Positions 1 through 64,000 of a stretch of DNA of 64,000 bases are shown in pieces (within the stretch, counting starts at the first letter, position 1; every line of letters begins with the position of its first letter). Made by a program: the position numbers and the translations under genes. Source of the DNA: Sedimentibacter sp. MB35-C1 (lineage in GTDB: Bacteria; Bacillota; Clostridia; Tissierellales; Sedimentibacteraceae); assembly GCF_030913635.1 (NCBI RefSeq), contig NZ_CP133188.1, positions 3,472,001-3,536,000 on the forward strand, written 5' to 3'. The notes below the pieces were generated by a model. The model did not search any database. It saw only the letters and a program-made list of their open reading frames with translations, and was not told where the DNA came from.

Positions 1-81
1 TTTTTCTGGGACGCAATTGAAGCACTCAGATATTTAAGTATAATACAGAACAGCGAAATCGCAATATAAAGTATAAAATAT

Positions 82-122
82 AAAAAAGTGGAAAGTACAT
101 GCAGTACATTCCACTTTTTTTA
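82..122. terminator. Intrinsic terminator, possibly bidirectional
   Basis: An inverted repeat with arms around AAAAAGTGGAA and TTCCACTTTTT and a short inner GTAC/GTAC pairing is flanked by A and T runs on both sides. It can end transcripts from either direction and may belong to a gene left of the window. Confidence 0.6.
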
Positions 123-143
123 TATTCACTTAGTCAATAAACT

Positions 144-169
144 AAATCCGGCAGGTACCTGCCGGATTT
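144..169 (-). terminator. 26-bp perfect palindrome, likely pckG terminator
   Basis: A perfect 26-bp palindrome centred on GGTACC lies just downstream of the pckG stop codon. The stem is GC-rich but the T-run after it on the minus strand is weak, so the terminator role is inferred from its position. Confidence 0.5.
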
Positions 170-176
170 CTAAATA

Positions 177-1970
177 CTATGCGATAGATGGTTCTCTTGA
201 ATTGGACAAATTCTTCTTTAATGTGTTAAGCTCTGCTTTTAATTCCTCTGGAAGCCTGCTTCCTATTTTGTTGTAAAATTCTTCAATGCTCTTAACATCA
301 TCCATCCATGAATCTATATCAATTGTAAGCAATTCATCTAGCACTTCATTTGAAATACCCAGTTCTTCTCTATTAATATCTTCTACTTTCGGAACGTATC
401 CTATGGAAGAAGCCTCTGCATCAACCTTGTTTTCGCATCTCCTAATTATCCACTCAAGCACTCTGAAGTTTTCTCCAAAGCCTGGCCACATAAATTCGCC
501 TCTATCATTAGTTCTAAACCAATTAACATGGAATATTTTAGGAGGGTTGCTCAATTTTTTACCTATTTCAAGCCAATGCTCGAAATAATCTCCCATATGG
601 TATCCACAGAATGGAAGCATAGCCATAGGGTCTCTTCTTACAACTCCTGTTTTTCCTGCAGCTGCAGCAGTTGTTTCTGATGCAAGTGTTGATCCTACAA
701 ACACGCCGTGCTGCCAGCTTCTTGATTGATATACCAGAGGAGCAGTCTTAGCGCGTCTTCCACCGAATATTACTGCAGAAATAGGCACTCCTTCAGGTGA
801 TTCCCATTCTTTTGAAATACATGGGCAGTTTTTAGCAGGAGCTGTGAATCTTGAATTCGGATGAGCTCCTCTTTCCCCTGATTTCTTGCCGTTCCATGGG
901 TTACCCTGCCAATCCAACGCATTTTCCGGCGGGTTGTTGTCCATTCTTTCCCACCATACAGTATCATCATCTAAATTATAGGCAACATTTGTAAATATTG
1001 AATTTTTCTTCGATGACATTAAAGCATTATAATTTGATTTTTCGCTTGTACCCGGAGCAACTCCGAAAAATCCGGCTTCAGGATTTATTGCCCAAAGTCT
1101 ACCGTCTTCTTTTATCTTAAGCCAAGCTATATCGTCACCAACTGTCCATACCTTGTATCCCTTTTTCCTGTACAACTCTGGAGGTATAAGCATAGCAAGG
1201 TTCGTTTTTCCGCATGCCGAAGGGAATGCAGCAGCTATATATTTTACTTCTTTCTTAGGATTTTCAATTCCCAAGATCAGCATATGTTCTGCCATCCATC
1301 CTTCTTTCCATCCCTGGAATGATGCAATTCTGAGAGCAAAACATTTTTTCCCCAGCAATACGTTACCTCCGTATGCTGAATTGCATGACCAGATTGTATT
1401 ATCCTCAGGAAAATGGAATATATATCTTTTGTCTATATCAAGAGTGCACTTGCCGTGGAGTCCTCTTACAAAGTCATTGGAATCTCCCAATGTATCCAAT
1501 ACTTTCTTTCCTACTCTCGTCATTATATTCATACTTAAAACCACATAGATTGAATCAGTAATTTCAAATCCTATCTTTGAAAATGGTGAACCTATAGGTC
1601 CCATTGAATATGGAATAATATACATAGTTCTACCATTCATTGAATTTGCAAAGATCTCCCTGCCAAGCTTGTATGCATCTTCTGGACTTTTCCAATTATT
1701 AGTAGGACCCGCATTCTCTTTGCTTTTTGTACATATGTACGTTTTGTCCTCCATGCGGGCAACATCATCCTTCTGTGAACGATGATAATAGCATCCGGGA
1801 TATTTTTCCTTATTTAAAGCAATCATTTCTCCTGTTTGGCAGCCTTCCCTGCGCAGTATGTCTAATTGTTCCTCGCTTCCGTCAATCCACATAACTTTAG
1901 CTGGTTTTGTCAATGATACGACATCGTCTACCCATTTTAGAACATTTACATTCGAAGTTAGTTTTTGCAT
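177..1970 (-). CDS. pckG: Phosphoenolpyruvate carboxykinase (GTP)
   Basis: This cytosolic enzyme interconverts oxaloacetate + GTP and PEP + CO2 + GDP, linking the C4 acid pool to glycolysis or gluconeogenesis. The 597-residue length fits the GTP-dependent family. The P-loop (kinase-1a) motif PSACGKTN is at residues 250-257, the metal-binding segment WTVGDDIAW follows at about 275-283, and the FGGRRAKTAPLVYQ block typical of the GTP class lies further on. The ATG is preceded by GGAGTG at good spacing. The gene stands alone, with a palindromic terminator downstream. Many Firmicutes instead carry the ATP-type enzyme (pckA). Family assignment is very secure; the physiological direction of the reaction is not visible in the sequence. 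Confidence 0.96.
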   Translation of the reverse strand: MQKLTSNVNVLKWVDDVVSLTKPAKVMWIDGSEEQLDILRREGCQTGEMIALNKEKYPGCYYHRSQKDDVARMEDKTYICTKSKENAGPTNNWKSPEDAYKLGREIFANSMNGRTMYIIPYSMGPIGSPFSKIGFEITDSIYVVLSMNIMTRVGKKVLDTLGDSNDFVRGLHGKCTLDIDKRYIFHFPEDNTIWSCNSAYGGNVLLGKKCFALRIASFQGWKEGWMAEHMLILGIENPKKEVKYIAAAFPSACGKTNLAMLIPPELYRKKGYKVWTVGDDIAWLKIKEDGRLWAINPEAGFFGVAPGTSEKSNYNALMSSKKNSIFTNVAYNLDDDTVWWERMDNNPPENALDWQGNPWNGKKSGERGAHPNSRFTAPAKNCPCISKEWESPEGVPISAVIFGGRRAKTAPLVYQSRSWQHGVFVGSTLASETTAAAAGKTGVVRRDPMAMLPFCGYHMGDYFEHWLEIGKKLSNPPKIFHVNWFRTNDRGEFMWPGFGENFRVLEWIIRRCENKVDAEASSIGYVPKVEDINREELGISNEVLDELLTIDIDSWMDDVKSIEEFYNKIGSRLPEELKAELNTLKKNLSNSREPSIA

Positions 1971-2330
1971 TTTAGCACTCCTAAAATTATTAATTATGTT
2001 ATATTATATCTTCGTTTTTTGAATATGTGTTATAATATTTATCTACCTACACAATTATATATTCTCTTAATTATATTTGCAACATTTAAAAATAGATTCT
2101 TTCAAATTAAGCTTTTTGCAAGTTATACTTATTTTTTTAAGGATATGCAAAGAAAATGTTAATTAACATAATGAGCAATCATATTTTAATAATAACACAA
2201 TAAATAAATTTGTATATTATTTGCACTGTATTATGCAGAATTTGCGCCATTAAGTATGTATCATTCAAAAATTAATACCAGAATTATAATTAAGCTTATT
2301 TACGTTATATAAATAGAGCCTGACATCCAG
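1971..2330. other. Intergenic region between pckG and marR
   Basis: About 360 AT-rich bases with the divergent pckG and marR control regions at its ends. I cannot identify a convincing pckG promoter or any conserved RNA element. Confidence 0.5.
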
Positions 2331-2381
2331 TTGACAAGTATAACTAGTTGTAGTATCATCTAAATAGTTGATAATACAACT
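2331..2381 (+). promoter_or_regulatory. MarR promoter with palindromic operator
   Basis: TTGACA (2331-2336) and TATCAT (2354-2359) are 17 bp apart. Overlapping the -10 box and the start region is an inverted repeat: AGTTGTAGTATCA (2346-2358) and TGATAATACAACT (2369-2381), with one mismatch over 13 bp arms. MarR proteins usually bind such sites at their own promoter, so autorepression is inferred. A good AGGAGG ribosome site follows. Confidence 0.75.
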
Positions 2382-2401
2382 AAATGCAGGAGGCTGTTTA
2401 A

Positions 2402-2896
2402 ATGGATGTAACCAAAAGAAAACTCACAAAAATTGCACGTGAAATAAATAAATTTACAACACGAACTTTAAGAGCTTATGGAGTAGGCTCATCTGAATTT
2501 GATTTAATTCATGTTGTTAGACATCGGCCCGGAGTTACACAAGCTGAAATTTGCAGGGTTCTTGGTATTGATAAAGCTGCTGTAGCAAGACAAACTGCAA
2601 ACCTTGAAACAAAAGGTTTTTTGACACGTAAGAAAAATCCAAATGATGGCCGCAGCCAAATTTTATTTGCAACTGAAAAAGCTGAAGCCTTAAAAAATTC
2701 AAAAACTGAAATAGAAACTATGTTTTACGAATGGCTTTTAGAAGTATTGACCGAAGACGACCAAAATGAATTTGCGCGATTGCTGGATATTCTTTATCAT
2801 CGTTCAAAAACAGAGAGTAAAGCTGATTTTCCAAATATGACAAAGCGTATTGAGCAAGATAATAATTTATTGGAGAAAGAAAATAATGAAAAATAA
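2402..2896 (+). CDS. MarR family transcriptional regulator
   Basis: This 164-residue protein has the MarR winged-helix fold. The recognition helix region TQAEICRVLGIDKAAVARQT is at about residues 45-65, followed by the wing with the family's D-x-R signature (NPNDGRSQ). It probably acts as a dimeric repressor that responds to a small ligand. The stop codon overlaps the start of the MFS transporter gene by 11 bp, so the two are translationally coupled, and the likely role is drug- or metabolite-responsive control of that transporter. A palindrome over the promoter is the presumed operator. The ligand cannot be read from the sequence. Confidence 0.9.
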   Translation: MDVTKRKLTKIAREINKFTTRTLRAYGVGSSEFDLIHVVRHRPGVTQAEICRVLGIDKAAVARQTANLETKGFLTRKKNPNDGRSQILFATEKAEALKNSKTEIETMFYEWLLEVLTEDDQNEFARLLDILYHRSKTESKADFPNMTKRIEQDNNLLEKENNEK

Positions 2897-4097
2897 TAAC
2901 ACATCAAAAAAGCATCTGCGAAATATTGTTTTTCTCGGCCTTGTCAGCTTTTTTGCTGATATTTCCAGTCAAATGGTATATCCCCTCATACCCTTGTATC
3001 TGACTACATCATTTGGTGCCACACCTGTTTTGGTTGGAATCATTGAAGGCATTGCCGAAAGTGTAGCAAGTCTTTTAAAGGTGTTCAGCGGATATTTCAG
3101 CGACAAATACAATCATAAAAAAGCAATTGCATTTTGCGGATATGCGTCAGGACTTTTTTATAAGTTGGCATTGATTTTCGCCGGTTCATGGGTGGGAATT
3201 CTGGGAGCAAGAGTAATAGACCGACTTGGGAAAGGAATTCGTACAGCACCAAGAGATGTTATGGTATCTGAAAGCGCAGAAGAATCGCATATGGGCAAGG
3301 CCTTTGGAATACACAAAGCATTGGATATGGCAGGCTCTGCAATTGGAATACTTTTATCATTCTTTTTATTAAAAAAAGTTGGAGATAATGCTTATAGAAC
3401 TGTATTTGCGCTCTCAATTATCCCCGTACTGATTGCCCTTGCCATGTTTTTCTTTATTGAAGAAAAGCGCGGTAACAGAGAAATAAAACAGAAGGAACAT
3501 TTTTGGAACAACGTAGGAAAACTAGATAGCAATTTAAAACTTTACCTACTTGTTACCTTTATTTTCACACTGGGTAACTCCTCCAATTCGTTTCTATTGC
3601 TAAAGGCAACTGACATAGGGTTTACAAGTACAAACACTATTCTTTTATACTTTATCTATAACATAACTGCTGCATCCCTTGCCATACATTTTGGTAAACG
3701 CTCGGATAAAGTTGGAAGGAAAAAAATTCTTATAAAAGGTTATATTTTATTTGCAGTCGTATATCTAGGCTTTGCGTTCGCATCTCAAAAGTGGATGCTT
3801 GTTATCTCTTTCATTATTTACGGCTTCTACACTGCAATGGTAACAGGCGTAGAAAGAGCCTTCATATCTGAGATATCACCCCATGAATTAAAAGGAACAA
3901 TGCTTGGCCTTCATTCCACAATTGTAGGCATTGCCTTGTTACCTGCCAGCATAATTGCAGGTATACTATGGAATAATATCGGCTCCTACGCACCATTCAT
4001 TTTTGGGGCAGCTCTATCATCAGCATCCGCTTTATTGCTATGTGTTTTCTTCAATCGAAATTCCTCGAAAAACCATAATGCCAGCGCTGAATCATAA
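2886..4097 (+). CDS. MFS transporter
   Basis: This is a major facilitator superfamily protein of 403 residues, with about 12 hydrophobic segments in two halves. The cytoplasmic loop RVIDRLGKGIRTAPRDVM and the second-half loop GKRSDKVGRKKIL match the MFS inter-helix 2-3 type motif. I chose the ATG at 2886 instead of one 36 bp upstream because homologous sequence (KKHLRNIVFLGLVSFFADISSQM) begins there and GGAGAAAG precedes it. It overlaps the marR stop, and the pair forms an operon. By context it is a MarR-controlled exporter, possibly for a toxic compound; the substrate is unknown. A terminator with a long T-run follows. Confidence 0.88.
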   Translation: MKNNNTSKKHLRNIVFLGLVSFFADISSQMVYPLIPLYLTTSFGATPVLVGIIEGIAESVASLLKVFSGYFSDKYNHKKAIAFCGYASGLFYKLALIFAGSWVGILGARVIDRLGKGIRTAPRDVMVSESAEESHMGKAFGIHKALDMAGSAIGILLSFFLLKKVGDNAYRTVFALSIIPVLIALAMFFFIEEKRGNREIKQKEHFWNNVGKLDSNLKLYLLVTFIFTLGNSSNSFLLLKATDIGFTSTNTILLYFIYNITAASLAIHFGKRSDKVGRKKILIKGYILFAVVYLGFAFASQKWMLVISFIIYGFYTAMVTGVERAFISEISPHELKGTMLGLHSTIVGIALLPASIIAGILWNNIGSYAPFIFGAALSSASALLLCVFFNRNSSKNHNASAES

Positions 4098-4140
4098 GAT
4101 CAATCGAGTCCAGCAAAAATTGTATTTGCCATAAAAACAA

Positions 4141-4173
4141 TGGACATATAGTCTAGATTTGACTATATGTCCA
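4141..4173. repeat. 13-bp inverted repeat downstream of MFS gene
   Basis: Perfect 13-bp arms (TGGACATATAGTC and its complement) enclose a 7-nt loop. There is no T-run, so it is not a classical terminator. It may stabilise the 3' end of the mRNA. Confidence 0.5.
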
Positions 4174-4201
4174 AATGACATTTGAATTACGTTATATTTT
4201 C

Positions 4202-4235
4202 AAGCACAGCCTGCTTAACTGTGTTTTATTTTTAT
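4202..4235 (+). terminator. Intrinsic terminator of marR-MFS operon
   Basis: A short stem (AGCACAG with CTGTGTT) is followed on the plus strand by a T-rich tract of about 15 bases. It overlaps the 3' end of the convergent nhaC gene. Confidence 0.5.
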
Positions 4236-5608
4236 TTTAAATTTTTACATTTTGCCTTTTGTTTGTTTATAGCCAAGTATGAAATCAGAATACTGATTAC
4301 CGGACACACATAGCAGAGCACAGAATATGGAGCATACTGGGTAGCGGTAATCCCCATAATGGGCTTAATTAAAAATGAATTTATATTCCAGGGCATCAAT
4401 GGCGCAACCACTATCCCCGTATCAGATATTGTTCTTGCAAGTATTGAATAATCCAAATCAAGCTCCTTGTATTTTTCCTGAAGCATCTTGCCGGGAAGTA
4501 TAATTCCGGCAGTCTGGTCGCAAGTTGCAACAGTCAGCAATATACTCATAAGTCCAGTACGGCGTATAAGACTCATTTTAGAATTTATTCCGTTAACCAT
4601 CTTTTCCATAACAGGCACGAGTATGTTTCCTTTTTCAAACACTCGAACAAGCACGTATGCAGTCACAACTATAAATATAGCCTCTAATATTGACACCATT
4701 CCGCCGCTTACAAGAAGCTGGTTCAATTCAGCTGATGGCGTATTTCCTTTGTATCCAAACAGCATGGAGCTTACAATCTCCATAATGGAGGACCCTTGGA
4801 ATACAGCGCTGAGCACAGCACCTACGCCTATGCCTATAGAAAATACCACAATTGAATTTAATCCTGCTATTGACAGCCCAAGTATTATTACTGGAAGCAT
4901 CAGCATAAACGGTGTTATGTTAAAACCCGAAGCTATTGCTTCCTTGTAAAGCAACAGCTTGCTGTAATCTCCTCCGGTATATTTCTGTCCCAGAATAAAA
5001 TAAATAGCCGCCGTGACAATTATTGTGGGTAGCAACGTTATTATCATACTCTTGAAAATTTCCCTGTAATTTTTGTGTGTTGTTGTAACCAGCAGATTGA
5101 CAAGACCTGACAGCGGTGAAATCTTATCAGCAACGAATGCTCCCGAAACAAGCATTCCAACAATTAAATTCTTCGGAATTCCCAATCCCATTCCTATACC
5201 GCTCAGGCATATGCCAACTGTGCTTATTGTGCCAATAGCTGTACCCATAAATAATGACACTGCAGACATTATCAAAAATGCCGCAAATAAAAAATTCACT
5301 CCCTCCATGTATGTGAATCCATAGTACATAATTGTGGGAACAACTCCTGATGAAAGCCAAATTGATGTAGTAGCACCAATAAACAATATAACAACAATTA
5401 AATTTTTTATCTCACGAACAGAATCTATCACTGTTTTCACTAATTCATTTAATTTATATCCGCTTTTGACCAATATAATAGAAGTAAACACCAGACCAGC
5501 CATAAATGCAGCGTATAAAGGAATTGATAATATGATTGAACAAATTATAAATCCAAGGCTTATCATAAGTATCACTACCGGATTAAGCGCTAATTTCTTA
5601 TTATTCAC
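4232..5608 (-). CDS. nhaC: Na+/H+ antiporter, NhaC family (copy 1)
   Basis: An integral membrane protein of about 458 residues with about 11-12 hydrophobic segments. It resembles NhaC antiporters: there is a conserved GAFVADKISPLSGLVNL block in the first half and a SDTGIVVAPLMPWN block near the C-terminus. NhaC exchanges internal Na+ for external H+; some relatives exchange organic acids. I prefer the GTG at 5608 because GAGGTG lies just upstream; a TTG at 5620 would overlap the stop of the upstream DUF554 gene but has no clear ribosome site. The tight junction with the DUF554 gene suggests cotranscription. A second paralogue lies at 27105-28601. Confidence 0.85.
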   Translation of the reverse strand: MNNKKLALNPVVILMISLGFIICSIILSIPLYAAFMAGLVFTSIILVKSGYKLNELVKTVIDSVREIKNLIVVILFIGATTSIWLSSGVVPTIMYYGFTYMEGVNFLFAAFLIMSAVSLFMGTAIGTISTVGICLSGIGMGLGIPKNLIVGMLVSGAFVADKISPLSGLVNLLVTTTHKNYREIFKSMIITLLPTIIVTAAIYFILGQKYTGGDYSKLLLYKEAIASGFNITPFMLMLPVIILGLSIAGLNSIVVFSIGIGVGAVLSAVFQGSSIMEIVSSMLFGYKGNTPSAELNQLLVSGGMVSILEAIFIVVTAYVLVRVFEKGNILVPVMEKMVNGINSKMSLIRRTGLMSILLTVATCDQTAGIILPGKMLQEKYKELDLDYSILARTISDTGIVVAPLMPWNINSFLIKPIMGITATQYAPYSVLCYVCPVISILISYLAINKQKAKCKNLK

Positions 5609-5616
5609 GTTACACC

Positions 5617-6294
5617 TCAACTAAAAAAAACAAAATATATTATGGGTAAAAATATAGCCGGAAGCATATTCCCAACCTTAACACGTTTGATTTCCAAGAA
5701 GTTCAGCCCCATAGCCATAATTAGTGTTCCCCCTACGGCCGTCATTTCAGTTATAACAACATCGCTCAAAAGTGACTGAATAAACTGAGCAAGCAATGTA
5801 ATGCTCCCCTGATATATTAATACGCTTAAACTTGAGAAAACTACGCCTACACCTAATGATGCAGCCATTGTAACCGACATTATGCCATCCAAAAGAGCTT
5901 TTGAAAATAGTATTTCATGATTCCCGGTCAACCCACTCTGTATAGACCCTACTATTGCCATTGAGCCAACACAATAAATAAGAGTGCATGTAACAAAACC
6001 CAAAGCAATATTATTTTCCCTGCTTTTTATCTTACGCTCCACAGCTGCCCCGAGGTTGTCAAGCTTTCCCTCAATATCAATTACTTCCCCTATTACCGTA
6101 CCTATTATTACCGACATTATCAAAAGTGAAAGATTCTGGCCGGTAAGGCTCAGCTTAATACCAGCTGTAATAACAGCAAGTCCGGCAGCCTTTATCATGG
6201 CATTTGATATTCTTTCGGGTATCACGTTCCTGAAAAAGACTCCTATCAGTCCGCCGACTGCTACTGCTAATGAATTCACTAGTGTGCCTAACAT
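5617..6294 (-). CDS. DUF554 family membrane protein
   Basis: This 225-residue protein starts MLGTLVNSLAVAVGGLIGVFF and has about seven hydrophobic segments, with the conserved stretch MIKAAGLAVITAGIKLSL and a later GGTLIMAMGLNFLEIKRVKVGNMLPA block. These match the DUF554 (YdfK/YqgA) family of small bacterial integral membrane proteins, whose transport role is not established. Its stop codon abuts the start of the downstream NhaC gene, and rsmI lies only 10 bp upstream, so it is probably in one leftward operon (recQ-rsmI-DUF554-nhaC). No function can be read from the sequence. Confidence 0.85.
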   Translation of the reverse strand: MLGTLVNSLAVAVGGLIGVFFRNVIPERISNAMIKAAGLAVITAGIKLSLTGQNLSLLIMSVIIGTVIGEVIDIEGKLDNLGAAVERKIKSRENNIALGFVTCTLIYCVGSMAIVGSIQSGLTGNHEILFSKALLDGIMSVTMAASLGVGVVFSSLSVLIYQGSITLLAQFIQSLLSDVVITEMTAVGGTLIMAMGLNFLEIKRVKVGNMLPAIFLPIIYFVFFS

Positions 6295-6304
6295 ATTTCC
6301 CCCG

Positions 6305-7168
6305 TCAATATTTTTCTATAAATTTTTTTATTTCTAATGAAGCTTTATATGCTTCATTTTTTGAAGCCAACCCTTCACTTACAACTTCACTGACAGCTTC
6401 CTTTAAAGAATACTCTTTATGAAACAGTTTGTCAAACAATATTCCGTGAATGCTTACAGCGGCAGAGCTTTGCTCTTTTTCCTCATAGTTGTTATTGTAC
6501 CCTACAACCACATACTCGCCTCTTTCAACATCTTCATGGTTTTTAAGCTGTTCCTCCACGGACGATACGCTTCCGTAAAATGTATTTTCATGAAGCTTTG
6601 TAAGCTCCTTGCATACACACAGAGTCGCATCAGGCATTTGTTCCTTGATATTTTTAACCAAATTAACTACCCTTTTCGGCGATTCATAAAAAACAAATGT
6701 CTTCACCTGATTATTCTTTACTTTTTTCAACGCATCTTCAAGCTCGCTTTTCTTTCTCGGCAAAAATCCGTAAAAGGCAAATTCAAAGGTATCAATTCCC
6801 GATACAGACAGTGCAATTGTTACAGCAGATGCTCCCGCAAGTCCAATTACCTCAACACCTGCCTCTCTTGCGCTTTTAACAAGCTCATATCCTGGGTCCG
6901 ATATGCACGGTGTTCCTGCATCGGTTACCAGCGACACAGTTCTGTCATTATCTGCAATATCGCTTATAATTTCGCCGCTTCTGCTTTTCTCATTAAATTT
7001 ATGATATGAAAGCATACGAGTTTTGATTTCAAAAAAATTCAAAAGCTTCTGTGTATGTCTGGTATCCTCTGCTAAAACCAAATCACTTTCTTTCAAAGCC
7101 TCAACAGCTCTTTCGGTCATATCTCCTAAATTGCCTATAGGTGTAGGCACTATATATAATTTACTCAT
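6305..7168 (-). CDS. rsmI: 16S rRNA (cytidine(1402)-2'-O)-methyltransferase
   Basis: RsmI uses S-adenosylmethionine to 2'-O-methylate C1402 in the decoding centre of 16S rRNA. The 287-residue protein starts with the typical SKLYIVPTPIGNLGDMTERA, followed by LAEDTRHTQKLL, the TDAGTPCISDPGYELV block and YESPKRV, all hallmarks of the RsmI tetrapyrrole-methylase fold. I place the start at 7168, where AGGAG precedes the ATG; an in-frame start 30 bp upstream lacks support. The 5' end overlaps the recQ stop by 8 bp, so translation is probably coupled. The C-terminal tail (SLKEAVSEVVSEGLASKNEAYKASLEI) matches the helical extension usual in Firmicutes. Confidence 0.95.
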   Translation of the reverse strand: MSKLYIVPTPIGNLGDMTERAVEALKESDLVLAEDTRHTQKLLNFFEIKTRMLSYHKFNEKSRSGEIISDIADNDRTVSLVTDAGTPCISDPGYELVKSAREAGVEVIGLAGASAVTIALSVSGIDTFEFAFYGFLPRKKSELEDALKKVKNNQVKTFVFYESPKRVVNLVKNIKEQMPDATLCVCKELTKLHENTFYGSVSSVEEQLKNHEDVERGEYVVVGYNNNYEEKEQSSAAVSIHGILFDKLFHKEYSLKEAVSEVVSEGLASKNEAYKASLEIKKFIEKY

Positions 7169-9350
7169 TTCTTTCTCCTGATAAGTTTGCCAGAGCAATT
7201 TTTATTTCACCATATGTTATTTCCGGCGGAAGTGCTTCCTTTATAGGTTTAAGCTTTGCGCCGCCTATTTCTTTGTATGTATTAATTATAAGTCTTTCAA
7301 CATCCTCAGAAATAAAATCTCTTATATTAATTTCATATCCAAGTTTTATGCAATCTGCAAGGTGTCCCTCAACAGTGGTAGGAAGCAGTTTTCTGACAGC
7401 TGCTATTTCCTCTATACCTTTCCCTTCTTTGTAAAGCCTTAAACTCATAATCCTGGTGTCTTCCTTTTTTGATTCGTCTGCATTATTTTCATGAGTTCCC
7501 AGATGCTGTTCATCTTCTGCACTGGTCTTTATACTTTCGTTGTTTTCTATCGGCTTTTCTATATTGTTTTCCTCAATGTAGTGTTTTATTACATCACAGA
7601 ACTTGCTGCTGAACTTTTCAGCTTTAATCTCTCCTACACCTGATACCTTAAGAAATTCGTTCCTGTTTATGGGAAGCTTGATGCACATATCTCTCAAAGA
7701 AGCGTCCGAGAACACCATAAAGGCAGGAACATTAAGGCTGGATGCTATTTCTTTTCTAAGTGATTTCAGCTTATCAAGCAGGTTTATATTATACGTTTTT
7801 TCAATTGTAGCTTCTTTGTCCTTTGAAATTAATTTTCTAATAGTAACAGTCTGTTTTCCCTTCAGAACGGAATAACCTAGATTAGATATAGCTAACACGG
7901 GAAATTTATCACCTGCTACATTAATATATCCTTCGGAAATAAGAAATGAAATTATTTCCGTCAATGTATTCCGGTCATATTCCTTCATTATGCCATATGT
8001 GCTTAATTTATTAAAATTAAATGATTTTATTCTTTTATTTCCGCTCCCCCTCAGCACATCTGTCACCATCCCGCTTCCGAATCTTCCGCCCATTCTGTAA
8101 ATGCAAGACAATATTTTTTGAGCCTCAACAGTTATATCCCGTCTTTCAATTTCACTTAGACAATTGCCGCAATTTCCGCATTGTTCCCTTGTATATGAAG
8201 GATCAAAGTAGCTTATGAGGTGTTTTCTGAGGCACTTGTCTGTATTGCAGTAATTAACCATATCTCTAAGCTTAATATAATCATTTGATTTTGAACCAGA
8301 GTCACCTGCACTGTTATCTATTAGATAATTATTCATAACAACATCCTGAGCAGAAAACAACAAAATACATTGGGAGGGTTCACCGTCCCTGCCTGCTCTT
8401 CCTGCTTCCTGATAGTATGATTCAATATTCTTAGGCATATTGTAATGAACCACATACCTTATATCCAATTTATCAATTCCCATTCCAAAAGCATTGGTTG
8501 CAACCATTATATCAGCTTTATCATACAGAAAATCCTCCTGATTTTTTTCTCTATGAGCATCACTCAGACCCGCATGATATTTTACAGCATTGAAGCCTGA
8601 TTCAACAAGTTTGTTGCAAACATCATCGACCAACCTTCTTGTAAGGCAATATATTATTCCTGAATTATCTCTGTGATCCTTCACAAATTCCAATAAATAA
8701 GGTAACTTCTTATTTTTTCTCACAACTTCAAATTTTAAATTTTCTCTATCAAACCCCGTTGTTATCTCAAAATGCTCATTTAATCCTATAAGCTTAACTA
8801 TATCCTGCTTTACTTCAGGTGTTGCCGTTGCTGTAAAAGCAGAAATATTCACGCCGTTATCGGCCAGCCCTCTCAAGTCTCTTATTTTTAAATAACTTGG
8901 CCTGAAATCATGACCCCACTGCGAGACACAGTGAGCTTCATCCACAGCTACCATAGAAATATTAATTTTTTTCAACAGTTCTAAAAAACTTTCTGATTCA
9001 AGCCTCTCAGGAGCTACGTATAAAAGTTTAAATTTATTGTTTTGAGCGTCATTGATTATTTCTCTGAATTGAGACATTGATAATGAGCTATTTATAAATG
9101 CAGATGGTATCCCTATTTGACGAAGTGAATCAACCTGATCCTTCATCAATGAAATAAGAGGCGAAATTACAAGCGCCGTCCCCTCCATCATAATAGCAGG
9201 TATCTGGTAACATAAAGACTTCCCGCCTCCTGTAGGCATTATTGCCAATACATCTCTTCGTGCCAATATGCTCTCTATAATTTCTCTTTGGCCATTTCTA
9301 AACGAATCATATCCAAAGTACTTCTTTAATATTTCAACTGCTTTATCCAA
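7161..9350 (-). CDS. recQ: ATP-dependent DNA helicase RecQ
   Basis: A 3'-5' DNA helicase of 729 residues used in recombination and fork repair. Order of parts: Walker A MPTGGGKS (38-45), DEAH box with SQWGH (about 135-147), conserved helicase motifs through QEAGRAGRDG, the zinc-binding segment with CGNCGNC, the RQC winged helix, an HRDC domain around NVPAFMVFSDASLRDMC, and a C-terminal helix-turn-helix extension (RLYKEGKGIEEIAAVRKLLPTTVEGHL), as in many Bacteroides/Firmicutes RecQ proteins. Between HRDC and the last domain is an acidic linker rich in E and N. It overlaps rsmI by 8 bp. The assignment is secure. Confidence 0.96.
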   Translation of the reverse strand: MDKAVEILKKYFGYDSFRNGQREIIESILARRDVLAIMPTGGGKSLCYQIPAIMMEGTALVISPLISLMKDQVDSLRQIGIPSAFINSSLSMSQFREIINDAQNNKFKLLYVAPERLESESFLELLKKINISMVAVDEAHCVSQWGHDFRPSYLKIRDLRGLADNGVNISAFTATATPEVKQDIVKLIGLNEHFEITTGFDRENLKFEVVRKNKKLPYLLEFVKDHRDNSGIIYCLTRRLVDDVCNKLVESGFNAVKYHAGLSDAHREKNQEDFLYDKADIMVATNAFGMGIDKLDIRYVVHYNMPKNIESYYQEAGRAGRDGEPSQCILLFSAQDVVMNNYLIDNSAGDSGSKSNDYIKLRDMVNYCNTDKCLRKHLISYFDPSYTREQCGNCGNCLSEIERRDITVEAQKILSCIYRMGGRFGSGMVTDVLRGSGNKRIKSFNFNKLSTYGIMKEYDRNTLTEIISFLISEGYINVAGDKFPVLAISNLGYSVLKGKQTVTIRKLISKDKEATIEKTYNINLLDKLKSLRKEIASSLNVPAFMVFSDASLRDMCIKLPINRNEFLKVSGVGEIKAEKFSSKFCDVIKHYIEENNIEKPIENNESIKTSAEDEQHLGTHENNADESKKEDTRIMSLRLYKEGKGIEEIAAVRKLLPTTVEGHLADCIKLGYEINIRDFISEDVERLIINTYKEIGGAKLKPIKEALPPEITYGEIKIALANLSGERNE

Positions 9351-9597
9351 TTTTACACACCCTTTAATGTTAAATTATAGCATATTTCTTAAAATTATAT
9401 AATAAAATAATATATTGTACAATAACAGGTCAGTATATAATTGTTGATGGCGGTTCTTCGCTTGTATAATTTTTATAAATCAACATAATAAATATTAGCA
9501 GCATTTTAAATAAATTCTGCAGCAAAATTATATAAAGCTACATTTTATCGATTTATTATCGTCAAAATGTATTTTCTAATTTTATCATAAATAAAAT
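9351..9597. other. Intergenic region upstream of recQ
   Basis: About 290 bases separate recQ from the tRNA-Leu gene. Apart from the tRNA terminator at its right end I see only AT-rich sequence. The recQ promoter presumably lies here but I cannot pick out convincing boxes. Confidence 0.5.
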
Positions 9598-9640
9598 AAA
9601 AAATCATGTGTGAGTTCCAATCTCATACATGATTTTTTAT
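9598..9640 (-). terminator. Terminator of tRNA-Leu
   Basis: A stem pairing AATCATGTATGAG with CTCACACATGATT (one mismatch, 7-nt loop) is followed on the minus strand by a T-run. It lies just 3' of the tRNA gene. Confidence 0.75.
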
Positions 9641-9643
9641 TAA

Positions 9644-9726
9644 TGCCGTAGAAGGGACTTGAACCCCCACGGTGTTGCCACCAACGGATTTTGAGTCCGT
9701 CACGTCTGCCATTCCATCACTACGGC
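9644..9726 (-). tRNA. tRNA-Leu (CAA)
   Basis: The minus strand folds as a class II tRNA. The 7-bp acceptor stem is GCCGTAG/CTACGGC with discriminator A. The anticodon stem ACGGA/TCCGT encloses the loop CTCAAAA, giving anticodon CAA. A long variable arm (TGGTGGCAACACC) follows, then the T-arm GGGGGTTCAAGTCCC. These features identify tRNA-Leu reading UUG. The 3' CCA is not encoded and must be added after transcription. It stands alone between rmuC and recQ and has its own terminator. Confidence 0.95.
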
Positions 9727-9808
9727 TTGACTGCTTTAAAATACTAACACATCTAAAAATAAAAATCAAGAGGTTTTTCACTATTTTTAGTGGAAATTTT
9801 TGCATTTT

Positions 9809-11041
9809 TTAATTTTCCGTCAGCACAGCTTCTGATTCATCATTTTCGTCGAAGTCAAAATCACTTATTTCAACCTTTGATATCTTATCGAATCTTTTCT
9901 CGATTTTATTTGATGTTATGTGTATCTTATCAACATCATCGGACACTTTTCTTATGTCCTTCGCCAGCGAATCCCACCTTTGTTTGTAAAGTCTAAATTC
10001 ATTCCCAAGTTTGCTGAGTTCTTCATGAATAATGCCGGCATATTTTTCTCTTTCCATGTTTCTTAGAACAACCTGTAATGTTGATAAAACAGACATAAGT
10101 GTCGTAGGCGAAGCAATCCAGATTTTTTTAGTTCCGGCATAATCAATTAAATCCTGATGATATGCATTAATTTCCGCAAATATTGCCTCTGCAGGCAGAA
10201 ACATTATCGCCTGTTCCGAAGTTAGTCCTTCTATTATGTATTTTGATGAAATATCATTAATATGTTTTTTTACATTTGTTTTGAAATCCCGTTCATATAT
10301 TTTTCTATCAGCATCAGAAATTTTTTTATCAATCATTCGCTGGTAATTTTCCAAAGGAAACTTTGAATCCACACACAACATTCCTACGGGTTCCGGAATA
10401 TAAAGCACCGCGTCAGCTATAGTTCCGTTGCTCAATTTTTTTTGAAGCTCATAAACTTTTTTGTTGTTTTCGCCAAATACAGAAGACAATATATGATTCA
10501 GCTGAACCTCTCCAAAGGTTCCCCTGCTTTTTTTGTCTGTTAAAACATCCTGAAGTGATACTATGTTTGTGGAAAGACTGTCGATTTTTTTCTGTGCCTC
10601 ATCTATTTTTGAGAGCCGCTCCAATATACTGATAAAAGTTTTGTTAGTTTTTTCAAATCCTTCATTAAGCCTTTCTTCAACGCGCATATTAATCTTCTCA
10701 AGATTTGTACCGACCTTTTCATTTAATGATGAAAAGTTATCATTTAATGATTTTGATATCTCTGAACTGAAGTTCATAAAGGACTGATTCATTTTTCCAG
10801 TATTTTTTTCAAGCCTTTCAACCGTTTCAATCTTATTCGTCAGTATCTCTCTAAGCTGTTTCTGCTCAGATTCAGATATTTTTTTTAAAATCTGATCAAT
10901 TAGTTGGAAGTTGTTGTTGCTCATATTCAACTTCATTTCAGAAATTATGTTTTTTTCTGAATTCCTGCTCCCTAGCTTAATTAGTACAACTATATTGATT
11001 ATCACTGATATTGTAAGAATAACAATTATAAATAAATCCAT
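9809..11041 (-). CDS. rmuC: RmuC family DNA recombination protein
   Basis: RmuC proteins limit inversions between short inverted repeats and have a predicted nuclease-like core. The 410-residue protein starts with one hydrophobic segment (MDLFIIVILTISVIINIVVLI), then a long coiled coil (about residues 30-160, rich in E, K and N). The RmuC core follows, with RGTFGEVQLNHILSSVF, ADAVLYIPEPVGMLCVDSKFPLENY and VIMFLPAEAIFAEI-like blocks. I chose the ATG at 11041, preceded by AGGAGGG; a start 45 bp further upstream has no such site. Downstream (9644) is tRNA-Leu on the same strand. It is likely membrane-anchored, with the core in the cytoplasm. Confidence 0.92.
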   Translation of the reverse strand: MDLFIIVILTISVIINIVVLIKLGSRNSEKNIISEMKLNMSNNNFQLIDQILKKISESEQKQLREILTNKIETVERLEKNTGKMNQSFMNFSSEISKSLNDNFSSLNEKVGTNLEKINMRVEERLNEGFEKTNKTFISILERLSKIDEAQKKIDSLSTNIVSLQDVLTDKKSRGTFGEVQLNHILSSVFGENNKKVYELQKKLSNGTIADAVLYIPEPVGMLCVDSKFPLENYQRMIDKKISDADRKIYERDFKTNVKKHINDISSKYIIEGLTSEQAIMFLPAEAIFAEINAYHQDLIDYAGTKKIWIASPTTLMSVLSTLQVVLRNMEREKYAGIIHEELSKLGNEFRLYKQRWDSLAKDIRKVSDDVDKIHITSNKIEKRFDKISKVEISDFDFDENDESEAVLTEN

Positions 11042-11107
11042 GATTCCCTCCTGTCGCTTAGTTAATAATAAACCATAATCGAACATTTGTCCAGCCGAAA
11101 GTTAACA

Positions 11108-11146
11108 AATAAAAAACACCATTCTGAGATAAAACTAGAATGGTGT
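11108..11146 (-). terminator. Terminator of asd
   Basis: The hairpin ACACCATTCT / AGAATGGTGT with an 11-nt loop is followed by TTTTTT on the minus strand, 30 bp after the asd stop codon. Confidence 0.85.
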
Positions 11147-11175
11147 CATAGTTTAATGGGATTTAAAGTTGTATA

Positions 11176-12192
11176 TTATTTGTTTTCCCAATCTTTTATC
11201 AAAACTTCAGCAATTTGAACAGCATTTGTTGCAGCTCCCTTTCTTATCTGGTCTCCGCAGCACCAGAGAGCCAAGGAATTGTCTTTGCTGATGTCTTTTC
11301 TGATTCTTCCAACGTAAATAAGGTTCTGATCTGATGTATCCAGAGGCATAGGGTATTTTTTATCAGCCAAATCATCTACCAGCTTTACTCCTTCAGCTTT
11401 CGCTAAAAGATCTTTTGCTTTCTGTGGAGTTATTTCTTTTTCTGTTTCTATGGTAATTGATTCTGAATGACTTCTGTATACGGGAACTCTGACACAAGTG
11501 CAGTTAACCTTCAAATCAGGATTATGCAGTATCTTTCTTCCTTCATTTTGAAGCTTCATTTCTTCTTGAGAATATCCCATCTCATCGAAATCCCCAATCT
11601 GCGGTATCAAATTATATGCGATCTGATGCTGGAATGTTTTTATTTCCACGGGCTTGCCTTCATTTATGTCTTTTACCTGCTGATTCAGTTCTCTTATACC
11701 GTTGATGCCTGCACCAGAAACTGCTTGGTATGTTGAAACAATCATGCGGTTTATTTTAGAATATTTATTCAACTCATTTAATGCTGTTAATGCTATTATA
11801 GTTGAACAGTTAGGGTTTGCTATAATTCCCTTGTTGTTTTTAACATCCTCCGCATTAACCTCAGGTACAACCAAAGGCACATCGTCATTCAATCTGAATG
11901 CAGAAGAATTGTCTATTACAACTGCTCCCGCCTTTACCGCTGCCGGCGAAAGGGCCTCGCTTATGTTGTTTTCTGCCGCACACAATACAATATCAATATT
12001 TTTAAATGAATTTTCTGTTGCTTCCTCTACAATATATTTGTTCCCCTTGAACTCAATTTCTTCGCCTGCACTTCTCTTGCTTGCCAGCAATTTTAATTCA
12101 CCGAATGGAAAATTTCTTTCGCCTAGTATTTTCAGCATTTCCTGCCCTACTGCTCCTGTTGCTCCTAATATTGCTAAGTTGTATAATTTCAT
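11176..12192 (-). CDS. asd: Aspartate-semialdehyde dehydrogenase
   Basis: Asd reduces L-aspartyl-4-phosphate with NADPH to aspartate semialdehyde, the branch point to lysine/diaminopimelate, threonine and methionine. The 338-residue protein shows the N-terminal nucleotide-binding motif LGATGAVGQEM (9-19), the catalytic cysteine in NPNCSTI (Cys129), the EINxF-like substrate region, and the late HSESITIE motif with the catalytic His. Length and order match the bacterial Gram-positive type. GAAGAAGG lies upstream of the ATG. The gene is monocistronic, with a terminator directly downstream. The assignment is secure. Confidence 0.96.
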   Translation of the reverse strand: MKLYNLAILGATGAVGQEMLKILGERNFPFGELKLLASKRSAGEEIEFKGNKYIVEEATENSFKNIDIVLCAAENNISEALSPAAVKAGAVVIDNSSAFRLNDDVPLVVPEVNAEDVKNNKGIIANPNCSTIIALTALNELNKYSKINRMIVSTYQAVSGAGINGIRELNQQVKDINEGKPVEIKTFQHQIAYNLIPQIGDFDEMGYSQEEMKLQNEGRKILHNPDLKVNCTCVRVPVYRSHSESITIETEKEITPQKAKDLLAKAEGVKLVDDLADKKYPMPLDTSDQNLIYVGRIRKDISKDNSLALWCCGDQIRKGAATNAVQIAEVLIKDWENK

Positions 12193-12354
12193 AATGATAC
12201 CTTCTTCCGTTTTATAATTAATTACGCTTTTAAATATATAAAACTTATTATAACAAGATATTATTCATTGTCAAGCTATTTTGTATATATTTTTGTTACA
12301 CAAGTTTTTATATTGCGAACAAATCTTATAACTTATACGTGCAACTAATAAAGC

Positions 12355-12384
12355 AAAAGCTGTCTCTTTATAAGACAGCTCTGC
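12355..12384 (-). terminator. Terminator of glycosidase-like lipoprotein gene
   Basis: The stem AGCTGTCT / AGACAGCT with a 7-nt loop is followed by a T-rich stretch on the minus strand, just after the stop codon at 12391. Confidence 0.8.
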
Positions 12385-12390
12385 AATTTC

Positions 12391-14163
12391 CTACAGTTCA
12401 TCGGCCGAAGTTTCAAATTCGGCATTTATCTTCCATATGTTGTGTTCTCTTACAGCGTCCCACTTCACATTATCTTTTTCTATTATATGTTTAGTTTCAT
12501 TTTCTGTCACTTCTATTTTATAATATACCTCAGCTTTAGCCAAATCACTGTTATCCTTATCCATTTCATACCCGTAAACCTTATAGTTTAACAGCTTGAT
12601 GTTTGATGTAGCCTGAAGTTCTGCATAATCGTCAAAATCCTGTATTCTTTTGCTTACCGGCTCCATTAAATACATGTAGCTGTATCTCCCTTGAAGCATG
12701 CCTGTCAGGTATTTATCAGCAGCATCTGACGGGGTTTTTTCCCTGTAGTCCATTTCTCCTTTATCCGCAGGATATGTTTCTGATTTTTCTTTAGACGTCA
12801 ACATGAAAGAATATGGATCATATGAGTTGCTTGGGTTCCAAATCATGTATTCCGCTATACCCAGCTCTTTTGCTGCTATAATCTGATCTCTCACCTTTTC
12901 AGGGCCGTATTCAATTCCTGCCCAATCAAAATCCTGAATCCAAGGCCTGATTACAGGTGGCTTTTCCATAGAAGAATTTTTTTCCACTGCCTCTTCCATG
13001 GCTCCCTTAACTACAAGGTAAGGATGAGCGTTTGGATTATCAAGATTGTACCATCCGGTTGAATAATGGCTTGGGTAAACCATAGGAGCCATATTGTCCA
13101 CATATTCTCCCATAAGAACCCATGTTTGCCCTATATCTTCCGGATAATCATCCCACGTTCTTGTGATGATTCCAAATACATCAGCTCCTAAATTTACATT
13201 GTAAGGCTCTAGCTCTTTTTCAGCATACTCCAAGAAATCGGCAATAGCTTCATCTTTATCCCTTCCTTCTCTTCCCGGGAATTCTGTAATCGGATTATAT
13301 CTTTTTGCGCCGTCGGGAAATCTTACGTAGTCAAACTGTATTTCATCAAATCCCAAAAGTGCAGCTTCCTTTGCAATAGAAACATTATAATCCCAAACAT
13401 ACTTGTCAAAAGGATTGACCCACGGTATGTTTCCACTGTTGGGATCAAGCCACGTTCCACCTGATTTCAATTGAATAGAATGTTCCGGGCTTTTAACTGC
13501 AAAATTTTTATCCTTAAAAGCAACAATTCTTCCTATAGTATAAATATCATATTCTTTCAAAATCTGAAGCATACCACTTACATCATCAATTTGTATCGGG
13601 GTTTCTTCGTTCATTTTTTGGACAATTTCAATATCACTGTCATAAGTTATAAATCCATTATCATCTTTCACATTTATTACAAGCCCGTTTATCTCTGTGC
13701 CTATGGCAATACCAATAATTCTTTCAAATTTGTTTGCTTTTTCGGCTGAAGGCGAAAATTCATTTATCTTTGATGTATCTCCTTCGGACAGTGCCTTTAC
13801 ATATGCTCCATAGGTATCAATGTTTTCCTTATTTAAAGTATTACCGGCAGTATGACCGGTAGCATACAGTGCTTTAACTTCAACGCTTTTCTTTTCTTGC
13901 TCATTTCCTATTGAAACAAGGGGTACATAAAATTCGCCCAATTCCTCTTTTCTCTGCTCTTCCAGCTTTTCTCTATCAGCCAGTTTGCTTTCCAACTCTA
14001 TCTGAGCCCTTTCCTCATCTGTTTGAGTAGCAATAGCTTCCGTTTCCTGCTGTTTCGGTTCATCCTCGGGTATGGGTGTGTTTGCGTTGGCTTGATTTGC
14101 ACATCCAGCCAGCGCTGCTGCAATTATTAATAAAGATATTATTTTTTTTGATTTATTTATCAT
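12391..14163 (-). CDS. Putative glycoside hydrolase lipoprotein (DUF4015-type)
   Basis: A 590-residue exported protein. The start at 14163 has AAGGAGGA upstream and gives a lipoprotein signal: KKIISLLIIAAALAG followed by Cys in the lipobox ALAGC (residues 17-21). A Gln/Glu-rich linker follows, then a (beta/alpha)8-like domain with VKALYATGHTAGN, VINVKDDNGFITYDS, the DEIQFDYVRFPDG motif and PMVYPSHYSTGWY. These match the putative glycosyl hydrolase family DUF4015. The final ~120 residues look like an NTF2-like or ketosteroid-isomerase-like accessory domain (KINAEFETS). It probably acts on cell-wall or exopolysaccharide at the outer face of the membrane. The substrate is unknown. It is monocistronic, with its own terminator. 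Confidence 0.82.
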   Translation of the reverse strand: MINKSKKIISLLIIAAALAGCANQANANTPIPEDEPKQQETEAIATQTDEERAQIELESKLADREKLEEQRKEELGEFYVPLVSIGNEQEKKSVEVKALYATGHTAGNTLNKENIDTYGAYVKALSEGDTSKINEFSPSAEKANKFERIIGIAIGTEINGLVINVKDDNGFITYDSDIEIVQKMNEETPIQIDDVSGMLQILKEYDIYTIGRIVAFKDKNFAVKSPEHSIQLKSGGTWLDPNSGNIPWVNPFDKYVWDYNVSIAKEAALLGFDEIQFDYVRFPDGAKRYNPITEFPGREGRDKDEAIADFLEYAEKELEPYNVNLGADVFGIITRTWDDYPEDIGQTWVLMGEYVDNMAPMVYPSHYSTGWYNLDNPNAHPYLVVKGAMEEAVEKNSSMEKPPVIRPWIQDFDWAGIEYGPEKVRDQIIAAKELGIAEYMIWNPSNSYDPYSFMLTSKEKSETYPADKGEMDYREKTPSDAADKYLTGMLQGRYSYMYLMEPVSKRIQDFDDYAELQATSNIKLLNYKVYGYEMDKDNSDLAKAEVYYKIEVTENETKHIIEKDNVKWDAVREHNIWKINAEFETSADEL

Positions 14164-14365
14164 AAATCCTCCTTGATGTAATTGTGATATGTAAACCATA
14201 CCCATAATATGTTATTAAAATAAGGCATAAAAATATGACTAATTTAAAACAATTCTACCATAAATATATTCTTTGTTCAACAAACATTACAGGTTTTTTG
14301 CTTTTTCGACAAGTGTAATTTTTAGCAAAATATGCAATATAAAAATACATACAAAAAAGTATTTC

Positions 14366-14394
14366 TTGACATTAATATTCGTAAAATATATAAT
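14366..14394 (+). promoter_or_regulatory. purA promoter
   Basis: TTGACA (14366-14371) and TATAAT (14389-14394) are separated by 17 bp, a consensus sigma-A promoter. It sits 28 bp before the purA start codon, leaving a leader of about 20 nt with no regulatory fold. Confidence 0.85.
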
Positions 14395-14422
14395 TTTTTT
14401 AGCGAAACTTAAGGAGGTTTTT

Positions 14423-15700
14423 ATGCTAACTGCAATAGTAGGAATAAATTGGGGAGATGAAGGTAAAGGCAGAATGGTTGATTTATTGGCCGAAAATTAT
14501 GATGTTGTATGCCGTTACCAAGGAGGAAACAACGCTGGCCACACAGTTGTAAATCATTTAGGTAAGTTTATACTTAACCTTACGCCTTCAGGTATTCTGA
14601 GACCTGATGTAGTAAATGTAATGGGAAATGGTATGGTTATAGACTTAGAACACCTCCACAAAGAATTAAACAACCTTAGAAGCTCTGGTGTTAAAATAAC
14701 ACCTGACAATTTAAAAATCAGTGACAGAGCAATTATCTGCCTTCCTTATCATGTTAAACAGGACATATTGGAAGAAGAACGTCTTAAGGATATGAAATTC
14801 GGTTCTACAAGAAGAGGAATCGCTCCTGTATATGGAGATAAGTATCTTAAAAAAGGCATACGAATGGGAGATTTGCTTAACAAAACAGCACTTAAAGAAC
14901 GCATTGAACAGGTAGTTGAATGGAAAAACCTGACAATTGCCGGCGGATATAAATCCGTTGAATTCAGTGGTGAGGACATGTACAACTGGCTCATTAAATT
15001 CGGTACCGAATTTGAAGAATACATATGCGATGTGGGCTTGTATCTTAAGGAAGCTGTAAAAGAAGGAAAAAAGGTTATGTTTGAAGCACAGCTTGGTGCA
15101 TTGAGAGATATAGATTTTGGAATTTATCCTTATACTTCTTCATCATCGACAATAGCCGCCTATGCACCTATAGGTGCCGGTGTGCCTGGCATGAAGCTGA
15201 GCAGCACCATAGGAATTATGAAAGCTTATTCTTCATGTGTAGGTGAAGGACCGTTTACTTGCGAAATGTTTGGTGAAAAAGCTGATGCTCTAAGAGAGGC
15301 CGGTGGAGAATACGGTGCAGCAACAGGACGTCCGAGAAGAGTCGGCCCGTTTGATGTTGTGGCATCTAAGTACGGCGTTACAGTGCAAGGAGCTGATGTG
15401 CTTGCATTGACAAAACTTGATGTATTATCATACTTGGATAAGATTCCTGTTGTTACCGGATACGATGTTGACGGAAAAATTACTGAAGAGTTCCCAATGG
15501 GAGTTTTGCTGGACAAAGCAAAACCTATAGTAGAATATGTTGACGGTTGGAATTGTGATATAAGCAAATGCAGAAAAGAATCTGACCTTCCAAAAAAAGC
15601 ATATGACTATGTCAAATATCTTGAGAAAAAGGTTGGATGCACAATAAAATATGTATCTGTAGGAGCTAACAGAGAAGATTACCTAATCATGAACGACTAA
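14423..15700 (+). CDS. purA: Adenylosuccinate synthetase
   Basis: PurA condenses IMP with aspartate using GTP to give adenylosuccinate, the first committed step to AMP. The 425-residue protein opens with AIVGINWGDEGKGR, the family's P-loop (residues 4-16, with Arg in place of the common final Lys). GGNNAGHTVV with the catalytic His, the TRRGIAPVYGDK segment, the TSSSSTIAAYAPIGAGVPG switch and the late ATGRPRRVGPFD and LTKLDVL (guanine-specificity) motifs follow. The ATG at 14423 has AAGGAGG upstream; an open frame extends 150 bp further up but crosses the promoter and is not coding. The gene is monocistronic. Confidence 0.96.
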   Translation: MLTAIVGINWGDEGKGRMVDLLAENYDVVCRYQGGNNAGHTVVNHLGKFILNLTPSGILRPDVVNVMGNGMVIDLEHLHKELNNLRSSGVKITPDNLKISDRAIICLPYHVKQDILEEERLKDMKFGSTRRGIAPVYGDKYLKKGIRMGDLLNKTALKERIEQVVEWKNLTIAGGYKSVEFSGEDMYNWLIKFGTEFEEYICDVGLYLKEAVKEGKKVMFEAQLGALRDIDFGIYPYTSSSSTIAAYAPIGAGVPGMKLSSTIGIMKAYSSCVGEGPFTCEMFGEKADALREAGGEYGAATGRPRRVGPFDVVASKYGVTVQGADVLALTKLDVLSYLDKIPVVTGYDVDGKITEEFPMGVLLDKAKPIVEYVDGWNCDISKCRKESDLPKKAYDYVKYLEKKVGCTIKYVSVGANREDYLIMND

Positions 15701-15718
15701 ACAAATAACAAAAATATT

Positions 15719-15754
15719 AAAACGGCAGGACACACCAGATTGTCCTACCGTTTT
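15719..15754. terminator. Bidirectional terminator between purA and membrane protein gene
   Basis: 14-bp arms (AAAACGGCAGGACA pairing with TGTCCTACCGTTTT, one G-U pair) have A and T runs on either side. It serves both convergent genes and overlaps the stop codon of the leftward one. Confidence 0.88.
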
Positions 15755-16245
15755 AATTTTGGTTTTATACTGTTCACATAGGTCGTTATGAACATGGTAA
15801 ACGCATAGTCATAAATAATAAAAAGTACTTGGGCCGCAATTATCATCCACCACGCCAGCTCAAGAGGTATAAATAGTTTCACCGTAAAATACATAGCAAT
15901 CAAGGCTGTATTAAAATACAAAAACTTTGCTGCGTAAAGCAGCACTGCATTGTTTATTTTTATTTCCTCTACATACTTTACTATGCTGTATAACCCAAAA
16001 AATATAATATATGTAATAATTTCAACTTTGTTGAATGTCAAAAAAAACCCGAGTATACAAGATGCTACATAAAACAAAATTCCGCTCTTAAACCCAAATT
16101 CAACAATCACAACGCCTACTAAAAGAGCAGCCGCAGCAAAAAGTATGATTGTATTTGTTTCGATCACAGATGAAAGAATTATAAAAAGCTGGTTTAATCC
16201 CAAAAGCACTCCCAAATATGCAATATCTTTGCTTTTTAACAGCAT
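15745..16245 (-). CDS. Uncharacterised membrane protein of J-protein/DUF5685 cluster
   Basis: A 166-residue protein with about five or six hydrophobic segments (from [16 protein letters not shown] to [18 protein letters not shown]) and a basic C-terminus (SIKPKLKR). I do not recognise a named family, although its compactness recalls small substrate-binding membrane subunits of ECF transporters. The start at 16245 has GGGAGGAG upstream. It overlaps the 3' end of the J-domain gene by 10 bp, so the two are translationally coupled, and with the DUF5685 gene upstream they form a three-gene operon. The function is unknown; context suggests a membrane partner of the J-protein. Confidence 0.75.
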
Positions 16246-16835
16246 GAAATCAAGTCTCCTCCCAGACATTCACATAAACAATCTGCACAAATAAGCTGAG
16301 TGCAGCAATCAACGCTTGAATTTCCTCTACCGTAATTATATGTCCTTTGTTGATACATGTTCTGTGTGCTTAAAATCTGATTCAAGAAATTTCTGTATTC
16401 AAAATTGCCGGGATCCATCTTTACAGCAGTTTGCACAAACTTCATCCCCTGGCCTAACGATCCCATGTTTACATAGCATACACCCATGAGATAATTCCAT
16501 TCAGCATTTCTGACAGACATGCCATTCAGCATCCTTATTGCGTCTTGGAATCTTCCCGTTTGTATTTGCTGTCTAATATTAAATAAACTGGTTGAACCAT
16601 TTTCGTAAGAACTCCCGCTCCCATTACTGCTCTGGTATGAACCTGCGGAGCCGCCGTCCATAATCTCATCGTATGCCCATTGAATTTCCTTGAATTTTTC
16701 CTCAGCCAAATCCTTAAGAGGGTTGTTTTCATTCATATCAGGGTGGTATTTTTTAGCAAGCTTTCTGTATGCACTCTTTACTTCATCCTTTGTTGCGCCT
16801 CTTTGAAGGCCGAGCACTTCATATGGGTCTTTCAT
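16236..16835 (-). CDS. J-domain protein with Cys-rich tail
   Basis: A 199-residue protein. The N-terminal J domain (about 1-62) has [32 protein letters not shown], with the HPD tripeptide that stimulates DnaK ATPase. A Gly/Ser-rich linker (about 68-85) follows, then a tetratricopeptide-like helical stretch ([24 protein letters not shown]). The C-terminus holds about eight Cys in the last 28 residues, including [10 protein letters not shown] and a terminal CC, which could bind metal or anchor to a membrane. I prefer the ATG at 16835 because AGGAG is 8 nt upstream. It overlaps both neighbours. It is a co-chaperone by its J domain; the client is unknown but may be the DUF5685 protein encoded before it. 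Confidence 0.85.
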
Positions 16836-17646
16836 TTGCATTTCTCCTTTTGTCTAATTTATTCAATACTCCGGAATATATAATATTGTCTATTGTTCCT
16901 TTATCCTGCACAAGAGGGAGCTTTTCTATTTCCTGGCTTAAAAATGAGAGATTGAGCATTATTAAATCTTTCGCATATTTTTCCTTGTCTTCAGATTTTA
17001 AATTGTTGAAGGGGTTGTACGAACTGTTTTCTTCATCTTTTTCCATATCTTCATACGCATCAAGGTAGTATATAAACTTGCCCAAGTAAAATCCTATCTT
17101 TCTCAAGTTTTTTTCCCATTGATCATTTTTGTACAGTATTATTTCTTCCATTAGATGTCCAAACTCATTAGAAACAGCATCAATATCATCTGTATTGCTT
17201 TTTTCCAGTTCAGATATGTTATCCAAGCGTTCTTTTATTACTGCTGCTTTTTTAGGCAGTTCTGCGCTTGCTTTCCTAAATTCTCCCCTAATGGCCTGCA
17301 TCGCCGCAAAAGACTTGTAATCCCTATCATCCGTCCAATTATCAAGCATATTGTAATATGAAAGAATAATATTCATCGATGCTGCATATTCCGTTATTTC
17401 GTTTTGTATAAGAAGCTGTTCTTTTATTGGATGAACCACGCATCTTTCACGGAATGTTTTATTTTCGGGTTCATACAGAGAACTTAACAGCAATATAAGA
17501 AACGTCATATCATAATTCAAGGTCATTCTTGCCTTGTTGCTGTACTTTTCTTTAAGGCACTTGCAAAGACCGCAATAAAACCCTTTGTAGCTGTAATACT
17601 CTTTAAATTTCAGTTCCATTTTATTTATAGTCACATATCCAAACAT
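16819..17646 (-). CDS. DUF5685 family protein
   Basis: A 275-residue soluble protein that starts [29 protein letters not shown]. Conserved cysteines occur at about 25, 28 and 30 (YCGLCKC). It is almost all helical, with a DNWTDDRDY segment in the middle and [33 protein letters not shown] near the end, which fits the DUF5685 family found in Clostridia. The acidic clusters (DNWTDDRD and DAYEDMEKD) recall the paired Asp-rich motifs of all-alpha isoprenoid synthases, but that link is only a guess. It is the first gene of the trio with the J-protein and the membrane protein, overlapping the J-protein gene by 17 bp. The role is unknown. Confidence 0.8.
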
Positions 17647-17738
17647 ATTGCACTCATTTCTGATTAATTACAATTAATATAATTGTATCAATATATCTTC
17701 AATTTATCAATATATTTATATCCTTCAAATCAAAAGAA

Positions 17739-17772
17739 AAGCAAAAATATCAATAAGAATTTTTGCCTTTTT
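17739..17772 (-). terminator. Terminator of M20 amidohydrolase gene
   Basis: GCAAAAAT / ATTTTTGC arms with a 10-nt loop and T-rich flanks on both strands. Low GC, so weaker than the others, but placed downstream of the stop at 17844. Confidence 0.5.
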
Positions 17773-17843
17773 ATCTAAATTCTAAAAGAAATTATAATTA
17801 TTACAATATTTTATGTTCAAGCACTTTTCATAAAAATTGCATC

Positions 17844-19025
17844 TTAATCCAGAGACATATTTAAAATTCCCAATATGTTTTCCACCTGAATTTTCACACC
17901 CGTTTCCAGGCAACCTTCATCCAACATAAATTTACTTGAATGAATGGGATATACGGCCCCTATGTTTTCATTCCTGCATCCCAGATTAAAAAAACAGGCT
18001 TTTGAGTGGCGGCTGAAATATGAAAAGTCTTCTGTTCCCATATTGGGATATTCCAAAATCTCCACATTTTCCGATCCAAGCACCTTTTCGGCAGCTTCCT
18101 TAAGTTTGTCTACAGCATCATCATTGTTAATAAGTGCTCCATAGCTCTCTCTGATAGCCAAAGTTCCTTCTCCACCCATTGCTTTAGAAATATTTTCAAC
18201 GACTGCGGCAATTCTTTTTTTCATATCCCCGCGTGTCTCTTCATCCAAAGTTCTCAATATTCCTTTCATTTCCACTGAATCTGATATTATATTTTGCGCC
18301 GTCCCACCGTGAATGCTCCCGATTGTAAGAACTACCGAGTTCAGCGGAGACGTACTTCTGCTCACGAGTGACTGAAGAGCAACTACAATATTTGATGTAA
18401 TAACAACCGGATCGATTCCTTTTTCGGGATGAGCTCCATGTGTAGACTTTCCGAATACGTTAATAAAAATCTCATCAGATGATGCCATCATTTTTCCGTA
18501 TTTTATTCCTGCTTTTCCAGTCTCGAGCCCTGGATCAACATGAAGTCCAAACACATATTCAACCTCTGGATTTTTTAGGCAACCTGCATCAATCATTCTT
18601 TCGGCACCCCCTGTAGTTTCTTCAGCCGGCTGAAAGAAAAACTTTACATCGCCTTTTAGTTTTGACTCCATTGATTTAATAATTTTGACCGCACCAAGTG
18701 CGACAGCTGTGTGAGCGTCATGACCGCAAGCATGCATTACTCCCTCATTAACAGATTTAAAACACACATCTGTTTCTTCTTTTATTGGAAGGGCATCAAT
18801 ATCCGCTCTTATACCTATGCATTTATAGTCATCTTTTAATTTGTTTTTACCTCTTATTATTGCAACTACACCTGTTTCCGCAACGCCTTTTTTATATTCT
18901 ACACCCCATAAATCTAAATATGAACATATTTTGTCCATTGTTTTATATTCACATCCACCAAGCTCCGGGTATTTGTGAAATTCTCTCCTTAGGGCTGTTA
19001 GTTCATTTCCATCGATAACATACAT
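17844..19025 (-). CDS. M20 family metallo-amidohydrolase
   Basis: A zinc-type amidohydrolase of 393 residues from the M20D (IAA-amino acid hydrolase / N-acyl amino acid hydrolase) group. Visible marks are the N-terminal RREFHKYPELGGCEYKT, IGIRADIDALPI, MHACGHDAHTAVALGA with metal-binding His and Asp, FFQPAEETTGGAERMI with the catalytic Glu pair, the dimerisation-domain HGAHPEKGIDPV, and the late NMGTEDFSYF metal ligand block. It probably removes acyl groups from N-acyl amino acids, or acts on a related peptide such as N-acetyl-diaminopimelate; sequence alone does not decide. The ATG at 19025 has GAGAGGTG upstream. It is monocistronic. Confidence 0.88.
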   Translation of the reverse strand: MYVIDGNELTALRREFHKYPELGGCEYKTMDKICSYLDLWGVEYKKGVAETGVVAIIRGKNKLKDDYKCIGIRADIDALPIKEETDVCFKSVNEGVMHACGHDAHTAVALGAVKIIKSMESKLKGDVKFFFQPAEETTGGAERMIDAGCLKNPEVEYVFGLHVDPGLETGKAGIKYGKMMASSDEIFINVFGKSTHGAHPEKGIDPVVITSNIVVALQSLVSRSTSPLNSVVLTIGSIHGGTAQNIISDSVEMKGILRTLDEETRGDMKKRIAAVVENISKAMGGEGTLAIRESYGALINNDDAVDKLKEAAEKVLGSENVEILEYPNMGTEDFSYFSRHSKACFFNLGCRNENIGAVYPIHSSKFMLDEGCLETGVKIQVENILGILNMSLD

Positions 19026-19044
19026 GCTTACACCTCTCAAATTA

Positions 19045-19078
19045 AAAAATGATAGTAATTGATACTATCATTTTTTAC
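19045..19078. terminator. Terminator after phoR, possibly bidirectional
   Basis: 11-bp arms (AAATGATAGTA / TACTATCATTT) with a 5-nt loop and T-runs on both strands. It lies between phoR and the M20 gene and ends the pst-pho operon. Confidence 0.8.
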
Positions 19079-19094
19079 TATATTCTTCAAGAGT

Positions 19095-20816
19095 CTATAC
19101 TGTAGGAAATTTGATTATTATCTCTGTTCCCTCATTCTCTTTGCTTTTCAGTTCAATTTCTCCATCATATATTTCAGCGATATGTTTTACAATAGATAGT
19201 CCCAATCCTGTACCGCCGGTTTCCTTTGATCGGCTTTTATCAACCCTGTAAAACCTTTCAAATATTCTGCCCTGATGCTCTTCGTCTATGCCTACTCCCG
19301 TGTCAGCAACTCTTATTACTATATGTTTGCCATCTCTCTCAATATAGACAGAAACATTACCGCCCTTTTTATTATATTTTATACTGTTGTCAATTAAGTT
19401 ATACATAAGCTCACTTACATAATTTTCATTGGCCTTCATTGATAGGTTCTGAGCCTGGAGCTTAATACCAATATTTAAGCTATCTGCTTTTGATTTAAGG
19501 AGAGATATAACGTCTTGGGCAGTTTCCTTTAAATTTATGTCATTATTTACATCCGCATTAATTTTTTCTTCAATTTTTGAAAGTCTCATAATGTCTTCGA
19601 TAACGGATATAAGTCTCATACCTTCTTTATTTATCATACCGCAGTATTTTTTTATACTTTCAGAATCAGTAATAAGCCCCTCTTTAATCATTTCCGCAAA
19701 CCCAATCATAGTCGTAAGAGGTGTCTTTAATTCATGAGAAACATTAGCAGAAAATTCGCTTCTCATTTTTTCTGCATCTTTCTGAGTTGTTACATCTTCA
19801 ATTAATATCAGCAGTCCGTCAACCGATAGACTGTTCTGCTCCTTTACAGGGCTGAAATAATATCTGAAATGTTTTCTTTCCGTATCAACATCATATACTA
19901 TATGTTTATTTTCATTTATTGAAATTTCAATTTTATCTAGAATTTCTGCATTTCTTGTAAGTTCTATAACATTTCTGTTTTTGCTCAAATCAAACTTTTC
20001 ATTGTTAATCATGTGTTTACCGCTTGTATTGATTGAAAGAATCTGCTTATCCTTATTTAAAAGCAGAAAGCCTTCCTTCATGTTTTCGGTAATGATGTTT
20101 ATTGTATCTCTTTCATACTTCAACTCATCTATATATTGATTTATTTTCATTTTCTGCTCATGAATCTTGCGGGCCAGAGGTTCAAACTCATCATATATTT
20201 CCAAGCTGCTGCCTTCACTTCCGTCCAGCATATCATCAAGAGACCATGCCATCTCATCAACAGGACTTAAAATTTTCCTTGTAAATACACTTGCAGCAGC
20301 GTAATTTATAACAGCAAACACAACGAATAAAATCACAAGCATCGGCATTACACCAACAAATGCTGCATTAATACTGTCAATTTCCCTTGATACTCTCAAT
20401 ACTGTTTCATCATTTATTTTTACGGCATAATAATACATATCTGAAGATATGGTATCCGAGTACCTTGTATATTCTCCGTATCCATCTGCAAATGCCTTCT
20501 TAATTTCAGGTCTGTCTACGTGGTTCTCCAACGTATCCTCTTCTGCCCAGCTGTCATATATCACCGTGCCCTGTTTGTTAATTAGTGTAAACCTTATGTT
20601 ATATTCTGAAGCGCTTAATATTTCCGCTGCCGATTTTCTTATTGAGCCTTCATCTTTCCACTTTGCACTGTCAGAGGATAGTTTAACTATTGTTTTAAGT
20701 TGGTTTTCAGCATCTTTTACATAAAATTCATGGTGAATCAAAGTTGTAAAAACAAAAGCCATTGCTGAAGCTGAGATAGATAGAAGCATTATAATTAGAA
20801 ACAGTCGTTTTTTCAT
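19095..20816 (-). CDS. phoR: Phosphate-regulon sensor histidine kinase PhoR
   Basis: A membrane histidine kinase of 573 residues. It has two transmembrane segments (about 4-22 and 152-175) flanking an extracytoplasmic sensor domain, then a HAMP-like segment, a PAS domain (about 240-330, ENMKEGFLLLNKDKQILSIN), the HisKA box SANVSHELKTPLTTMIGFAEM with the phosphorylated His, and the HATPase motifs NLIDNSIKYNKKGG, ADTGVGID and GTGLGLSIVKHIAE. This is the PhoR layout. Its start overlaps the phoB stop by 4 bp. Placement after pstCAB-phoU-phoB strongly suggests control of the phosphate regulon. A terminator follows. Confidence 0.92.
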   Translation of the reverse strand: MKKRLFLIIMLLSISASAMAFVFTTLIHHEFYVKDAENQLKTIVKLSSDSAKWKDEGSIRKSAAEILSASEYNIRFTLINKQGTVIYDSWAEEDTLENHVDRPEIKKAFADGYGEYTRYSDTISSDMYYYAVKINDETVLRVSREIDSINAAFVGVMPMLVILFVVFAVINYAAASVFTRKILSPVDEMAWSLDDMLDGSEGSSLEIYDEFEPLARKIHEQKMKINQYIDELKYERDTINIITENMKEGFLLLNKDKQILSINTSGKHMINNEKFDLSKNRNVIELTRNAEILDKIEISINENKHIVYDVDTERKHFRYYFSPVKEQNSLSVDGLLILIEDVTTQKDAEKMRSEFSANVSHELKTPLTTMIGFAEMIKEGLITDSESIKKYCGMINKEGMRLISVIEDIMRLSKIEEKINADVNNDINLKETAQDVISLLKSKADSLNIGIKLQAQNLSMKANENYVSELMYNLIDNSIKYNKKGGNVSVYIERDGKHIVIRVADTGVGIDEEHQGRIFERFYRVDKSRSKETGGTGLGLSIVKHIAEIYDGEIELKSKENEGTEIIIKFPTV

Positions 20817-21508
20817 TCGGTAACCGTCTCCTCAAATTTATATCCTACGCCTCTCACCGTAATTATAAAATTACTGCATCCTGCAACATCAAGCTTCTGC
20901 CTTATTGTTTTAACATGCATATCCACAGTTCTTGTCTCGCCTTCATAATCATATCCCCAGACTTCCTGAAGAATCCTATCTCTTGACAAAACAATTCCTC
21001 TGTTGAGCATTAGATAATGAAGAAGTTCAAACTCTTTGTATGTCAGAGTTATGGGATTATCGTTGTAGCTTAGTGTCCGCTTGTTATAATCTAAGACAAG
21101 CCCATTGTATTCCGATACTAAGTCTTCATTATCTTTTTTTCCCGAGCGTCTTAAGACGGCTTTGACGCGCGCTAAAAGCTCAAGAATTCCAAAAGGCTTT
21201 GTTATAAAGTCGTCAGCTCCTGACTCCAACCCTTTTACCTTATCAAGCTCCATAGATTTAGCCGTAATTATTATAACAGGAATATGACTGTAATTTGCGT
21301 CTTTTTTCAAGTCATTCAATATAGTCATACCATCTGTTTTAGGCAGCATAAGGTCGAGCAATATTAAATCAGGAGTCTTTTTTTTCATTTGGGCATAAAA
21401 GCTTCCCGCTTCTTCAAAGCCTATTATCTCAAAATCTGCCGTTTTTAAAGCCAGTGTAATTAATTCTCTTATTCCCGCGTCATCTTCGACGCAATATACA
21501 AGCCTCAT
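20813..21508 (-). CDS. phoB: Phosphate-regulon response regulator PhoB
   Basis: An OmpR/PhoB-type response regulator of 231 residues. The receiver has the acidic pair EDD (8-10), the phospho-acceptor Asp in LILLDLMLP (about Asp55) and the Lys in FITKPFG (about 105). The winged-helix DNA-binding domain (about 135-230) contains LTYKEFELLHYLMLNRGIVLSRDRILQEVWGYDYEGETRTVDMHVKTIRQK-type sequence. It binds Pho boxes when phosphorylated by the partner kinase encoded downstream with a 4-bp overlap. The start has AGGAGAG upstream. Gene order puts it in the pst operon, so it probably controls its own transcription. Confidence 0.93.
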   Translation of the reverse strand: MRLVYCVEDDAGIRELITLALKTADFEIIGFEEAGSFYAQMKKKTPDLILLDLMLPKTDGMTILNDLKKDANYSHIPVIIITAKSMELDKVKGLESGADDFITKPFGILELLARVKAVLRRSGKKDNEDLVSEYNGLVLDYNKRTLSYNDNPITLTYKEFELLHYLMLNRGIVLSRDRILQEVWGYDYEGETRTVDMHVKTIRQKLDVAGCSNFIITVRGVGYKFEETVTE

Positions 21509-21517
21509 ATTACTCTC

Positions 21518-22165
21518 CTATCTTGTCTTGTGTTCGCCTGTTATTGAAAATATAACCCATTCGGCAATATTTTCTGCATGGTCCCCAATTCTTTCGAAAT
21601 ATTTCGCTATCATCAGAAGATCAAGAGCCTGTTCTCCATTTTCTTCTTTTTCCTGAATCTTTTCAATTAGTTCCTTCTTAATAATTCGGAACAATTCATC
21701 TACTTTATCATCTTCCCTGCAAACTTCAAGTGCCAGCTCTTTATCCTTGCCTACAAATGCATCGACACTTTTTTTTACCATTCCTATGGTTGCATCAGCC
21801 ATCTGCGGAATGTGAACGAGGTCTTTTATAAACTTCTGATTTACCATGAATCCGGATATTTCAGCTATGTCTTCCGCATTGTCTCCGATTCTTTCCATAT
21901 CTGTTATCATTTTTAAAGCTGTACCTATGATTCTTAAATCAGATGCCACCGGCTGCTGTTGAAGCAGCAATTTTAAACAATGGCTCTCAATAGTCTTTTC
22001 CATTTCATCTATTTCTACTTCTAGTTCTTTTACTTTTTTTATCTGCTCTAAATCTTGGTGCATAAGCGCTTTTGCGCTTGCTTCAATAGAAGTTTCAATA
22101 AGACTTCCCATTTTTATAAGCTCAAGATTTAGTTTTTCAAGTTCTGCATCAAATCTGTTTCTCAT
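21518..22165 (-). CDS. phoU: Phosphate signalling complex protein PhoU
   Basis: PhoU couples the state of the Pst transporter to the PhoR kinase and limits phosphate uptake. The 215-residue all-helical protein has two PhoU repeats with the metal-binding motifs MERIGDNAEDIAEI (first, about 90-103) and FERIGDHAENIAEW (second, near the C-terminus). Length matches the family. AGGAGG precedes the ATG. It lies between pstB and phoB, 11 bp after pstB and 9 bp before phoB, so it is inside the operon. Confidence 0.95.
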   Translation of the reverse strand: MRNRFDAELEKLNLELIKMGSLIETSIEASAKALMHQDLEQIKKVKELEVEIDEMEKTIESHCLKLLLQQQPVASDLRIIGTALKMITDMERIGDNAEDIAEISGFMVNQKFIKDLVHIPQMADATIGMVKKSVDAFVGKDKELALEVCREDDKVDELFRIIKKELIEKIQEKEENGEQALDLLMIAKYFERIGDHAENIAEWVIFSITGEHKTR

Positions 22166-22176
22166 ATTAACCTCCT

Positions 22177-22935
22177 TTAGCCAAATCTTCCTGTTATATA
22201 ATCTTCTGTTTTTTTGTTTTTAGGCATAGAAAACAGTTTTTCCGTTTTATCAAACTCGACAACCTCACCATGCAGAAAAAATCCCGTCTTATCCGATATT
22301 CTGGTTGCCTGTTGCATATTATGTGTTACTATAATTATAGTATAATTTTTCTTAATATCAACTAATAAATCTTCTATTTTCATTGTCGAAATCGGATCCA
22401 AGGCCGAAGTAGGTTCATCAAGCAAAATAACCTCAGGATTTACCGAAAAAGCCCTGGCAATGCACAGCCTTTGCTGCTGCCCTCCGGAAAGGCCCAATGC
22501 ATTTTTCTTTAATCTGTCCTTAACCTCATCCCACATTGCAGCCGAACGAAGGCTTTCTTCAACTATATCATCAAGCTTCGACTTTGACTTTACCCCATGT
22601 GTTTTAGGTCCATATGCTACATTTTCATAAATGCTCATTGGAAAAGGATTAGGCTTTTGAAAAACCATACCGACTCTCTTCCTTAGTATAGTCGGATCCA
22701 TGCTCTTATAAATATCTACACCATCCAAGCTCATTTTTCCTGTAATTTTAACTCCTTCAATTAAATCATTCATTCTGTTTAATGATTTTAAAAGAGTTGA
22801 TTTACCGCATCCCGAAGGACCTATAAACGCAGTTATTTCATTTTCAAGAACTTGCATATTTATATTTTTAAGAGCATGAAAATCTCCGTAGTATAAATCT
22901 ACATTTTCTATTTTAATCTTGCTTTTACTTGCCAT
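22177..22935 (-). CDS. pstB: Phosphate ABC transporter ATP-binding protein PstB
   Basis: This cytoplasmic ATPase drives high-affinity phosphate import. The 252-residue protein has Walker [10 protein letters not shown] (38-46), the PstB-typical [10 protein letters not shown] and [18 protein letters not shown], the ABC signature [14 protein letters not shown], Walker [14 protein letters not shown] and the H-loop [13 protein letters not shown]. Its start overlaps the pstA stop by 11 bp. It is second to none in family clarity; the phosphate specificity comes from the Pst-type Q-loop region and from the pst neighbours. Confidence 0.96.
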
Positions 22936-23803
22936 TACTCATCCTCCCTATTTTTCCCGCAAGTTTTGTCGTTGCGTAATTAACCATAAACACTATCAAT
23001 ATTAGAATTGCTCCAGTTGCAAAAGCCATATCTTTAGAATGCGGAAGCCCATCACTTGCAAGCATATACATGTGAATTGAAAGAGTTCGCTGGGATGCAA
23101 ATAAATCAAATGTAGGATTTTTGAATATATTCGTACCGCTCGTAAAAATCAGCGCCGCAGTTTCTCCGACAATACGCCCTATTGCCAATATTACACCGGA
23201 TAATATTCCGGGCATCGCAGCAGGCAATACAATTTTGAATACTGTTCTAAGCCTTGATGCTCCTAATCCGAGACTTCCTTCTCTGTACGTATCCGGAACA
23301 GATTTAATAGCTTCCTCCGATGAACTTATTATGACAGGGAGTATCATTATAGATACAGTGCATATTCCAGACAGAACAGATGCTCTGAATCCAAGCAGAT
23401 TTACAAATAAAATCATGCCAAACAAACCATAGACTATTGATGGAATACCGGCAAGTGTATCTACTGCAACCCTGATAACCTTGACCACCTTGTTTCCTCT
23501 TTTTGAATATTCCGTAAGATATATTGCGCAGAAAACTCCCATGGGAACAGCAATCACCAGCGATATGATAATCATTTCCATTGTTGTTACTATTGACGAA
23601 AATGCAGAAAGCGATTCGGAATTATATTCTCCGAATAAAAATTCCATAGTAATATTTGGAATCCCTCTCAGAAGAATAAATAAAAGTATATAAATTAATA
23701 TTCCTACAGTCAGAATTCCACAAAACCAAACCATTGCTTTCATAATCATTGATGCTATTTTTCTTTTCTTTAGATATTTCTCAGCTTTAATTTTTTCTTT
23801 CAT
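22925..23803 (-). CDS. pstA: Phosphate ABC transporter permease PstA
   Basis: Integral membrane subunit of the Pst importer, 292 residues with six hydrophobic segments. The motif [15 protein letters not shown] and the cytoplasmic EAA loop [31 protein letters not shown] (about 195-225) identify the PstA half. ATG preceded by GGTGGGA. It overlaps pstB and lies 8 bp after pstC. With PstC it forms the transmembrane channel. Confidence 0.95.
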
Positions 23804-23811
23804 AGTCCCAC

Positions 23812-24711
23812 CTAATTTCTAACAGATTTTGATTTTATAAGGGCCAGTGCCGTGTTTAGAATTATTATAAATACGAACAGCACAACACCTGTAGCTATCA
23901 GTGAAGATTCGTGGAGACCTGAAGCATAACTCATTTCAGTAACTATGTTTGTTGTAAGAGTTCTTATTGGTTTTAATAATTCGATTTTATCTAATGGCAT
24001 AACTGCATTTCCTGCAACCATTACAACCGCCATAGTTTCTCCGACAGCCCTTCCTATTCCCAGAATTATGGATGTTAGTATCCCTGATTTTGCTGCCGGA
24101 ACCACAACCTTAAAGACAGTTTCTTCCTTTGTAGCACCAAGTCCCAATGCCCCCTCCTTATAACTATAAGGAACAGCCTTTATGGAAGATTCACTTATTG
24201 ATATTATTGTAGGGAGTATCATTATGCCCAAAATAATTGAAGAGGACATTATGCTGAATCCGTTTCCTCCAAAGTATTCTCTGACGTATGGTACAACAAT
24301 CTGCATTCCGAAAAATCCATATATTATTGATGGTATCCCTGCCAGCAGGTTAACTGCAGGCTTTACTATTTTATAAACCTTCGGCGGACAAAATTCAGCC
24401 ATGAAAACCGCGCACATCAGGCCTATCGGTACGCCTATAACTATTGCTCCTGCCGTAACATATAAACTGCCGACAATCATTGATAGTATACCGTAAGAAG
24501 CCGGAGTATTTGTAGGACCCCACTTTTCATTTAATATAAAGTCCACAAATCCTATCTCAGCTATCGCAGGTATTCCTCTTAGTAAAAGGAAAAGACAGAT
24601 GGCTATTACCGCAATAACCGAAACCAGTGCAGACAAAAAGAATACTGCCTGCATTAAGTTTTCTTTAATTCTATATGATGCCATTGTCACTGATGGTTCA
24701 TTTTTATGCAT
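23812..24711 (-). CDS. pstC: Phosphate ABC transporter permease PstC
   Basis: Integral membrane subunit, 299 residues, six main hydrophobic segments. It carries IPSIIYGFFGMQIVVP and the EAA loop YKEGALGLGATKEETVFKVVVPAAKSGI (about 196-223) of PstC. AGGAG lies 10 nt before the ATG; a second Met nine residues on is an alternative start. It is the first gene of the cluster: the phosphate-binding protein gene pstS, which normally precedes pstC, is not here. Instead a diguanylate cyclase gene with its own terminator lies upstream. The binding protein must be encoded elsewhere. Confidence 0.94.
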   Translation of the reverse strand: MHKNEPSVTMASYRIKENLMQAVFFLSALVSVIAVIAICLFLLLRGIPAIAEIGFVDFILNEKWGPTNTPASYGILSMIVGSLYVTAGAIVIGVPIGLMCAVFMAEFCPPKVYKIVKPAVNLLAGIPSIIYGFFGMQIVVPYVREYFGGNGFSIMSSSIILGIMILPTIISISESSIKAVPYSYKEGALGLGATKEETVFKVVVPAAKSGILTSIILGIGRAVGETMAVVMVAGNAVMPLDKIELLKPIRTLTTNIVTEMSYASGLHESSLIATGVVLFVFIIILNTALALIKSKSVRN

Positions 24712-24787
24712 TTATTTCTTTCTCCTTTAATTCATTTATACTGTCCATAATATAATCTTCAAAAGTAAAAAAACATGCTCTGCAATG

Positions 24788-24838
24788 TAAAAAATATGTA
24801 AAATTTTATATAAACTTTACATATTTTTTGTACTTTTT
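24788..24838 (-). terminator. Terminator of GGDEF gene
   Basis: AAATATGTAAA / TTTACATATTT arms with a loop of about 12 nt are followed by a T-run on the minus strand. It separates the cyclase gene from pstC, leaving about 75 bp for a pstC promoter, in which I find no clear Pho box. Confidence 0.75.
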
Positions 24839-24847
24839 ATATTTAAT

Positions 24848-26944
24848 TTAACAGCAAACAACTAAATTTCTATTGTTTCCTTTAGCGCAGTATAAATTTT
24901 TATCTGCTAAATTCAAAACATCTATAAAAGATAAATCTTTCTCTTTATATTCATGAACTCCCAAACTGATGGTTACCGAAACAACTATGCCTTTTCCCAA
25001 TTCAAATACCTTGTTTTCAACCGCATACCTTATTCGTTCTGCTACATCAACTGCTTCAGGCTCTCCCAGCCCGGGACATATGAGAAGAAACTCATCTCCG
25101 CCGTACCTCCCTATATAATCTGTATTTCTAATACAGCTGGAAATAACTCTCGCAACCATAGCAAGAACACTATCACCCACAACATGTCCATACGTATCAT
25201 TTACTGATTTGAAATTATCTATGTCAATCATTGTTACACTGAAACCTAAATTGCTATCTTTATATTTATCAAAAATAATTTCACCAAGCCTTATAATCTC
25301 AAATTTAGATAAAAAACTGGTCAGATTGTCATAGGTAGCTAAGTCTTCTATTTTTTTATATGAAATAGCATTCTCTATAGCTATTGCGGAATAATTTGCG
25401 AGTATTTTAAGCGTGTGCAAATCATTTCTGTCATACGCGTTATGTTCCTTGCTTTGAGCAGTCATCACGCCTACAACTTTATCGTTAATAATCATTGGTG
25501 TATATATGAGAGAATTCATATACGACTTCCCGTTTTCATATGTTTTTCCAACATCTATAGGTTCATTATTAATATACTGATTGTACTCTTTATCTAAATT
25601 TCCTATTATAATATCTTTCTTATTTTTTACACAATAATATCCAAAAAAATTATATGCAGATTCCTTGTAGCTCACAACTTCCTTAATTTCAAATCCTTCG
25701 CCAGCAAAATAATATGTAGCTTTATCCTTTTCATTATCATATACAACTATGCCAAAGTAGTCAGCCTCAAGCAACTTATTTATTTCTTCATTAATTATGT
25801 CAACTATTGATTTAATATTTAAATTAGAAATTATCTTTTGGCCTATTGTAGACAAAAGTTCTGTCTTTCCATAAAGTGATTTATACTGATCTGCTTCTCT
25901 CTTGGTATGTTTAAAATTCATTTTTGCCATTAACTGATTCTGTTCATAATCGTACATCTTATCATCAACCAATATATAATTCTCCAAGCATTCCAATGCT
26001 TTATCCAACATTCCGGATTCCTTGTATATTCCGTAAAGAATATTGTAGGATTCTCTCAGAAGTACATTAAGTTCCTTAGAACGGCATATTTCTATTACCT
26101 CGTTCAAAAGATATATCGCCTTCTGCTTCCTTCCCACCAGTACATTCAGCTTTGACCATTCAACCATTGAGCTGTATTTTTCATAAACAAAATTATTATC
26201 TACAGCGAAATCATATGATTTCTTGAATGACTTTTCTGCCATATCATATAAATTAAGTTTCACGTATGCCATTGCCGTTAACTTATATATTTCGCACATA
26301 TCAGTAATTAATTTAATATCGCTCTCTATTTTCAGAGATTTTTCTATATATGAAAGGGCCTTGCTTGATTCTCCGATATTGATTTCTATCTCGGCCATGG
26401 CTAGATTACACGAAATTTGGTGAGTGCTGCTCAATTCATAATCCATTATCTCAAGACTGTGAAAAATTTCCCTGCCTTTTTCGAAATATTTCATCTCAAT
26501 GTAATTTATGCCTGTGTTTATAAGAAGTATCACCAGTGCGTCCTTGTTATCCATTTCTTCACAAAGTGAAATACCTTTAAGTCCCCATTCATTTGCAAGT
26601 TTAAATTGACCAATTTGACAGTAAACGTTTGTCAGCCCATTGCAAGCATATATCAAACCGTCTTTATTTTTTATCCTTTCAAATACATCATATGAAGTCA
26701 AAAAACATTCTGTAGACTTATTATAATTGGATTTGTCAAAATTATACCAGCCTAAAAAATAATAAGCCCATGCATTTACACTATTAAGATTATGTTCTTT
26801 CGAAAATTTAAGCAACCCTTCAATTATTTCCTTCATGAAATAATTATTATGTCTTGCAGATAAAAGGTTGCGAAAAAAGTCAATATTATTCTCATTTTCT
26901 TTGAGTTTATTCAGTTCATCTTCATACTTTCGCCGAAAGTTCAT
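24848..26944 (-). CDS. Diguanylate cyclase with TPR and GAF sensory domains
   Basis: A 698-residue cytoplasmic signalling protein. Residues about 30-340 are tetratricopeptide-like helical repeats (for example AWAYYFLGWYNFDKSNYNKSTECF). A GAF domain follows at about 365-520 (ADYFGIVVYDNEKDKATYYFAGEGF and VVGVMTAQSKEHNAYDRNDLHTLKILANYSAIAIENA). The GGDEF domain is C-terminal with the intact active site GGDEF (about 615-619). The inhibitory I-site RNTD sits five residues before it, so product inhibition by c-di-GMP is likely. It makes c-di-GMP from two GTP in response to a ligand or protein bound by GAF/TPR. Monocistronic. The signal is unknown. Confidence 0.92.
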   Translation of the reverse strand: MNFRRKYEDELNKLKENENNIDFFRNLLSARHNNYFMKEIIEGLLKFSKEHNLNSVNAWAYYFLGWYNFDKSNYNKSTECFLTSYDVFERIKNKDGLIYACNGLTNVYCQIGQFKLANEWGLKGISLCEEMDNKDALVILLINTGINYIEMKYFEKGREIFHSLEIMDYELSSTHQISCNLAMAEIEINIGESSKALSYIEKSLKIESDIKLITDMCEIYKLTAMAYVKLNLYDMAEKSFKKSYDFAVDNNFVYEKYSSMVEWSKLNVLVGRKQKAIYLLNEVIEICRSKELNVLLRESYNILYGIYKESGMLDKALECLENYILVDDKMYDYEQNQLMAKMNFKHTKREADQYKSLYGKTELLSTIGQKIISNLNIKSIVDIINEEINKLLEADYFGIVVYDNEKDKATYYFAGEGFEIKEVVSYKESAYNFFGYYCVKNKKDIIIGNLDKEYNQYINNEPIDVGKTYENGKSYMNSLIYTPMIINDKVVGVMTAQSKEHNAYDRNDLHTLKILANYSAIAIENAISYKKIEDLATYDNLTSFLSKFEIIRLGEIIFDKYKDSNLGFSVTMIDIDNFKSVNDTYGHVVGDSVLAMVARVISSCIRNTDYIGRYGGDEFLLICPGLGEPEAVDVAERIRYAVENKVFELGKGIVVSVTISLGVHEYKEKDLSFIDVLNLADKNLYCAKGNNRNLVVCC

Positions 26945-27059
26945 ACTTCCACTCCTAGCACATCAATGAGCAATATGTATTTATATGTATATATATGATA
27001 TAATGATTTTATCATAATGTCAAACGAAACGATATTACTAATCAAAAATTTATAAGAAA

Positions 27060-27092
27060 AAAACAGCCCTGAAGATTTACTGCAGGGCTATT
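27060..27092 (-). terminator. Terminator of nhaC copy 2
   Basis: AGCCCTG / CAGGGCT arms with an 11-nt loop are followed by a run of seven T on the minus strand, just after the stop codon. Confidence 0.9.
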
Positions 27093-27104
27093 AATTGCTT
27101 TTTA

Positions 27105-28601
27105 TTATGCATTCATTCCATGAGTATTTTGATAGCTTTGTACATACTCTTCAAGCTCTCTAGGTGATTTTTTATACTTCATAGGTTTTACATATTGCTC
27201 AGAAGTAGGATCTTCTTCCAATGTCATTATTGTAATTCCCAAGAATGCAAATGTAACTGATATAATCGGACTTAAAATATTAAAGAATGCGTATGGAATA
27301 TAACTTATCGTAGGCACGCCAAGGAATGTTGACATTGTTGCGCCGCATGTATTCCACGGAATAAGAGCCGATGTAACCGTACCTGAATCTTCAAGTATAC
27401 GAGATAGGTTTCTCGGAGACAACCCTCTTTCCCTATAAGTATTTCTATACATTTTACCAGGAAGAGCTATAGCTAAGTACTGGTCCCCGCAAAGGAAGTT
27501 TACAAACAAACACGTAATTGCAGTAACAAGAACCAGTGAACCGGTACTTTTTGCAAGAAGCAGCAGCTTGTTTGCTATTGCAGCCATCATGCCTGATTTT
27601 TCTAGTATTCCACCGAATGTCAGCGCACACATAATTAACGAAATAGTCCACATCATGTTCTGCATACCGCCGTTTGTCAAAAGTTCGTCAACAACAGCAT
27701 GGCCTGTTTCAGAAACTGTTCCATAGCCTGCTATATCTAAAATGTAACCTAAGTCTCCGCCTTGGAACGCAGTACAGATTGCACCCAAAACACATCCGAT
27801 TATAAGTCCAGGAAGTGCCGGAACCCTCATAGCAACAAGAACAATAACTATAACAGGAACAAGCAGCAACAGCGGATTAATGATGTATACTTCAGATATT
27901 GCATTCAGTATACCGTTGATTTCAGTTGTATCAAGAACTGCACCTCTGTACTGAAGTCCTATAAATATAAAAATTACTAAAGTTATTGCGTATGATACCG
28001 ATGTTGTGTAAAGCATATGCTTAATGTGGTCAAATAGCTCAGCACCTGCCATTCCAGGGGCAAGATTCGTAGTATCGGATAACGGCGAAATTTTATCGCC
28101 AAAATATGCTCCGGATATTATCGCACCCGCTGCTAAAGGGACTGAAATACCAAGTCCTTGCGCAACACCTATAAGAGCAACACCAACCGTTCCGGCTGTT
28201 GTCCACGAGCTTCCTGTAGCCAGAGAAACAACACTGCAGAGCAATACTGATGCCGCCAGGAAAAACGTCGGAGACAATATCTGCAGCCCGTAATAAATCA
28301 TTGTAGGTACAATACCTCCTCCTATCCACGTACCGATAAGAACACCTATTATTGCAAGTATTAAAATTGCCTGCATTGTTCCACTTATTGAATTAACAAT
28401 GCCTTCTTCAATCTCTTTCCAAGTAAAACCAAGTCCATATACTGCTATCAGCGTTGCTATAGCAGAGCCCATTACAAGCGGAATATGAACGTCTGCGCCA
28501 TACTTAAAGATGCCCACCCCAATTAGTGCCACTGTTATGACTACCGGTATGATAGAAATTCCTAAAGTCGCTTCCTTCTTTTGTTTTGGAACTTTACTCA
28601 T
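27105..28601 (-). CDS. nhaC: Na+/H+ antiporter, NhaC family (copy 2)
   Basis: A 498-residue membrane protein with about 12 hydrophobic segments. Conserved blocks are SSWTTAGTVGVALIGVAQGLG, SGAYFGDKISPLSDTTNLAP (about 165-184) and LEDSGTVTSALIPWNTCGATMS near the C-terminus, which match NhaC more closely than copy 1. The family swaps Na+ for H+ and some members act as malate/lactate-Na+ antiporters. The start has GGAGGATAACT before the ATG. It is monocistronic with a strong terminator. About 300 bp of AT-rich sequence lies upstream. Confidence 0.9.
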   Translation of the reverse strand: MSKVPKQKKEATLGISIIPVVITVALIGVGIFKYGADVHIPLVMGSAIATLIAVYGLGFTWKEIEEGIVNSISGTMQAILILAIIGVLIGTWIGGGIVPTMIYYGLQILSPTFFLAASVLLCSVVSLATGSSWTTAGTVGVALIGVAQGLGISVPLAAGAIISGAYFGDKISPLSDTTNLAPGMAGAELFDHIKHMLYTTSVSYAITLVIFIFIGLQYRGAVLDTTEINGILNAISEVYIINPLLLLVPVIVIVLVAMRVPALPGLIIGCVLGAICTAFQGGDLGYILDIAGYGTVSETGHAVVDELLTNGGMQNMMWTISLIMCALTFGGILEKSGMMAAIANKLLLLAKSTGSLVLVTAITCLFVNFLCGDQYLAIALPGKMYRNTYRERGLSPRNLSRILEDSGTVTSALIPWNTCGATMSTFLGVPTISYIPYAFFNILSPIISVTFAFLGITIMTLEEDPTSEQYVKPMKYKKSPRELEEYVQSYQNTHGMNA

Positions 28602-28900
28602 AGTTATCCTCCAATATTATTTGTTTGTGTGCAGCATGTATTAATATAAGGATGATAAATGATAACCCCACAAATCTAAGACAAACCCTAAAAAAACCCA
28701 TTACTAACCTTATACTCTCTACAATACACACCTTTTTGCATAAAACGCTTTCACAACATACAATTTTTATGCGTGAATTCGATTTCCTGCATTATAATAG
28801 TAGCACATGAACAGGCATTTGTAAACAGAAATTTGTTAACTAATTGTTACTTATTAGCTAATTTTATAATTTTTCAATGTATAATACAAATTATTACAAG
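28602..28900. other. Intergenic region upstream of nhaC copy 2
   Basis: About 300 bases between the nhaC start and the terminator of the next gene. AT-rich, with no ORF, hairpin or clear promoter boxes that I can support. Confidence 0.5.
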
Positions 28901-28928
28901 AAAAAACCAGGGCTGGAGGCTCTGGTTT
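28901..28928 (-). terminator. Terminator of long glutamine synthetase gene
   Basis: A hairpin with AACCAG and CTGGTT arms extended by GCC/GGC pairing is followed by TTTTTT on the minus strand, 18 bp after the stop. Confidence 0.8.
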
Positions 28929-28945
28929 CCAAAAATTAATATTTA

Positions 28946-30835
28946 TTAAAAAATGTTATTTTTATACTCTATATATAAGGCTCGTATTTCAGTCATTTTT
29001 TCATTCATTTGTTTCTGAAGATCTGAAGAGGAATCATAATCGCCCTCGTTCAATGCATTCTTTATCTTAGTAAAAATACACTTTTTCGACATACTATCCT
29101 TCATAAGCTTTGTTTTTAAATAAACTATTCTTTCCCAGTTTACAACATCAAGGTCAGTTGCATGGTCGTGTTCGTTATGAAGCTTTACAAATGTTTTTAA
29201 GAGCATTATATTATCGTGAATTATTCTACCTCTAAGCTCATTTTTCCACTTCTGGAGAGTAGACTCTTTAAATGAATTAATTAACTCATCTGTAAATACA
29301 TCTCCTGATTTCAATACCTGCTCTTTGAGACTGTTTGATTTAAAACCGCTTAAATTCTCCCATACTGTAGCAGGAGCAGTTCCATAAAGCTTGTTGCGTT
29401 CTTCTTCTGTGTACTTTTCAAATACGTCTTTTTCGCTCCTATACTCTCTGAATTTTTCGAGGTATACCGCATCTTCTCCGTATTTTTTGGAAATTTCTTT
29501 TTCCAGTTCTTCGCAGCTTAATCCTGCATCTGTAACTTTAATTATTCCGTCCAGCATAGCTTGATAAGCTGCAGCAATTACAAGATACGTATTGGTATAT
29601 GGATTCGGCGAACGCAGTTCAAATCTTATAGCTCCAGGATTGTTTATATCTCTTATGACACCAACGAGTACGGATCTGTTTCTTGACGGTTGCTCTTTAG
29701 TTCCGCCTAATGAGGTTACTATGCACACAGGCGCTTCAAATCCAGGTTTCAACCTGTTAAAAGCATCATTTGTAGCAGTTACTATAGGATTGATTACTTC
29801 ATAATTTTTCAATACACCCATTAATGAACCGTAGCCTATTTCGCTCAGATAATCTTTTCTGATATCCTTCGGTGCAAACAGGTTTATTCTTTTCCCGCTC
29901 TTTAGCTTAACCGCAACACCAAGGTGCGTATGCTCCCCGTTTCCGGCAACGCCTTCTATGGGTTTTGCCTTAAACAAAACTTCTAAACCATGGTGTCTGA
30001 ATTGATCTTCAATCAACTCTCTTATAAATATTTCATTGTCAGCAGTCTGCAGAGATTCCGAAAATCTCCAATCTATTTCCAGCTGCTCCATAACATGGGT
30101 AATTCTTCCCTTTGCATCAATCCTGTTTGGAATTCCACCCACTTCTTTATGAGCCATTTCAGGTTTTAAATCGTAGCGCTCAAGCATTTCCATTATTTTT
30201 TCAATCACTGTCCTCACAGTGCCCATGGTTCTTTTCCAGTATTGTTCTTTCAGCACCTGTGATGTATGAAGCTCTTCAAAATCAGCGCTTTGCTCAGGCG
30301 TCTTAACCCACATTTCAAGCTCAGTGGCTGACGTCAAAAGCACATCTTCGATATCTTCATATTCAAATCCAAAACTTTCGGGAATTCTTGAATTTTTCTT
30401 TAATACTTCCAATATTTGAGTTTTAAAATAATTTGTTGCTCTTTTCAAAATTGATCTGGAGCAAACCTGTTTTCCGCCGTGTATTATAAAAGAAGGAATC
30501 TTTAAAGTCCCTACCGGAAGCCCGTTTTCATCATTGTAATGTTCATAATTGTAATCAACAAACCAGTTACAGTCCAAGTCAGGCAGTATGTCAACTCTTG
30601 CATCATTTAAATCTGCGATACCCTGAAGCTCAACGCTTGATCCGTCTGTCTGAATTCCAAATTTCAGCATTTCCTTCATATCTTTTATGAAAAGCTTAAC
30701 AGGTATTTTCTCATCTGTTCCGTTGCCGCCTATATCAACGCCCATAAACGACACAAACTGTATTTCCGGATGCTCTTCAAGTACTTTTGTGAGTTCCGGT
30801 ATTTCATGATTTTCGGGCTTAATTATATAAATCAT
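28946..30835 (-). CDS. Glutamine synthetase family protein, long form (629 aa)
   Basis: A glutamine synthetase homologue that is longer than GSI (about 445) and shorter than GSIII (about 700). The N-terminal beta-grasp has GIQTDGSSVELQGI (about 80-93). The catalytic domain has ELEMWV, NGEHTHLGVAV (ATP/ammonia region), FNRLKPGFEAPVCIV (flap region) and RFELRSPNPYTNTYLVIAAAYQAMLDGI. A charged helical extension of about 120 residues follows (about 505-629). Key motifs are kept, so it is likely active as an ATP-dependent amide ligase, but the substrate (glutamate or another) is uncertain. It is monocistronic with its own promoter. Unlike the two other GS operons in the window it has no attenuator leader. 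Confidence 0.8.
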   Translation of the reverse strand: MIYIIKPENHEIPELTKVLEEHPEIQFVSFMGVDIGGNGTDEKIPVKLFIKDMKEMLKFGIQTDGSSVELQGIADLNDARVDILPDLDCNWFVDYNYEHYNDENGLPVGTLKIPSFIIHGGKQVCSRSILKRATNYFKTQILEVLKKNSRIPESFGFEYEDIEDVLLTSATELEMWVKTPEQSADFEELHTSQVLKEQYWKRTMGTVRTVIEKIMEMLERYDLKPEMAHKEVGGIPNRIDAKGRITHVMEQLEIDWRFSESLQTADNEIFIRELIEDQFRHHGLEVLFKAKPIEGVAGNGEHTHLGVAVKLKSGKRINLFAPKDIRKDYLSEIGYGSLMGVLKNYEVINPIVTATNDAFNRLKPGFEAPVCIVTSLGGTKEQPSRNRSVLVGVIRDINNPGAIRFELRSPNPYTNTYLVIAAAYQAMLDGIIKVTDAGLSCEELEKEISKKYGEDAVYLEKFREYRSEKDVFEKYTEEERNKLYGTAPATVWENLSGFKSNSLKEQVLKSGDVFTDELINSFKESTLQKWKNELRGRIIHDNIMLLKTFVKLHNEHDHATDLDVVNWERIVYLKTKLMKDSMSKKCIFTKIKNALNEGDYDSSSDLQKQMNEKMTEIRALYIEYKNNIF

Positions 30836-30868
30836 AAAAATATATTTCCTCCTTGTTTTTTATAAGGT

Positions 30869-30897
30869 ATTTTAGCACACGAAATTTCATAATGCAA
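30869..30897 (-). promoter_or_regulatory. Promoter of long glutamine synthetase gene
   Basis: On the minus strand TTGCAT (30892-30897) and TAAAAT (30869-30874) are 17 bp apart. The leader is only about 25-30 nt and holds the ribosome site AGGAGG, at rather long spacing (12 nt). There is no terminator-like fold. Confidence 0.55.
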
Positions 30898-30964
30898 CAA
30901 AATTGTATGTTATATATACGAAATATTTATCTTTTTTATATAGTAAAGTTCGTGTTATTGCTTT

Positions 30965-31594
30965 TTACCTACATATGTTTATCAACTCGCAGGGCTCATA
31001 TATCAAGTATTCCGGCTTATGTTTTTTCAAACTTTCCACAGTATTGTAACCCCACGCTACTGACGCTATATCTATCCCCGTATTTTTTGCAGCATGTATA
31101 TCCCTTATTTCATCTCCCACATAAAGAACGTCTTTCAAATCCAATTTTTCTTTTTTTATTACTTTTTTCAACTTAGATTCTTTTCCGAACATGGATGAAC
31201 TTGCAATGAAATCAAAAATATCCGCATTTTGTTCTTCTAAAAACATCTGAACGTTTGTCTTTGAATTAGTGGTAATAATTGCCGTACTTATTCCCATAGA
31301 CTTTAGTACTGAAACTGTATTGAATATATCGTGCTTGCATGGTTTAATGTTCCTTATGTCGTGTTTTAAAAGTTTTTTCCCTCTTTTAAGAATAAAAGGC
31401 AGGTATCTTTTCTTAAGCTCCACATAAGCCATCAATTCTCTTGCGCTCATTTTCTTGATATGCCCTAATTCATCTATGGTAATATTTCGCAAATTATATT
31501 TTTCCGCCAGCTTCTGATATATAACAAAATTAACTTCTTCAGTATCTGCCAACGTTCCATCGAAATCAAATAATACATATTTATATTTCACCAT
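30965..31594 (-). CDS. HAD superfamily hydrolase (phosphoglycolate phosphatase-like)
   Basis: A 209-residue haloacid dehalogenase-type phosphatase. Motif I is LFDFDGTLADT (8-18), with Asp nucleophile and acid/base Asp. A helical cap domain follows (about 20-90). Motif II is TAIITTNSKT (about 108-117). The motif III Lys lies in KKVIKKEKL, and motif IV is YVGDEIRDIHAAKNTGI (about 160-176). This is the PGP/beta-phosphoglucomutase subgroup; the substrate is not evident. The ATG is preceded by AAGGATGG. It lies alone between two unrelated leftward genes. Confidence 0.88.
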   Translation of the reverse strand: MVKYKYVLFDFDGTLADTEEVNFVIYQKLAEKYNLRNITIDELGHIKKMSARELMAYVELKKRYLPFILKRGKKLLKHDIRNIKPCKHDIFNTVSVLKSMGISTAIITTNSKTNVQMFLEEQNADIFDFIASSSMFGKESKLKKVIKKEKLDLKDVLYVGDEIRDIHAAKNTGIDIASVAWGYNTVESLKKHKPEYLIYEPCELINICR

Positions 31595-31710
31595 AATCCA
31601 TCCTTAATCTAATTTATCCATAAATAATAGCATAATACAAGTACTTGTTCAACTATATTATATTTTATCTATCCAGTCAATTTTTAATTTATAAATTTTT
31701 TTGCAATTTT

Positions 31711-31736
31711 AAAAAACTCCTTGTTAAGGAGTTTTT
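31711..31736 (-). terminator. Terminator downstream of 31740-32333 gene
   Basis: AAAAACTCCT / AGGAGTTTTT arms with a 5-nt loop and a T-run on the minus strand, directly after the stop codon. Confidence 0.88.
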
Positions 31737-31739
31737 ATG

Positions 31740-32333
31740 TTACAATGATTTCATAATTTTACTGCATCCGTTTTTTATAAAGCTCATATATTCCTGTTCT
31801 TCAATCAGATTTGGGTAAGTAACCTCAGGTACATGCTCGTTTAAAAATTCTATTATCTTTTCTTTAGAATTTTTGATACTAATACTGCCGAGCTCCTTTA
31901 AATTTATATTACTGTTAAATTCAACTATTTCTTTAATATACTTTTCAAAGAAGTTATTTATAGCTTTATTATCATAATATCTCAAAATTGTTCCTACTGC
32001 CGCACCCAGTTCATCATCACTCAAATCCACACTGTTGTGAAGAGTGAGCTTGCTTGCATTAAATTTATAGTATTCATCAAACCACAAGTGACAGTAGTAT
32101 CCCAATATGAATGACTTCTGAACATTATTAAGTTTATTTAGATTAAACTTTTCATAAAATTCTCGAACGTCTATATTGCCATCCTCATCAAATGTATGCA
32201 TCTCCTCAAAATCATCTTCGGTGATTGTGTCCGGCGACATCATACCTATGATAAAGCTGGGAACATGAATACCTGCTTTAAAATTTTCTATAAACAATTT
32301 ACCAAAGTGCATGTTGGTACTTATTGGCGGCAT
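31740..32333 (-). CDS. Uncharacterised protein, phospholipase C/hydrolase-like
   Basis: A 197-residue soluble helical protein. The N-terminus MPPISTNMHFGKLFI, the MSPDTI...MHTFD stretch (about 32-50) and FILGYYCHLWFDEYY (about 75-89) give a spaced set of His and Asp residues that resembles zinc-dependent phospholipase C family folds (PF00882-like), in which such residues bind Zn2+. The match is by eye and partial, so I do not name an activity. AAGGAG lies 12 nt before the ATG, longer than ideal. It has its own terminator and no evident operon partner; the next gene upstream on the same strand ends 72 bp away. Confidence 0.6.
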   Translation of the reverse strand: MPPISTNMHFGKLFIENFKAGIHVPSFIIGMMSPDTITEDDFEEMHTFDEDGNIDVREFYEKFNLNKLNNVQKSFILGYYCHLWFDEYYKFNASKLTLHNSVDLSDDELGAAVGTILRYYDNKAINNFFEKYIKEIVEFNSNINLKELGSISIKNSKEKIIEFLNEHVPEVTYPNLIEEQEYMSFIKNGCSKIMKSL

Positions 32334-32404
32334 TTGTATTTTTAACTCCTTTTAAAATATTCTCGTATATTATACCAAAATAATAAAAGTTTGTACAGTA
32401 ATAT

Positions 32405-33655
32405 TTATGATAATGCGATCTCAGGAGGTTCTGTGGTTTCTCCGGTTTTTGGATTAACAAATGCAAGCCAGTAACCATGTTTGTCATAATTATCCTTATT
32501 GCTGTATGACCAATTTTTGAAACCCGTCACCCCTTTGTAAGGCTGTTCTTCCTTGGAAAATTCGCCAGGAATTCCATATACAAACTTGATAACATCACCT
32601 TTTTCTTTATATACACCAAAAATATAATGCCCGTATTTTTTCATGAGACTGCTGCACGTGGTTACACGATTTGACATTGGATATGGATAGTACGAGCTGA
32701 CTATTTGATTATAATACGGCAGGAATCCATTTTTAATTCCCGATTCATCATATGGTATGTACCACCAATAAAAGCTCTTTATTTTTACAGATAACGGCTC
32801 GACCTGTTTATACTCTTTTAAAATATTATATAGGCTCTCGTCAAATTTATTTCTGTACTTCCTCGACTGTGCTTCTGCCGGAATGTCTTTTTCTTTCTTA
32901 CTATTTTCATCTATATTGATAGCAGAATTTACGGTTGTCTTTTTCATATTGTCTTTTTTACGTGAAGCTTCTTCTATTTTTGATTGCTCTCCATCAACTT
33001 TATCTGATTTTTCTATTATTTCTTTGGTTTCTTCTGTTTTGTGCGAAGCCTCTTCTATTTTTGATTGCTCTTCATCAAATTTATCTGGTTTTTCTATTAT
33101 TTCTTTGGTTTCTTCTGTTTTCTGTTTTTCCGTCAATTCGTTTTGTTTTTTTCTGTCGTCTGTTTTGTTTGCAACGTCAGGAACTTCTACTTTCTCATTT
33201 GCAGTTTTATTGGAAAGTTTATCTTCATCCGCTTTTTCAGAAATCGATTTGCTTTCTTCTACGGTATCTCCCTCAATAACAATATCATCTTCATCCAGTT
33301 CTAGTTTTTTTATATGCTCGACAGATGTTGCATTAAACAAGTTTGTGTACATAGATATTTTTTTGTCCTTTACTACAGCACAAACATTGTAATCTTCAAT
33401 TGCATTGTTATTTCCAAATGTCAACAGCTTTTTGAGCATACCTTTTTTGTTATTAATTTCGCCAAGTTTTATTTTGTTATCCCTATCCTTATACAAATAT
33501 ACTTCGCTGCTTGTTTTTGCATCACCTAAATTTTCCACAGATACAATTATATTTCCCCTTATGCCCCTTATGTCAAGGCGAACATAACCCCTTGATCTGT
33601 CCTTCTTATTTATCTGTTCAAAAAACTTCATTACTCTATAGTTTTTATTATTCAT
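32405..33655 (-). CDS. Uncharacterised protein with repeat-rich charged linker
   Basis: A 416-residue protein with no recognised family name. Residues 1-120 form a beta-rich domain (YVRLDIRGIRGNIIVSVENLG). Residues about 125-275 are a Glu/Lys/Asp-rich low-complexity linker containing two near-identical 27-residue repeats beginning KTEETKEIIEK. The last about 140 residues are a compact aromatic-rich domain (IKSFYWWYIPYDESGIKNGFLPYYNQIV and GYWLAFVNPKTGETTEPP). There is no signal peptide or membrane segment. The ATG has AGGAGG upstream. Similar head-linker-tail proteins occur in sporulating Clostridia as far as I know, so a spore-related or surface-associated role is possible but unproven. Confidence 0.7.
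   Translation of the reverse strand: MNNKNYRVMKFFEQINKKDRSRGYVRLDIRGIRGNIIVSVENLGDAKTSSEVYLYKDRDNKIKLGEINNKKGMLKKLLTFGNNNAIEDYNVCAVVKDKKISMYTNLFNATSVEHIKKLELDEDDIVIEGDTVEESKSISEKADEDKLSNKTANEKVEVPDVANKTDDRKKQNELTEKQKTEETKEIIEKPDKFDEEQSKIEEASHKTEETKEIIEKSDKVDGEQSKIEEASRKKDNMKKTTVNSAINIDENSKKEKDIPAEAQSRKYRNKFDESLYNILKEYKQVEPLSVKIKSFYWWYIPYDESGIKNGFLPYYNQIVSSYYPYPMSNRVTTCSSLMKKYGHYIFGVYKEKGDVIKFVYGIPGEFSKEEQPYKGVTGFKNWSYSNKDNYDKHGYWLAFVNPKTGETTEPPEIALS
32962..33123 (-). repeat. Two 81-bp tandem repeats within coding region
   Basis: Two direct copies with an 81-bp period, about 90% identical by eye, encode 27-residue units in the charged linker. Being a multiple of three, gain or loss of a unit would keep the frame. 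Confidence 0.85.
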
Positions 33656-33735
33656 GAATTCCCTCCTACAAAATACCTGTTACAAAAATATATGCTAAAA
33701 TTTCTGTAACATTACTTTTTTATGGCAAGCTTTGA

Positions 33736-35019
33736 TTATATTAGTTTTGAAATGTCATATAATGAGCTTAGCACAAGCCAATTTTGAGGGAAATATCTCA
33801 TGATATTCCAGTACCCTACTCCTTCAAAGCCATAATCCGAAAAAATATCCAGCTTGGATTCTATGCTTCTGGCATCTTCAAACCACACCTGATGCTGGTT
33901 CCCCTGATCATCGTAGTAAATAAAGTATGGAGCTTGAGATACTTCATTGTATTCTATGGGCGCCCCAACTTCATCAGCCAGCTCTACCGCCTGTACGTTT
34001 GAAATAGAATTCGCTTTTGAAACTCCCTGAACATAAGGCAGTTCAAAATCATAACCATAATTAGGAATTCCCATGTAAATTTTATCTCTTGGTATTTCAG
34101 TTACAGCATAATCTAAAACTTCTTTTACCTTGTTAACAGGTGAAACCGCCATTGCAGGCCCGTAAGTGTACCCCCATTCATATGTCATAAGCAGAGCTCT
34201 GTTGGATGCATCACCAAGGGCATGATAGTCATGAGCTTCATACAACAACCCTGGCTGGTCAGCTGAAGTTTTAGGTGCAAGCGCCGTCAATACAGTAAAT
34301 CCTTCCTCATTTAATCTGTCAGTCATTTTTTGAACAAATGCAACGAATTTATCTCTGTCTTCCGGCAATACATATTCAAAATCTATATCAAGCCCGTAAT
34401 ATCCTTTTTCCTTCATTGTATTTACTACATTTTCTATAAGGTTGTTCTGTATATTTTCGTCATTTAGTAATCTATGTGCAAGCTCATTACTGAATTTTCC
34501 TTCTTCTGTCAGTGTTGAAATCAACATCAGCGGCGCAACTCCAAAATCTCTCGCTATCCTTATAAGCTCTTCATCATCTATATCTATTAGATTTCCTTCA
34601 GGCGTTATGCCGTAAGTGAAAAGCGTTAAATACGTTAAATACGGAAGAGTTTTCATAAGAACTGTTCTGTCAATGTTGGGATATGCATATCCTATGACAT
34701 GAATAGGCCCTCTCTTTTCCTGATCAAGACTTATTATTATCTGTTCCCCCGGAAATATATCATCGGCATACATAATCTGAGGATTGTACTGCAATAAATT
34801 TATAACCGATATGCCATATCTTTGAGCAATATTTTCTAAGGTATCTCCCGGCTGCACCGTATGAACCTGGTCAGGAACGAGTATTACTATTGTCTGCCCT
34901 ACCACCAGCTCATTAGGATTGGCAAGTTCATTGTAAGCAATTATTTGTTGAGGCGTAGTGTTGTATTGTTCTGCAATACTATATATGGTATCACCTGGCT
35001 TTACTACATGAATTATCAT
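33736..35019 (-). CDS. LysM-GH18 spore cortex-lytic/peptidoglycan hydrolase (SleL/YaaH-like)
   Basis: A 427-residue protein with two N-terminal LysM domains: MIIHVVKPGDTIYSIAEQYNTTPQQIIAYN (2-45) and VHTVQPGDTLENIAQRYGISVINLLQYN (about 52-95). A family 18 glycosidase barrel follows, with the catalytic DxxDxDxE-type motif in GYYGLDIDFEYVL (about 210-222), LMTYEWGYTYGPAMAV and YMGIPNYGYDFELPY. This layout is that of B. subtilis YaaH and B. anthracis SleL, which are N-acetylglucosaminidases acting on spore cortex fragments. No signal peptide is seen, as is usual for spore coat-associated members. AAGGGGAG precedes the ATG. The gene supports a spore-forming host. Confidence 0.9.
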   Translation of the reverse strand: MIIHVVKPGDTIYSIAEQYNTTPQQIIAYNELANPNELVVGQTIVILVPDQVHTVQPGDTLENIAQRYGISVINLLQYNPQIMYADDIFPGEQIIISLDQEKRGPIHVIGYAYPNIDRTVLMKTLPYLTYLTLFTYGITPEGNLIDIDDEELIRIARDFGVAPLMLISTLTEEGKFSNELAHRLLNDENIQNNLIENVVNTMKEKGYYGLDIDFEYVLPEDRDKFVAFVQKMTDRLNEEGFTVLTALAPKTSADQPGLLYEAHDYHALGDASNRALLMTYEWGYTYGPAMAVSPVNKVKEVLDYAVTEIPRDKIYMGIPNYGYDFELPYVQGVSKANSISNVQAVELADEVGAPIEYNEVSQAPYFIYYDDQGNQHQVWFEDARSIESKLDIFSDYGFEGVGYWNIMRYFPQNWLVLSSLYDISKLI

Positions 35020-35185
35020 AATTTCTCCCCTTTCTTTTCTTTCATTAGTATATGCACAAAAAAAACAATTGTTAAAATTTCAGCATCATTGGCAAACACA
35101 AAATAATCTTAATATCTTTCATATTGATAGTAAGAATACTTTACTTTGTAATCCTAGTTTTATTTAGAGAAAAGAATTTATTGGT

Positions 35186-35223
35186 AAAAAAATGACATGT
35201 GCAATGATTTCTCATCACACATG
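35186..35223 (-). terminator. Terminator of glnN
   Basis: An imperfect hairpin (CATGTGTGATGA with TCATTGCACATG, GAAA loop) is followed by ATTTTTTT on the minus strand, 35 bp after the stop. Confidence 0.8.
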
Positions 35224-35257
35224 CCTTATATAGATCCTATTTAGGAGGATAGGCTTA

Positions 35258-37348
35258 TTAAACGCTGAATAAAAGCTCTCCGTAGGTTGGGAATGGCCAG
35301 TATTTTTTTGCAGTATTTGTCTCAAGTTCATCCACAATCACTCTCACTTCCTGCATAGCTGCAAATATGTGCCTCCTGGTGAAGTCTGCGCATTCATTCG
35401 AATTATCCAGATTTTTAATATCTATAAGCTTATTTTCAAGCAATTCTATCTTATTGTACAGCGAACGCATCAGCAAAGATAATTTTAGCACCAGAGCTTT
35501 TTCTGTTTCGCAATCTACATCTATTAAAAATACTTTTTTAGAGTTTGCAGTATCGCTCAATTCCTTAATATATAAATTAACTGCCGGTATTATATATTTC
35601 TTTACTATATCTATTAATGTAAGAGCCTCAATACATATTTCCTTACAATATTCGTCAAGCACTATCTCAGTTCTTGAATATATCTCCTTCTTTGATAGTA
35701 TTTTAAATTTCTCAAACAATTTAACATTTTTATCTGATGTAAAATACGGCAGGCTTTCAGGTGTTGATTTCAGATTGAGCAGCCCTCTTTTTTTCGCTTC
35801 CTCAACCCATTCATCCGTATAGTTGTTTCCGTTAAATATAATCCTCTTATGTGCCTTTATGGTATTCTTCAAAAGAATATTTAACGCTTCATTAAAATCA
35901 TCCGCCTTTTCAAGAACATCAGCAAACTGAGACAATACCTCTGCAACTATAGTATTCAAAACCATATTTGGTCCTGCTATAGAAAGTTTCGATCCTACCA
36001 TTCTAAATTCAAATTTGTTCCCTGTGAAGGCAAAAGGAGATGTTCTGTTTCGATCTGTGGTATCCATAGGAAATACCGGTATCGCATCCACACCTACAGC
36101 CATTTCCCTTTTGTATTCCTTATCATATACCACACCGCCTTCTATTGATTCGAGCACTGAAGTCAGTTCATCTCCTAAAAATATAGATATAATTGCCGGA
36201 GGAGCTTCATTTCCGCCAAGCCTGTGATCATTTCCGGCAGTGGAAACAGATACTTTAAGCAAGTCCTGATAATCATCTACTGCTTTGATAACAGAGCACA
36301 GGAATAGTAAAAACCTTGCATTCTCTCTCGGTGAGTTTCCCGGCTCAAGCAAATTTATGCCTTCATTTGTGGAAACAGACCAGTTATTGTGCTTACCGCT
36401 TCCGTTTATGCCGGCAAAGGGTTTTTCATGCAAAAGACATGTAAGTCCGTGTTTCGAAGCAATCTTCTTCATTAATTCCATAGTCATCTGATTATGGTCG
36501 CACGCAATATTTGTATTCGTAAATATTGGAGCAAGCTCATGCTGCGCAGGTGCAACCTCATTGTGCTCTGTTTTGGCCAATATCCCCAACTTCCACAATT
36601 CTTCATTCAAATCCTTCATATACTCCGCTACTCTAGGTCTTATTGTTCCAAAATAGTGGTCTTCCAATTCCTGCCCTTTTGGCGGTTTTGCCCCAAACAA
36701 TGTCCTTCCTGTATAAACTAAATCTCTTCTTTTGTTGAATAATTCCGTATCAATTAAAAAATATTCCTGCTCAGGCCCGACTGTTGTAATGATTCTCTTT
36801 GTATCCTTGTCTCCGAATAATCTCAGTATTCTGAGCGCCTGAACATTTAATGCTTCCATTGACCTTAGCAGCGGCGTTTTTTTATCAAGAACTTCCCCTC
36901 CATATGAACAAAATGCTGTTGGAATGCATAACACCGAATCTTTAATAAACGCAAATGAAGTTGGGTCCCAAGCAGTATATCCCCTTGCTTCAAATGTTGA
37001 ACGAAGTCCTCCAGACGGAAAACTGGATGCATCCGGCTCGCCTTTTATCAGCTCTTTTCCTGAAAACTCCATTATTACCTTTCCGTCAGACGTTGCGGAA
37101 ATAAAACTGTCGTGTTTTTCTGCAGTAATTCCTGTCATTGGCTGGAACCAGTGTGTAAAATGGGTAGCTCCTTTCTCTACGGCCCAGTCTTTCATTGCGT
37201 TTGCCACAACATTTGCAACATTTAAGTCCAGGCTGCTGCCATTCTGAATTGTTTCTTTGAGTGCTTTATATATTTCCTTCGGTAATCTTTCCTTCATTAC
37301 TTCATCATTAAATACCATACTTCCAAAAATCTCTGATATATAGCTCAT
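35258..37348 (-). CDS. glnN: Glutamine synthetase type III
   Basis: GSIII makes glutamine from glutamate, ammonium and ATP. The 696-residue length and the motifs [15 protein letters not shown] (about 55-69), [62 protein letters not shown] and [18 protein letters not shown] are specific to the GSIII family. AGGAGG lies before the ATG. Transcription starts from a consensus promoter about 70 bp upstream, through an attenuator leader that shares its hexaloop hairpin with the divergent glutamate synthase operon. The ANTAR protein at 42459 is the likely regulator. A terminator follows. Confidence 0.95.
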
Positions 37349-37365
37349 AATTTCCTCCCGAAAAG

Positions 37366-37407
37366 CAAAAAGACGCCGTAGGAATAGTCCTACAGCGCCT
37401 TTGCTGT
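37366..37407 (-). promoter_or_regulatory. glnN attenuator: AAAGGC-hexaloop hairpin overlapping a terminator
   Basis: On the minus strand ACAGC-(AAAGGC)-GCTGT forms a 5-bp hairpin with a hexaloop (37392-37407). The alternative fold is a 15-bp stem with two G-U pairs, AAAGGCGCTGTAGGA with TCCTACGGCGTCTTT and a 4-nt loop (37369-37402), ending in TTTTT: an intrinsic terminator upstream of the start codon. The two folds share bases and exclude each other. The loop has A at 1 and G at 4, as in ANTAR-target hairpins. The hairpin starts about 8 nt from the predicted transcript start, so there is no room for a second (P1) hairpin. Confidence 0.75.
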
Positions 37408-37421
37408 TTTATTATGTATGC

Positions 37422-37450
37422 ATTATATACATCCCTAAAATATTTGTCAA
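37422..37450 (-). promoter_or_regulatory. glnN promoter
   Basis: On the minus strand TTGACA (37445-37450) and TATAAT (37422-37427) are 17 bp apart: perfect consensus. Such a strong promoter fits regulation after initiation, by attenuation. Confidence 0.88.
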
Positions 37451-37552
37451 TAACTTTTCAAAAAAATATTAATATATTTATAAAAAAGTTAATATCTGTA
37501 ATAAAAATTCCTACACTACTCTAATAATTGCATCTAAATATATAAAAAAAAC

Positions 37553-37581
37553 TTGACATTTAATATCAATTAGATTATAAT
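37553..37581 (+). promoter_or_regulatory. Glutamate synthase operon promoter
   Basis: TTGACA (37553-37558) and TATAAT (37576-37581) are 17 bp apart: perfect consensus. It is divergent from the glnN promoter, about 100 bp away. Transcription should begin near 37588, giving a leader of about 110 nt. Confidence 0.88.
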
Positions 37582-37601
37582 TCCAACAATACAAATATCC
37601 G

Positions 37602-37680
37602 CCGCAGGCGAACCTTGTATTTGATATGAAGATGAACAAAGGCGTTCATTATAACCATTAGTTATAATGCGCCTTTTTTT
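37602..37680 (+). promoter_or_regulatory. Glutamate synthase operon attenuator with AAAGGC-hexaloop hairpin
   Basis: The leader first offers a CGCC/GGCG triloop hairpin (37602-37612 region). Next, ATGAAC-(AAAGGC)-GTTCAT forms a perfect 6-bp hairpin with a hexaloop (37632-37649). The competing fold is a terminator: left arm 37638-37655 starting AAAGGCG, loop CATTA, right arm GTTATAATGCGCC, then seven T (37661-37680), with a 2-nt bulge. The two folds share 37638-37649. The hexaloop is identical to that before glnN while the stem sequence differs and stays paired, which is good evidence of a conserved RNA signal. An ANTAR protein is encoded at the operon's end. Confidence 0.78.
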
Positions 37681-37698
37681 ATACTCAGGAGGGACATT

Positions 37699-38793
37699 AT
37701 GAAAAAAGAAGGCCAGATCAGAATCCCTTCCGGTTGTGCTATATCCGGAATATTCTCTAAAGACAACAGAAAAATTAATGGCGAAACAATTATTAAATCA
37801 ATTTCTACTATGCATGATCGTTCCAACGGACTTGGAGGCGGATTCGCCGGATACGGAATTTATCCTCAGTACAAGGAACTTTATGCTTTTCATGTCTTTT
37901 ATGAAAATATAGCATCAAAAAAAGAATGTGAGGACTTTCTCGAAAATCACTTTGATATAGAAAACCTCTCTAAAATACCTATAAGAAAAACTTCTTCCAT
38001 AACCGATGAACCGCTTATATGGCGGTATTTCTTATATCCAAGGCACTCTAAATTAGCGGACTCTCAGTTGGATGAAAAAGAATTTACCGCACGCTGTGTA
38101 ATAAGGATTAATTCCGACATTAACGGAGCTTATGTGTTTTCCAGCGGAAAAAACATGGGTGTTTTCAAGGCTGTTGGCTTTCCTGAAGATGTAGGATATT
38201 TCTACAGGCTTGAAGAATATGATGGCTACTGCTGGACTTCACACGGCAGATATCCAACAAACACTCCCGGTTGGTGGGGAGGAGCACATCCTTTTGCACT
38301 GCTTGATTTTTCTGTTGTTCACAACGGAGAAATTTCATCATACGACACAAACCGAAGGTTTATGGAGATGTTTGGTTATAAATGCACTCTGTTAACCGAC
38401 ACAGAAGTAATCACATATATAATCGACTATCTTGTCAGAAACCAGGGCCTTACGCTAACTGAAACGGCAAATGTTATAGCTGCGCCATTCTGGTCAACAA
38501 TAGAAATGAAAAACTCGAATGAAAAAGCTAAGCTGAAATATTTGAGAAATGCATTCAGCAGCCTTTTGATTACCGGACCATTTTCAATACTTCTCGGATT
38601 TGAAAACGGCATTATGGCGCTTAATGACAGACTCAAACTTCGCTCAATGGTAGTAGCAGAAAAAAATGATATGTTTTATGCAGCCAGCGAAGAATGTGCT
38701 ATAAGAATCATTGAGCAAAATCCAGATAAAATTTGGTCGCCTGCAGGCGGAGAGCCTGTTATTGCAACGTTAAAGGAAGGTGCATCAAAATGA
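37699..38793 (+). CDS. Glutamate synthase-type glutamine amidotransferase subunit (GltB N-terminal domain/GlxB-like)
   Basis: A 364-residue class II amidotransferase that would release ammonia from glutamine. Motifs: SGCAISGIF (the presumed nucleophile Cys13, exposed only if the first 12 residues are removed), GLGGGFAGYGIYP, SHGRYPTNTPGWWGGAHPF (about 191-209), VHNGEISSYDTNRRF and LTDTEVITYIIDYL. It is the stand-alone equivalent of the N-terminal domain of large glutamate synthase. AGGAGGG precedes the ATG. Its stop overlaps the start of the FMN subunit gene (ATGA). The same three-subunit plus GlnA-like set occurs in N-methylglutamate synthase of methylotrophs, so a different amine substrate cannot be excluded. 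Confidence 0.85.
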   Translation: MKKEGQIRIPSGCAISGIFSKDNRKINGETIIKSISTMHDRSNGLGGGFAGYGIYPQYKELYAFHVFYENIASKKECEDFLENHFDIENLSKIPIRKTSSITDEPLIWRYFLYPRHSKLADSQLDEKEFTARCVIRINSDINGAYVFSSGKNMGVFKAVGFPEDVGYFYRLEEYDGYCWTSHGRYPTNTPGWWGGAHPFALLDFSVVHNGEISSYDTNRRFMEMFGYKCTLLTDTEVITYIIDYLVRNQGLTLTETANVIAAPFWSTIEMKNSNEKAKLKYLRNAFSSLLITGPFSILLGFENGIMALNDRLKLRSMVVAEKNDMFYAASEECAIRIIEQNPDKIWSPAGGEPVIATLKEGASK

Positions 38794-40295
38794 AAACAAA
38801 TTTATTCTACCCTGATTATGAAATCATAAGAGATGATAACAAATGCATAAGCTGTAAAATCTGCATAAACCAGTGTTCAAATGATGTGCACGTATATAAC
38901 GAAAAACTAAATAAAATAACCGCTGACAACAGAAAATGCGTAAACTGTCACAGATGTGTCGCCACGTGTCCTGTCACAGCATTAAAAATAGTGAAAACTG
39001 ATCATGCGTTCAAAATTAACAACAACTGGAACGAAACTGCAATTGAAGAAATATATAAGCAAGCTGAAAGCGGTGGTGTACTGTTATCTTCTATGGGAAC
39101 TCCGAGCAAATACCCTGTTTATTGGGATAAGATCTTAATAAATGCTTCACAAGTAACAAATCCTTCAATAGATTCACTTAGAGAACCGATGGAAACAAAA
39201 GTTTTTCTTGGTAAAAAACCGGATAAAATATTGAGAGATAAAAACGGAAACATAAAAACAGATATGGAACCTCAGCTTGAACTTTCTGTTCCCATACTAT
39301 TTAGTGCAATGTCCTACGGTTCCATAAGCTACAATGCCCATGAATGTCTTGCAAGGGCATCTGAAAAATTAGGAATACTTTATAACACAGGCGAAGGAGG
39401 TCTTCATAAAAATCTATACAAATACGGCGGCAATACAATTGTGCAGGTTGCCTCCGGGCGTTTTGGAGTTCATAAAGAATACCTTGAAATCGGAGCCGCC
39501 ATAGAAATTAAAATGGGTCAGGGAGCAAAACCCGGTATAGGCGGACATCTGCCCGGTTCCAAAATAGTGGGTGATATTTCAAATACAAGAATGATACCGG
39601 AAGGAAATGCCGCCATATCGCCAGCGCCGCACCATGACATTTATTCTATAGAAGATTTAAGACAATTAATCTATTCTTTAAAGGAAGCAACTGATTATAA
39701 AAAACCAATTATAGTAAAGGTAGCTGCAGTTCACAACATATCTGCTATTGCAAGCGGTATCGCCCGCTCAGGTGCAGATATTATTGCAATAGACGGCTTC
39801 AGGGGAGGAACGGGAGCTGCCCCCACAAGAATAAGGGATAATGTGGGGATACCAATTGAACTTGCACTGGCATGCGTGGATCAGAGACTCAGAGAGGAAG
39901 GAATACGCGGAAATATTTCAATTTTGGCAAGCGGAAGCATTCGAAACAGCTCTGATATTGTAAAGGCAATTGCCCTTGGAGCAGATGCTGTATATGCAGC
40001 CACAGCTCCTATGATAGCAATGGGGTGCCACGTATGCAGAAGCTGTCATTTAGGAAACTGTAACTGGGGTATAGCCACACAGAACCCGGAGCTTGTTAAA
40101 AGACTTGATATAGATGAAGGCAGTCAAAGACTTTATAATTTAATTTCTGCATGGAAAAGTGAAATAAAAGAAATGATGGGCGGAATGGGAATAAATTCAA
40201 TTGAAGCCCTCAAGGGCAACCGCCTTATGCTAAGAGGAATAGGTTTAAACGAAAAAGAATTAGAAATATTAGGAATAAAACACGCCGGAGAATAA
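38790..40295 (+). CDS. Glutamate synthase FMN/Fe-S catalytic subunit (GltB domain 2/GlxD-like)
   Basis: A 501-residue flavoprotein that would convert 2-oxoglutarate and ammonia to glutamate. The N-terminal ferredoxin-like part has two 4Fe-4S motifs: CISCKICINQC (about 16-26) and CVNCHRCVATCP (about 50-61). The FMN-binding barrel has PILFSAMSYGSISYNAHE, NTGEGGLHKNLYKYG, KMGQGAKPGIGGHLPG, GADIIAIDGFRGGTGAAPT and the late Fe-S segment CHVCRSCHLGNCNWGIAT. I place the start at 38790, where ATG overlaps the upstream TGA. The built-in ferredoxin domain suggests reduced ferredoxin or a partner flavoprotein as electron donor; no small GltD subunit is present here. Confidence 0.92.
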   Translation: MKTNLFYPDYEIIRDDNKCISCKICINQCSNDVHVYNEKLNKITADNRKCVNCHRCVATCPVTALKIVKTDHAFKINNNWNETAIEEIYKQAESGGVLLSSMGTPSKYPVYWDKILINASQVTNPSIDSLREPMETKVFLGKKPDKILRDKNGNIKTDMEPQLELSVPILFSAMSYGSISYNAHECLARASEKLGILYNTGEGGLHKNLYKYGGNTIVQVASGRFGVHKEYLEIGAAIEIKMGQGAKPGIGGHLPGSKIVGDISNTRMIPEGNAAISPAPHHDIYSIEDLRQLIYSLKEATDYKKPIIVKVAAVHNISAIASGIARSGADIIAIDGFRGGTGAAPTRIRDNVGIPIELALACVDQRLREEGIRGNISILASGSIRNSSDIVKAIALGADAVYAATAPMIAMGCHVCRSCHLGNCNWGIATQNPELVKRLDIDEGSQRLYNLISAWKSEIKEMMGGMGINSIEALKGNRLMLRGIGLNEKELEILGIKHAGE

Positions 40296-40307
40296 AGGAG
40301 ACCAACT

Positions 40308-41030
40308 ATGATTATTAATGCTGAAAAACTCAATTTTAAGGATTTAAACAATATCATAAAGCATTCAGATGACAAGACTATTAATATAACGGACTGTATA
40401 GGTCAAAGATACATTGCAAGCGGCTTATCCGAAAAAAATATTTTTATAAAAGGAACTCCGGGAAATGCACTTGGTTCATACTTGAACGGTTCTAATATAA
40501 CCGTACTTGCAAATGTTCAGGATGCTGTCGGCGACACAATGAACGAAGGTAAAATATATGTTCACGGTTCAAGCGGAGATGCCGCAGGGTATGCCATGAG
40601 AGGAGGTAAAATATTTATAAAAGGCAATGCAGGCTACAGAACCGGCATTCATATGAAATCATACCGTGATAAGCTGCCTGTCATTGTAATAGGAGGATCA
40701 GCAGGCAGCTTTCTCGGTGAATATCAAGCAGGTGGAATTATTATTGTTCTCGGCATTAATTCCGATTATGACCCTCCGGTTGGATATTTTTGCGCTGCCG
40801 GAATGTACGGAGGAAAAATATACTTGAGATGCAATAACCCTCCCAAGGATATTCCATCTCAAATCAACGCACACATTGCAGATAAGAATGACCTTAGAGA
40901 AATAGAAAGCTATATCGATGAATTCTGCGTTGAGTTTAATTTTAATAAAGATAAAATTTTTTCTCATAACTTTTATGTGCTTACTCCAAATGCTCAAAAT
41001 CAATATAAACAGCTTTATATCGACAATTAA
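40308..41030 (+). CDS. Glutamate synthase GXGXG-domain subunit (GltB domain 3/GlxC-like)
   Basis: A 240-residue protein made of the right-handed beta-helix seen at the C-terminus of large glutamate synthase. Repeating Gly-rich turns are visible: GTPGNALGSYLNGSNITVLANVQDAVGDTMNEGKIYVHG-type sequence at about 45-85, then GDAAGYAMRGGKIFIKGNAGYRTGIHMKS and GGSAGSFLGEYQAGGIIIVLG. The domain holds the other parts together and helps channel ammonia. AGGAG precedes the ATG, 12 bp after the FMN subunit gene. It completes the split enzyme together with the two genes before it. Confidence 0.92.
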   Translation: MIINAEKLNFKDLNNIIKHSDDKTINITDCIGQRYIASGLSEKNIFIKGTPGNALGSYLNGSNITVLANVQDAVGDTMNEGKIYVHGSSGDAAGYAMRGGKIFIKGNAGYRTGIHMKSYRDKLPVIVIGGSAGSFLGEYQAGGIIIVLGINSDYDPPVGYFCAAGMYGGKIYLRCNNPPKDIPSQINAHIADKNDLREIESYIDEFCVEFNFNKDKIFSHNFYVLTPNAQNQYKQLYIDN

Positions 41031-41069
41031 ATATTGTATAATAATAAAAAGTTATTCGGAGGTGAACCA

Positions 41070-42401
41070 ATGAAATATACAATGGATGAGGTCTTACAAT
41101 TTATTGATGACAATGATGTTAAATTTGTTCGATTGTCTTTTTGCGATATATTTGGAACTGTAAAGAATATATCTATATTATCTGAAGAACTGCCGAGAGC
41201 ATTTGAAAGCGGAATTTCATTTGATGCTTCTTCCATAAGAGGCTTTCTGAATGTGGAGGAATCTGATCTTTTTCTGTATCCAGATCCTTCAACATTGTCT
41301 ATATTGCCTTGGAGGCCGCAACAGGGAAGAGTAGTCAGGTTTTACTGCAACATAAAATATCAGGACGGAACACCTTTTGAAGGCGACGGAAGAGAAATAC
41401 TTCAAAGAGCTGTTGATGTTGCGAAGAAACAAGGATATCGTGTAGAAATAGGACCGGAATGTGAATTTTATTTATTTGAAGAAGATGAAAAGGGATACCC
41501 CACAAAAATACCTCATGATAATGCGGCATATTTTGATCTTGCTCCTCTTGACAAAGGTGAAAATGTTCGAAGAGACATAAGTCTGACTTTAGAGCAGATG
41601 GGAATACACCCTGAATGTTCTCATCACGAGCAGGGCCCTGGACAAAATGAAATTGATTTTAAATACAGCGATGCCATGTCTGCGGCAGACAATCTCGTAA
41701 CATTCAAATCGGTGGTTAAGACAATAGCGCATCTAAACGGGCTGTACGCATCCTTCATGCCCAAGCCGCTTAAAAATTACAGTGGAAGCGGCCTTCATAT
41801 TAATATTTCATTGCTTAAAAATAACAATAATTTGTTTGACAATTTATTTGATGATGGACAAAACATTATGTCCGATGAGGCAGAAAGCTTTATAGCCGGT
41901 ATTTTGAATAGGATAAGAGAAATCACCGCATTTTTGAACCCTCTCACTAATTCCTACAGCCGTTTGGGAAGCTATTCTGCACCGAGATTTGTAACATGGT
42001 CATATCAGAACAGGTCACAGCTTATAAGAATACCGGCAGCAGACGGCATATATTCGAGAATGGAACTTCGTTCATCAGATCCCAGCTGCAACCCTTACTA
42101 TGCATTTTCCCTGCTGATATATGCGGGACTGGAAGGAATCAATGAAAATATGAAACTAAAACCTCCGTCAAACATTAATTTGTTTGAGGCGGGTGACGAA
42201 ACGCTGAAAAACTATGAAACAATTCCGGAATCTTTGGAGAAAGCAATAGAATGTGCAATGAACAGCCAGTTTATCGCAAGATGTATACCTAAAAGAACTC
42301 TCGGGAAATATATTGCTGCAAAATTAGAAGAGTGCAAGCAGCATGAAATGGCAGAAAACAAAGATGATTTCGAGCATGTTACTTATTTTTATAAAATATG
42401 A
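41070..42401 (+). CDS. glnA: Glutamine synthetase type I
   Basis: A 443-residue GSI. Motifs: VRLSFCDIFGTVKNI (about 18-32), GISFDASSIRGF (about 49-60), GPECEFYLF, HHEQGPGQNEIDFKY, NYSGSGLHINISL (ATP region), NSYSRLGSYSAPRFVTWSYQNRSQLIRIP and ELRSSDPSCNPYYAFSLLIYAGLEGI. Length and lack of an adenylylation-type region match the Gram-positive GSI-alpha form, which is usually feedback-inhibited. The start at 41070 has GGAGGTG upstream. The gene is fourth in the glutamate synthase operon and so falls under the same attenuator; the ANTAR gene follows 57 bp later. Product glutamine feeds the synthase encoded before it. Confidence 0.95.
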   Translation: MKYTMDEVLQFIDDNDVKFVRLSFCDIFGTVKNISILSEELPRAFESGISFDASSIRGFLNVEESDLFLYPDPSTLSILPWRPQQGRVVRFYCNIKYQDGTPFEGDGREILQRAVDVAKKQGYRVEIGPECEFYLFEEDEKGYPTKIPHDNAAYFDLAPLDKGENVRRDISLTLEQMGIHPECSHHEQGPGQNEIDFKYSDAMSAADNLVTFKSVVKTIAHLNGLYASFMPKPLKNYSGSGLHINISLLKNNNNLFDNLFDDGQNIMSDEAESFIAGILNRIREITAFLNPLTNSYSRLGSYSAPRFVTWSYQNRSQLIRIPAADGIYSRMELRSSDPSCNPYYAFSLLIYAGLEGINENMKLKPPSNINLFEAGDETLKNYETIPESLEKAIECAMNSQFIARCIPKRTLGKYIAAKLEECKQHEMAENKDDFEHVTYFYKI

Positions 42402-42458
42402 CGCCGGAAATAAAGATGCACCTGACTTTGCTTAAATAATACGAGAGGTGGTGATTTC

Positions 42459-43028
42459 ATGGATAGTGCACTTATTGTATGCGGCTCTGATAAAGGAATC
42501 CAAGTCATATCAAAGCTGATGAATGACAATGCAAAAACACAGACATCTTCTGCTAAAAGCAGCTCCGAGGCAAGGCGTTTAATAAATGATTCAGACTATG
42601 ACATTATTGTTATTAATGCTCCTCTTCCCGATGAATTCGGTGATAATCTTGCAGTCACTATTACTGAAATCAGTTCATCTGGGGTTATATTGATTGTTAA
42701 CAACGAAATGGTTGATGATATATCGGCAAAGGTTGAAAATTATGGAGTTCTTATCATTGCAAAACCTATTATAAGACAGGTTTTTACGCAGACTCAGAAA
42801 TTTGCACTGGCATCTAATAGACGAATAATGGGGCTGAAAAGCGAAAATATTTCCTTACAGCAGAAAATAGAAGAAATACGTATTGTGACAAGAGCCAAGT
42901 GTGTGCTCATTCAATATTTAAACATGACAGAAAGCCAGGCACACCGGTATATAGAAAAGCAGGCCATGGACATGAGAACATCCAGACAGGTAATAGCCCA
43001 AAATATATTAAAAACATATGAATCATGA
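42459..43028 (+). CDS. ANTAR-domain antitermination regulator with pseudo-receiver
   Basis: A 189-residue regulator: receiver-like domain (1-120), coiled-coil linker (about 128-140) and ANTAR domain (about 135-188). The ANTAR part shows IRIVTRAKCVLIQYLNMTESQAHRYIEKQAMDMRTSRQVIAQNIL, with the conserved aromatic and Ala residues of the family, which binds paired hexaloop RNA hairpins to prevent termination. In the receiver, the expected phospho-acceptor Asp is Asn53 (DIIVINAPLPDE), although the Lys in AKP remains, so classical phosphorylation is unlikely. It resembles NitR-type proteins encoded beside glnA in clostridia. It is last in the nitrogen operon, and two leaders in the window carry candidate target hairpins. 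Confidence 0.92.
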   Translation: MDSALIVCGSDKGIQVISKLMNDNAKTQTSSAKSSSEARRLINDSDYDIIVINAPLPDEFGDNLAVTITEISSSGVILIVNNEMVDDISAKVENYGVLIIAKPIIRQVFTQTQKFALASNRRIMGLKSENISLQQKIEEIRIVTRAKCVLIQYLNMTESQAHRYIEKQAMDMRTSRQVIAQNILKTYES

Positions 43029-43251
43029 ACTATTTCAGCATAAAACGAGCTGCCAGTACCAGGACTTGCCAGCCAAAATGATGATACATTACCATACTGC
43101 TTTACGTTAAAAAAATTAACCCCAGTAAGTAGTATAGAAAATACTATTACCCACAGTATTGTTGGCGAAGAAGGTTTCCTATATCTGCATATAAAATTAT
43201 ACCGTCTTTATCTATGATAATAATATCTTTATAATTATTCTTATTACGCAT
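43029..43251 (-). pseudogene. Possible remnant of a sigma-54-type regulator
   Basis: On the minus strand, an ATG at 43251 with AAAGGA 8 nt upstream opens a 34-codon frame (to 43147). It reads like the start of a PAS sensor domain (DIIIIDKDGIILYADIGN). Further along, in a different frame (about 43029-43095), the sequence reads SPGTGSSFYAEIVH, which resembles a decayed GESGTGK-type Walker A motif of sigma-54 activators. Together they suggest a broken and internally deleted regulator gene. Similarity is by eye and weak, so this may equally be non-coding. It fills most of the 400-bp gap between the ANTAR gene and the microprotein. Confidence 0.35.
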
Positions 43252-43369
43252 GGCGATTTTCCTTTATAACGTTTTCTACTTACTGTATATTATAAAGAAT
43301 TATAACATCATAAATATTATCCTTCAATATATTAACCGCGGCCATTTTTATAATCCTCAAATAAAAATC

Positions 43370-43404
43370 AGATGCTGCAGCAAATAAAATTACTGCAGCA
43401 TCTT
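43370..43404 (-). terminator. Terminator after Pro/Cys microprotein gene
   Basis: 10-bp perfect arms (GATGCTGCAG / CTGCAGCATC) with a 12-14 nt loop are followed by T-rich sequence on both strands; it lies about 25 bp after the small ORF's stop. Confidence 0.75.
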
Positions 43405-43427
43405 ACTTTATTTTACACTAAAAAAAT

Positions 43428-43553
43428 CTAGCATCTCCTGTTTCGGCAGCCGCATTTCGGCGGTGGTGGCGGAGGTGGTGGAGGAGGACAGCTGCACCTT
43501 CCGAAACCGTATCCGAGCAATAGCCAGGGTATTATTCTACATAGCATATTCAT
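43428..43553 (-). CDS. Pro/Cys-rich microprotein (41 aa)
   Basis: A small ORF of 41 codons. It encodes a hydrophobic, Trp-containing N-terminus (CRIIPWLLLGYGFG), then CSC, a run of nine prolines, and KCGC ending in a basic, Cys-containing tail. AAGGA precedes two possible ATG codons (43553 and 43547); spacing favours the second. A strong terminator follows, which supports a real transcription unit. The composition (Cys-X-Cys pairs around a polyproline rod) suggests a membrane-inserted or metal-binding peptide. I do not know the function; similar small proteins may exist in Clostridia. Confidence 0.6.
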   Translation of the reverse strand: MNMLCRIIPWLLLGYGFGRCSCPPPPPPPPPPKCGCRNRRC

Positions 43554-43658
43554 CAATCCTTTTTTTATGCTTACAATATACTATTCTTGTCCTGACAGTA
43601 AGTTACAGAAAATCCGACACTCCTTTAAATATTTTTTACACTGCTAAAAAACCCGGTA

Positions 43659-45083
43659 TTACTTGTATTTGTCGTTTATTATCTGTTTAACCAGTTCTTT
43701 GGCCAGAACAGCATCTGCCCTGCCCTTAGTTTCTCTCATAATGTATCCCATTATTGCACCTATGGCTTTTTCTTTGCCATCCAAATACTGAATCGCCGCT
43801 TTTTCGTTCGATTCAATAGCTTTTTCGCATATACTCCTGAGAGCATCCTCATCTATACCTTCCATATCCTTTTCAGTAATAAATGATTTCGCAGGCTTTC
43901 CTGTATCAAGCATTTGCTCCAATACATTTCTGGCCATACTTGAGTTTATCTTTTTCTTTTCTGTTAAAATAACAAGCTCGTTTAAAAATTCAGGAGGAAT
44001 AGGAATATTGCATTCTTCCTTCTCGGTATCCGTTGAAAGACGCCTGAATATGCTTCCCAACATATAATTAGCCGTTATCTTTTTGTTTTCCACATTATCT
44101 GAAGCTTTCTCAAAATATTCAGCTACTTTTTTATATTTAGTTAACAGTTCGGCATCATCCTGTGACAAGCCCATTTCATCAATGAACCGTGCCAGCTTTT
44201 CTCCCGGAAGCTCCGGAAGGCTTTCTTTATATTTTTGTATTTCTTCATCCAAAATGGATATGGTAACCAAATCCGGGTCCCTAAAATATCTGTAATCATC
44301 AGCATCTTCCTTGCCGCGCATGCTTTCCGTAATATTTAAATCGGAGTTGTATCTCCTTGTTTCCTGTTCTATTTCTCCTCCGCTTTCCAATATGTCAATC
44401 TGCCTGTTAAACTCATATTCCATTGCCTTTGAAATAAAGTTCAGTGAATTCATATTTTTAATTTCAGTCCTGGTTCCGAATTTTTCATCACCTTTTTTCC
44501 TCACTGAAATATTTACATCGCACCTTAGAGAACCTTCCTGCATTTTTACATCCGACACACCTATATACTTCATTGTGAGTCTGAGCTTTTCTATATATTC
44601 AATCGCTTCTTCAATGCTCCTTATGTCAGGCTCCGATACTATTTCTATCAGCGGAACTCCTCCTCTGTTGTAGTCGACGTATACATCTCCACGTTCATGC
44701 ACAAGCTTACCTGCATCCTCCTCTATATGGATACGGGTAATATTGATGTTTTTTCCTGATGACAATGTTATGAATCCTTGCTCGCAAAGCGGCTTGTCAT
44801 ACTGGGATATCTGATATGCCTTAGGAAGGTCCGGATATACATAATTCTTGCGGTCCATCTTTGAAATTTTTCTTATTTTGCAGTTTGTGGCTAGTCCGGC
44901 CTTAACTGCATATTCAACTACTGCCTTGTTCAGCTTCGGAAGTGTCCCCGGTAGCCCTATGCACACAGGGCAGCAATGGGTATTCGGCTCTCCGCCAAAC
45001 TCTGTTGTACACTGGCAAAATATTTTTGTCTTAGTTGAAAGCTCTACATGAGTTTCAAGTCCTGCAACCATTTCCCAACTCAT
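43659..45083 (-). CDS. gatB: Asp/Glu-tRNA amidotransferase subunit B
   Basis: GatB binds misacylated Asp-tRNA(Asn) or Glu-tRNA(Gln) and phosphorylates the acyl group for amidation. The 474-residue protein has the N-terminal catalytic cradle with GLETHVELSTKTKIFCQC (about 9-26), PNTHCCPVCIGLPGTLP (zinc-site Cys), KMDRKNYVYPDLPKAYQISQYD and RCDVNISV. The C-terminal YqeY-like tail domain ends in MGYIMRETKGRADAVLAKELVKQII. Its start overlaps the gatA stop (ATGA). It is the last gene of the T-box controlled aspS-gatCAB operon. Confidence 0.96.
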   Translation of the reverse strand: MSWEMVAGLETHVELSTKTKIFCQCTTEFGGEPNTHCCPVCIGLPGTLPKLNKAVVEYAVKAGLATNCKIRKISKMDRKNYVYPDLPKAYQISQYDKPLCEQGFITLSSGKNINITRIHIEEDAGKLVHERGDVYVDYNRGGVPLIEIVSEPDIRSIEEAIEYIEKLRLTMKYIGVSDVKMQEGSLRCDVNISVRKKGDEKFGTRTEIKNMNSLNFISKAMEYEFNRQIDILESGGEIEQETRRYNSDLNITESMRGKEDADDYRYFRDPDLVTISILDEEIQKYKESLPELPGEKLARFIDEMGLSQDDAELLTKYKKVAEYFEKASDNVENKKITANYMLGSIFRRLSTDTEKEECNIPIPPEFLNELVILTEKKKINSSMARNVLEQMLDTGKPAKSFITEKDMEGIDEDALRSICEKAIESNEKAAIQYLDGKEKAIGAIMGYIMRETKGRADAVLAKELVKQIINDKYK

Positions 45084-46549
45084 ATTATCTCACCTCCGTT
45101 GCAATGTTTATATATTTCTCCGTTCATCTGCTGCTCATACTGATATGCCGCATTTAATATTTTCGCATCCTCAAAGCTGTCAGCTATTAGCTGCATTCCT
45201 ATTGGAAGCCCCTTATCATCAAAGCCGCATGGTATGGACAATGCCGGCAGGCCGGCTATGTTAGCCGAAACAGTGCAAATATCTGTCAAATATGTTTCAA
45301 TGGGATCCTTTGACGTAAAATTCAATTCAAATGCAGTCGTAGGAACTGTGGGGGCAAGCAACACATCACATGATTCAAATGCACTTTTGAACGCTCTGAT
45401 TATTGAGCCCCTTAATTTCTGCGCTTTCTTGTAGTAAGCATCATAATACCCTGCGCTGAGCACATAAGTTCCCAGCATAATACGTCTCTGTACTTCTTTG
45501 CCAAAGCCTTCACTTCTCGTTTTGCATATCATGTCGTTAACATCACTGTACAACTCAGACTTATAGCCATAGCGTATTCCGTCATATCTTCCCAAGTTTG
45601 ATGATGCTTCTGCACATGCTATTATATAGTAAACCGGAAGCACGTTCTTGATTTGCGGCATATTGAAATATACAATTTCAGCTCCTAAATCTTCATATAC
45701 CTTTATTGCTTTTTCAATAGATTTTTTTATATCTTCTCTTATTCCATCAAAAAATTCCTTTGCTACTCCTATTTTCATGCCCTTTATGCTTCTATCCAAT
45801 TTGTCGGAAGTCTTTGACCTTGACCCCCTGGATGTTGCATCATTGCTGTCATAAACAGATATTGAATCATAAATACAAGCCGCATCCTCAACACATGAAG
45901 CTATGGGGCCTATCTGATCCAGACTTGATGCGTAAGCTATGAGACCATATCTTGAAACAGTTCCGTAGGTAGGCTTTAGTCCCACTAGCCCGCAGAAGCT
46001 TGCAGGCTGCCTAACAGAGCCGCCAGTATCAGAACCAAGCCCGTACACTGCAATATTTCCTGCCACAGATGAGGCCGCTCCTCCTGAACTTCCGCCGGCC
46101 ACGTGCCTCGTATCATGAGGGTTCAGAGCACCCCCGAAGCATGACGTCTCACATGACGAGCCCATGGCAAACTCATCCATGTTTGTTTTCCCCAGCAATA
46201 CAGCATTTTGGTTTTTTAATATATTCCATACCGTTGCATCATAAATGGGAACATATCCTTTCAAAATGTTGGAGCCGCATGTTGTCTCAATACCATTTGT
46301 CGATATATTATCCTTCAACGACATAGGTATTCCTTCCAAAGGCATCAGGCTCTCTCCCCTTGCTATTTTTTCATCAACTTTCTTTGCGGTTTGTAATGCT
46401 TCTTCGCCTGTAATCCTTATATAGGCATTCAGAACTTTATTTTCCTCTTCTATTCTGTCTAAGTATTCCGACGTTAACTCAGTGCATGATACCTGCTTTG
46501 TTTCAAAAAGCTTTTTTATATGTTTAATTTTACTGAATGTTCTTTCCAT
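45080..46549 (-). CDS. gatA: Asp/Glu-tRNA amidotransferase subunit A
   Basis: GatA is the glutaminase of the GatCAB complex and supplies ammonia. The 489-residue protein carries the amidase signature Ser-cisSer-Lys triad: the Lys in GIPMSLKDNIS (about 75), and the Ser pair in HVAGGSSGGAASSVA and GLGSDTGGSVRQPASFCGLVGLKPTYG (about 140-180). The ATG at 46549 has GGGAGG upstream; the open frame continues further up without a ribosome site. It lies between gatC and gatB, overlapping gatB by 4 bp. Confidence 0.96.
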   Translation of the reverse strand: MERTFSKIKHIKKLFETKQVSCTELTSEYLDRIEEENKVLNAYIRITGEEALQTAKKVDEKIARGESLMPLEGIPMSLKDNISTNGIETTCGSNILKGYVPIYDATVWNILKNQNAVLLGKTNMDEFAMGSSCETSCFGGALNPHDTRHVAGGSSGGAASSVAGNIAVYGLGSDTGGSVRQPASFCGLVGLKPTYGTVSRYGLIAYASSLDQIGPIASCVEDAACIYDSISVYDSNDATSRGSRSKTSDKLDRSIKGMKIGVAKEFFDGIREDIKKSIEKAIKVYEDLGAEIVYFNMPQIKNVLPVYYIIACAEASSNLGRYDGIRYGYKSELYSDVNDMICKTRSEGFGKEVQRRIMLGTYVLSAGYYDAYYKKAQKLRGSIIRAFKSAFESCDVLLAPTVPTTAFELNFTSKDPIETYLTDICTVSANIAGLPALSIPCGFDDKGLPIGMQLIADSFEDAKILNAAYQYEQQMNGEIYKHCNGGEII

Positions 46550-46615
46550 GATACCTCCCATCATTTCTGTATTCTTCTGTAATATGAACATTATCTCAGA
46601 ATTGAGATATCGTAT

Positions 46616-46903
46616 TTATTTGACTTTCCTTCTTTTGATCATGAAATATCCGTTTTCTCCGCCGCTTCTGTTTTTAAGTATTTCCTCCCTATCATAGGAA
46701 TCAACTACCACATCCTCATGAAATGCGTTGACTATATCATTAATGTCATCGAATTCAACATCTTCATCTTCCACAGCAGAATTAATTGTATCTGCAAAGC
46801 CTATTATTTCCGACATATCCTTCGTAATCTGCTCGATTTCATTTTCGTCTACCGACAGCTTTGAAAGTTTTGCGATTTTTAAAATATCTTCTCGAGTAAC
46901 CAT
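46616..46903 (-). CDS. gatC: Asp/Glu-tRNA amidotransferase subunit C
   Basis: GatC is the small stabilising subunit that wraps GatA and GatB. The 95-residue protein begins VTREDILKIAKLSKLSVDENEIEQITKDMSEIIGFADTI, typical of GatC, and ends with a long charged tail containing VDSYDREEILKNRSGGENGYF. The ATG has GGAGG upstream. It lies 10 bp after aspS and 67 bp before gatA, in one operon under the T-box. Confidence 0.94.
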   Translation of the reverse strand: MVTREDILKIAKLSKLSVDENEIEQITKDMSEIIGFADTINSAVEDEDVEFDDINDIVNAFHEDVVVDSYDREEILKNRSGGENGYFMIKRRKVK

Positions 46904-46912
46904 TGTAACCTC

Positions 46913-48661
46913 CTACCTTATTTTTATGTGAACCTCTCTGAGCTGCTGCTCTGTTACCTCACATGGTGCATTTGTCATCAAATCTTGTGCATTGCTGTTC
47001 ATAGGAAATGCAATAACCTCTCTTATGTTTTCTTCTCCAGTAAGAAGCATTATTATTCTGTCTATCCCCGGTGCCATGCCTGCATGAGGCGGCGCACCAT
47101 ACTTGAATGCATTAAACAATGCGGTGAATTTAGTCTGTAGATCATTTTCAGTATAGCCTGCTATTTCAAAAGCCTTAATCATTATATCAGTATCGTGATT
47201 TCTCACCGCACCCGAGGAAAGTTCAACTCCATTACATACAATATCATACTGATATGCCAAAATGTCAAGAGGGTCTTTCTCCGTAAGCGCTTCAAGTCCT
47301 CCCTGCGGCATTGAAAAAGGATTGTGCGTAAAGCTCATGTTTCCTGTTTCTTCATCAATTTCATACATGGGGAAATCGACTATGAAACACATCTCAAATT
47401 TATTTTCGTCAATTAATCCCAACCTGCTTGCCAGCTCTGTTCTAATTTGACCTGCCAGCTTCGGAGCATATTCTTTGTCATCTGCAATGAAAAACATTAC
47501 ATCGCCAGGCTTCAAGCCAGCTCTTTCTCTAATAATCATTCTGTCATCGTCAGTTAAAAATTTATCTATTGGCCCTTGATACTTCATTTCATTGTCAACT
47601 TTAATATACCCCAAGCCTTTCATTCCTATTTTCATAGCAAAATCCAGCATTTTTTCAAAAAAACTCTTTGACTGGGATGCACAGCCCGGAACATTTATCG
47701 CTCTCACCGTTTTTTTCCTGAAAGGAGCAAAGCCCGTTTCCGTGAACAAATCGCTTATATCTATAATTTCAAGAGGATTTCTTAAATCCGGCTTGTCAGT
47801 TCCATACTTAAGCATTGCTTCTGAGTACGGTATTCTTGCAAACGGAGGTTTTGAAACTTCTTTGTCAGAAAATTCTTTGAATGTATCATACAAAACTTCC
47901 TCTGCAACGTTAAGAACGTCCTCTTGTGTTGCAAATGCCATTTCAAAATCAAGCTGATAAAATTCTCCAGGTGAACGGTCTGCTCTTGCATCCTCATCTC
48001 TAAAGCATGGAGCTATTTGAAAATATTTATCAAATCCCGATACCATTAAAAGCTGTTTAAACATTTGAGGTGCCTGAGGCAAAGCATAAAACTTTCCCTG
48101 ATGCTTTCTGCTTGGTATAATATAATCTCTTGCTCCCTCCGGGGATGAGGCAGTCAATATTGGTGTCTGTATATCCAGAAAACCAAGTTCATTCATTTTA
48201 TTTCGCAGGTACGAAATAACTTTAGAACGAAAAACAATGTTATTGTGTACTTCTCTGTTTCTTAAATCAAGAAATCTATATTTAAGGCGAAGTTCCTCCT
48301 TCGTTTCCTTTGCCAAAGTAATTTCAAACGGAAGCTGTGATCTTATTTTTCCCAAAACTCGTATTACGTCAGCCTCAATCTCCACAGTTCCTGTTTCTAT
48401 CTTCTCGTTTATTGTATCATCGTCTCTTCTTACTACTTTGCCTGAGACAGAAATTGTGCTTTCCTTGCTTATACCTTCTATAAGAGATTCATCTTCTACA
48501 ACAATCTGTACCACTCCATAGTGGTCCCTTAAATCAATAAATTTTACTCCTCCGTGATCTCTTACATTTTCAAACCATCCTGCAACTCTTACTTCCTTGC
48601 CAATATGGCTTTCTCTTATTTCCCCGCAAGTATGTGTACGGTACTCATTAATTCTTGTCAT
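46913..48661 (-). CDS. aspS: Aspartyl-tRNA synthetase, probably non-discriminating
   Basis: AspRS charges tRNA(Asp), and in its non-discriminating form also tRNA(Asn), with aspartate. The 582-residue protein has an OB-fold anticodon domain (about 5-110, VRVAGWFENVRDHGGVKFIDLRD), class II motif 2 (FQIAPCFRDEDARADRSPGEFYQLDFEM, about 217-244), the bacterial GAD insertion (about 290-410) and motif 3 (GMAPGIDRIIMLLTG). The start at 48661 has AAGGATTG upstream; an open frame upstream runs into the T-box and is not coding. Sharing an operon with gatCAB under a T-box whose specifier includes an Asn codon implies that it makes Asp-tRNA(Asn) for transamidation; this last point is inference. Confidence 0.93.
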   Translation of the reverse strand: MTRINEYRTHTCGEIRESHIGKEVRVAGWFENVRDHGGVKFIDLRDHYGVVQIVVEDESLIEGISKESTISVSGKVVRRDDDTINEKIETGTVEIEADVIRVLGKIRSQLPFEITLAKETKEELRLKYRFLDLRNREVHNNIVFRSKVISYLRNKMNELGFLDIQTPILTASSPEGARDYIIPSRKHQGKFYALPQAPQMFKQLLMVSGFDKYFQIAPCFRDEDARADRSPGEFYQLDFEMAFATQEDVLNVAEEVLYDTFKEFSDKEVSKPPFARIPYSEAMLKYGTDKPDLRNPLEIIDISDLFTETGFAPFRKKTVRAINVPGCASQSKSFFEKMLDFAMKIGMKGLGYIKVDNEMKYQGPIDKFLTDDDRMIIRERAGLKPGDVMFFIADDKEYAPKLAGQIRTELASRLGLIDENKFEMCFIVDFPMYEIDEETGNMSFTHNPFSMPQGGLEALTEKDPLDILAYQYDIVCNGVELSSGAVRNHDTDIMIKAFEIAGYTENDLQTKFTALFNAFKYGAPPHAGMAPGIDRIIMLLTGEENIREVIAFPMNSNAQDLMTNAPCEVTEQQLREVHIKIR

Positions 48662-48754
48662 AACTTTCAATCCTTTCAATATGCTTAATTTTTTCGTATC
48701 TTTTGAGTCCAGGCAGACCCGCAAAATCTCTTCGCTTGACATATTACGGGCATA

Positions 48755-49031
48755 CAAAAACTCCTTCATCCCAAAGGGACGAAGGAGTATATCATTCGCG
48801 GTACCACCCTAATTAGCATATACTTGCGTACAAGCTCACTCGAAAGACACTAACATGTCTTTGCCGCTTTAACGCTCGGATGCGTTTGAGCCTACTCTTG
48901 CATATGCAATTTGGGTCAAAAGCTCAAGGATGTTCTTCATTTAAAACCATTGTGATAGACTCTCACCGACGCTATCTCTCTGTAACCTAAGTTCTAAATT
49001 ACTCTTCCTGTCATCGCCTGATATTTGTTTT
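48755..49031 (-). promoter_or_regulatory. T-box leader of aspS-gatCAB operon, specifier GAAC (Glu/Asn)
   Basis: On the minus strand this leader holds the T-box signature AGGGTGGTACCGCG (48797-48810) that pairs with the 3' end of uncharged tRNA. A terminator hairpin with CTCCTTCGTCCC / GGGATGAAGGAG arms and TTTTT follows (48755-48787). The stem I region (about 48920-49020) has the AGAGAGA bulge and GGTGAGAG. The specifier region reads ATGAAGAACATCC: AAC (Asn; 48932-48934) is followed by the conserved A, and the overlapping GAA (Glu) is one base earlier. The same overlap is known from the C. acetobutylicum transamidation operon. Uncharged tRNA would switch on the operon. Confidence 0.9.
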
Positions 49032-49037
49032 TATTTA

Positions 49038-49065
49038 ATTATATTTATTTTTTTTCATTTGTCAA
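49038..49065 (-). promoter_or_regulatory. Promoter of the T-box operon
   Basis: On the minus strand TTGACA (49060-49065) and TATAAT (49038-49043) are 16 bp apart. This places the transcript start near 49031, just before stem I of the T-box. Confidence 0.85.
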
Positions 49066-49139
49066 GAGTTATTGTAAATTTTTTATGTAATTTTTGCTAT
49101 CAAAAAATATTTTCACTCTTGATTATAAATATTACATAT

Positions 49140-49151
49140 ATTGCTATCAGC
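49140..49151. promoter_or_regulatory. Third copy of GCTGATAGCAAT element
   Basis: ATTGCTATCAGC is the exact reverse complement of the half-palindrome at 49809-49820 in the XRE promoter region. It lies just past the 3' end of the SLOG gene, 75 bp upstream of the T-box promoter. It may be an extra binding site or chance. Confidence 0.35.
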
Positions 49152-49172
49152 TTGTTTGAACTACTCCAATAG

Positions 49173-49742
49173 TCAGTGTTCGTTGAAATTGACATTAAAT
49201 ATATATTTTTTTCTTGGAAATACTGATTCGTCATAATCCATATTTATTACTATTCTTCCCTTTGTTCTTGCATATTCGATTAAATTATCGAGAAAGCTTG
49301 TACCTTCCCCGAAAAATATGATATATTTAGATTTATTTATCATGTATTGATTTCGTTTTTTCATACAGTCATCGGTGTAGTGGTATTGCAGAAGAACTTC
49401 TCTGTCGCTCTTATTCATAATTGAATAATATTTATTTCTTTGCCCTCCTGTCCAGTTTATAGAATGGTTTTCGTATGGCAATATGCCTTCCAGCGTCAGC
49501 TTCGGATATTTTTCTTTCAGCTCTATTACAGCTTCAGCAGCACACTGCTCGAAACCTATATTCATTCCGCTTAAAAAATGTGACACATGTGAATTTTCAA
49601 CTAAATCGATAATGTTATTTTTAATTTTTGGCTTAATAAGTTCATAGTAAGAAGCCTCTTCTTGCCCAACTATTTTTTTGGAACTGCATCCTCCGATGAT
49701 ACAGCAAGTATCTAGTTTACTAAAATTTTTCAAGTAATGCAC
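49173..49742 (-). CDS. SLOG-domain protein (DUF1273/YpsA-like)
   Basis: A 189-residue single-domain protein. The N-terminus CCIIGGCSSKKIVG is an unusual version of the Rossmann start (family: TGYRP). The core FLSGMNIGFEQCAAEAVIELKEKYPKLTLEGILPYENHSINWTGGQRNKYY and the late YMINKSKYIIFFGEGTSFLDNLIEYARTKGRIVINMD match the YpsA/DUF1273 branch of the SLOG superfamily, thought to bind nucleotide-like ligands. It is transcribed divergently from an XRE repressor gene, with palindromic sites between them, suggesting that the repressor controls it. The biological role is unknown; YpsA in other Firmicutes affects cell division, but this protein is diverged. Confidence 0.75.
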   Translation of the reverse strand: MHYLKNFSKLDTCCIIGGCSSKKIVGQEEASYYELIKPKIKNNIIDLVENSHVSHFLSGMNIGFEQCAAEAVIELKEKYPKLTLEGILPYENHSINWTGGQRNKYYSIMNKSDREVLLQYHYTDDCMKKRNQYMINKSKYIIFFGEGTSFLDNLIEYARTKGRIVINMDYDESVFPRKKYIFNVNFNEH

Positions 49743-49766
49743 CTCATTTCTCAGATAACTTTTAAA

Positions 49767-49820
49767 TACGCTACCAGCGTAATTATATAATTATAGCTTA
49801 TTTAATACGCTGATAGCAAT
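49767..49820. promoter_or_regulatory. Candidate XRE operator pair between divergent genes
   Basis: TACGCTACCAGCGTA (49767-49781) is a perfect 6-bp inverted repeat with a 3-bp centre. TACGCTGATAGCAAT (49806-49820) repeats the left half. The copies are 39 bp apart and flank the AT-rich TATAATTATA promoter region between the SLOG and XRE genes. XRE repressors usually bind such paired sites, so autoregulation is inferred. Confidence 0.6.
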
Positions 49821-49846
49821 AGCTAATATATAAAAGAGGTGATTTA

Positions 49847-50200
49847 ATGGAAGAAAATATCACGCTTCAAATTGGCAAACGCCTGCGTAAGCGACGAGAA
49901 AAATTGAATATGACCAGAGAAGTATTCGCAGAAAAAGCCGGAATTTCTCCTCAGTTTTTAGCTGAGATAGAAAACGGAAAAAAAGGAATGTCCGTGGCAA
50001 CACTTTATAAAATATGCAATAACTTTAGGATCTCTGCAGATTATTTATTATTCGGAACAATATCTTCTAAGCCTTTATCAGATGCCACAAAAGAAGCTTC
50101 ACCGATTCTATCTGAACCTTACCGCTCGTACACAGAAGATATCATGGAAATCGTAAATGATATAATAAATGAATCACAGGGAAACTATAGAAAAAAATAA
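49847..50200 (+). CDS. XRE family transcriptional regulator
   Basis: A 117-residue protein with an N-terminal helix-turn-helix of the Cro/CI type (about 8-64): IGKRLRKRREKLNMTREVFAEKAGISPQFLAEIENGKKGMSVATLYKICNNFRISADYLLFG. A short C-terminal tail (65-117) with no recognised domain follows and may mediate dimerisation. AGAGGTG precedes the ATG. It is divergent from the SLOG gene, with palindromic sites in between that fit autorepression. The inducing signal is unknown. The gene is monocistronic and faces a shared terminator. Confidence 0.88.
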   Translation: MEENITLQIGKRLRKRREKLNMTREVFAEKAGISPQFLAEIENGKKGMSVATLYKICNNFRISADYLLFGTISSKPLSDATKEASPILSEPYRSYTEDIMEIVNDIINESQGNYRKK

Positions 50201-50277
50201 CCATTTAAAATATAACAGATGCTTGTTAAGAGATGCTAGTTTATTTTACAGCCATCATTTTGTAACAATATTTTCAT

Positions 50278-50322
50278 AAAAAGCCGCATATTATTTTTAA
50301 AAAATAACATGCGGCTTTTTAA
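50278..50322. terminator. Bidirectional terminator between XRE and DUF4179 genes
   Basis: AAAAAGCCGCAT / ATGCGGCTTTTT arms, with further AT pairing inside, and A/T runs on both ends. It serves the two convergent genes. Confidence 0.88.
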
Positions 50323-50328
50323 TTTTAC

Positions 50329-51714
50329 TTAATCATTTATAGGTAGTTTAATTCTTATTGGTTCATCCAAGAATATTATTGGAGCAAGAGACCTTTGCAA
50401 AACAACTTTACCGCTTTGAGGATATTTTACTGTAATTAATGTTTCCATTTGAGAATTGTATGAAGAAGTCCCTTCGCTATCAAGTCTATAAACATTCCCA
50501 TCTGTATCTTTATAATCACGATTAAACATTTGAAAATTATCATCATTTACTGTTTGGGTTGAAAAAACTAATGTTGCATCATCGGACTTCTTAATAACTT
50601 GTTTTAACTCTAACCCTTCAATATTTGGAGTTATTGTTTTATTATCTATATCAACGGTTATAAATTCTTCATCTTTATTTAATAAACGAACTCCCTTAAT
50701 CAGCAGCTCTTGTTTTTTAGGTGCATCAAAGTAGCTAGATTCAATAAAAATGCGCATCCATGTATTCTCAACATCATTGGTAGAACTAAAGCCGTTGATA
50801 TTACCTTTTAAAATTTTATAATTATCCTGAACCACTTCTAATTCAAGCCCTTTAATAAAAGCATAATTTTCTTTGGGGAATGAAAAGTTCACTTCTGTTC
50901 CTGTAGGGTATACTTTCATATCCTCAGCTATAATATTTTGATCAAGTATTGTATAGCTCTTATTTATTTCATAAGTTTTTGGCTCAACAAAATCTTCTAA
51001 TTCTATGTGAAAATTAAAGGTTCCCATAGTTTCAAATGAAGAATTTGATTTAGCATCATAGGGTTTTTCCGATATTACATCTTCCTCTGAATCCAATGTA
51101 TTTTCAATTTTAACTTCTACTTCTAAGTCTATTGATCTTGGCATTTTCCCTTCCGTGAAATGATAATCTTGCATAATAAAGCCAAAATTTTGATCTCTGC
51201 CTTCTGATGATAGACCAGAGGCTGAATAGCCGTATCCTTCAACTTCCTCTCCTGTGTCGCTGTTTTTCATACTTTTCAAGAAAATATTAATCCATTGATT
51301 TGGTTGTTGTTCAAATTCTTCAGGCATTTGAAAAAATAAAATTAATTTCTTTTCATCAGCTATAGCATATGGCAAAAGCAATCTGTTATTACCATCCCAG
51401 GAAACAAGATCTAGTCTTTGTACATATTCATTTTCAATTGCCTTACTTAAACTTTTATCAAACTTAACATATTCAGCAAGCCTGCCGATAACAGGAACAT
51501 CCGATACTGCATTAGCAAATGCCGGGTTTATATTTATCAAGAAAACAAAAAGTATTGAAGCAGCAAAAGCAGTAATAGAACTTAATATAGTTCTCTTTTT
51601 CCTTTTTTCTCTCTTAACACGATTTTCAAATCTTGCCTCTACTCCAGAAAGATTATCTGGATATATAAATAATTTATTTCTTAATTCATCCCATTTTTCA
51701 TTATTATCCAGCAT
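50329..51714 (-). CDS. DUF4179/DUF5643 membrane protein, probable anti-sigma factor
   Basis: A 461-residue protein with a short cytoplasmic N-terminus (about 1-38), one transmembrane helix (about 41-60, ILSSITAFAASILFVFLINI) and a large extracytoplasmic part. The segment NPAFANAVSDVPVIGRLAEYVKF directly after the helix is typical of DUF4179, and the beta-rich remainder includes a DUF5643-like domain. Such proteins are encoded right after ECF sigma factors and are taken to bind the sigma factor at the membrane. Here it starts 12 bp after the sigma factor gene, with AAAGGAG before the ATG. The signal released at the cell surface is unknown. Confidence 0.85.
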   Translation of the reverse strand: MLDNNEKWDELRNKLFIYPDNLSGVEARFENRVKREKRKKRTILSSITAFAASILFVFLININPAFANAVSDVPVIGRLAEYVKFDKSLSKAIENEYVQRLDLVSWDGNNRLLLPYAIADEKKLILFFQMPEEFEQQPNQWINIFLKSMKNSDTGEEVEGYGYSASGLSSEGRDQNFGFIMQDYHFTEGKMPRSIDLEVEVKIENTLDSEEDVISEKPYDAKSNSSFETMGTFNFHIELEDFVEPKTYEINKSYTILDQNIIAEDMKVYPTGTEVNFSFPKENYAFIKGLELEVVQDNYKILKGNINGFSSTNDVENTWMRIFIESSYFDAPKKQELLIKGVRLLNKDEEFITVDIDNKTITPNIEGLELKQVIKKSDDATLVFSTQTVNDDNFQMFNRDYKDTDGNVYRLDSEGTSSYNSQMETLITVKYPQSGKVVLQRSLAPIIFLDEPIRIKLPIND

Positions 51715-51726
51715 AATAACTCCTTT

Positions 51727-52203
51727 CTAATCAGATATCTCAATTTTCAAAATTTCCAATGCTTTTCTTGAGCGTGTAGACACTGTACCATCTGGTATCC
51801 TCAATATTTCTGCTGTTTCAGATATTGTAAAGCCTACAAAATATCTTAGTATGATCACTTTTCTTAGGTCTTCCGGCAGATTGTTAACTGCAATTTTTAA
51901 ATAAATTGAATCTTCTCCCGAATTTTGCGAATCTTCCGGCAGAACATCCACACTTAATTCTCTCTTGCCTTTCCTAATAATTTTTAAGCATTCATTAATC
52001 AATATTCTGGTAACCCACGTTTTTAGATATTTGGGTTCTTTCAAATCATGCCTGTGTGCATACCCTTGATACACTGCCTCATCAACTGCATCCAACGATT
52101 TAGTTTCATCATGGAGATAACTAAATGCAACCCTATAAAGCATTTCCTTATTTTCTGTTATAAATGAGATATAAGTTTCTTTGTCAATTTTATGATTAAA
52201 CAT
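51727..52203 (-). CDS. ECF-type RNA polymerase sigma factor
   Basis: A 158-residue sigma-70 family protein of the extracytoplasmic-function group. Region 2 (about 15-75) includes ENKEMLYRVAFSYLHDETKSLDAVDEAVYQGYAH and LKTWVTRILINECLKIIRK. Region 4 (about 100-155) has LPEDLRKVIILRYFVGFTISETAEILRIPDGTVSTRSRKALEIL, the -35 binding helix-turn-helix. It resembles the SigV/SigI-like group. It is co-transcribed with the DUF4179 protein, its presumed anti-sigma. AAGGAAGG lies before the ATG. Its target promoters are unknown. Confidence 0.92.
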   Translation of the reverse strand: MFNHKIDKETYISFITENKEMLYRVAFSYLHDETKSLDAVDEAVYQGYAHRHDLKEPKYLKTWVTRILINECLKIIRKGKRELSVDVLPEDSQNSGEDSIYLKIAVNNLPEDLRKVIILRYFVGFTISETAEILRIPDGTVSTRSRKALEILKIEISD

Positions 52204-52344
52204 TGCACTAATTACCTTCCTTTATACTTATTAGAGTAAGAAACATGACATTTTCATTTCATAAATAAAAAAAATTTTCAAAAGGAATATACGCCCAACA
52301 GAAGTTGCAAAGTATGTACAATAAGGTTATTGAATATTGAGCAT

Positions 52345-52383
52345 ACAAAATAAACCCGTTATCATAGATACGAGCCTATTTTG
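52345..52383 (-). terminator. Candidate terminator of amidohydrolase gene
   Basis: Arms of 13 bp with three G-U pairs (minus strand: AAAATAGGCTCGT with ACGGGTTTATTTT) around a 13-nt loop, with only weak T-richness after it. It is 45 bp downstream of the stop codon. Confidence 0.4.
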
Positions 52384-52427
52384 CACTTCAATCTATTTAA
52401 GCTTATATAAAGTGTACAATTCAAGTT

Positions 52428-53729
52428 CTAATTATACTGCACTTTGCTAATTCCTTTTCCTCTTCTTATGATTTTTTTGCATATTTTGTCTGTTTCCTCA
52501 GCTATAAGATTTATATCTGCCTTTAATTTCCCGTCATACTTCAAAAACTCGCCTTGTACCATTGTACATTTTATGTTTCGGGCATCAGAACTGTATATTA
52601 TCGATGCAAGAGGATCATATACAGGAAATGTATTTGGAAGATTCAAGTCCCATATAAGCAAATCCGCGTCATAACCTTCCTTGATTTTACCTGTATTGAA
52701 TCCTAGTGGCCCGTGTCCGTTCATGAGTCTTTTCCATATTTCAGGGATTTTAAATTCAGCAGCATCGCCAAGCATGAGCTTGCCGTTCAAAGCAAACAGC
52801 CTTGCTTGCTCCAAAGGGCTTAGAGTATTTGAGCTGGCTGCTCCGTCCGTACCGAACGAATAGTTTAGCTTATTTTTAAGCTTATATATGTTTCCTTCGC
52901 CCATGCTGAGCTTCATATAAGTTTTAGGGCAGAATGCAAAAAAAACATTATCATTTAACAGACTGACATCATCATCTGTAGTCCATAATCCGTGAGCGAT
53001 TATTGCACTGATATCCAAGCCTCCACTTTCGTCAAGAATTTGAATCGGTGTCTTGCCTGTAAGCTTTACGCTGTCCTCCACCTGCTCCTTTGTTTCAGAA
53101 GCATGGATGTGTATGCCTACACCAAGTTTTTTTGCACTGTCTATTATTTCTTTAAGTTGCTTGCCGGGACAGGTATATGGAGCGTGAGGCCCAAACCTTA
53201 AATTAATTCTTGAATTTTTCCCGTTGTATTTATGTATAAAGCTCTCCGCATCTGACAGCTGTTTTTCGTAATCCTCTGACAATCCAAATATTGTAGGAGC
53301 GATGTCCGCTCTTATTCCCATATATTCAGCCGCTCTGTAGACGGATTCCTGAGCAAAGTAATGGTCTGCAAATGCCGTTACTCCATTGTCGATCATTTCT
53401 GCGGCTGCCATTGCTGCTCCCCAATAAACATCTTCCGCCTCAAGCTTGCTCTCATAGGGAAATATTTTCTCATTGAACCAATCGCCAATTGAAACATCTT
53501 CAGCTATTCCTTTCAATATATTCATCGGTGAATGTGTATGGAGATTTACAAAGCCGGGAGTAATGTATAGTCCTTCGCAGTCAACTTCATTGTATTCTCC
53601 TTCAACACTTTCAGCATCCGTAATCTTTTCTATCCTGCCTTCATTAACATATATGTTTTTTTGTTCAGAAACACTGCCGTTTTCATCAATAATGCAGCCA
53701 TTTCGCAAAAGTATTTTTTCGCTATTCAT
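52428..53729 (-). CDS. Amidohydrolase, MtaD/SsnA-like (S-adenosylhomocysteine/methylthioadenosine deaminase type)
   Basis: A metal-dependent deaminase of 433 residues. Metal ligands are in VNLHTHSPMNILKGIAEDVS (His pair at about 64-66), HIHASETKEQVEDSV (about 210), IAHGLWTTDDDVSLL (about 240) and FGTDGAASSNTLSPLEQARL (Asp at about 292). The set matches 5'-methylthioadenosine/S-adenosylhomocysteine deaminases and related cytosine/guanine deaminases; the exact purine substrate cannot be told. I prefer the ATG at 53729, where GAGGTG is properly spaced; a GTG six bases upstream would overlap that site. It follows the clpC operon on the same strand but is separated from it by a terminator. Confidence 0.85.
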   Translation of the reverse strand: MNSEKILLRNGCIIDENGSVSEQKNIYVNEGRIEKITDAESVEGEYNEVDCEGLYITPGFVNLHTHSPMNILKGIAEDVSIGDWFNEKIFPYESKLEAEDVYWGAAMAAAEMIDNGVTAFADHYFAQESVYRAAEYMGIRADIAPTIFGLSEDYEKQLSDAESFIHKYNGKNSRINLRFGPHAPYTCPGKQLKEIIDSAKKLGVGIHIHASETKEQVEDSVKLTGKTPIQILDESGGLDISAIIAHGLWTTDDDVSLLNDNVFFAFCPKTYMKLSMGEGNIYKLKNKLNYSFGTDGAASSNTLSPLEQARLFALNGKLMLGDAAEFKIPEIWKRLMNGHGPLGFNTGKIKEGYDADLLIWDLNLPNTFPVYDPLASIIYSSDARNIKCTMVQGEFLKYDGKLKADINLIAEETDKICKKIIRRGKGISKVQYN

Positions 53730-53786
53730 ATGCACCTCTTCAACGCTTTTTATTAATTATACTATAAATAATATTTTTTTAAAATA

Positions 53787-53813
53787 AAAATGCCGGAATA
53801 TCCGGCACTTTTA
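53787..53813 (-). terminator. Terminator of ctsR-mcsA-mcsB-clpC operon
   Basis: TGCCGGA / TCCGGCA arms with A/T extension and a 4-nt loop are followed by a T-rich run on the minus strand, 14 bp after the clpC stop. Confidence 0.88.
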
Positions 53814-53826
53814 CAGTTAACCATCG

Positions 53827-56274
53827 CTATTTATCATTAGAAAATACAAGTTCCTTATCTTTGGCACTTATTTTTATTGTATCTGATTTTTCTATACTTC
53901 CTTTTAAAATCTCTTCTGACAATTTGTCTTCGATTTTTCTTCTTATTGCCCTTTGCAAAGGTCTTGCGCCGTACACTGGGTCAAATCCTTCATCCGCAAG
54001 CAGTTCCTTTGCTTTATCATCCAAATCTATTTTAATGTTCATCTGCTCAAGACGTTTTGAAAGATCTTTTATCATCAATGAAACAATGTTCTTAATATGT
54101 TCCTTGTTTAATGAATGGAATACAATTATTTCATCAATTCGATTTAAAAATTCAGGTCTAAATGTCCTCTTCAATTCAGACATTACATTTTCCTTCATTT
54201 TCTCATATTCATCTTTTTCTTCATCAGTTGCATTTGATGTGAATCCAAGCGTTCTTTGTTTCTTGATTGTGCTTGCTCCAACATTTGATGTCATTATTAT
54301 TACTGTATTCTTGAAGTCAACCGTTCTGCCCTTGGCATCAGTAAGTCTTCCATCATCAAGTATCTGAAGAAGTATATTAAATACATCCGGATGAGCCTTT
54401 TCAATCTCATCAAACAATATTACAGAATATGGTTTTCTTCTTATCTTTTCAGTTAATTGTCCTCCGTCATCAAATCCAACATATCCTGGAGGCGACCCTA
54501 CCAGCTTGGAAACCGAATGTTTTTCCATGTATTCAGACATGTCAACTCTTATCATGGAATTTTCGTCACCAAACATTGATTCCGCTAAAGCCTTTGACAA
54601 TTCTGTTTTTCCAACACCTGTAGGTCCTAAGAATATAAATGAACCTATGGGCTTTTTAGGATCTTTGAGCCCTACTCTGGATCTTCTTATAGCTTTTGAC
54701 AATGCTTCAACGGCCTGTTCCTGACCCACGACTCTTTTATGCAGAATATCTTCCATGTGAAGAAGCCTTTCTGATTCATCACCCTGAAGTTTCTTTACAG
54801 GTATTCCTGTCCATTGTGACACAACATCCGCTATATCTTCATAACCGATTTTAGCATCTTTTGAATTCTTTGCAGCCCAAATCTTTCTTTGCTTATCAAG
54901 CTCTTCAGCAAGCTTTTTCTCTTCGTCTCTAAAGGATGCTGCTTTTTCAAAATCCTGATTGTTTATTGCCGCTTTCTTTTCTGTTTTTATCTCATTTATT
55001 TTTTCTTCTATTTCTTTTAATCCTTTTGGGGTGGTTGAAGCTTTAAGCCTCGTTCTAGATGCAGCCTCGTCAATCAAATCTATTGCCTTGTCCGGCAAAA
55101 ATCTGTCAGATATATATCTGTGCGACAGCTTTGCGGCAGCATCTATGGCATCATCGGTTATTGCAACCTTGTGATGGGCCTCGTACTTGTCTCTTAATCC
55201 CTTTAATATTTTCACTGTATCTTCGACAGTCGGTTCATCAACTGTTACCGGCTGAAATCTTCTTTCAAGAGCGGCATCTTTTTCAATATGCTTCTTGTAC
55301 TCGTCAAGTGTTGTGGCTCCGACTATCTGCAATTCCCCTCTCGCTAAAGTAGGTTTTAATATGTTGGAAGCGTCGATAGCACCTTCCGCTGCACCTGCAC
55401 CTATAATTGTGTGAAGTTCATCTATAAACAATATTATATTACCTGCCTGTTTAATTTCCTCCACGGCGTTTTTTAATCTTTCTTCAAATTCTCCTCTATA
55501 TTTTGCTCCTGCTACCATTCCGGCCATATCCAAAGTTATAACCCTTTTATCTTTTAATGTTTCAGGAACATTTCCATTCACAATTTCTTGAGCCAGACCC
55601 TCGGCTATAGCTGTCTTTCCTACTCCTGGCTCTCCTATAAGGCACGGATTGTTCTTAGTTCTTCTTGACAATATCTGAATTACTCTTTCTATAACGTCTT
55701 CTCTTCCTATTACGGGATCAAGCTTTCCTTCACGCGCTCTCTGGTTCAAGTCAGTACCGTACTTATCTATTGTCTTTGTACTGCCGTCGTTCTGCGTTTG
55801 AGACGCATTTTCTCCAAAATTCGGGATACTCCCGTCTGCATTTCCGCTCCCCTGATTGATTGCTTCAATAACTTCATTTTTAATTTCTTTCAGGCTCACA
55901 ACTGATTTAATTATTTGAGCTCCTATTCCTTCTCCCTCATCTATCAGCCCTAGGAGAATGTGCTCTGTTCCTACATATGGAACGCCCATCTGCGATGAAT
56001 ACTGTCGTGCAAGCTCCATAATATACTTACTTCTCGGACTAATAGCTATATATTCAGGTACGGTTTCTCCAACTCCGGTCGAATTTTTAATAATTTCTCT
56101 TATTTTTTCAACATCTAATCTACTTCTTAGTATATTTCCTGCAATGCCTTCTTGCTCAAGCATAAGTCCTATAAGTATATGCTCTGTTCCAAGAATATTC
56201 TGTCTGAATCTTTTTACTTCTTCCTTAGCTAATTCCACTGCTTTTTTTGCAGAGTTATTGAATCCACTTATCAT
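53827..56274 (-). CDS. clpC: Clp protease ATP-binding subunit ClpC
   Basis: ClpC is the AAA+ unfoldase that feeds substrates to ClpP and handles arginine-phosphorylated proteins. The 815-residue protein has two N-terminal Clp repeats (4-145), AAA1 with Walker [10 protein letters not shown] (about 208-216), a UVR-containing coiled-coil middle domain (about 410-480, [25 protein letters not shown]), AAA2 with Walker [10 protein letters not shown] (about 548-556) and a C-terminal arginine finger region. AAAGGAG precedes the ATG. It is last in the ctsR operon, 31 bp after mcsB. Confidence 0.96.
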
Positions 56275-56305
56275 AATTTCATCTCCTTTTATATTATAGA
56301 CTTAA

Positions 56306-57298
56306 TCAGCTTAATAATTCTTTTCTAATTATTTCTGCCCTTTTACTGTCTCTTTCATTAGGCAGAAGCTCATTATCCTCTGCCGTAAGCAAGTTGTTGG
56401 GCTGTATTCTGACCATAAGATCGTATAAATTTTTCCCATCTGCAACATCTATCATTTCCATCTCTCTGCCAAGTTTTATAAGCGACAAAAGCCTCATCGC
56501 TTCTTCCGTAGCCATTTTTCTGGCATTTGAAAGAAGCCCGTATGCCCTGTAAAATTCATCCTCAATATCTTCAAAGTTATTTTTTTTCAGGTGCTCTCTC
56601 ATCTTTTCTTCTTTTTCTACAATTTGTTTGACTATCTGGTTAATTTTATCAATTAATGTTTCCTCGGATGCTCCTAATGTACCTTGATTTGAAACCTGGT
56701 AAAGATGCCCAAGTGATTTTGTTCCTTCGCCGTACACGCCTCTTACAGCTACACCCAACTGAGAAACACCGTACAATAATTTTTCAATTTGATTGGTAAT
56801 TGAAAGTGCAGGCAAATGAATCATAACAGATGCCCTCATACCTGTTCCTATATTTGTAGGACATGAAGTTACATATCCAAGTTCTTTATCAAATGCATAT
56901 TCAACCGAATCTTCTATTACATCATCAATTTTATTGCTTAAATCCCAGCATTTCTTCAAAGACATGCCTTTTTCCAAAGTCTGAATTCTAACATGATCCT
57001 CTTCATTAAGCATTACGGAAACATTCTTATCAGAGCTTAGCAATAGTGCTCCTCTGTCCTTGTTGTTCGCAAGCGCAGGGCTGATAAGATGATTTTCAAC
57101 CAACGCATTTCTCTGCATATCAGATAGATCTTTCAAGTATATAAGGTTGTAATTTAAATCTGTCCCACTGACAGCTTTATTTACCTCCTGAATCACCTTA
57201 CTTGATTCTTCCTGGCTCATTTTTATTGGAAACCTGTAATCCTTCAAATTTCTAGCAAGCCTTATTCTGCTTGTTATTACTATGTCCTTACTTTCCAT
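56306..57298 (-). CDS. mcsB: Protein arginine kinase McsB
   Basis: McsB phosphorylates arginines on damaged proteins and on CtsR, marking them for ClpCP. The 330-residue protein has SRIRLARNLKDYRFPI (about 9-24), the phosphagen-kinase-like core with TCPTNIGTGMRASVMIHLP and EGTKSLGHLYQVSNQGTLGASEETLIDKI. It is about 20-30 residues shorter at the N-terminus than the B. subtilis protein. The ATG at 57298 follows GGGGGTG; a GTG three codons upstream overlaps that site and is less likely. It starts 12 bp after mcsA and probably works with it. Confidence 0.94.
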   Translation of the reverse strand: MESKDIVITSRIRLARNLKDYRFPIKMSQEESSKVIQEVNKAVSGTDLNYNLIYLKDLSDMQRNALVENHLISPALANNKDRGALLLSSDKNVSVMLNEEDHVRIQTLEKGMSLKKCWDLSNKIDDVIEDSVEYAFDKELGYVTSCPTNIGTGMRASVMIHLPALSITNQIEKLLYGVSQLGVAVRGVYGEGTKSLGHLYQVSNQGTLGASEETLIDKINQIVKQIVEKEEKMREHLKKNNFEDIEDEFYRAYGLLSNARKMATEEAMRLLSLIKLGREMEMIDVADGKNLYDLMVRIQPNNLLTAEDNELLPNERDSKRAEIIRKELLS

Positions 57299-57310
57299 AC
57301 CGCACACCCC

Positions 57311-57799
57311 CTACATACTTCCTTCCATTTGTCGTATTTTATCTCGAAGTTCAGCAGCCTTTTCATATTCTTCGCTTTCTATGGCTTGTTTTAACTGATT
57401 CTTCAGCTTTTCAATATCTTTTTGAATTCTATAATTTCCTCCTGCCCTCTTTGGAATTTTTCCAGTATGTCTATCATATCCCTGTATGTTTTTAATAACA
57501 GGTATCAACCTTGGTTTAAAAGTTTCAATGCAATCACTGCAACCGAATTTTCCTGTAGTCCTAAATTCATCAAATGTCATTCCACACTTTGAACATCCCT
57601 TGGCAGGCAGGTATGTTGTTGTATTAAATGCATTGTTAAGCATTGCTGAAAATAAGTTTTCCATTGAAAAACTAGAGTTTAATAAAGTTTGATTTTTCTT
57701 TGCACACTCCTCGCACAAATGACTCTCAGTCTTTTTTCCGTTTATTATTTGCGTTACATGAACCTTAGCTTCATTTTTTCCACATTCACTGCACAACAT
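57311..57799 (-). CDS. mcsA: McsA, activator of McsB
   Basis: McsA is the zinc-finger partner of the arginine kinase. The 162-residue protein has three Cys pairs: CSECGKNEAK (3-12) with CEECAKK (about 29-35), CSKCGMTFDEF (about 69-79) and CSDCIE. A C-terminal UVR motif (ESEEYEKAAELRDKIRQME) follows that can interact with the kinase or ClpC. It lies between ctsR and mcsB. The ATG has GAGG upstream. Confidence 0.95.
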   Translation of the reverse strand: MLCSECGKNEAKVHVTQIINGKKTESHLCEECAKKNQTLLNSSFSMENLFSAMLNNAFNTTTYLPAKGCSKCGMTFDEFRTTGKFGCSDCIETFKPRLIPVIKNIQGYDRHTGKIPKRAGGNYRIQKDIEKLKNQLKQAIESEEYEKAAELRDKIRQMEGSM

Positions 57800-57822
57800 T
57801 TTTACACCCTCCTCTATTTCTA

Positions 57823-58293
57823 TTAATCATCATCAACTGACGTTAAAATCATTTCTTTCAACAAATCCGCCCTTAATTTATTTCTGTCATCATAGGATAC
57901 ATTACTTAGAGCGCGGTCACTTAAAACACTTTGCATTATTCTGAGTTCTCTTTGAGAAATAACTCCCCTGTCTGACAGAACATGCAAAAGGTCAAATGCC
58001 TTGTTTAATGTAATATTGTTTCCGATACTATCGTTCAATAATCTCTCCAGTTCATTTTCCATAGATGACTGAACTTTGAAAATTCTTATATATCCTCCGC
58101 CGCCTCTTCTGCTCTCAACTAAATATCCTCTGTCATTATTAAATCGTGTTGACAGAACATAATTTATCTGAGAAGGAGAACAGTCAAACTGCTGAGCTAG
58201 TATATTTCTCTGAATTTCTACGGCTTTGTAATTATTAGCCTCAAGAAGCTCCTTTATAAAACCTTCTATTATATCACTTAAATTATTAGACAT
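57823..58293 (-). CDS. ctsR: Class III stress gene repressor CtsR
   Basis: CtsR represses clp genes under normal conditions and is inactivated by heat or protein stress. The 156-residue protein has the winged HTH NILAQQFDCSPSQINYVLSTRFNNDRGYLVESRRGGGGYIRI (about 28-70), including the Gly-rich wing RRGGGGYIRI that senses temperature in B. subtilis. A C-terminal helical domain rich in Asp and Arg follows. It is first in the operon. A perfect CtsR box overlaps its promoter, so it represses itself. Confidence 0.96.
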   Translation of the reverse strand: MSNNLSDIIEGFIKELLEANNYKAVEIQRNILAQQFDCSPSQINYVLSTRFNNDRGYLVESRRGGGGYIRIFKVQSSMENELERLLNDSIGNNITLNKAFDLLHVLSDRGVISQRELRIMQSVLSDRALSNVSYDDRNKLRADLLKEMILTSVDDD

Positions 58294-58321
58294 TTTCTCA
58301 CTTCCTTTGTCTGACTTTAAC

Positions 58322-58338
58322 TTTGACTTTCTTTGACC
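58322..58338 (-). promoter_or_regulatory. CtsR operator
   Basis: On the minus strand GGTCAAA-GAA-AGTCAAA matches the CtsR heptad-repeat consensus, with a third partial repeat (AAAGTCA) next to it. It sits at the transcription start, so bound CtsR would block initiation. Confidence 0.9.
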
Positions 58339-58346
58339 TTGGTTTT

Positions 58347-58374
58347 ATTATATCATTGTTTAAAATAATTTCAA
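58347..58374 (-). promoter_or_regulatory. ctsR operon promoter
   Basis: On the minus strand TTGAAA (58369-58374) and TATAAT (58347-58352) are 16 bp apart, directly upstream of the CtsR operator. Confidence 0.78.
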
Positions 58375-58611
58375 TACTTATTTTTCAAAAAATTTCCCTT
58401 ATTATTCTCAAAAATCCGTAAAATTTAGTTTATTTATTATGTTTGCATCATCTTTTCATTATTTTTTGCTATTTTTGCATAATAATACAAGTTTCCTCTA
58501 ATGAATTTTATCTTTCAACACACCAGTACATACAATAAAAGCCATTAAACATAAATGAGTCACCGCAATTTTTCTATTTGTTAAATAATAGTCATTTTTA
58601 CCTTCGGTTTA
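58375..58611. other. Intergenic region between ctsR and XRE promoters
   Basis: About 240 AT-rich bases between two divergent promoters. I see no ORF and no clear hairpin or repeat. Confidence 0.5.
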
Positions 58612-58640
58612 TTGACAACAAAAATTATATATTATATACT
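58612..58640 (+). promoter_or_regulatory. XRE regulator promoter
   Basis: TTGACA (58612-58617) and TATACT (58635-58640) are 17 bp apart, giving a leader of about 50 nt before the ATG at 58696. Confidence 0.75.
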
Positions 58641-58695
58641 TAGAATCTAAAGAATATTAATATAGTTAACGCAACATTAGCAAAGGAGACTGCAT

Positions 58696-59388
58696 ATGAC
58701 TAACGAGATATTGCAACACGTGGGTAGTCAAATAAAGATGTTTCGAAAAATAAAAAAAATGACCATTGATGATCTTGCAAAAGTTATAAGTAAAAGCAAG
58801 TCCACTGTATCAAAATATGAATCTGGTGAAATAACCGTGGACATAGTAACACTGTTTGACATAGCAAAAGCTTTAAATATAAATATTATTAACCTGATTG
58901 ATTATGACTACGGCGGGAACGCAGAAATTGAACAGGTTCACATATGGCAGTCCAACATACTGCATATGTATCTTCAAATTGGAAAAAATATTTCAAGCTC
59001 TGTAATTCATCTTAAATATGATGACACAAAGAAAAAAACAACCGCAACACTGTATTACAAGGTTGACGACAATGATGACCTGAAAAATTGTGAATGTGTA
59101 TACCAGGGATATATGAGTCATCATGACAACATAATAAACTTTAATCTTAAGAACTGCCTTTACGAATCAGAATCAGTATTGATTAATTTTTTTGTACCCA
59201 TGAAAAAGGTAGATACTCTTTCAGGTCTTATAAGTGGACTGTCCGCTGATTCTATTAGGCCAACAAGTTGCAAAGTTATTTTGACAAAATCCCCGCTGCC
59301 TTTTGAAGAACAGAAGGAACTTCTTCAGATATCTAAAGAAGCTATAAAAAGATTGAAAACAGAGCACATATTTATGGTTGATGACTAG
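58696..59388 (+). CDS. XRE family regulator with unknown C-terminal domain
   Basis: A 230-residue regulator. The N-terminal HTH (about 8-64) reads VGSQIKMFRKIKKMTIDDLAKVISKSKSTVSKYESGEITVDIVTLFDIAKALNI. The C-terminal 160 residues form a mixed alpha/beta domain (VHIWQSNILHMYLQIGKNISSSVIHLKYDDTKKKTTATLYYKVDD) that I do not recognise; it may bind a ligand. GGAG precedes the ATG. It has a consensus promoter and ends at a long structured hairpin element. The downstream permease gene has its own promoter, so joint control is possible but not shown. Confidence 0.82.
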   Translation: MTNEILQHVGSQIKMFRKIKKMTIDDLAKVISKSKSTVSKYESGEITVDIVTLFDIAKALNINIINLIDYDYGGNAEIEQVHIWQSNILHMYLQIGKNISSSVIHLKYDDTKKKTTATLYYKVDDNDDLKNCECVYQGYMSHHDNIINFNLKNCLYESESVLINFFVPMKKVDTLSGLISGLSADSIRPTSCKVILTKSPLPFEEQKELLQISKEAIKRLKTEHIFMVDD

Positions 59389-59393
59389 GAATG

Positions 59394-59484
59394 CTGATAT
59401 ATGGGCGTTCAGGCTGCATATTTTTTAACAGCCTGCAGATTGATGAATTATCATTAATTTGAACGCTTATATATCAGTTTTTTT
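59394..59484 (+). terminator. Structured terminator with branched hairpin
   Basis: An 18-bp outer stem (59394-59411 with 59460-59477, two G-U pairs) closes over two inner hairpins (GGCTG/CAGCC at 59412-59433, and an AT-rich one at about 59440-59459), then seven T. This three-way-junction shape is larger than a usual terminator. Confidence 0.7.
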
Positions 59485-59487
59485 ATA

Positions 59488-59523
59488 AATTTTCATATTT
59501 TTCATAATTTTCATATTTTTCAT
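59488..59523 (+). repeat. Tandem 18-bp direct repeat upstream of permease promoter
   Basis: AATTTTCATATTTTTCAT occurs twice in perfect tandem (59488-59505 and 59506-59523) and ends 2 bp before the -35 box. It may act as an AT-rich UP element or as regulator binding sites. Confidence 0.8.
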
Positions 59524-59524
59524 A

Positions 59525-59553
59525 TTGACGGCTATCTATATATCGATTATAAT
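59525..59553 (+). promoter_or_regulatory. Permease operon promoter
   Basis: TTGACG (59525-59530) and TATAAT (59548-59553) are 17 bp apart, about 50 bp before the ATG at 59603. Confidence 0.8.
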
Positions 59554-59602
59554 TAGTTTTGTAGTGCATTAGTTTTAATTTTAGCACCATAAAGGAGATA
59601 AG

Positions 59603-60604
59603 ATGGTTATATTTGACTTTTTTAACGATCAACTTTTGAAAATGAACTGGCTGTCAAACCTTGTAAACATGCTGGTGGAAAATGTACTTGGACTTAATGT
59701 CGAAGAAAAATTGGGTGGAAGCGTACACTTCTTTATATATGATACCATAAAAATATTCATACTTTTATCTTTCTTGATTTTTATTATATCATATATTCAA
59801 AGCTACTTCCCTCCGGAGAGAACAAAAAAAATATTAGGAAAATTCAACGGAATTTCCGGCAATATCTTTGGAGCTCTGCTTGGAACAGTTACTCCTTTTT
59901 GCTCGTGCTCATCAATTCCGCTGTTTATAGGATTTACAAGCGCAGGATTGCCGTTAGGAGTAACTTTTTCATTTTTAATATCTTCACCTCTCGTTGATTT
60001 AGCCTCATTTTTGTTGCTGGCAAGCATATTTAACTGGAAATTGGCAGCGGCGTATGTAGTAGTGGGATTAATTCTTGCGGTTGCAGGAGGAACTCTTATA
60101 AGCAAAATGAAGCTTGAAAAATACGTTGAACCCTTCGTGTACGGAAATAAAGCTCTGGAATCTGATCAATACACATTAACAGTAAATGAAAGAATTGACT
60201 TTTCTAAAAATCAAGTGTTGGAAATAATAAAAAGAGTATGGAAATATATTTTAATTGGTGTAGGTATAGGCGCTTTAATTCACAATTGGATTCCCGAATC
60301 AATTATATCTGCTGTGCTTGGCAGTGATAAATGGTACTCCGTGATTATTGCGGCAGCTGTGGGAGTTCCAATGTATGCAGATATTTTTGGAACTTTGCCT
60401 ATTGCAGAAGCATTAGTTACAAAAGGTGTCGGTATAGGAACAGTTCTTACATTTATGATGGGAGTAACTGCTTTATCACTTCCCTCTATAATTATGCTAA
60501 ATCAGGTTGTCAAAAAGAAATTATTGGTTATATTTGTTGCAATAGTAGTAGTAGGAATAGTTATAATAGGATATGGTTTCAATTTCATTGGATATTTATT
60601 TTAA
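59603..60604 (+). CDS. Predicted permease, ArsP/DUF318 family
   Basis: An integral membrane protein of 333 residues with about eight hydrophobic segments. The conserved TPFCSCSSIPLFIGFTSAGLPLGVTFSFLISSPLVDLAS (about 95-132), with its Cys-Ser-Cys motif, and the second-half AAAVGVPMYADIFGTLPIAEALVTKGVGIGT identify the permease family PF03773. Some members export organic arsenicals (ArsP); others go with thiol or metal handling. AAAGGAG precedes the ATG. A thioredoxin-like gene follows 15 bp later, and an ArsR-type repressor is convergent. An arsenical or thiophilic metal export role is inferred. Confidence 0.85.
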   Translation: MVIFDFFNDQLLKMNWLSNLVNMLVENVLGLNVEEKLGGSVHFFIYDTIKIFILLSFLIFIISYIQSYFPPERTKKILGKFNGISGNIFGALLGTVTPFCSCSSIPLFIGFTSAGLPLGVTFSFLISSPLVDLASFLLLASIFNWKLAAAYVVVGLILAVAGGTLISKMKLEKYVEPFVYGNKALESDQYTLTVNERIDFSKNQVLEIIKRVWKYILIGVGIGALIHNWIPESIISAVLGSDKWYSVIIAAAVGVPMYADIFGTLPIAEALVTKGVGIGTVLTFMMGVTALSLPSIIMLNQVVKKKLLVIFVAIVVVGIVIIGYGFNFIGYLF

Positions 60605-60619
60605 TAAAAGGAGCTAATT

Positions 60620-60859
60620 ATGATAGTAAAAATTTTAGGATCAGGATGCAAAAATTGTGAAGCACTTAAAAAAAATACTGAAGCTGCAATAAGCGAAACA
60701 GGAATTGAGGCAGAGATTGTAAAAGTTGAAAACATTAAAGATATTGTCTCATACGGAGTGATGCAAACGCCGGCCATCGTCATTGACGAAAAAGTCGTTT
60801 CATATGGCAAGGTACTAAAGCCAAGTCAGATTGCAGAAATTCTAAAAAATCAAAAGTAA
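60620..60859 (+). CDS. Small redox-active thioredoxin-like protein
   Basis: A 79-residue protein of the MTH895/TM0996 type. The active-site CxxC lies in LGSGCKNCEALKKN (about 10-13 Cys pair), the cis-Pro is in QTPAIVIDEKVVSYGKVL, and the fold is a short thioredoxin. It lies 15 bp after the permease gene with AAAGGAG before the ATG, so they form an operon. Such pairs often occur with ArsP-like permeases, where the thioredoxin may reduce or hand over the thiol-bound substrate. A terminator follows. Confidence 0.9.
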   Translation: MIVKILGSGCKNCEALKKNTEAAISETGIEAEIVKVENIKDIVSYGVMQTPAIVIDEKVVSYGKVLKPSQIAEILKNQK

Positions 60860-60863
60860 ATGC

Positions 60864-60902
60864 AAATACGACCTGCCAGCAAGATGGTAGGTCGTATTTT
60901 TA
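60864..60902. terminator. Bidirectional terminator between thioredoxin-like and arsR genes
   Basis: 15-bp arms (AAATACGACCTGCCA / TGGTAGGTCGTATTT, one G-U pair) with a 6-nt loop and T-runs on both strands. It ends both convergent units. Confidence 0.9.
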
Positions 60903-60925
60903 ACATGATAAAAACAATCCACTTA

Positions 60926-61213
60926 TTACTCCTCAGAAGAAGTCAAATCAGAAATAAATTTCTTGAAGTTTTCTACGCTTTCCATATTTAATGAATAATG
61001 CGTCCATTTCCCTTCTTTTCTCGAATGCACCAGACCACATTCCGACAACACCTTCATATGATAAGACAGCGTAGGCTGTGTAATATCAAACCTTTCTAAA
61101 ATTTTGCACGCGCACAATTCGCCTGATGAAAGGCTGTTTAAAATCATCATTCTATTAACATCAGACAGTGCTTTTATTTTTTTATAATTGTATTCAAAAT
61201 CTTTTTTTTCCAT
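60926..61213 (-). CDS. ArsR family transcriptional repressor
   Basis: A 95-residue winged-helix repressor. The metal-binding helix carries GELCACKIL (Cys-X-Cys, about 33-35), the classic As(III)/Sb(III) site of ArsR. The recognition helix RFDITQPTLSYHMKVLSECGLVHSRKEGKWTHYSLN (about 40-75) follows. It would leave DNA on binding metalloid. It is convergent with the permease-thioredoxin operon and lies 27 bp after a MATE exporter gene on its own strand. I see no clear ArsR palindrome nearby. Confidence 0.9.
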   Translation of the reverse strand: MEKKDFEYNYKKIKALSDVNRMMILNSLSSGELCACKILERFDITQPTLSYHMKVLSECGLVHSRKEGKWTHYSLNMESVENFKKFISDLTSSEE

Positions 61214-61240
61214 ATTTCACTCCGGACAGTTTATTATATT

Positions 61241-62611
61241 TCAAAATATATTTTCTTCTTTTATAACATCAACATTCTTAGTTTTAAATACTATTCCGCT
61301 GGCAAGGCATTTAAACAGCTGATCTGCTGCCATGCAAAGCCATATAAAGAATATATCAAGCTTTAGCACATATGCAAAAAGAAGAGCCAAAGGAACTCTT
61401 ACAACCCATATCCCTAAGAACGAAATCACCATAGGTATATTTTTGTACCCTGCAGAACGTATGATTCCATTTAACACCTTTGATAGATTCTGCGGAGTCT
61501 GTATAAATCCCATCACTATGAGGTATTTTATTCCTATTGCCTTTATCTCTGCGTTGTTTGTAAAAAAATCCATAAACACACCGGGAAATATAATTATAAG
61601 CAACGAAGTAAAGGTACTTATAGCAATAGATGTTCTGATTAGCTGCTTTGAATAAATTTTAAGCAGCACCCCGTCTTTTTTTCCTATTGCGTTAGCAGCC
61701 ATGGATGTAGCAGCAATTCCAACTCCAACCGCAGGCATCTCAGACATAAGCTCAGCCTGAAGCCCCAGCTGGTAAGCAGCAAATGTCACCTCTCCGTAAG
61801 ATAGTATCGCCTTGCTCATTACTACGGCCGAAAGTTGCCAAAATATACTTTCAAACGCAGCAGGAATTCCTAAAGAATAAATCTCTTTGACAAGTAGAAA
61901 GTCTATTTTCATCAAATTGCTTTTTTCAGGAACTGTGCAGAACAGCCCATATCTTTTATTGTACAGCAGATAAATTCCCAGAAATGATCCACACGCCTGT
62001 GAAAGAAGCAATGCTATGGCAGCCCCCTGAAGAGACAACCTCGGGAATCCAAATTTTCCGTATATAAGCAGATACCCGACTACAACATTTATTATGTTAA
62101 CGACTATTGCTACGTACATAGGAGTCTTTGTATTGCCGCATGCTTGAAAGGCCGCAGTAACCGCCGACATTATTAAAAGAAATGGGGCTGTTAAAATTAC
62201 TATCTTTAAATATTGGCTCGCAGCATAAAATGTATCAGGACTGGAAGTAAAAAATGATATTATCCTCCCTGAATTTAGCATGGTAATTATGATTAATGCT
62301 AATGCAATAATGCACCCTGTCACACATGTCTGCTCAAATGTTTGCCTTGCCTTCGCCATGTCATTTTCATTGCGGTTTTTTGCGGTAACAACGGTTGCAC
62401 CAATCCCTATGCCTTTAAATAAGCACCAAAGTATGCCAGTTATCCTTGAACATATTCCCTGTGCTGATATAAGCATGGGAGAAAGCCTTCCGATCATAGC
62501 AGCTGATATAAGCCCTGCAGACATCTGAAACATATTCTCCAGCATTACAGGAATAATAAGAAAAAAAATCTGTTTTCTTATGGTTTTGGAATCGTAAACC
62601 TTTTCTGCCAT
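61241..62611 (-). CDS. MATE family efflux transporter
   Basis: A membrane protein of about 456 residues with 12 hydrophobic segments in two halves. The first starts KQIFFLIIPVMLENMFQMSAGLISAAMIGRL and the second LVKEIYSLGIPAAFESIFWQLSAVVMSKAI, the internal duplication typical of MATE (multidrug/Na+ antiport). I favour the ATG at 62611 with GAGG upstream; ATG codons at 62656 and 62647 extend the frame without a good site. The ArsR gene follows 27 bp after its stop, so the two may be co-transcribed. The substrate is unknown. Confidence 0.88.
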   Translation of the reverse strand: MAEKVYDSKTIRKQIFFLIIPVMLENMFQMSAGLISAAMIGRLSPMLISAQGICSRITGILWCLFKGIGIGATVVTAKNRNENDMAKARQTFEQTCVTGCIIALALIIITMLNSGRIISFFTSSPDTFYAASQYLKIVILTAPFLLIMSAVTAAFQACGNTKTPMYVAIVVNIINVVVGYLLIYGKFGFPRLSLQGAAIALLLSQACGSFLGIYLLYNKRYGLFCTVPEKSNLMKIDFLLVKEIYSLGIPAAFESIFWQLSAVVMSKAILSYGEVTFAAYQLGLQAELMSEMPAVGVGIAATSMAANAIGKKDGVLLKIYSKQLIRTSIAISTFTSLLIIIFPGVFMDFFTNNAEIKAIGIKYLIVMGFIQTPQNLSKVLNGIIRSAGYKNIPMVISFLGIWVVRVPLALLFAYVLKLDIFFIWLCMAADQLFKCLASGIVFKTKNVDVIKEENIF

Positions 62612-62706
62612 ATGCGCCTCATGATTACAAAAATACTGCTTATTCATCCATTTCATTGTACATCACATCATTATGTCTTTCAAGGAAATATAGTGTGATT
62701 TTTTAT

Positions 62707-62734
62707 TTGATTTTACCTTATTGTCTGATAAAAT
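62707..62734 (+). promoter_or_regulatory. Promoter of HpcH/HpaI aldolase gene
   Basis: TTGATT (62707-62712) and TAAAAT (62729-62734) are 16 bp apart, about 57 bp before the ATG at 62791. Non-consensus but plausible. Confidence 0.5.
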
Positions 62735-62790
62735 GTATATAGTTATAACATTCTTCATTGAAATACAAATAAAATTAAAGAGGAACATAA

Positions 62791-63564
62791 ATGATTAACT
62801 ACACAAAACAAAAAATGGTTAAAAAAGAAAAAACAATAGGTACTTTTTCTGAACTGGGAACGGCCAATGCTGTTGAAGGGTTGGGATACAGCGGACTGGA
62901 TTATATTATAATCGATACAGAGCACGGACCTTTTGCGGAAGAAAGTACAATGGAATTTATCCGGGCAGCTAAACTGAGCAAATTGACACCGTTTGTAAGA
63001 ATCAAGGAAATTTCAAGAGCTGCCGTACTCAAAATGCTGGATATAGGAGCAGAAGGTTTGATTGTACCCTGCGTCGAAACTGTTGAGCAAGTTAAGCATC
63101 TGGTTAAATACGGCAAGTACGCCCCTTTAGGAGAAAGAGGTTTTTTCTTCGGAAGAGCTACAGGCTACGGCTTTGAAGATTTCACATCGCCTCTTGAGGA
63201 TTATTTTAATAAGTGCAACAATGAAACCATGATTATTCCTCAGTGCGAAACATTAGGATGTCTTGAAAATATTGAAGAAATTGCGTCTATTGACGGAGTA
63301 GATGCAATTTTTGTAGGTCCTTATGATTTATCCATAAGTATGGGCATACCAGGCCAATTTGATGCGGACAAATTTAAAAAAGCGCTCATCAGAATAGTTG
63401 CAGCGTGTAAAAAAGCTAATAAACCGGTAATGATATATGCAAATGATATGAAAAGTGCTTCAAAAAATTTTGATATGGGATTTGATTCTGTTGCAGTAAG
63501 CTCCGATATTGCAATTCTCACCAGCAGTTTCATCAGCATTACAAATTCATTAAAATCAAAATAA
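62791..63564 (+). CDS. HpcH/HpaI family class II aldolase
   Basis: A 257-residue metal-dependent aldolase that would cleave or form 2-keto-3-hydroxy acids with pyruvate as donor. Motifs: GLGYSGLDYIIIDTEHGPF (about 29-47, with the conserved DxEHG), FVRIKEISRAAVLKMLDIGAEGLIVPCVET (about 70-100), GERGFFFGRATGYGF, IIPQCETLGCLENIEEIASIDGVDAIFVGPYDLSISMG (the metal-binding Glu and Asp). The family includes 4-hydroxy-2-oxoheptanedioate aldolase and 2-dehydro-3-deoxyglucarate aldolase; the true substrate is not evident. GAGG precedes the ATG. It is monocistronic. Confidence 0.9.
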   Translation: MINYTKQKMVKKEKTIGTFSELGTANAVEGLGYSGLDYIIIDTEHGPFAEESTMEFIRAAKLSKLTPFVRIKEISRAAVLKMLDIGAEGLIVPCVETVEQVKHLVKYGKYAPLGERGFFFGRATGYGFEDFTSPLEDYFNKCNNETMIIPQCETLGCLENIEEIASIDGVDAIFVGPYDLSISMGIPGQFDADKFKKALIRIVAACKKANKPVMIYANDMKSASKNFDMGFDSVAVSSDIAILTSSFISITNSLKSK

Positions 63565-63571
63565 ACTTAAA

Positions 63572-63593
63572 GGCTGCAGGATATTCTGCAGCC
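63572..63593. terminator. Terminator between aldolase and thiamine-binding-like gene
   Basis: Perfect 8-bp arms GGCTGCAG / CTGCAGCC with a 6-nt loop. The T-runs are weak on both sides, so efficiency is uncertain. Confidence 0.65.
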
Positions 63594-63648
63594 CAAATTT
63601 ATGGCAAAACCATCGATATGGCAAATTATTAAAATACTTCGTGTCGTT

Positions 63649-63912
63649 TTATTTCCCACATCCACATATATTGGAGATTTTAATATCCATGGAAAAATTC
63701 GTTATATCGTCCATTGTATCATATATTTGGGAAATCAGGTTCAAAACCCTGCTTTTTTCACCTCTAACAAAGGTTGACAGCGAGCCCACCTCATACTCCA
63801 ATCCTGAATTATCTATGATTTTAAGAACCTTGTCTACATCCTCCATGTAGTCATCACTTACTATGGGGGTAAATGCAATCTGGCAGGAAGCTATTTTTTC
63901 CATAGCGCACAT
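63649..63912 (-). CDS. Thiamine-binding protein-like (MTH1187/YkoF-type, DUF77)
   Basis: An 87-residue protein with a ferredoxin-like beta-alpha-beta fold typical of the MTH1187/YkoF thiamine-binding family: CQIAFTPIVSDDYMEDVDKVLKIIDNSGLEYEVGSLSTFVRGEKSRVLNLISQIYD. It ends with CGCGK. GGAGG lies 6 nt before the ATG at 63912; a Met three codons later is possible. It overlaps the 3' end of a partial upstream gene by 22 bp, indicating an operon. In some bacteria relatives partner a thiamine-precursor ABC transporter. Confidence 0.82.
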   Translation of the reverse strand: MCAMEKIASCQIAFTPIVSDDYMEDVDKVLKIIDNSGLEYEVGSLSTFVRGEKSRVLNLISQIYDTMDDITNFSMDIKISNICGCGK

Positions 63913-63998
63913 ACGAAGCCTCCATTTGTAGTTTTTGATAGATTTTTTTCTGTTTCATCGTTGTAATCACAGTCCTCTGCAAGAGGAGAAACAAACAG
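63891..63998 (-). CDS. Partial CDS at right edge (C-terminus only)
   Basis: An open frame enters from beyond the window and stops at TAG (63891-63893). The last 35 residues include SPLAEDCDYNDETEKNLSK and end GGFVCALWKK. It overlaps the thiamine-binding-like gene, whose ribosome site lies inside it. No family can be named from this fragment; a real gene is inferred from the overlap and the protein-like composition. Confidence 0.5.
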   Translation of the reverse strand: MFVSPLAEDCDYNDETEKNLSKTTNGGFVCALWKK

Positions 63999-64000
63999 AC

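Follow-up and report, generated by a model that had tools for sequence, protein, structure and literature searches.

The two divergent leaders that separate glnN from the glutamate synthase-glnA-ANTAR operon of Sedimentibacter sp. MB35-C1 are probably both transcription attenuators of a single-hexaloop type, controlled by the ANTAR protein that the operon encodes. This reading draws on the anatomy and competing folds of the leaders, on conservation with covariation in relatives, on a linkage with the ANTAR gene and on the finding that candidates for a second hairpin (P1) do not rise above chance; from these we infer that the ANTAR protein binds the hexaloop. The stretch analyzed, here called the window, comprises 64,000 nucleotides of a 3.62 Mb genome assembled as a single contig, and the nearest named relatives of its glutamate synthase (glt) gene belong to Sedimentibacter.

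Anatomy of the two leaders

The two leaders fill the 350 bp (37349-37698) between glnN on the minus strand, which is the first gene downstream of the minus leader, and the glt-glnA-ANTAR operon on the plus strand. The features are as follows:

35258-37348, minus strand: glnN, type III glutamine synthetase (Pfam GSIII_N 279 bits, Gln-synt_C-ter, Gln-synt_C)
37369-37402, minus strand: intrinsic terminator of the glnN leader (15-pair stem and T-run by scan; minimum-energy fold)
37392-37407, minus strand: hexaloop hairpin of the glnN leader, ACAGC-AAAGGC-GCTGT, overlapping the 5' arm of the terminator
37422-37450, minus strand: glnN promoter, TTGACA-17-TATAAT, 12/12 match
37553-37581, plus strand: glt operon promoter, TTGACA-17-TATAAT, 12/12 match
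37588-37621, plus strand: extra 5' stem, AATACAA..CGCC-GCA-GGCG..TTGTATT, no hexaloop (folds)
37631-37650, plus strand: hexaloop hairpin of the glt leader, ATGAAC-AAAGGC-GTTCAT at 37632-37649, with a 7-pair stem, overlapping the terminator
37638-37680, plus strand: intrinsic terminator of the glt leader, with T-run (minimum-energy fold)
37699-38793, plus strand: glutamate synthase, class-II glutamine amidotransferase subunit (GATase_2)
38790-40295, plus strand: glutamate synthase, ferredoxin-type plus FMN-binding subunit (Glu_synthase 472 bits, Fer4 matches)
40308-41030, plus strand: glutamate synthase GXGXG subunit (GXGXG 108 bits)
41070-42401, plus strand: glnA, type I glutamine synthetase (Gln-synt_C 348 bits)
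42459-43028, plus strand: ANTAR regulator with pseudo-receiver domain, NitR-like (ANTAR 54.5 bits)

The first-pass annotation had given each leader a perfect promoter, a strong terminator before the first gene and an AAAGGC hairpin overlapping the 5' arm of that terminator, and all three were recovered. The two promoters are the only 12/12 matches within 35000-46000. The minus-strand terminator was found by a simple scan and in the minimum-energy fold, that of the glt leader in the fold and not by the scan, and both hairpins are evident in the sequence, each terminator taking in the loop and the 3' arm of its hairpin. As had also been stated, A at loop position 1 and G at position 4 agree with the ANTAR-target rule in both loops, and the regulator gene lies in the same island, where it closes the glt-glnA operon as the sole ANTAR gene of the genome. 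The extra 5' stem at 37588-37621 had not been mentioned.

Both leaders are more stable than all of the 200 shuffles made of each (z of -3.75 and -5.45). The isolated hairpins reach -4.3 and -5.4 kcal/mol and the terminators -15.9 (glt stem) and -22.7 kcal/mol, so that the hairpin should lose unless it is held. A chance origin of the hairpins was rejected, since none of 3000 dinucleotide shuffles of 37349-37698 gave a qualifying hairpin on both strands (34 gave one on a single strand) and since 40 leaders of the class sample described below carry the motif against 1.46 expected. Known RNA families were likewise discarded as an account of the region, where a permissive Rfam search returned five matches, all under their gathering scores; at the gathering threshold, the whole window yielded only a T-box and a tRNA. 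The T-box leader (48772-49023, minus strand, 125 bits) is followed by genes that resemble, by sequence likeness only, those for aspartyl-tRNA synthetase and gatCAB-like proteins. The window GlnA scores 417 bits against the GlnA equivalog model, slightly below its cut-off of 429. A third glutamine-synthetase-like ORF of 629 aa occupies 28946-30835 (Gln-synt_C 129 bits), with no match to the model R1 described below immediately upstream of it at E up to 10.

Conservation in relatives and the second hairpin

A collection of species genomes was scanned once with the first glt protein, which gave 45 loci on which the window proteins were mapped. In 34 of the 45, glnN and glt diverge, and glnA lies directly upstream of the ANTAR gene in all 31 loci with an ANTAR match; the other 14 have no such match, in some owing to a contig end. 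In several of these loci (L069, L072 and L080 among them), though not in the window, about 1.7 kb separates the FMN and GXGXG genes, probably one extra gene. The hairpin is conserved upstream of the orthologous operons: it was found in 44 of 46 glt leaders, the window included, when loop position 1 was allowed to be A or G (41 of 46 with A only), and in 36 of 41 glnN leaders taken from those same loci and the genus. The two glt leaders outside this count are L078, with no match, and L085, whose sole match lies far upstream and looks spurious. Loops with G at position 1 occur in L091, L092 and L108 (GACGGA, GAAGGT, GAGGAT, GTTGAC), with G4 kept. In L081 and L109, glnN lies on the same strand downstream of the ANTAR gene and yet has its own hexaloop leader.

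The stems vary in sequence and remain paired (ATGAGC/GTTCAT, ACAGC/GCTGT, AAAGGC/GTCTTT, GAGAC/GTCTC), as had been noted for the two in the window. To quantify this, 72 promoter-hairpin units were aligned, six of 78 candidates having been dropped beforehand as spacing outliers or near-duplicates; gaps fall mainly in the spacers. Paired cells amount to 88.6% against 69.4% after shuffling, double changes to 109 against 38.5, and the covariation score to 0.600, compared with 0.244 for shuffled and no more than 0.209 for slid controls, figures in which the inner five pairs are favored by selection because the units were chosen with at least five pairs. Counting against the reading, pairing at the two outer positions, which were not selected, is limited to 48 of 72 and 28 of 60 cells.

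In 122 distinct hairpins, loop position 2 is A in 114 and position 3 varies freely; position 1 is A in 110 and G in 12, and G stands at position 4, although the constancy of positions 1 and 4 and of the closing pair is uninformative because these were selection criteria. A T-rich arm complementary to the loop lies downstream in 115 of the 122. Position 3, when A or G, mostly has a pairing partner in the terminator, and a U there stands opposite a pairing base in just 11 of 24 distinct hairpins; position 3 thus covaries poorly with the terminator, which counts against the single-hexaloop ANTAR reading. Part of the identity of the two AAAGGC loops follows from their second pairing partner, the terminator GCCUUU; more can be learned from the paired arms on either side and from how well these are conserved elsewhere. 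This bears on a rival explanation, namely that the hairpin is a by-product of the terminator or a stabilizer of the 5' end, in attenuators that work constitutively and do not involve the ANTAR protein. A loop complementary to the terminator would be partly conserved regardless of any reader, and 5'-terminal hairpins can protect mRNA. The explanation is nevertheless unlikely given that the 5' arm covaries with the 3' arm, that loop position 3 is free while position 2 is nearly always A, and that the motif tracks the ANTAR gene.

The position of the hairpin relative to the promoter was followed in 104 leaders, that is, 128 hairpin leaders less 21 without a promoter of at least 9/12 within 75 nt and three without a T-run. 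The -10 box ends 6-18 nt before the base of a 5-bp stem in 92 of the 104 (30 of 34 glt leaders, all 29 glnN leaders and 33 of 41 in the class sample; these sets overlap slightly, as the same species may sit in both collections). Transcription usually starts about 7 nt after the -10 box, and this spacing should put the 5' end of the RNA at the hairpin, with no space for a P1 before it. In the window, the glnN leader has 14 nt from the -10 box to the hairpin, in line with the earlier remark that a second hairpin has no room there. The glt leader departs from the compact spacing, with about 50 nt between promoter and hairpin, as does that of the close relative L067 (by eye).

P1 was sought as an AxxGxx hexaloop upstream of 166 related hairpins, with a linker of 2-25 nt and a shuffled null. 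Candidates stand at chance level, 15 of 166 against 13.6 shuffled with at least three pairs and 6 against 5.6 with at least four, and exceed it somewhat under the eut closing-pair rule (6 of 166, where shuffles average 2.2 and range from 0 to 5). Of the 15 with at least three pairs, 12 begin before the predicted transcription start, and 4 of the 6 under the eut rule likewise. An earlier rule applied with no null had given 7 of 166 (at least four pairs) and 16 of 166 (at least three pairs) and was superseded by the uniform-linker rule; the candidate of G144 is found by that first rule and not by the later ones. The candidate of L080 is the attenuator hairpin itself, ahead of a spurious second match. 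Neither window leader has a P1 hexaloop at a linker of 2-25 nt and hence neither shows the dual arrangement, which bears out the observation that only one hairpin is clear in each. As a control, a near-identical rule with altered stem rules, run over 12-15 kb around six eut ANTAR genes, recovered dual hexaloops with linkers of 9-11 nt in four of the six loci; L279 and L280 have none and one of two matches in L282 looks weak. Earlier eut scans, upstream of eutP and within 3.4-kb loci, had found no dual hexaloops.

A second rival would make these leaders ordinary dual-hexaloop targets whose P1 is degenerate or differently shaped, for instance as the extra stem of the plus leader. Known ANTAR targets are dual in the accessible text of PMC3369931 and PMC8164766, the plus leader does have a second stem upstream, and the eut closing-pair rule gives the excess just mentioned; yet the -10 box mostly abuts the hairpin, the remaining P1 counts match the shuffles with most candidates starting too early, four of the six eut loci do reveal dual elements, and among relatives the extra stem occurs only in L067 (by eye). 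Dual targets of this kind are accordingly quite improbable here. The chance-level candidates and the promoters abutting the hairpin support an absence of P1 that is general among related leaders. Tandem pairs of complete hairpin-terminator units do occur in 14 of the 41 glnN leaders, where the upstream unit could therefore replace P1. Two tandem hexaloop hairpins before glnN were observed in L071, L076, L079, L080, L084, L086, L090, L092-L097, L101, L106 and L111, with three in L071 and L106, and in most a T-run follows each hairpin.

The ANTAR gene, its protein and its regulon

A search of related genomes with model R1, built from the 72 units, indicates that, both within the genus and across the class, the unit goes together with the ANTAR gene. 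R1 matches all ten ANTAR-bearing genomes of the genus, the present one included, and none of the 15 without this ANTAR protein (p = 3e-7), some of these assemblies being incomplete. This linkage is not independent of the target genes, because strong glnN and amtB matches in the genus occur only in ANTAR-bearing genomes. The wider class sample comprises 195 genomes, 107 with ANTAR and at least 125 with type III glutamine synthetase. From it, 120 glnN leaders (90 from 63 ANTAR-bearing genomes and 30 from 28 ANTAR-lacking ones) were hand-picked among the matches listed, mostly one genome per genus, and so cover a subset of the genomes with glnN. The motif precedes glnN in 39 of the 63 and 5 of the 28 genomes, and with the strict loop in 38 of 63 and 3 of 28 (p = 6.5e-6); by leaders, it is present in 40 of the 90 and 1.46 are expected by shuffling. 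Over all 195 genomes, R1 matches 53 of 107 with ANTAR and 8 of 88 without, a count biased by the inclusion of the genomes from which R1 was built (22 of the class sample plus the window, all ANTAR-bearing). The fair count is the held-out one with these 23 source genomes removed, 32 of 84 against 8 of 88 (p = 5e-6). Two observations count against a strict linkage: 24 of the 63 sampled ANTAR-bearing genomes have no motif before glnN, and R1 finds matches in those 8 of 88 genomes without ANTAR. G079 and G106, both among the exceptions, carry typical motifs, and the ANTAR gene may be missing from their assemblies.

In the present genome, R1 gives 51 bits to the glnN leader, which is one of its 72 rows, and scores the glt leader weakly (18.8 and 16.6 bits) because the promoter lies further away. 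A second site at 2338325-2338384 (minus strand) reaches 37.4 bits (E = 3e-4), and the remaining matches have E of 0.087 or more. The second site follows a methionine gamma-lyase-like gene and heads toward lexA on the opposite strand, with no sizeable ORF behind it; in a close relative (G015), the same leader sits before an arginine deiminase-family gene, and it therefore looks like a leftover after gene loss. It could alternatively be a small RNA that titrates the ANTAR protein. Within the genus, the unit precedes glnN in nine of the ten ANTAR-bearing genomes (eight and the present one) and amtB in five genomes, AmtB being found in 5 of 25 genus genomes, all ANTAR-bearing. Congeners also have it before glt or glnA and, in two, before a gene for an ABC binding protein (sequence likeness only); outside the genus, the gene behind it is amtB-like in G054 and glnA-like in G031. 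R1 matches judged false are those in L312, L327 (recA-like) and L330 (CIRCE-like, before an hrcA-like gene), names again being given by likeness.

The ANTAR protein scores 54.5 bits against PF03861, above the curated cut-off of 27.3, whereas its Response_reg match (27.4 bits) stays below the cut-off of 30.2. Its AlphaFold (AF2) model has a pLDDT of 92.3, with EutV and EutV-RNA as best fold matches (TM 0.82 to the RNA-bound chain), and it also matches AmiR (1qo0). The phospho-acceptor aspartate and the Tyr164 of EutV are both replaced. The first position is Asn53 in the window protein and Asn in at least 90% of 26 orthologues, the second is His162 and His in 26 of 26; Met172 of EutV is conserved. 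The eut ANTAR proteins have Asp in 6/6 and Tyr in 6/6, whereas ANTAR proteins other than eut have His in 55 of 56 (a few duplicates included), L112 having Tyr. In 40 further class genomes, 33 are of the His type, with or without the glnN motif. A rule pairing the single hexaloop with a His-type protein was rejected, as 17 of 20 genomes with the hexaloop and 16 of 20 without it are of this type; the histidine is thus a mark of lineage rather than proof of co-evolution with the RNA. Three Tyr-type genomes carry the motif: G119 and G161, each with one hexaloop, and G160, whose P1 candidate begins upstream of the predicted transcription start. Tyr164 stacks on loop G4 according to the accessible part of the EutV structural study (PMC8934654), and a histidine at that position could mean altered recognition, which counts against the single-hexaloop ANTAR reading. 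The pseudo-receiver speaks for control by a partner protein, as in AmiR-AmiC, rather than by a sensor kinase, and glutamine synthetase would be the obvious candidate partner by its position. The non-canonical receiver might also suggest another reader of the hairpin, such as a small-molecule riboswitch ligand or a different RNA-binding protein; this is very unlikely, considering that no aptamer is apparent (the glnN leader being a 16-nt hairpin and a terminator), that Rfam gives nothing above gathering score in the region, and that the published ANTAR loop rule fits.

Proposed mechanism and relation to known systems

In the proposed ANTAR-controlled attenuation, RNA polymerase would initiate at the hexaloop hairpin or a few nucleotides upstream of it, except in the glt leader of this strain, where the distance would be about 45 nt. 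The hairpin would form first, far weaker than the terminator that overlaps it, and by default the terminator would absorb its 3' arm and most of the loop, ending transcription. When nitrogen is limiting, the ANTAR protein of the same operon, with its pseudo-receiver, would bind the hexaloop and hold the hairpin shut, and polymerase would pass into glnN and into glt-glnA-ANTAR, in the latter case also with positive feedback. This direction of control is presumed, and nitrogen status is taken to be the signal by analogy with NitR. The ANTAR antitermination circuit proposed in the first-pass annotation is supported by a hairpin that is conserved, covaries, tracks the ANTAR gene and also stands before amtB. 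It may be speculated that a partner protein gates the pseudo-receiver, with the glutamine synthetase encoded immediately upstream as first candidate. A bolder and rather doubtful proposal is that these leaders represent a widespread and distinct class of antiterminator, in which promoter and hexaloop are fused, the hexaloop lies at the 5' end of the RNA, a single hexaloop is enough, and the reader is a His-type pseudo-receiver ANTAR protein gated by contact with glutamine synthetase without a sensor kinase. If this were true, an enzyme would pass nitrogen status directly to antitermination on the nascent RNA of its own genes.

In the accepted view, an ANTAR antiterminator requires both of its two hexaloops, and structural work asks why there are two. 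A large natural set with single hexaloops and a transcription start apparently at the hairpin base would make this question testable with RNAs of laboratory size. Additionally, some of the clostridial nitrogen regulon may have escaped the published searches, which relied on two hairpins, and the set points to a pseudo-receiver branch of ANTAR proteins with a different residue at a key RNA contact. A literature search, with most subscription journals outside its scope, turned up no description of natural single-hexaloop ANTAR attenuators; nor did it show either the lone hexaloop fused to a promoter or the His-type pseudo-receiver, although this kind of regulator and the genes it acts on are known in broad terms.

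ANTAR control of nitrogen genes, including those of glutamate and glutamine synthesis, was predicted by Ramesh et al. 2012 (PMC3369931, in its accessible text), and the present leaders resemble the dual-hexaloop targets of that report (eut, nasF, amiE) in a hexaloop with A1 and G4 and a conserved closing pair, in a hairpin that overlaps the 5' arm of an intrinsic terminator, and in the tie to ANTAR genes and nitrogen metabolism, glutamate and glutamine synthesis included. They differ in that the window leaders have a single hexaloop and the -10 box lies close to the hairpin in the glnN leader. The same source searched with two hairpins and, counting against the single-hexaloop reading, states that EutV needs both in vivo, with P1 and linker length essential, whereas P1 is not above chance in the related leaders here; the actinobacterial survey, as far as its accessible text goes, also required two hairpins (PMC8164766). 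The available part of the 2022 structural study of EutV from E. faecalis narrows the binding motif down to a single hexaloop but retains two for antitermination, which EutV achieves only with both, unlike what is proposed here (PMC8934654). The window protein has the same predicted fold as EutV, as judged from the modeled match to the RNA-bound chain, and differs from it in the residues at phospho-Asp54 and Tyr164, which are Asn and His.

Like AmiR of Pseudomonas aeruginosa, which is run by its partner AmiC and not by a kinase (PMC8934654, in the part available), the protein appears to combine a pseudo-receiver with ANTAR; unlike AmiR-AmiC, no AmiC-like gene is present among the island genes scanned, and the constant neighbor is glutamine synthetase. 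A further close system is NitR, which reportedly acts as an ANTAR antiterminator on the GS/GOGAT genes of Clostridium saccharobutylicum when nitrogen is limiting (PMC6316151, in its accessible text, citing Stutz et al., Microbiology 2007, 153, 3081-3090); the nitR antiterminator is also mentioned in the accessible part of PMC4676874. The window ANTAR gene lies beside glnA and the glt genes, a likeness to NitR that is one of gene order and description. The NitR gene presumably adjoins the GS/GOGAT genes in C. saccharobutylicum as well. The arrangement also recalls the ANTAR regulons of Desulfotomaculum, with several attenuators before glutamate synthase and other nitrogen genes (PMC3369931, Fig. 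9, in the portion accessible); those regulons were found with a dual-hairpin model, by which a single-hairpin class would be passed over, and the single-hexaloop design of the present leaders recurs across many Clostridia.
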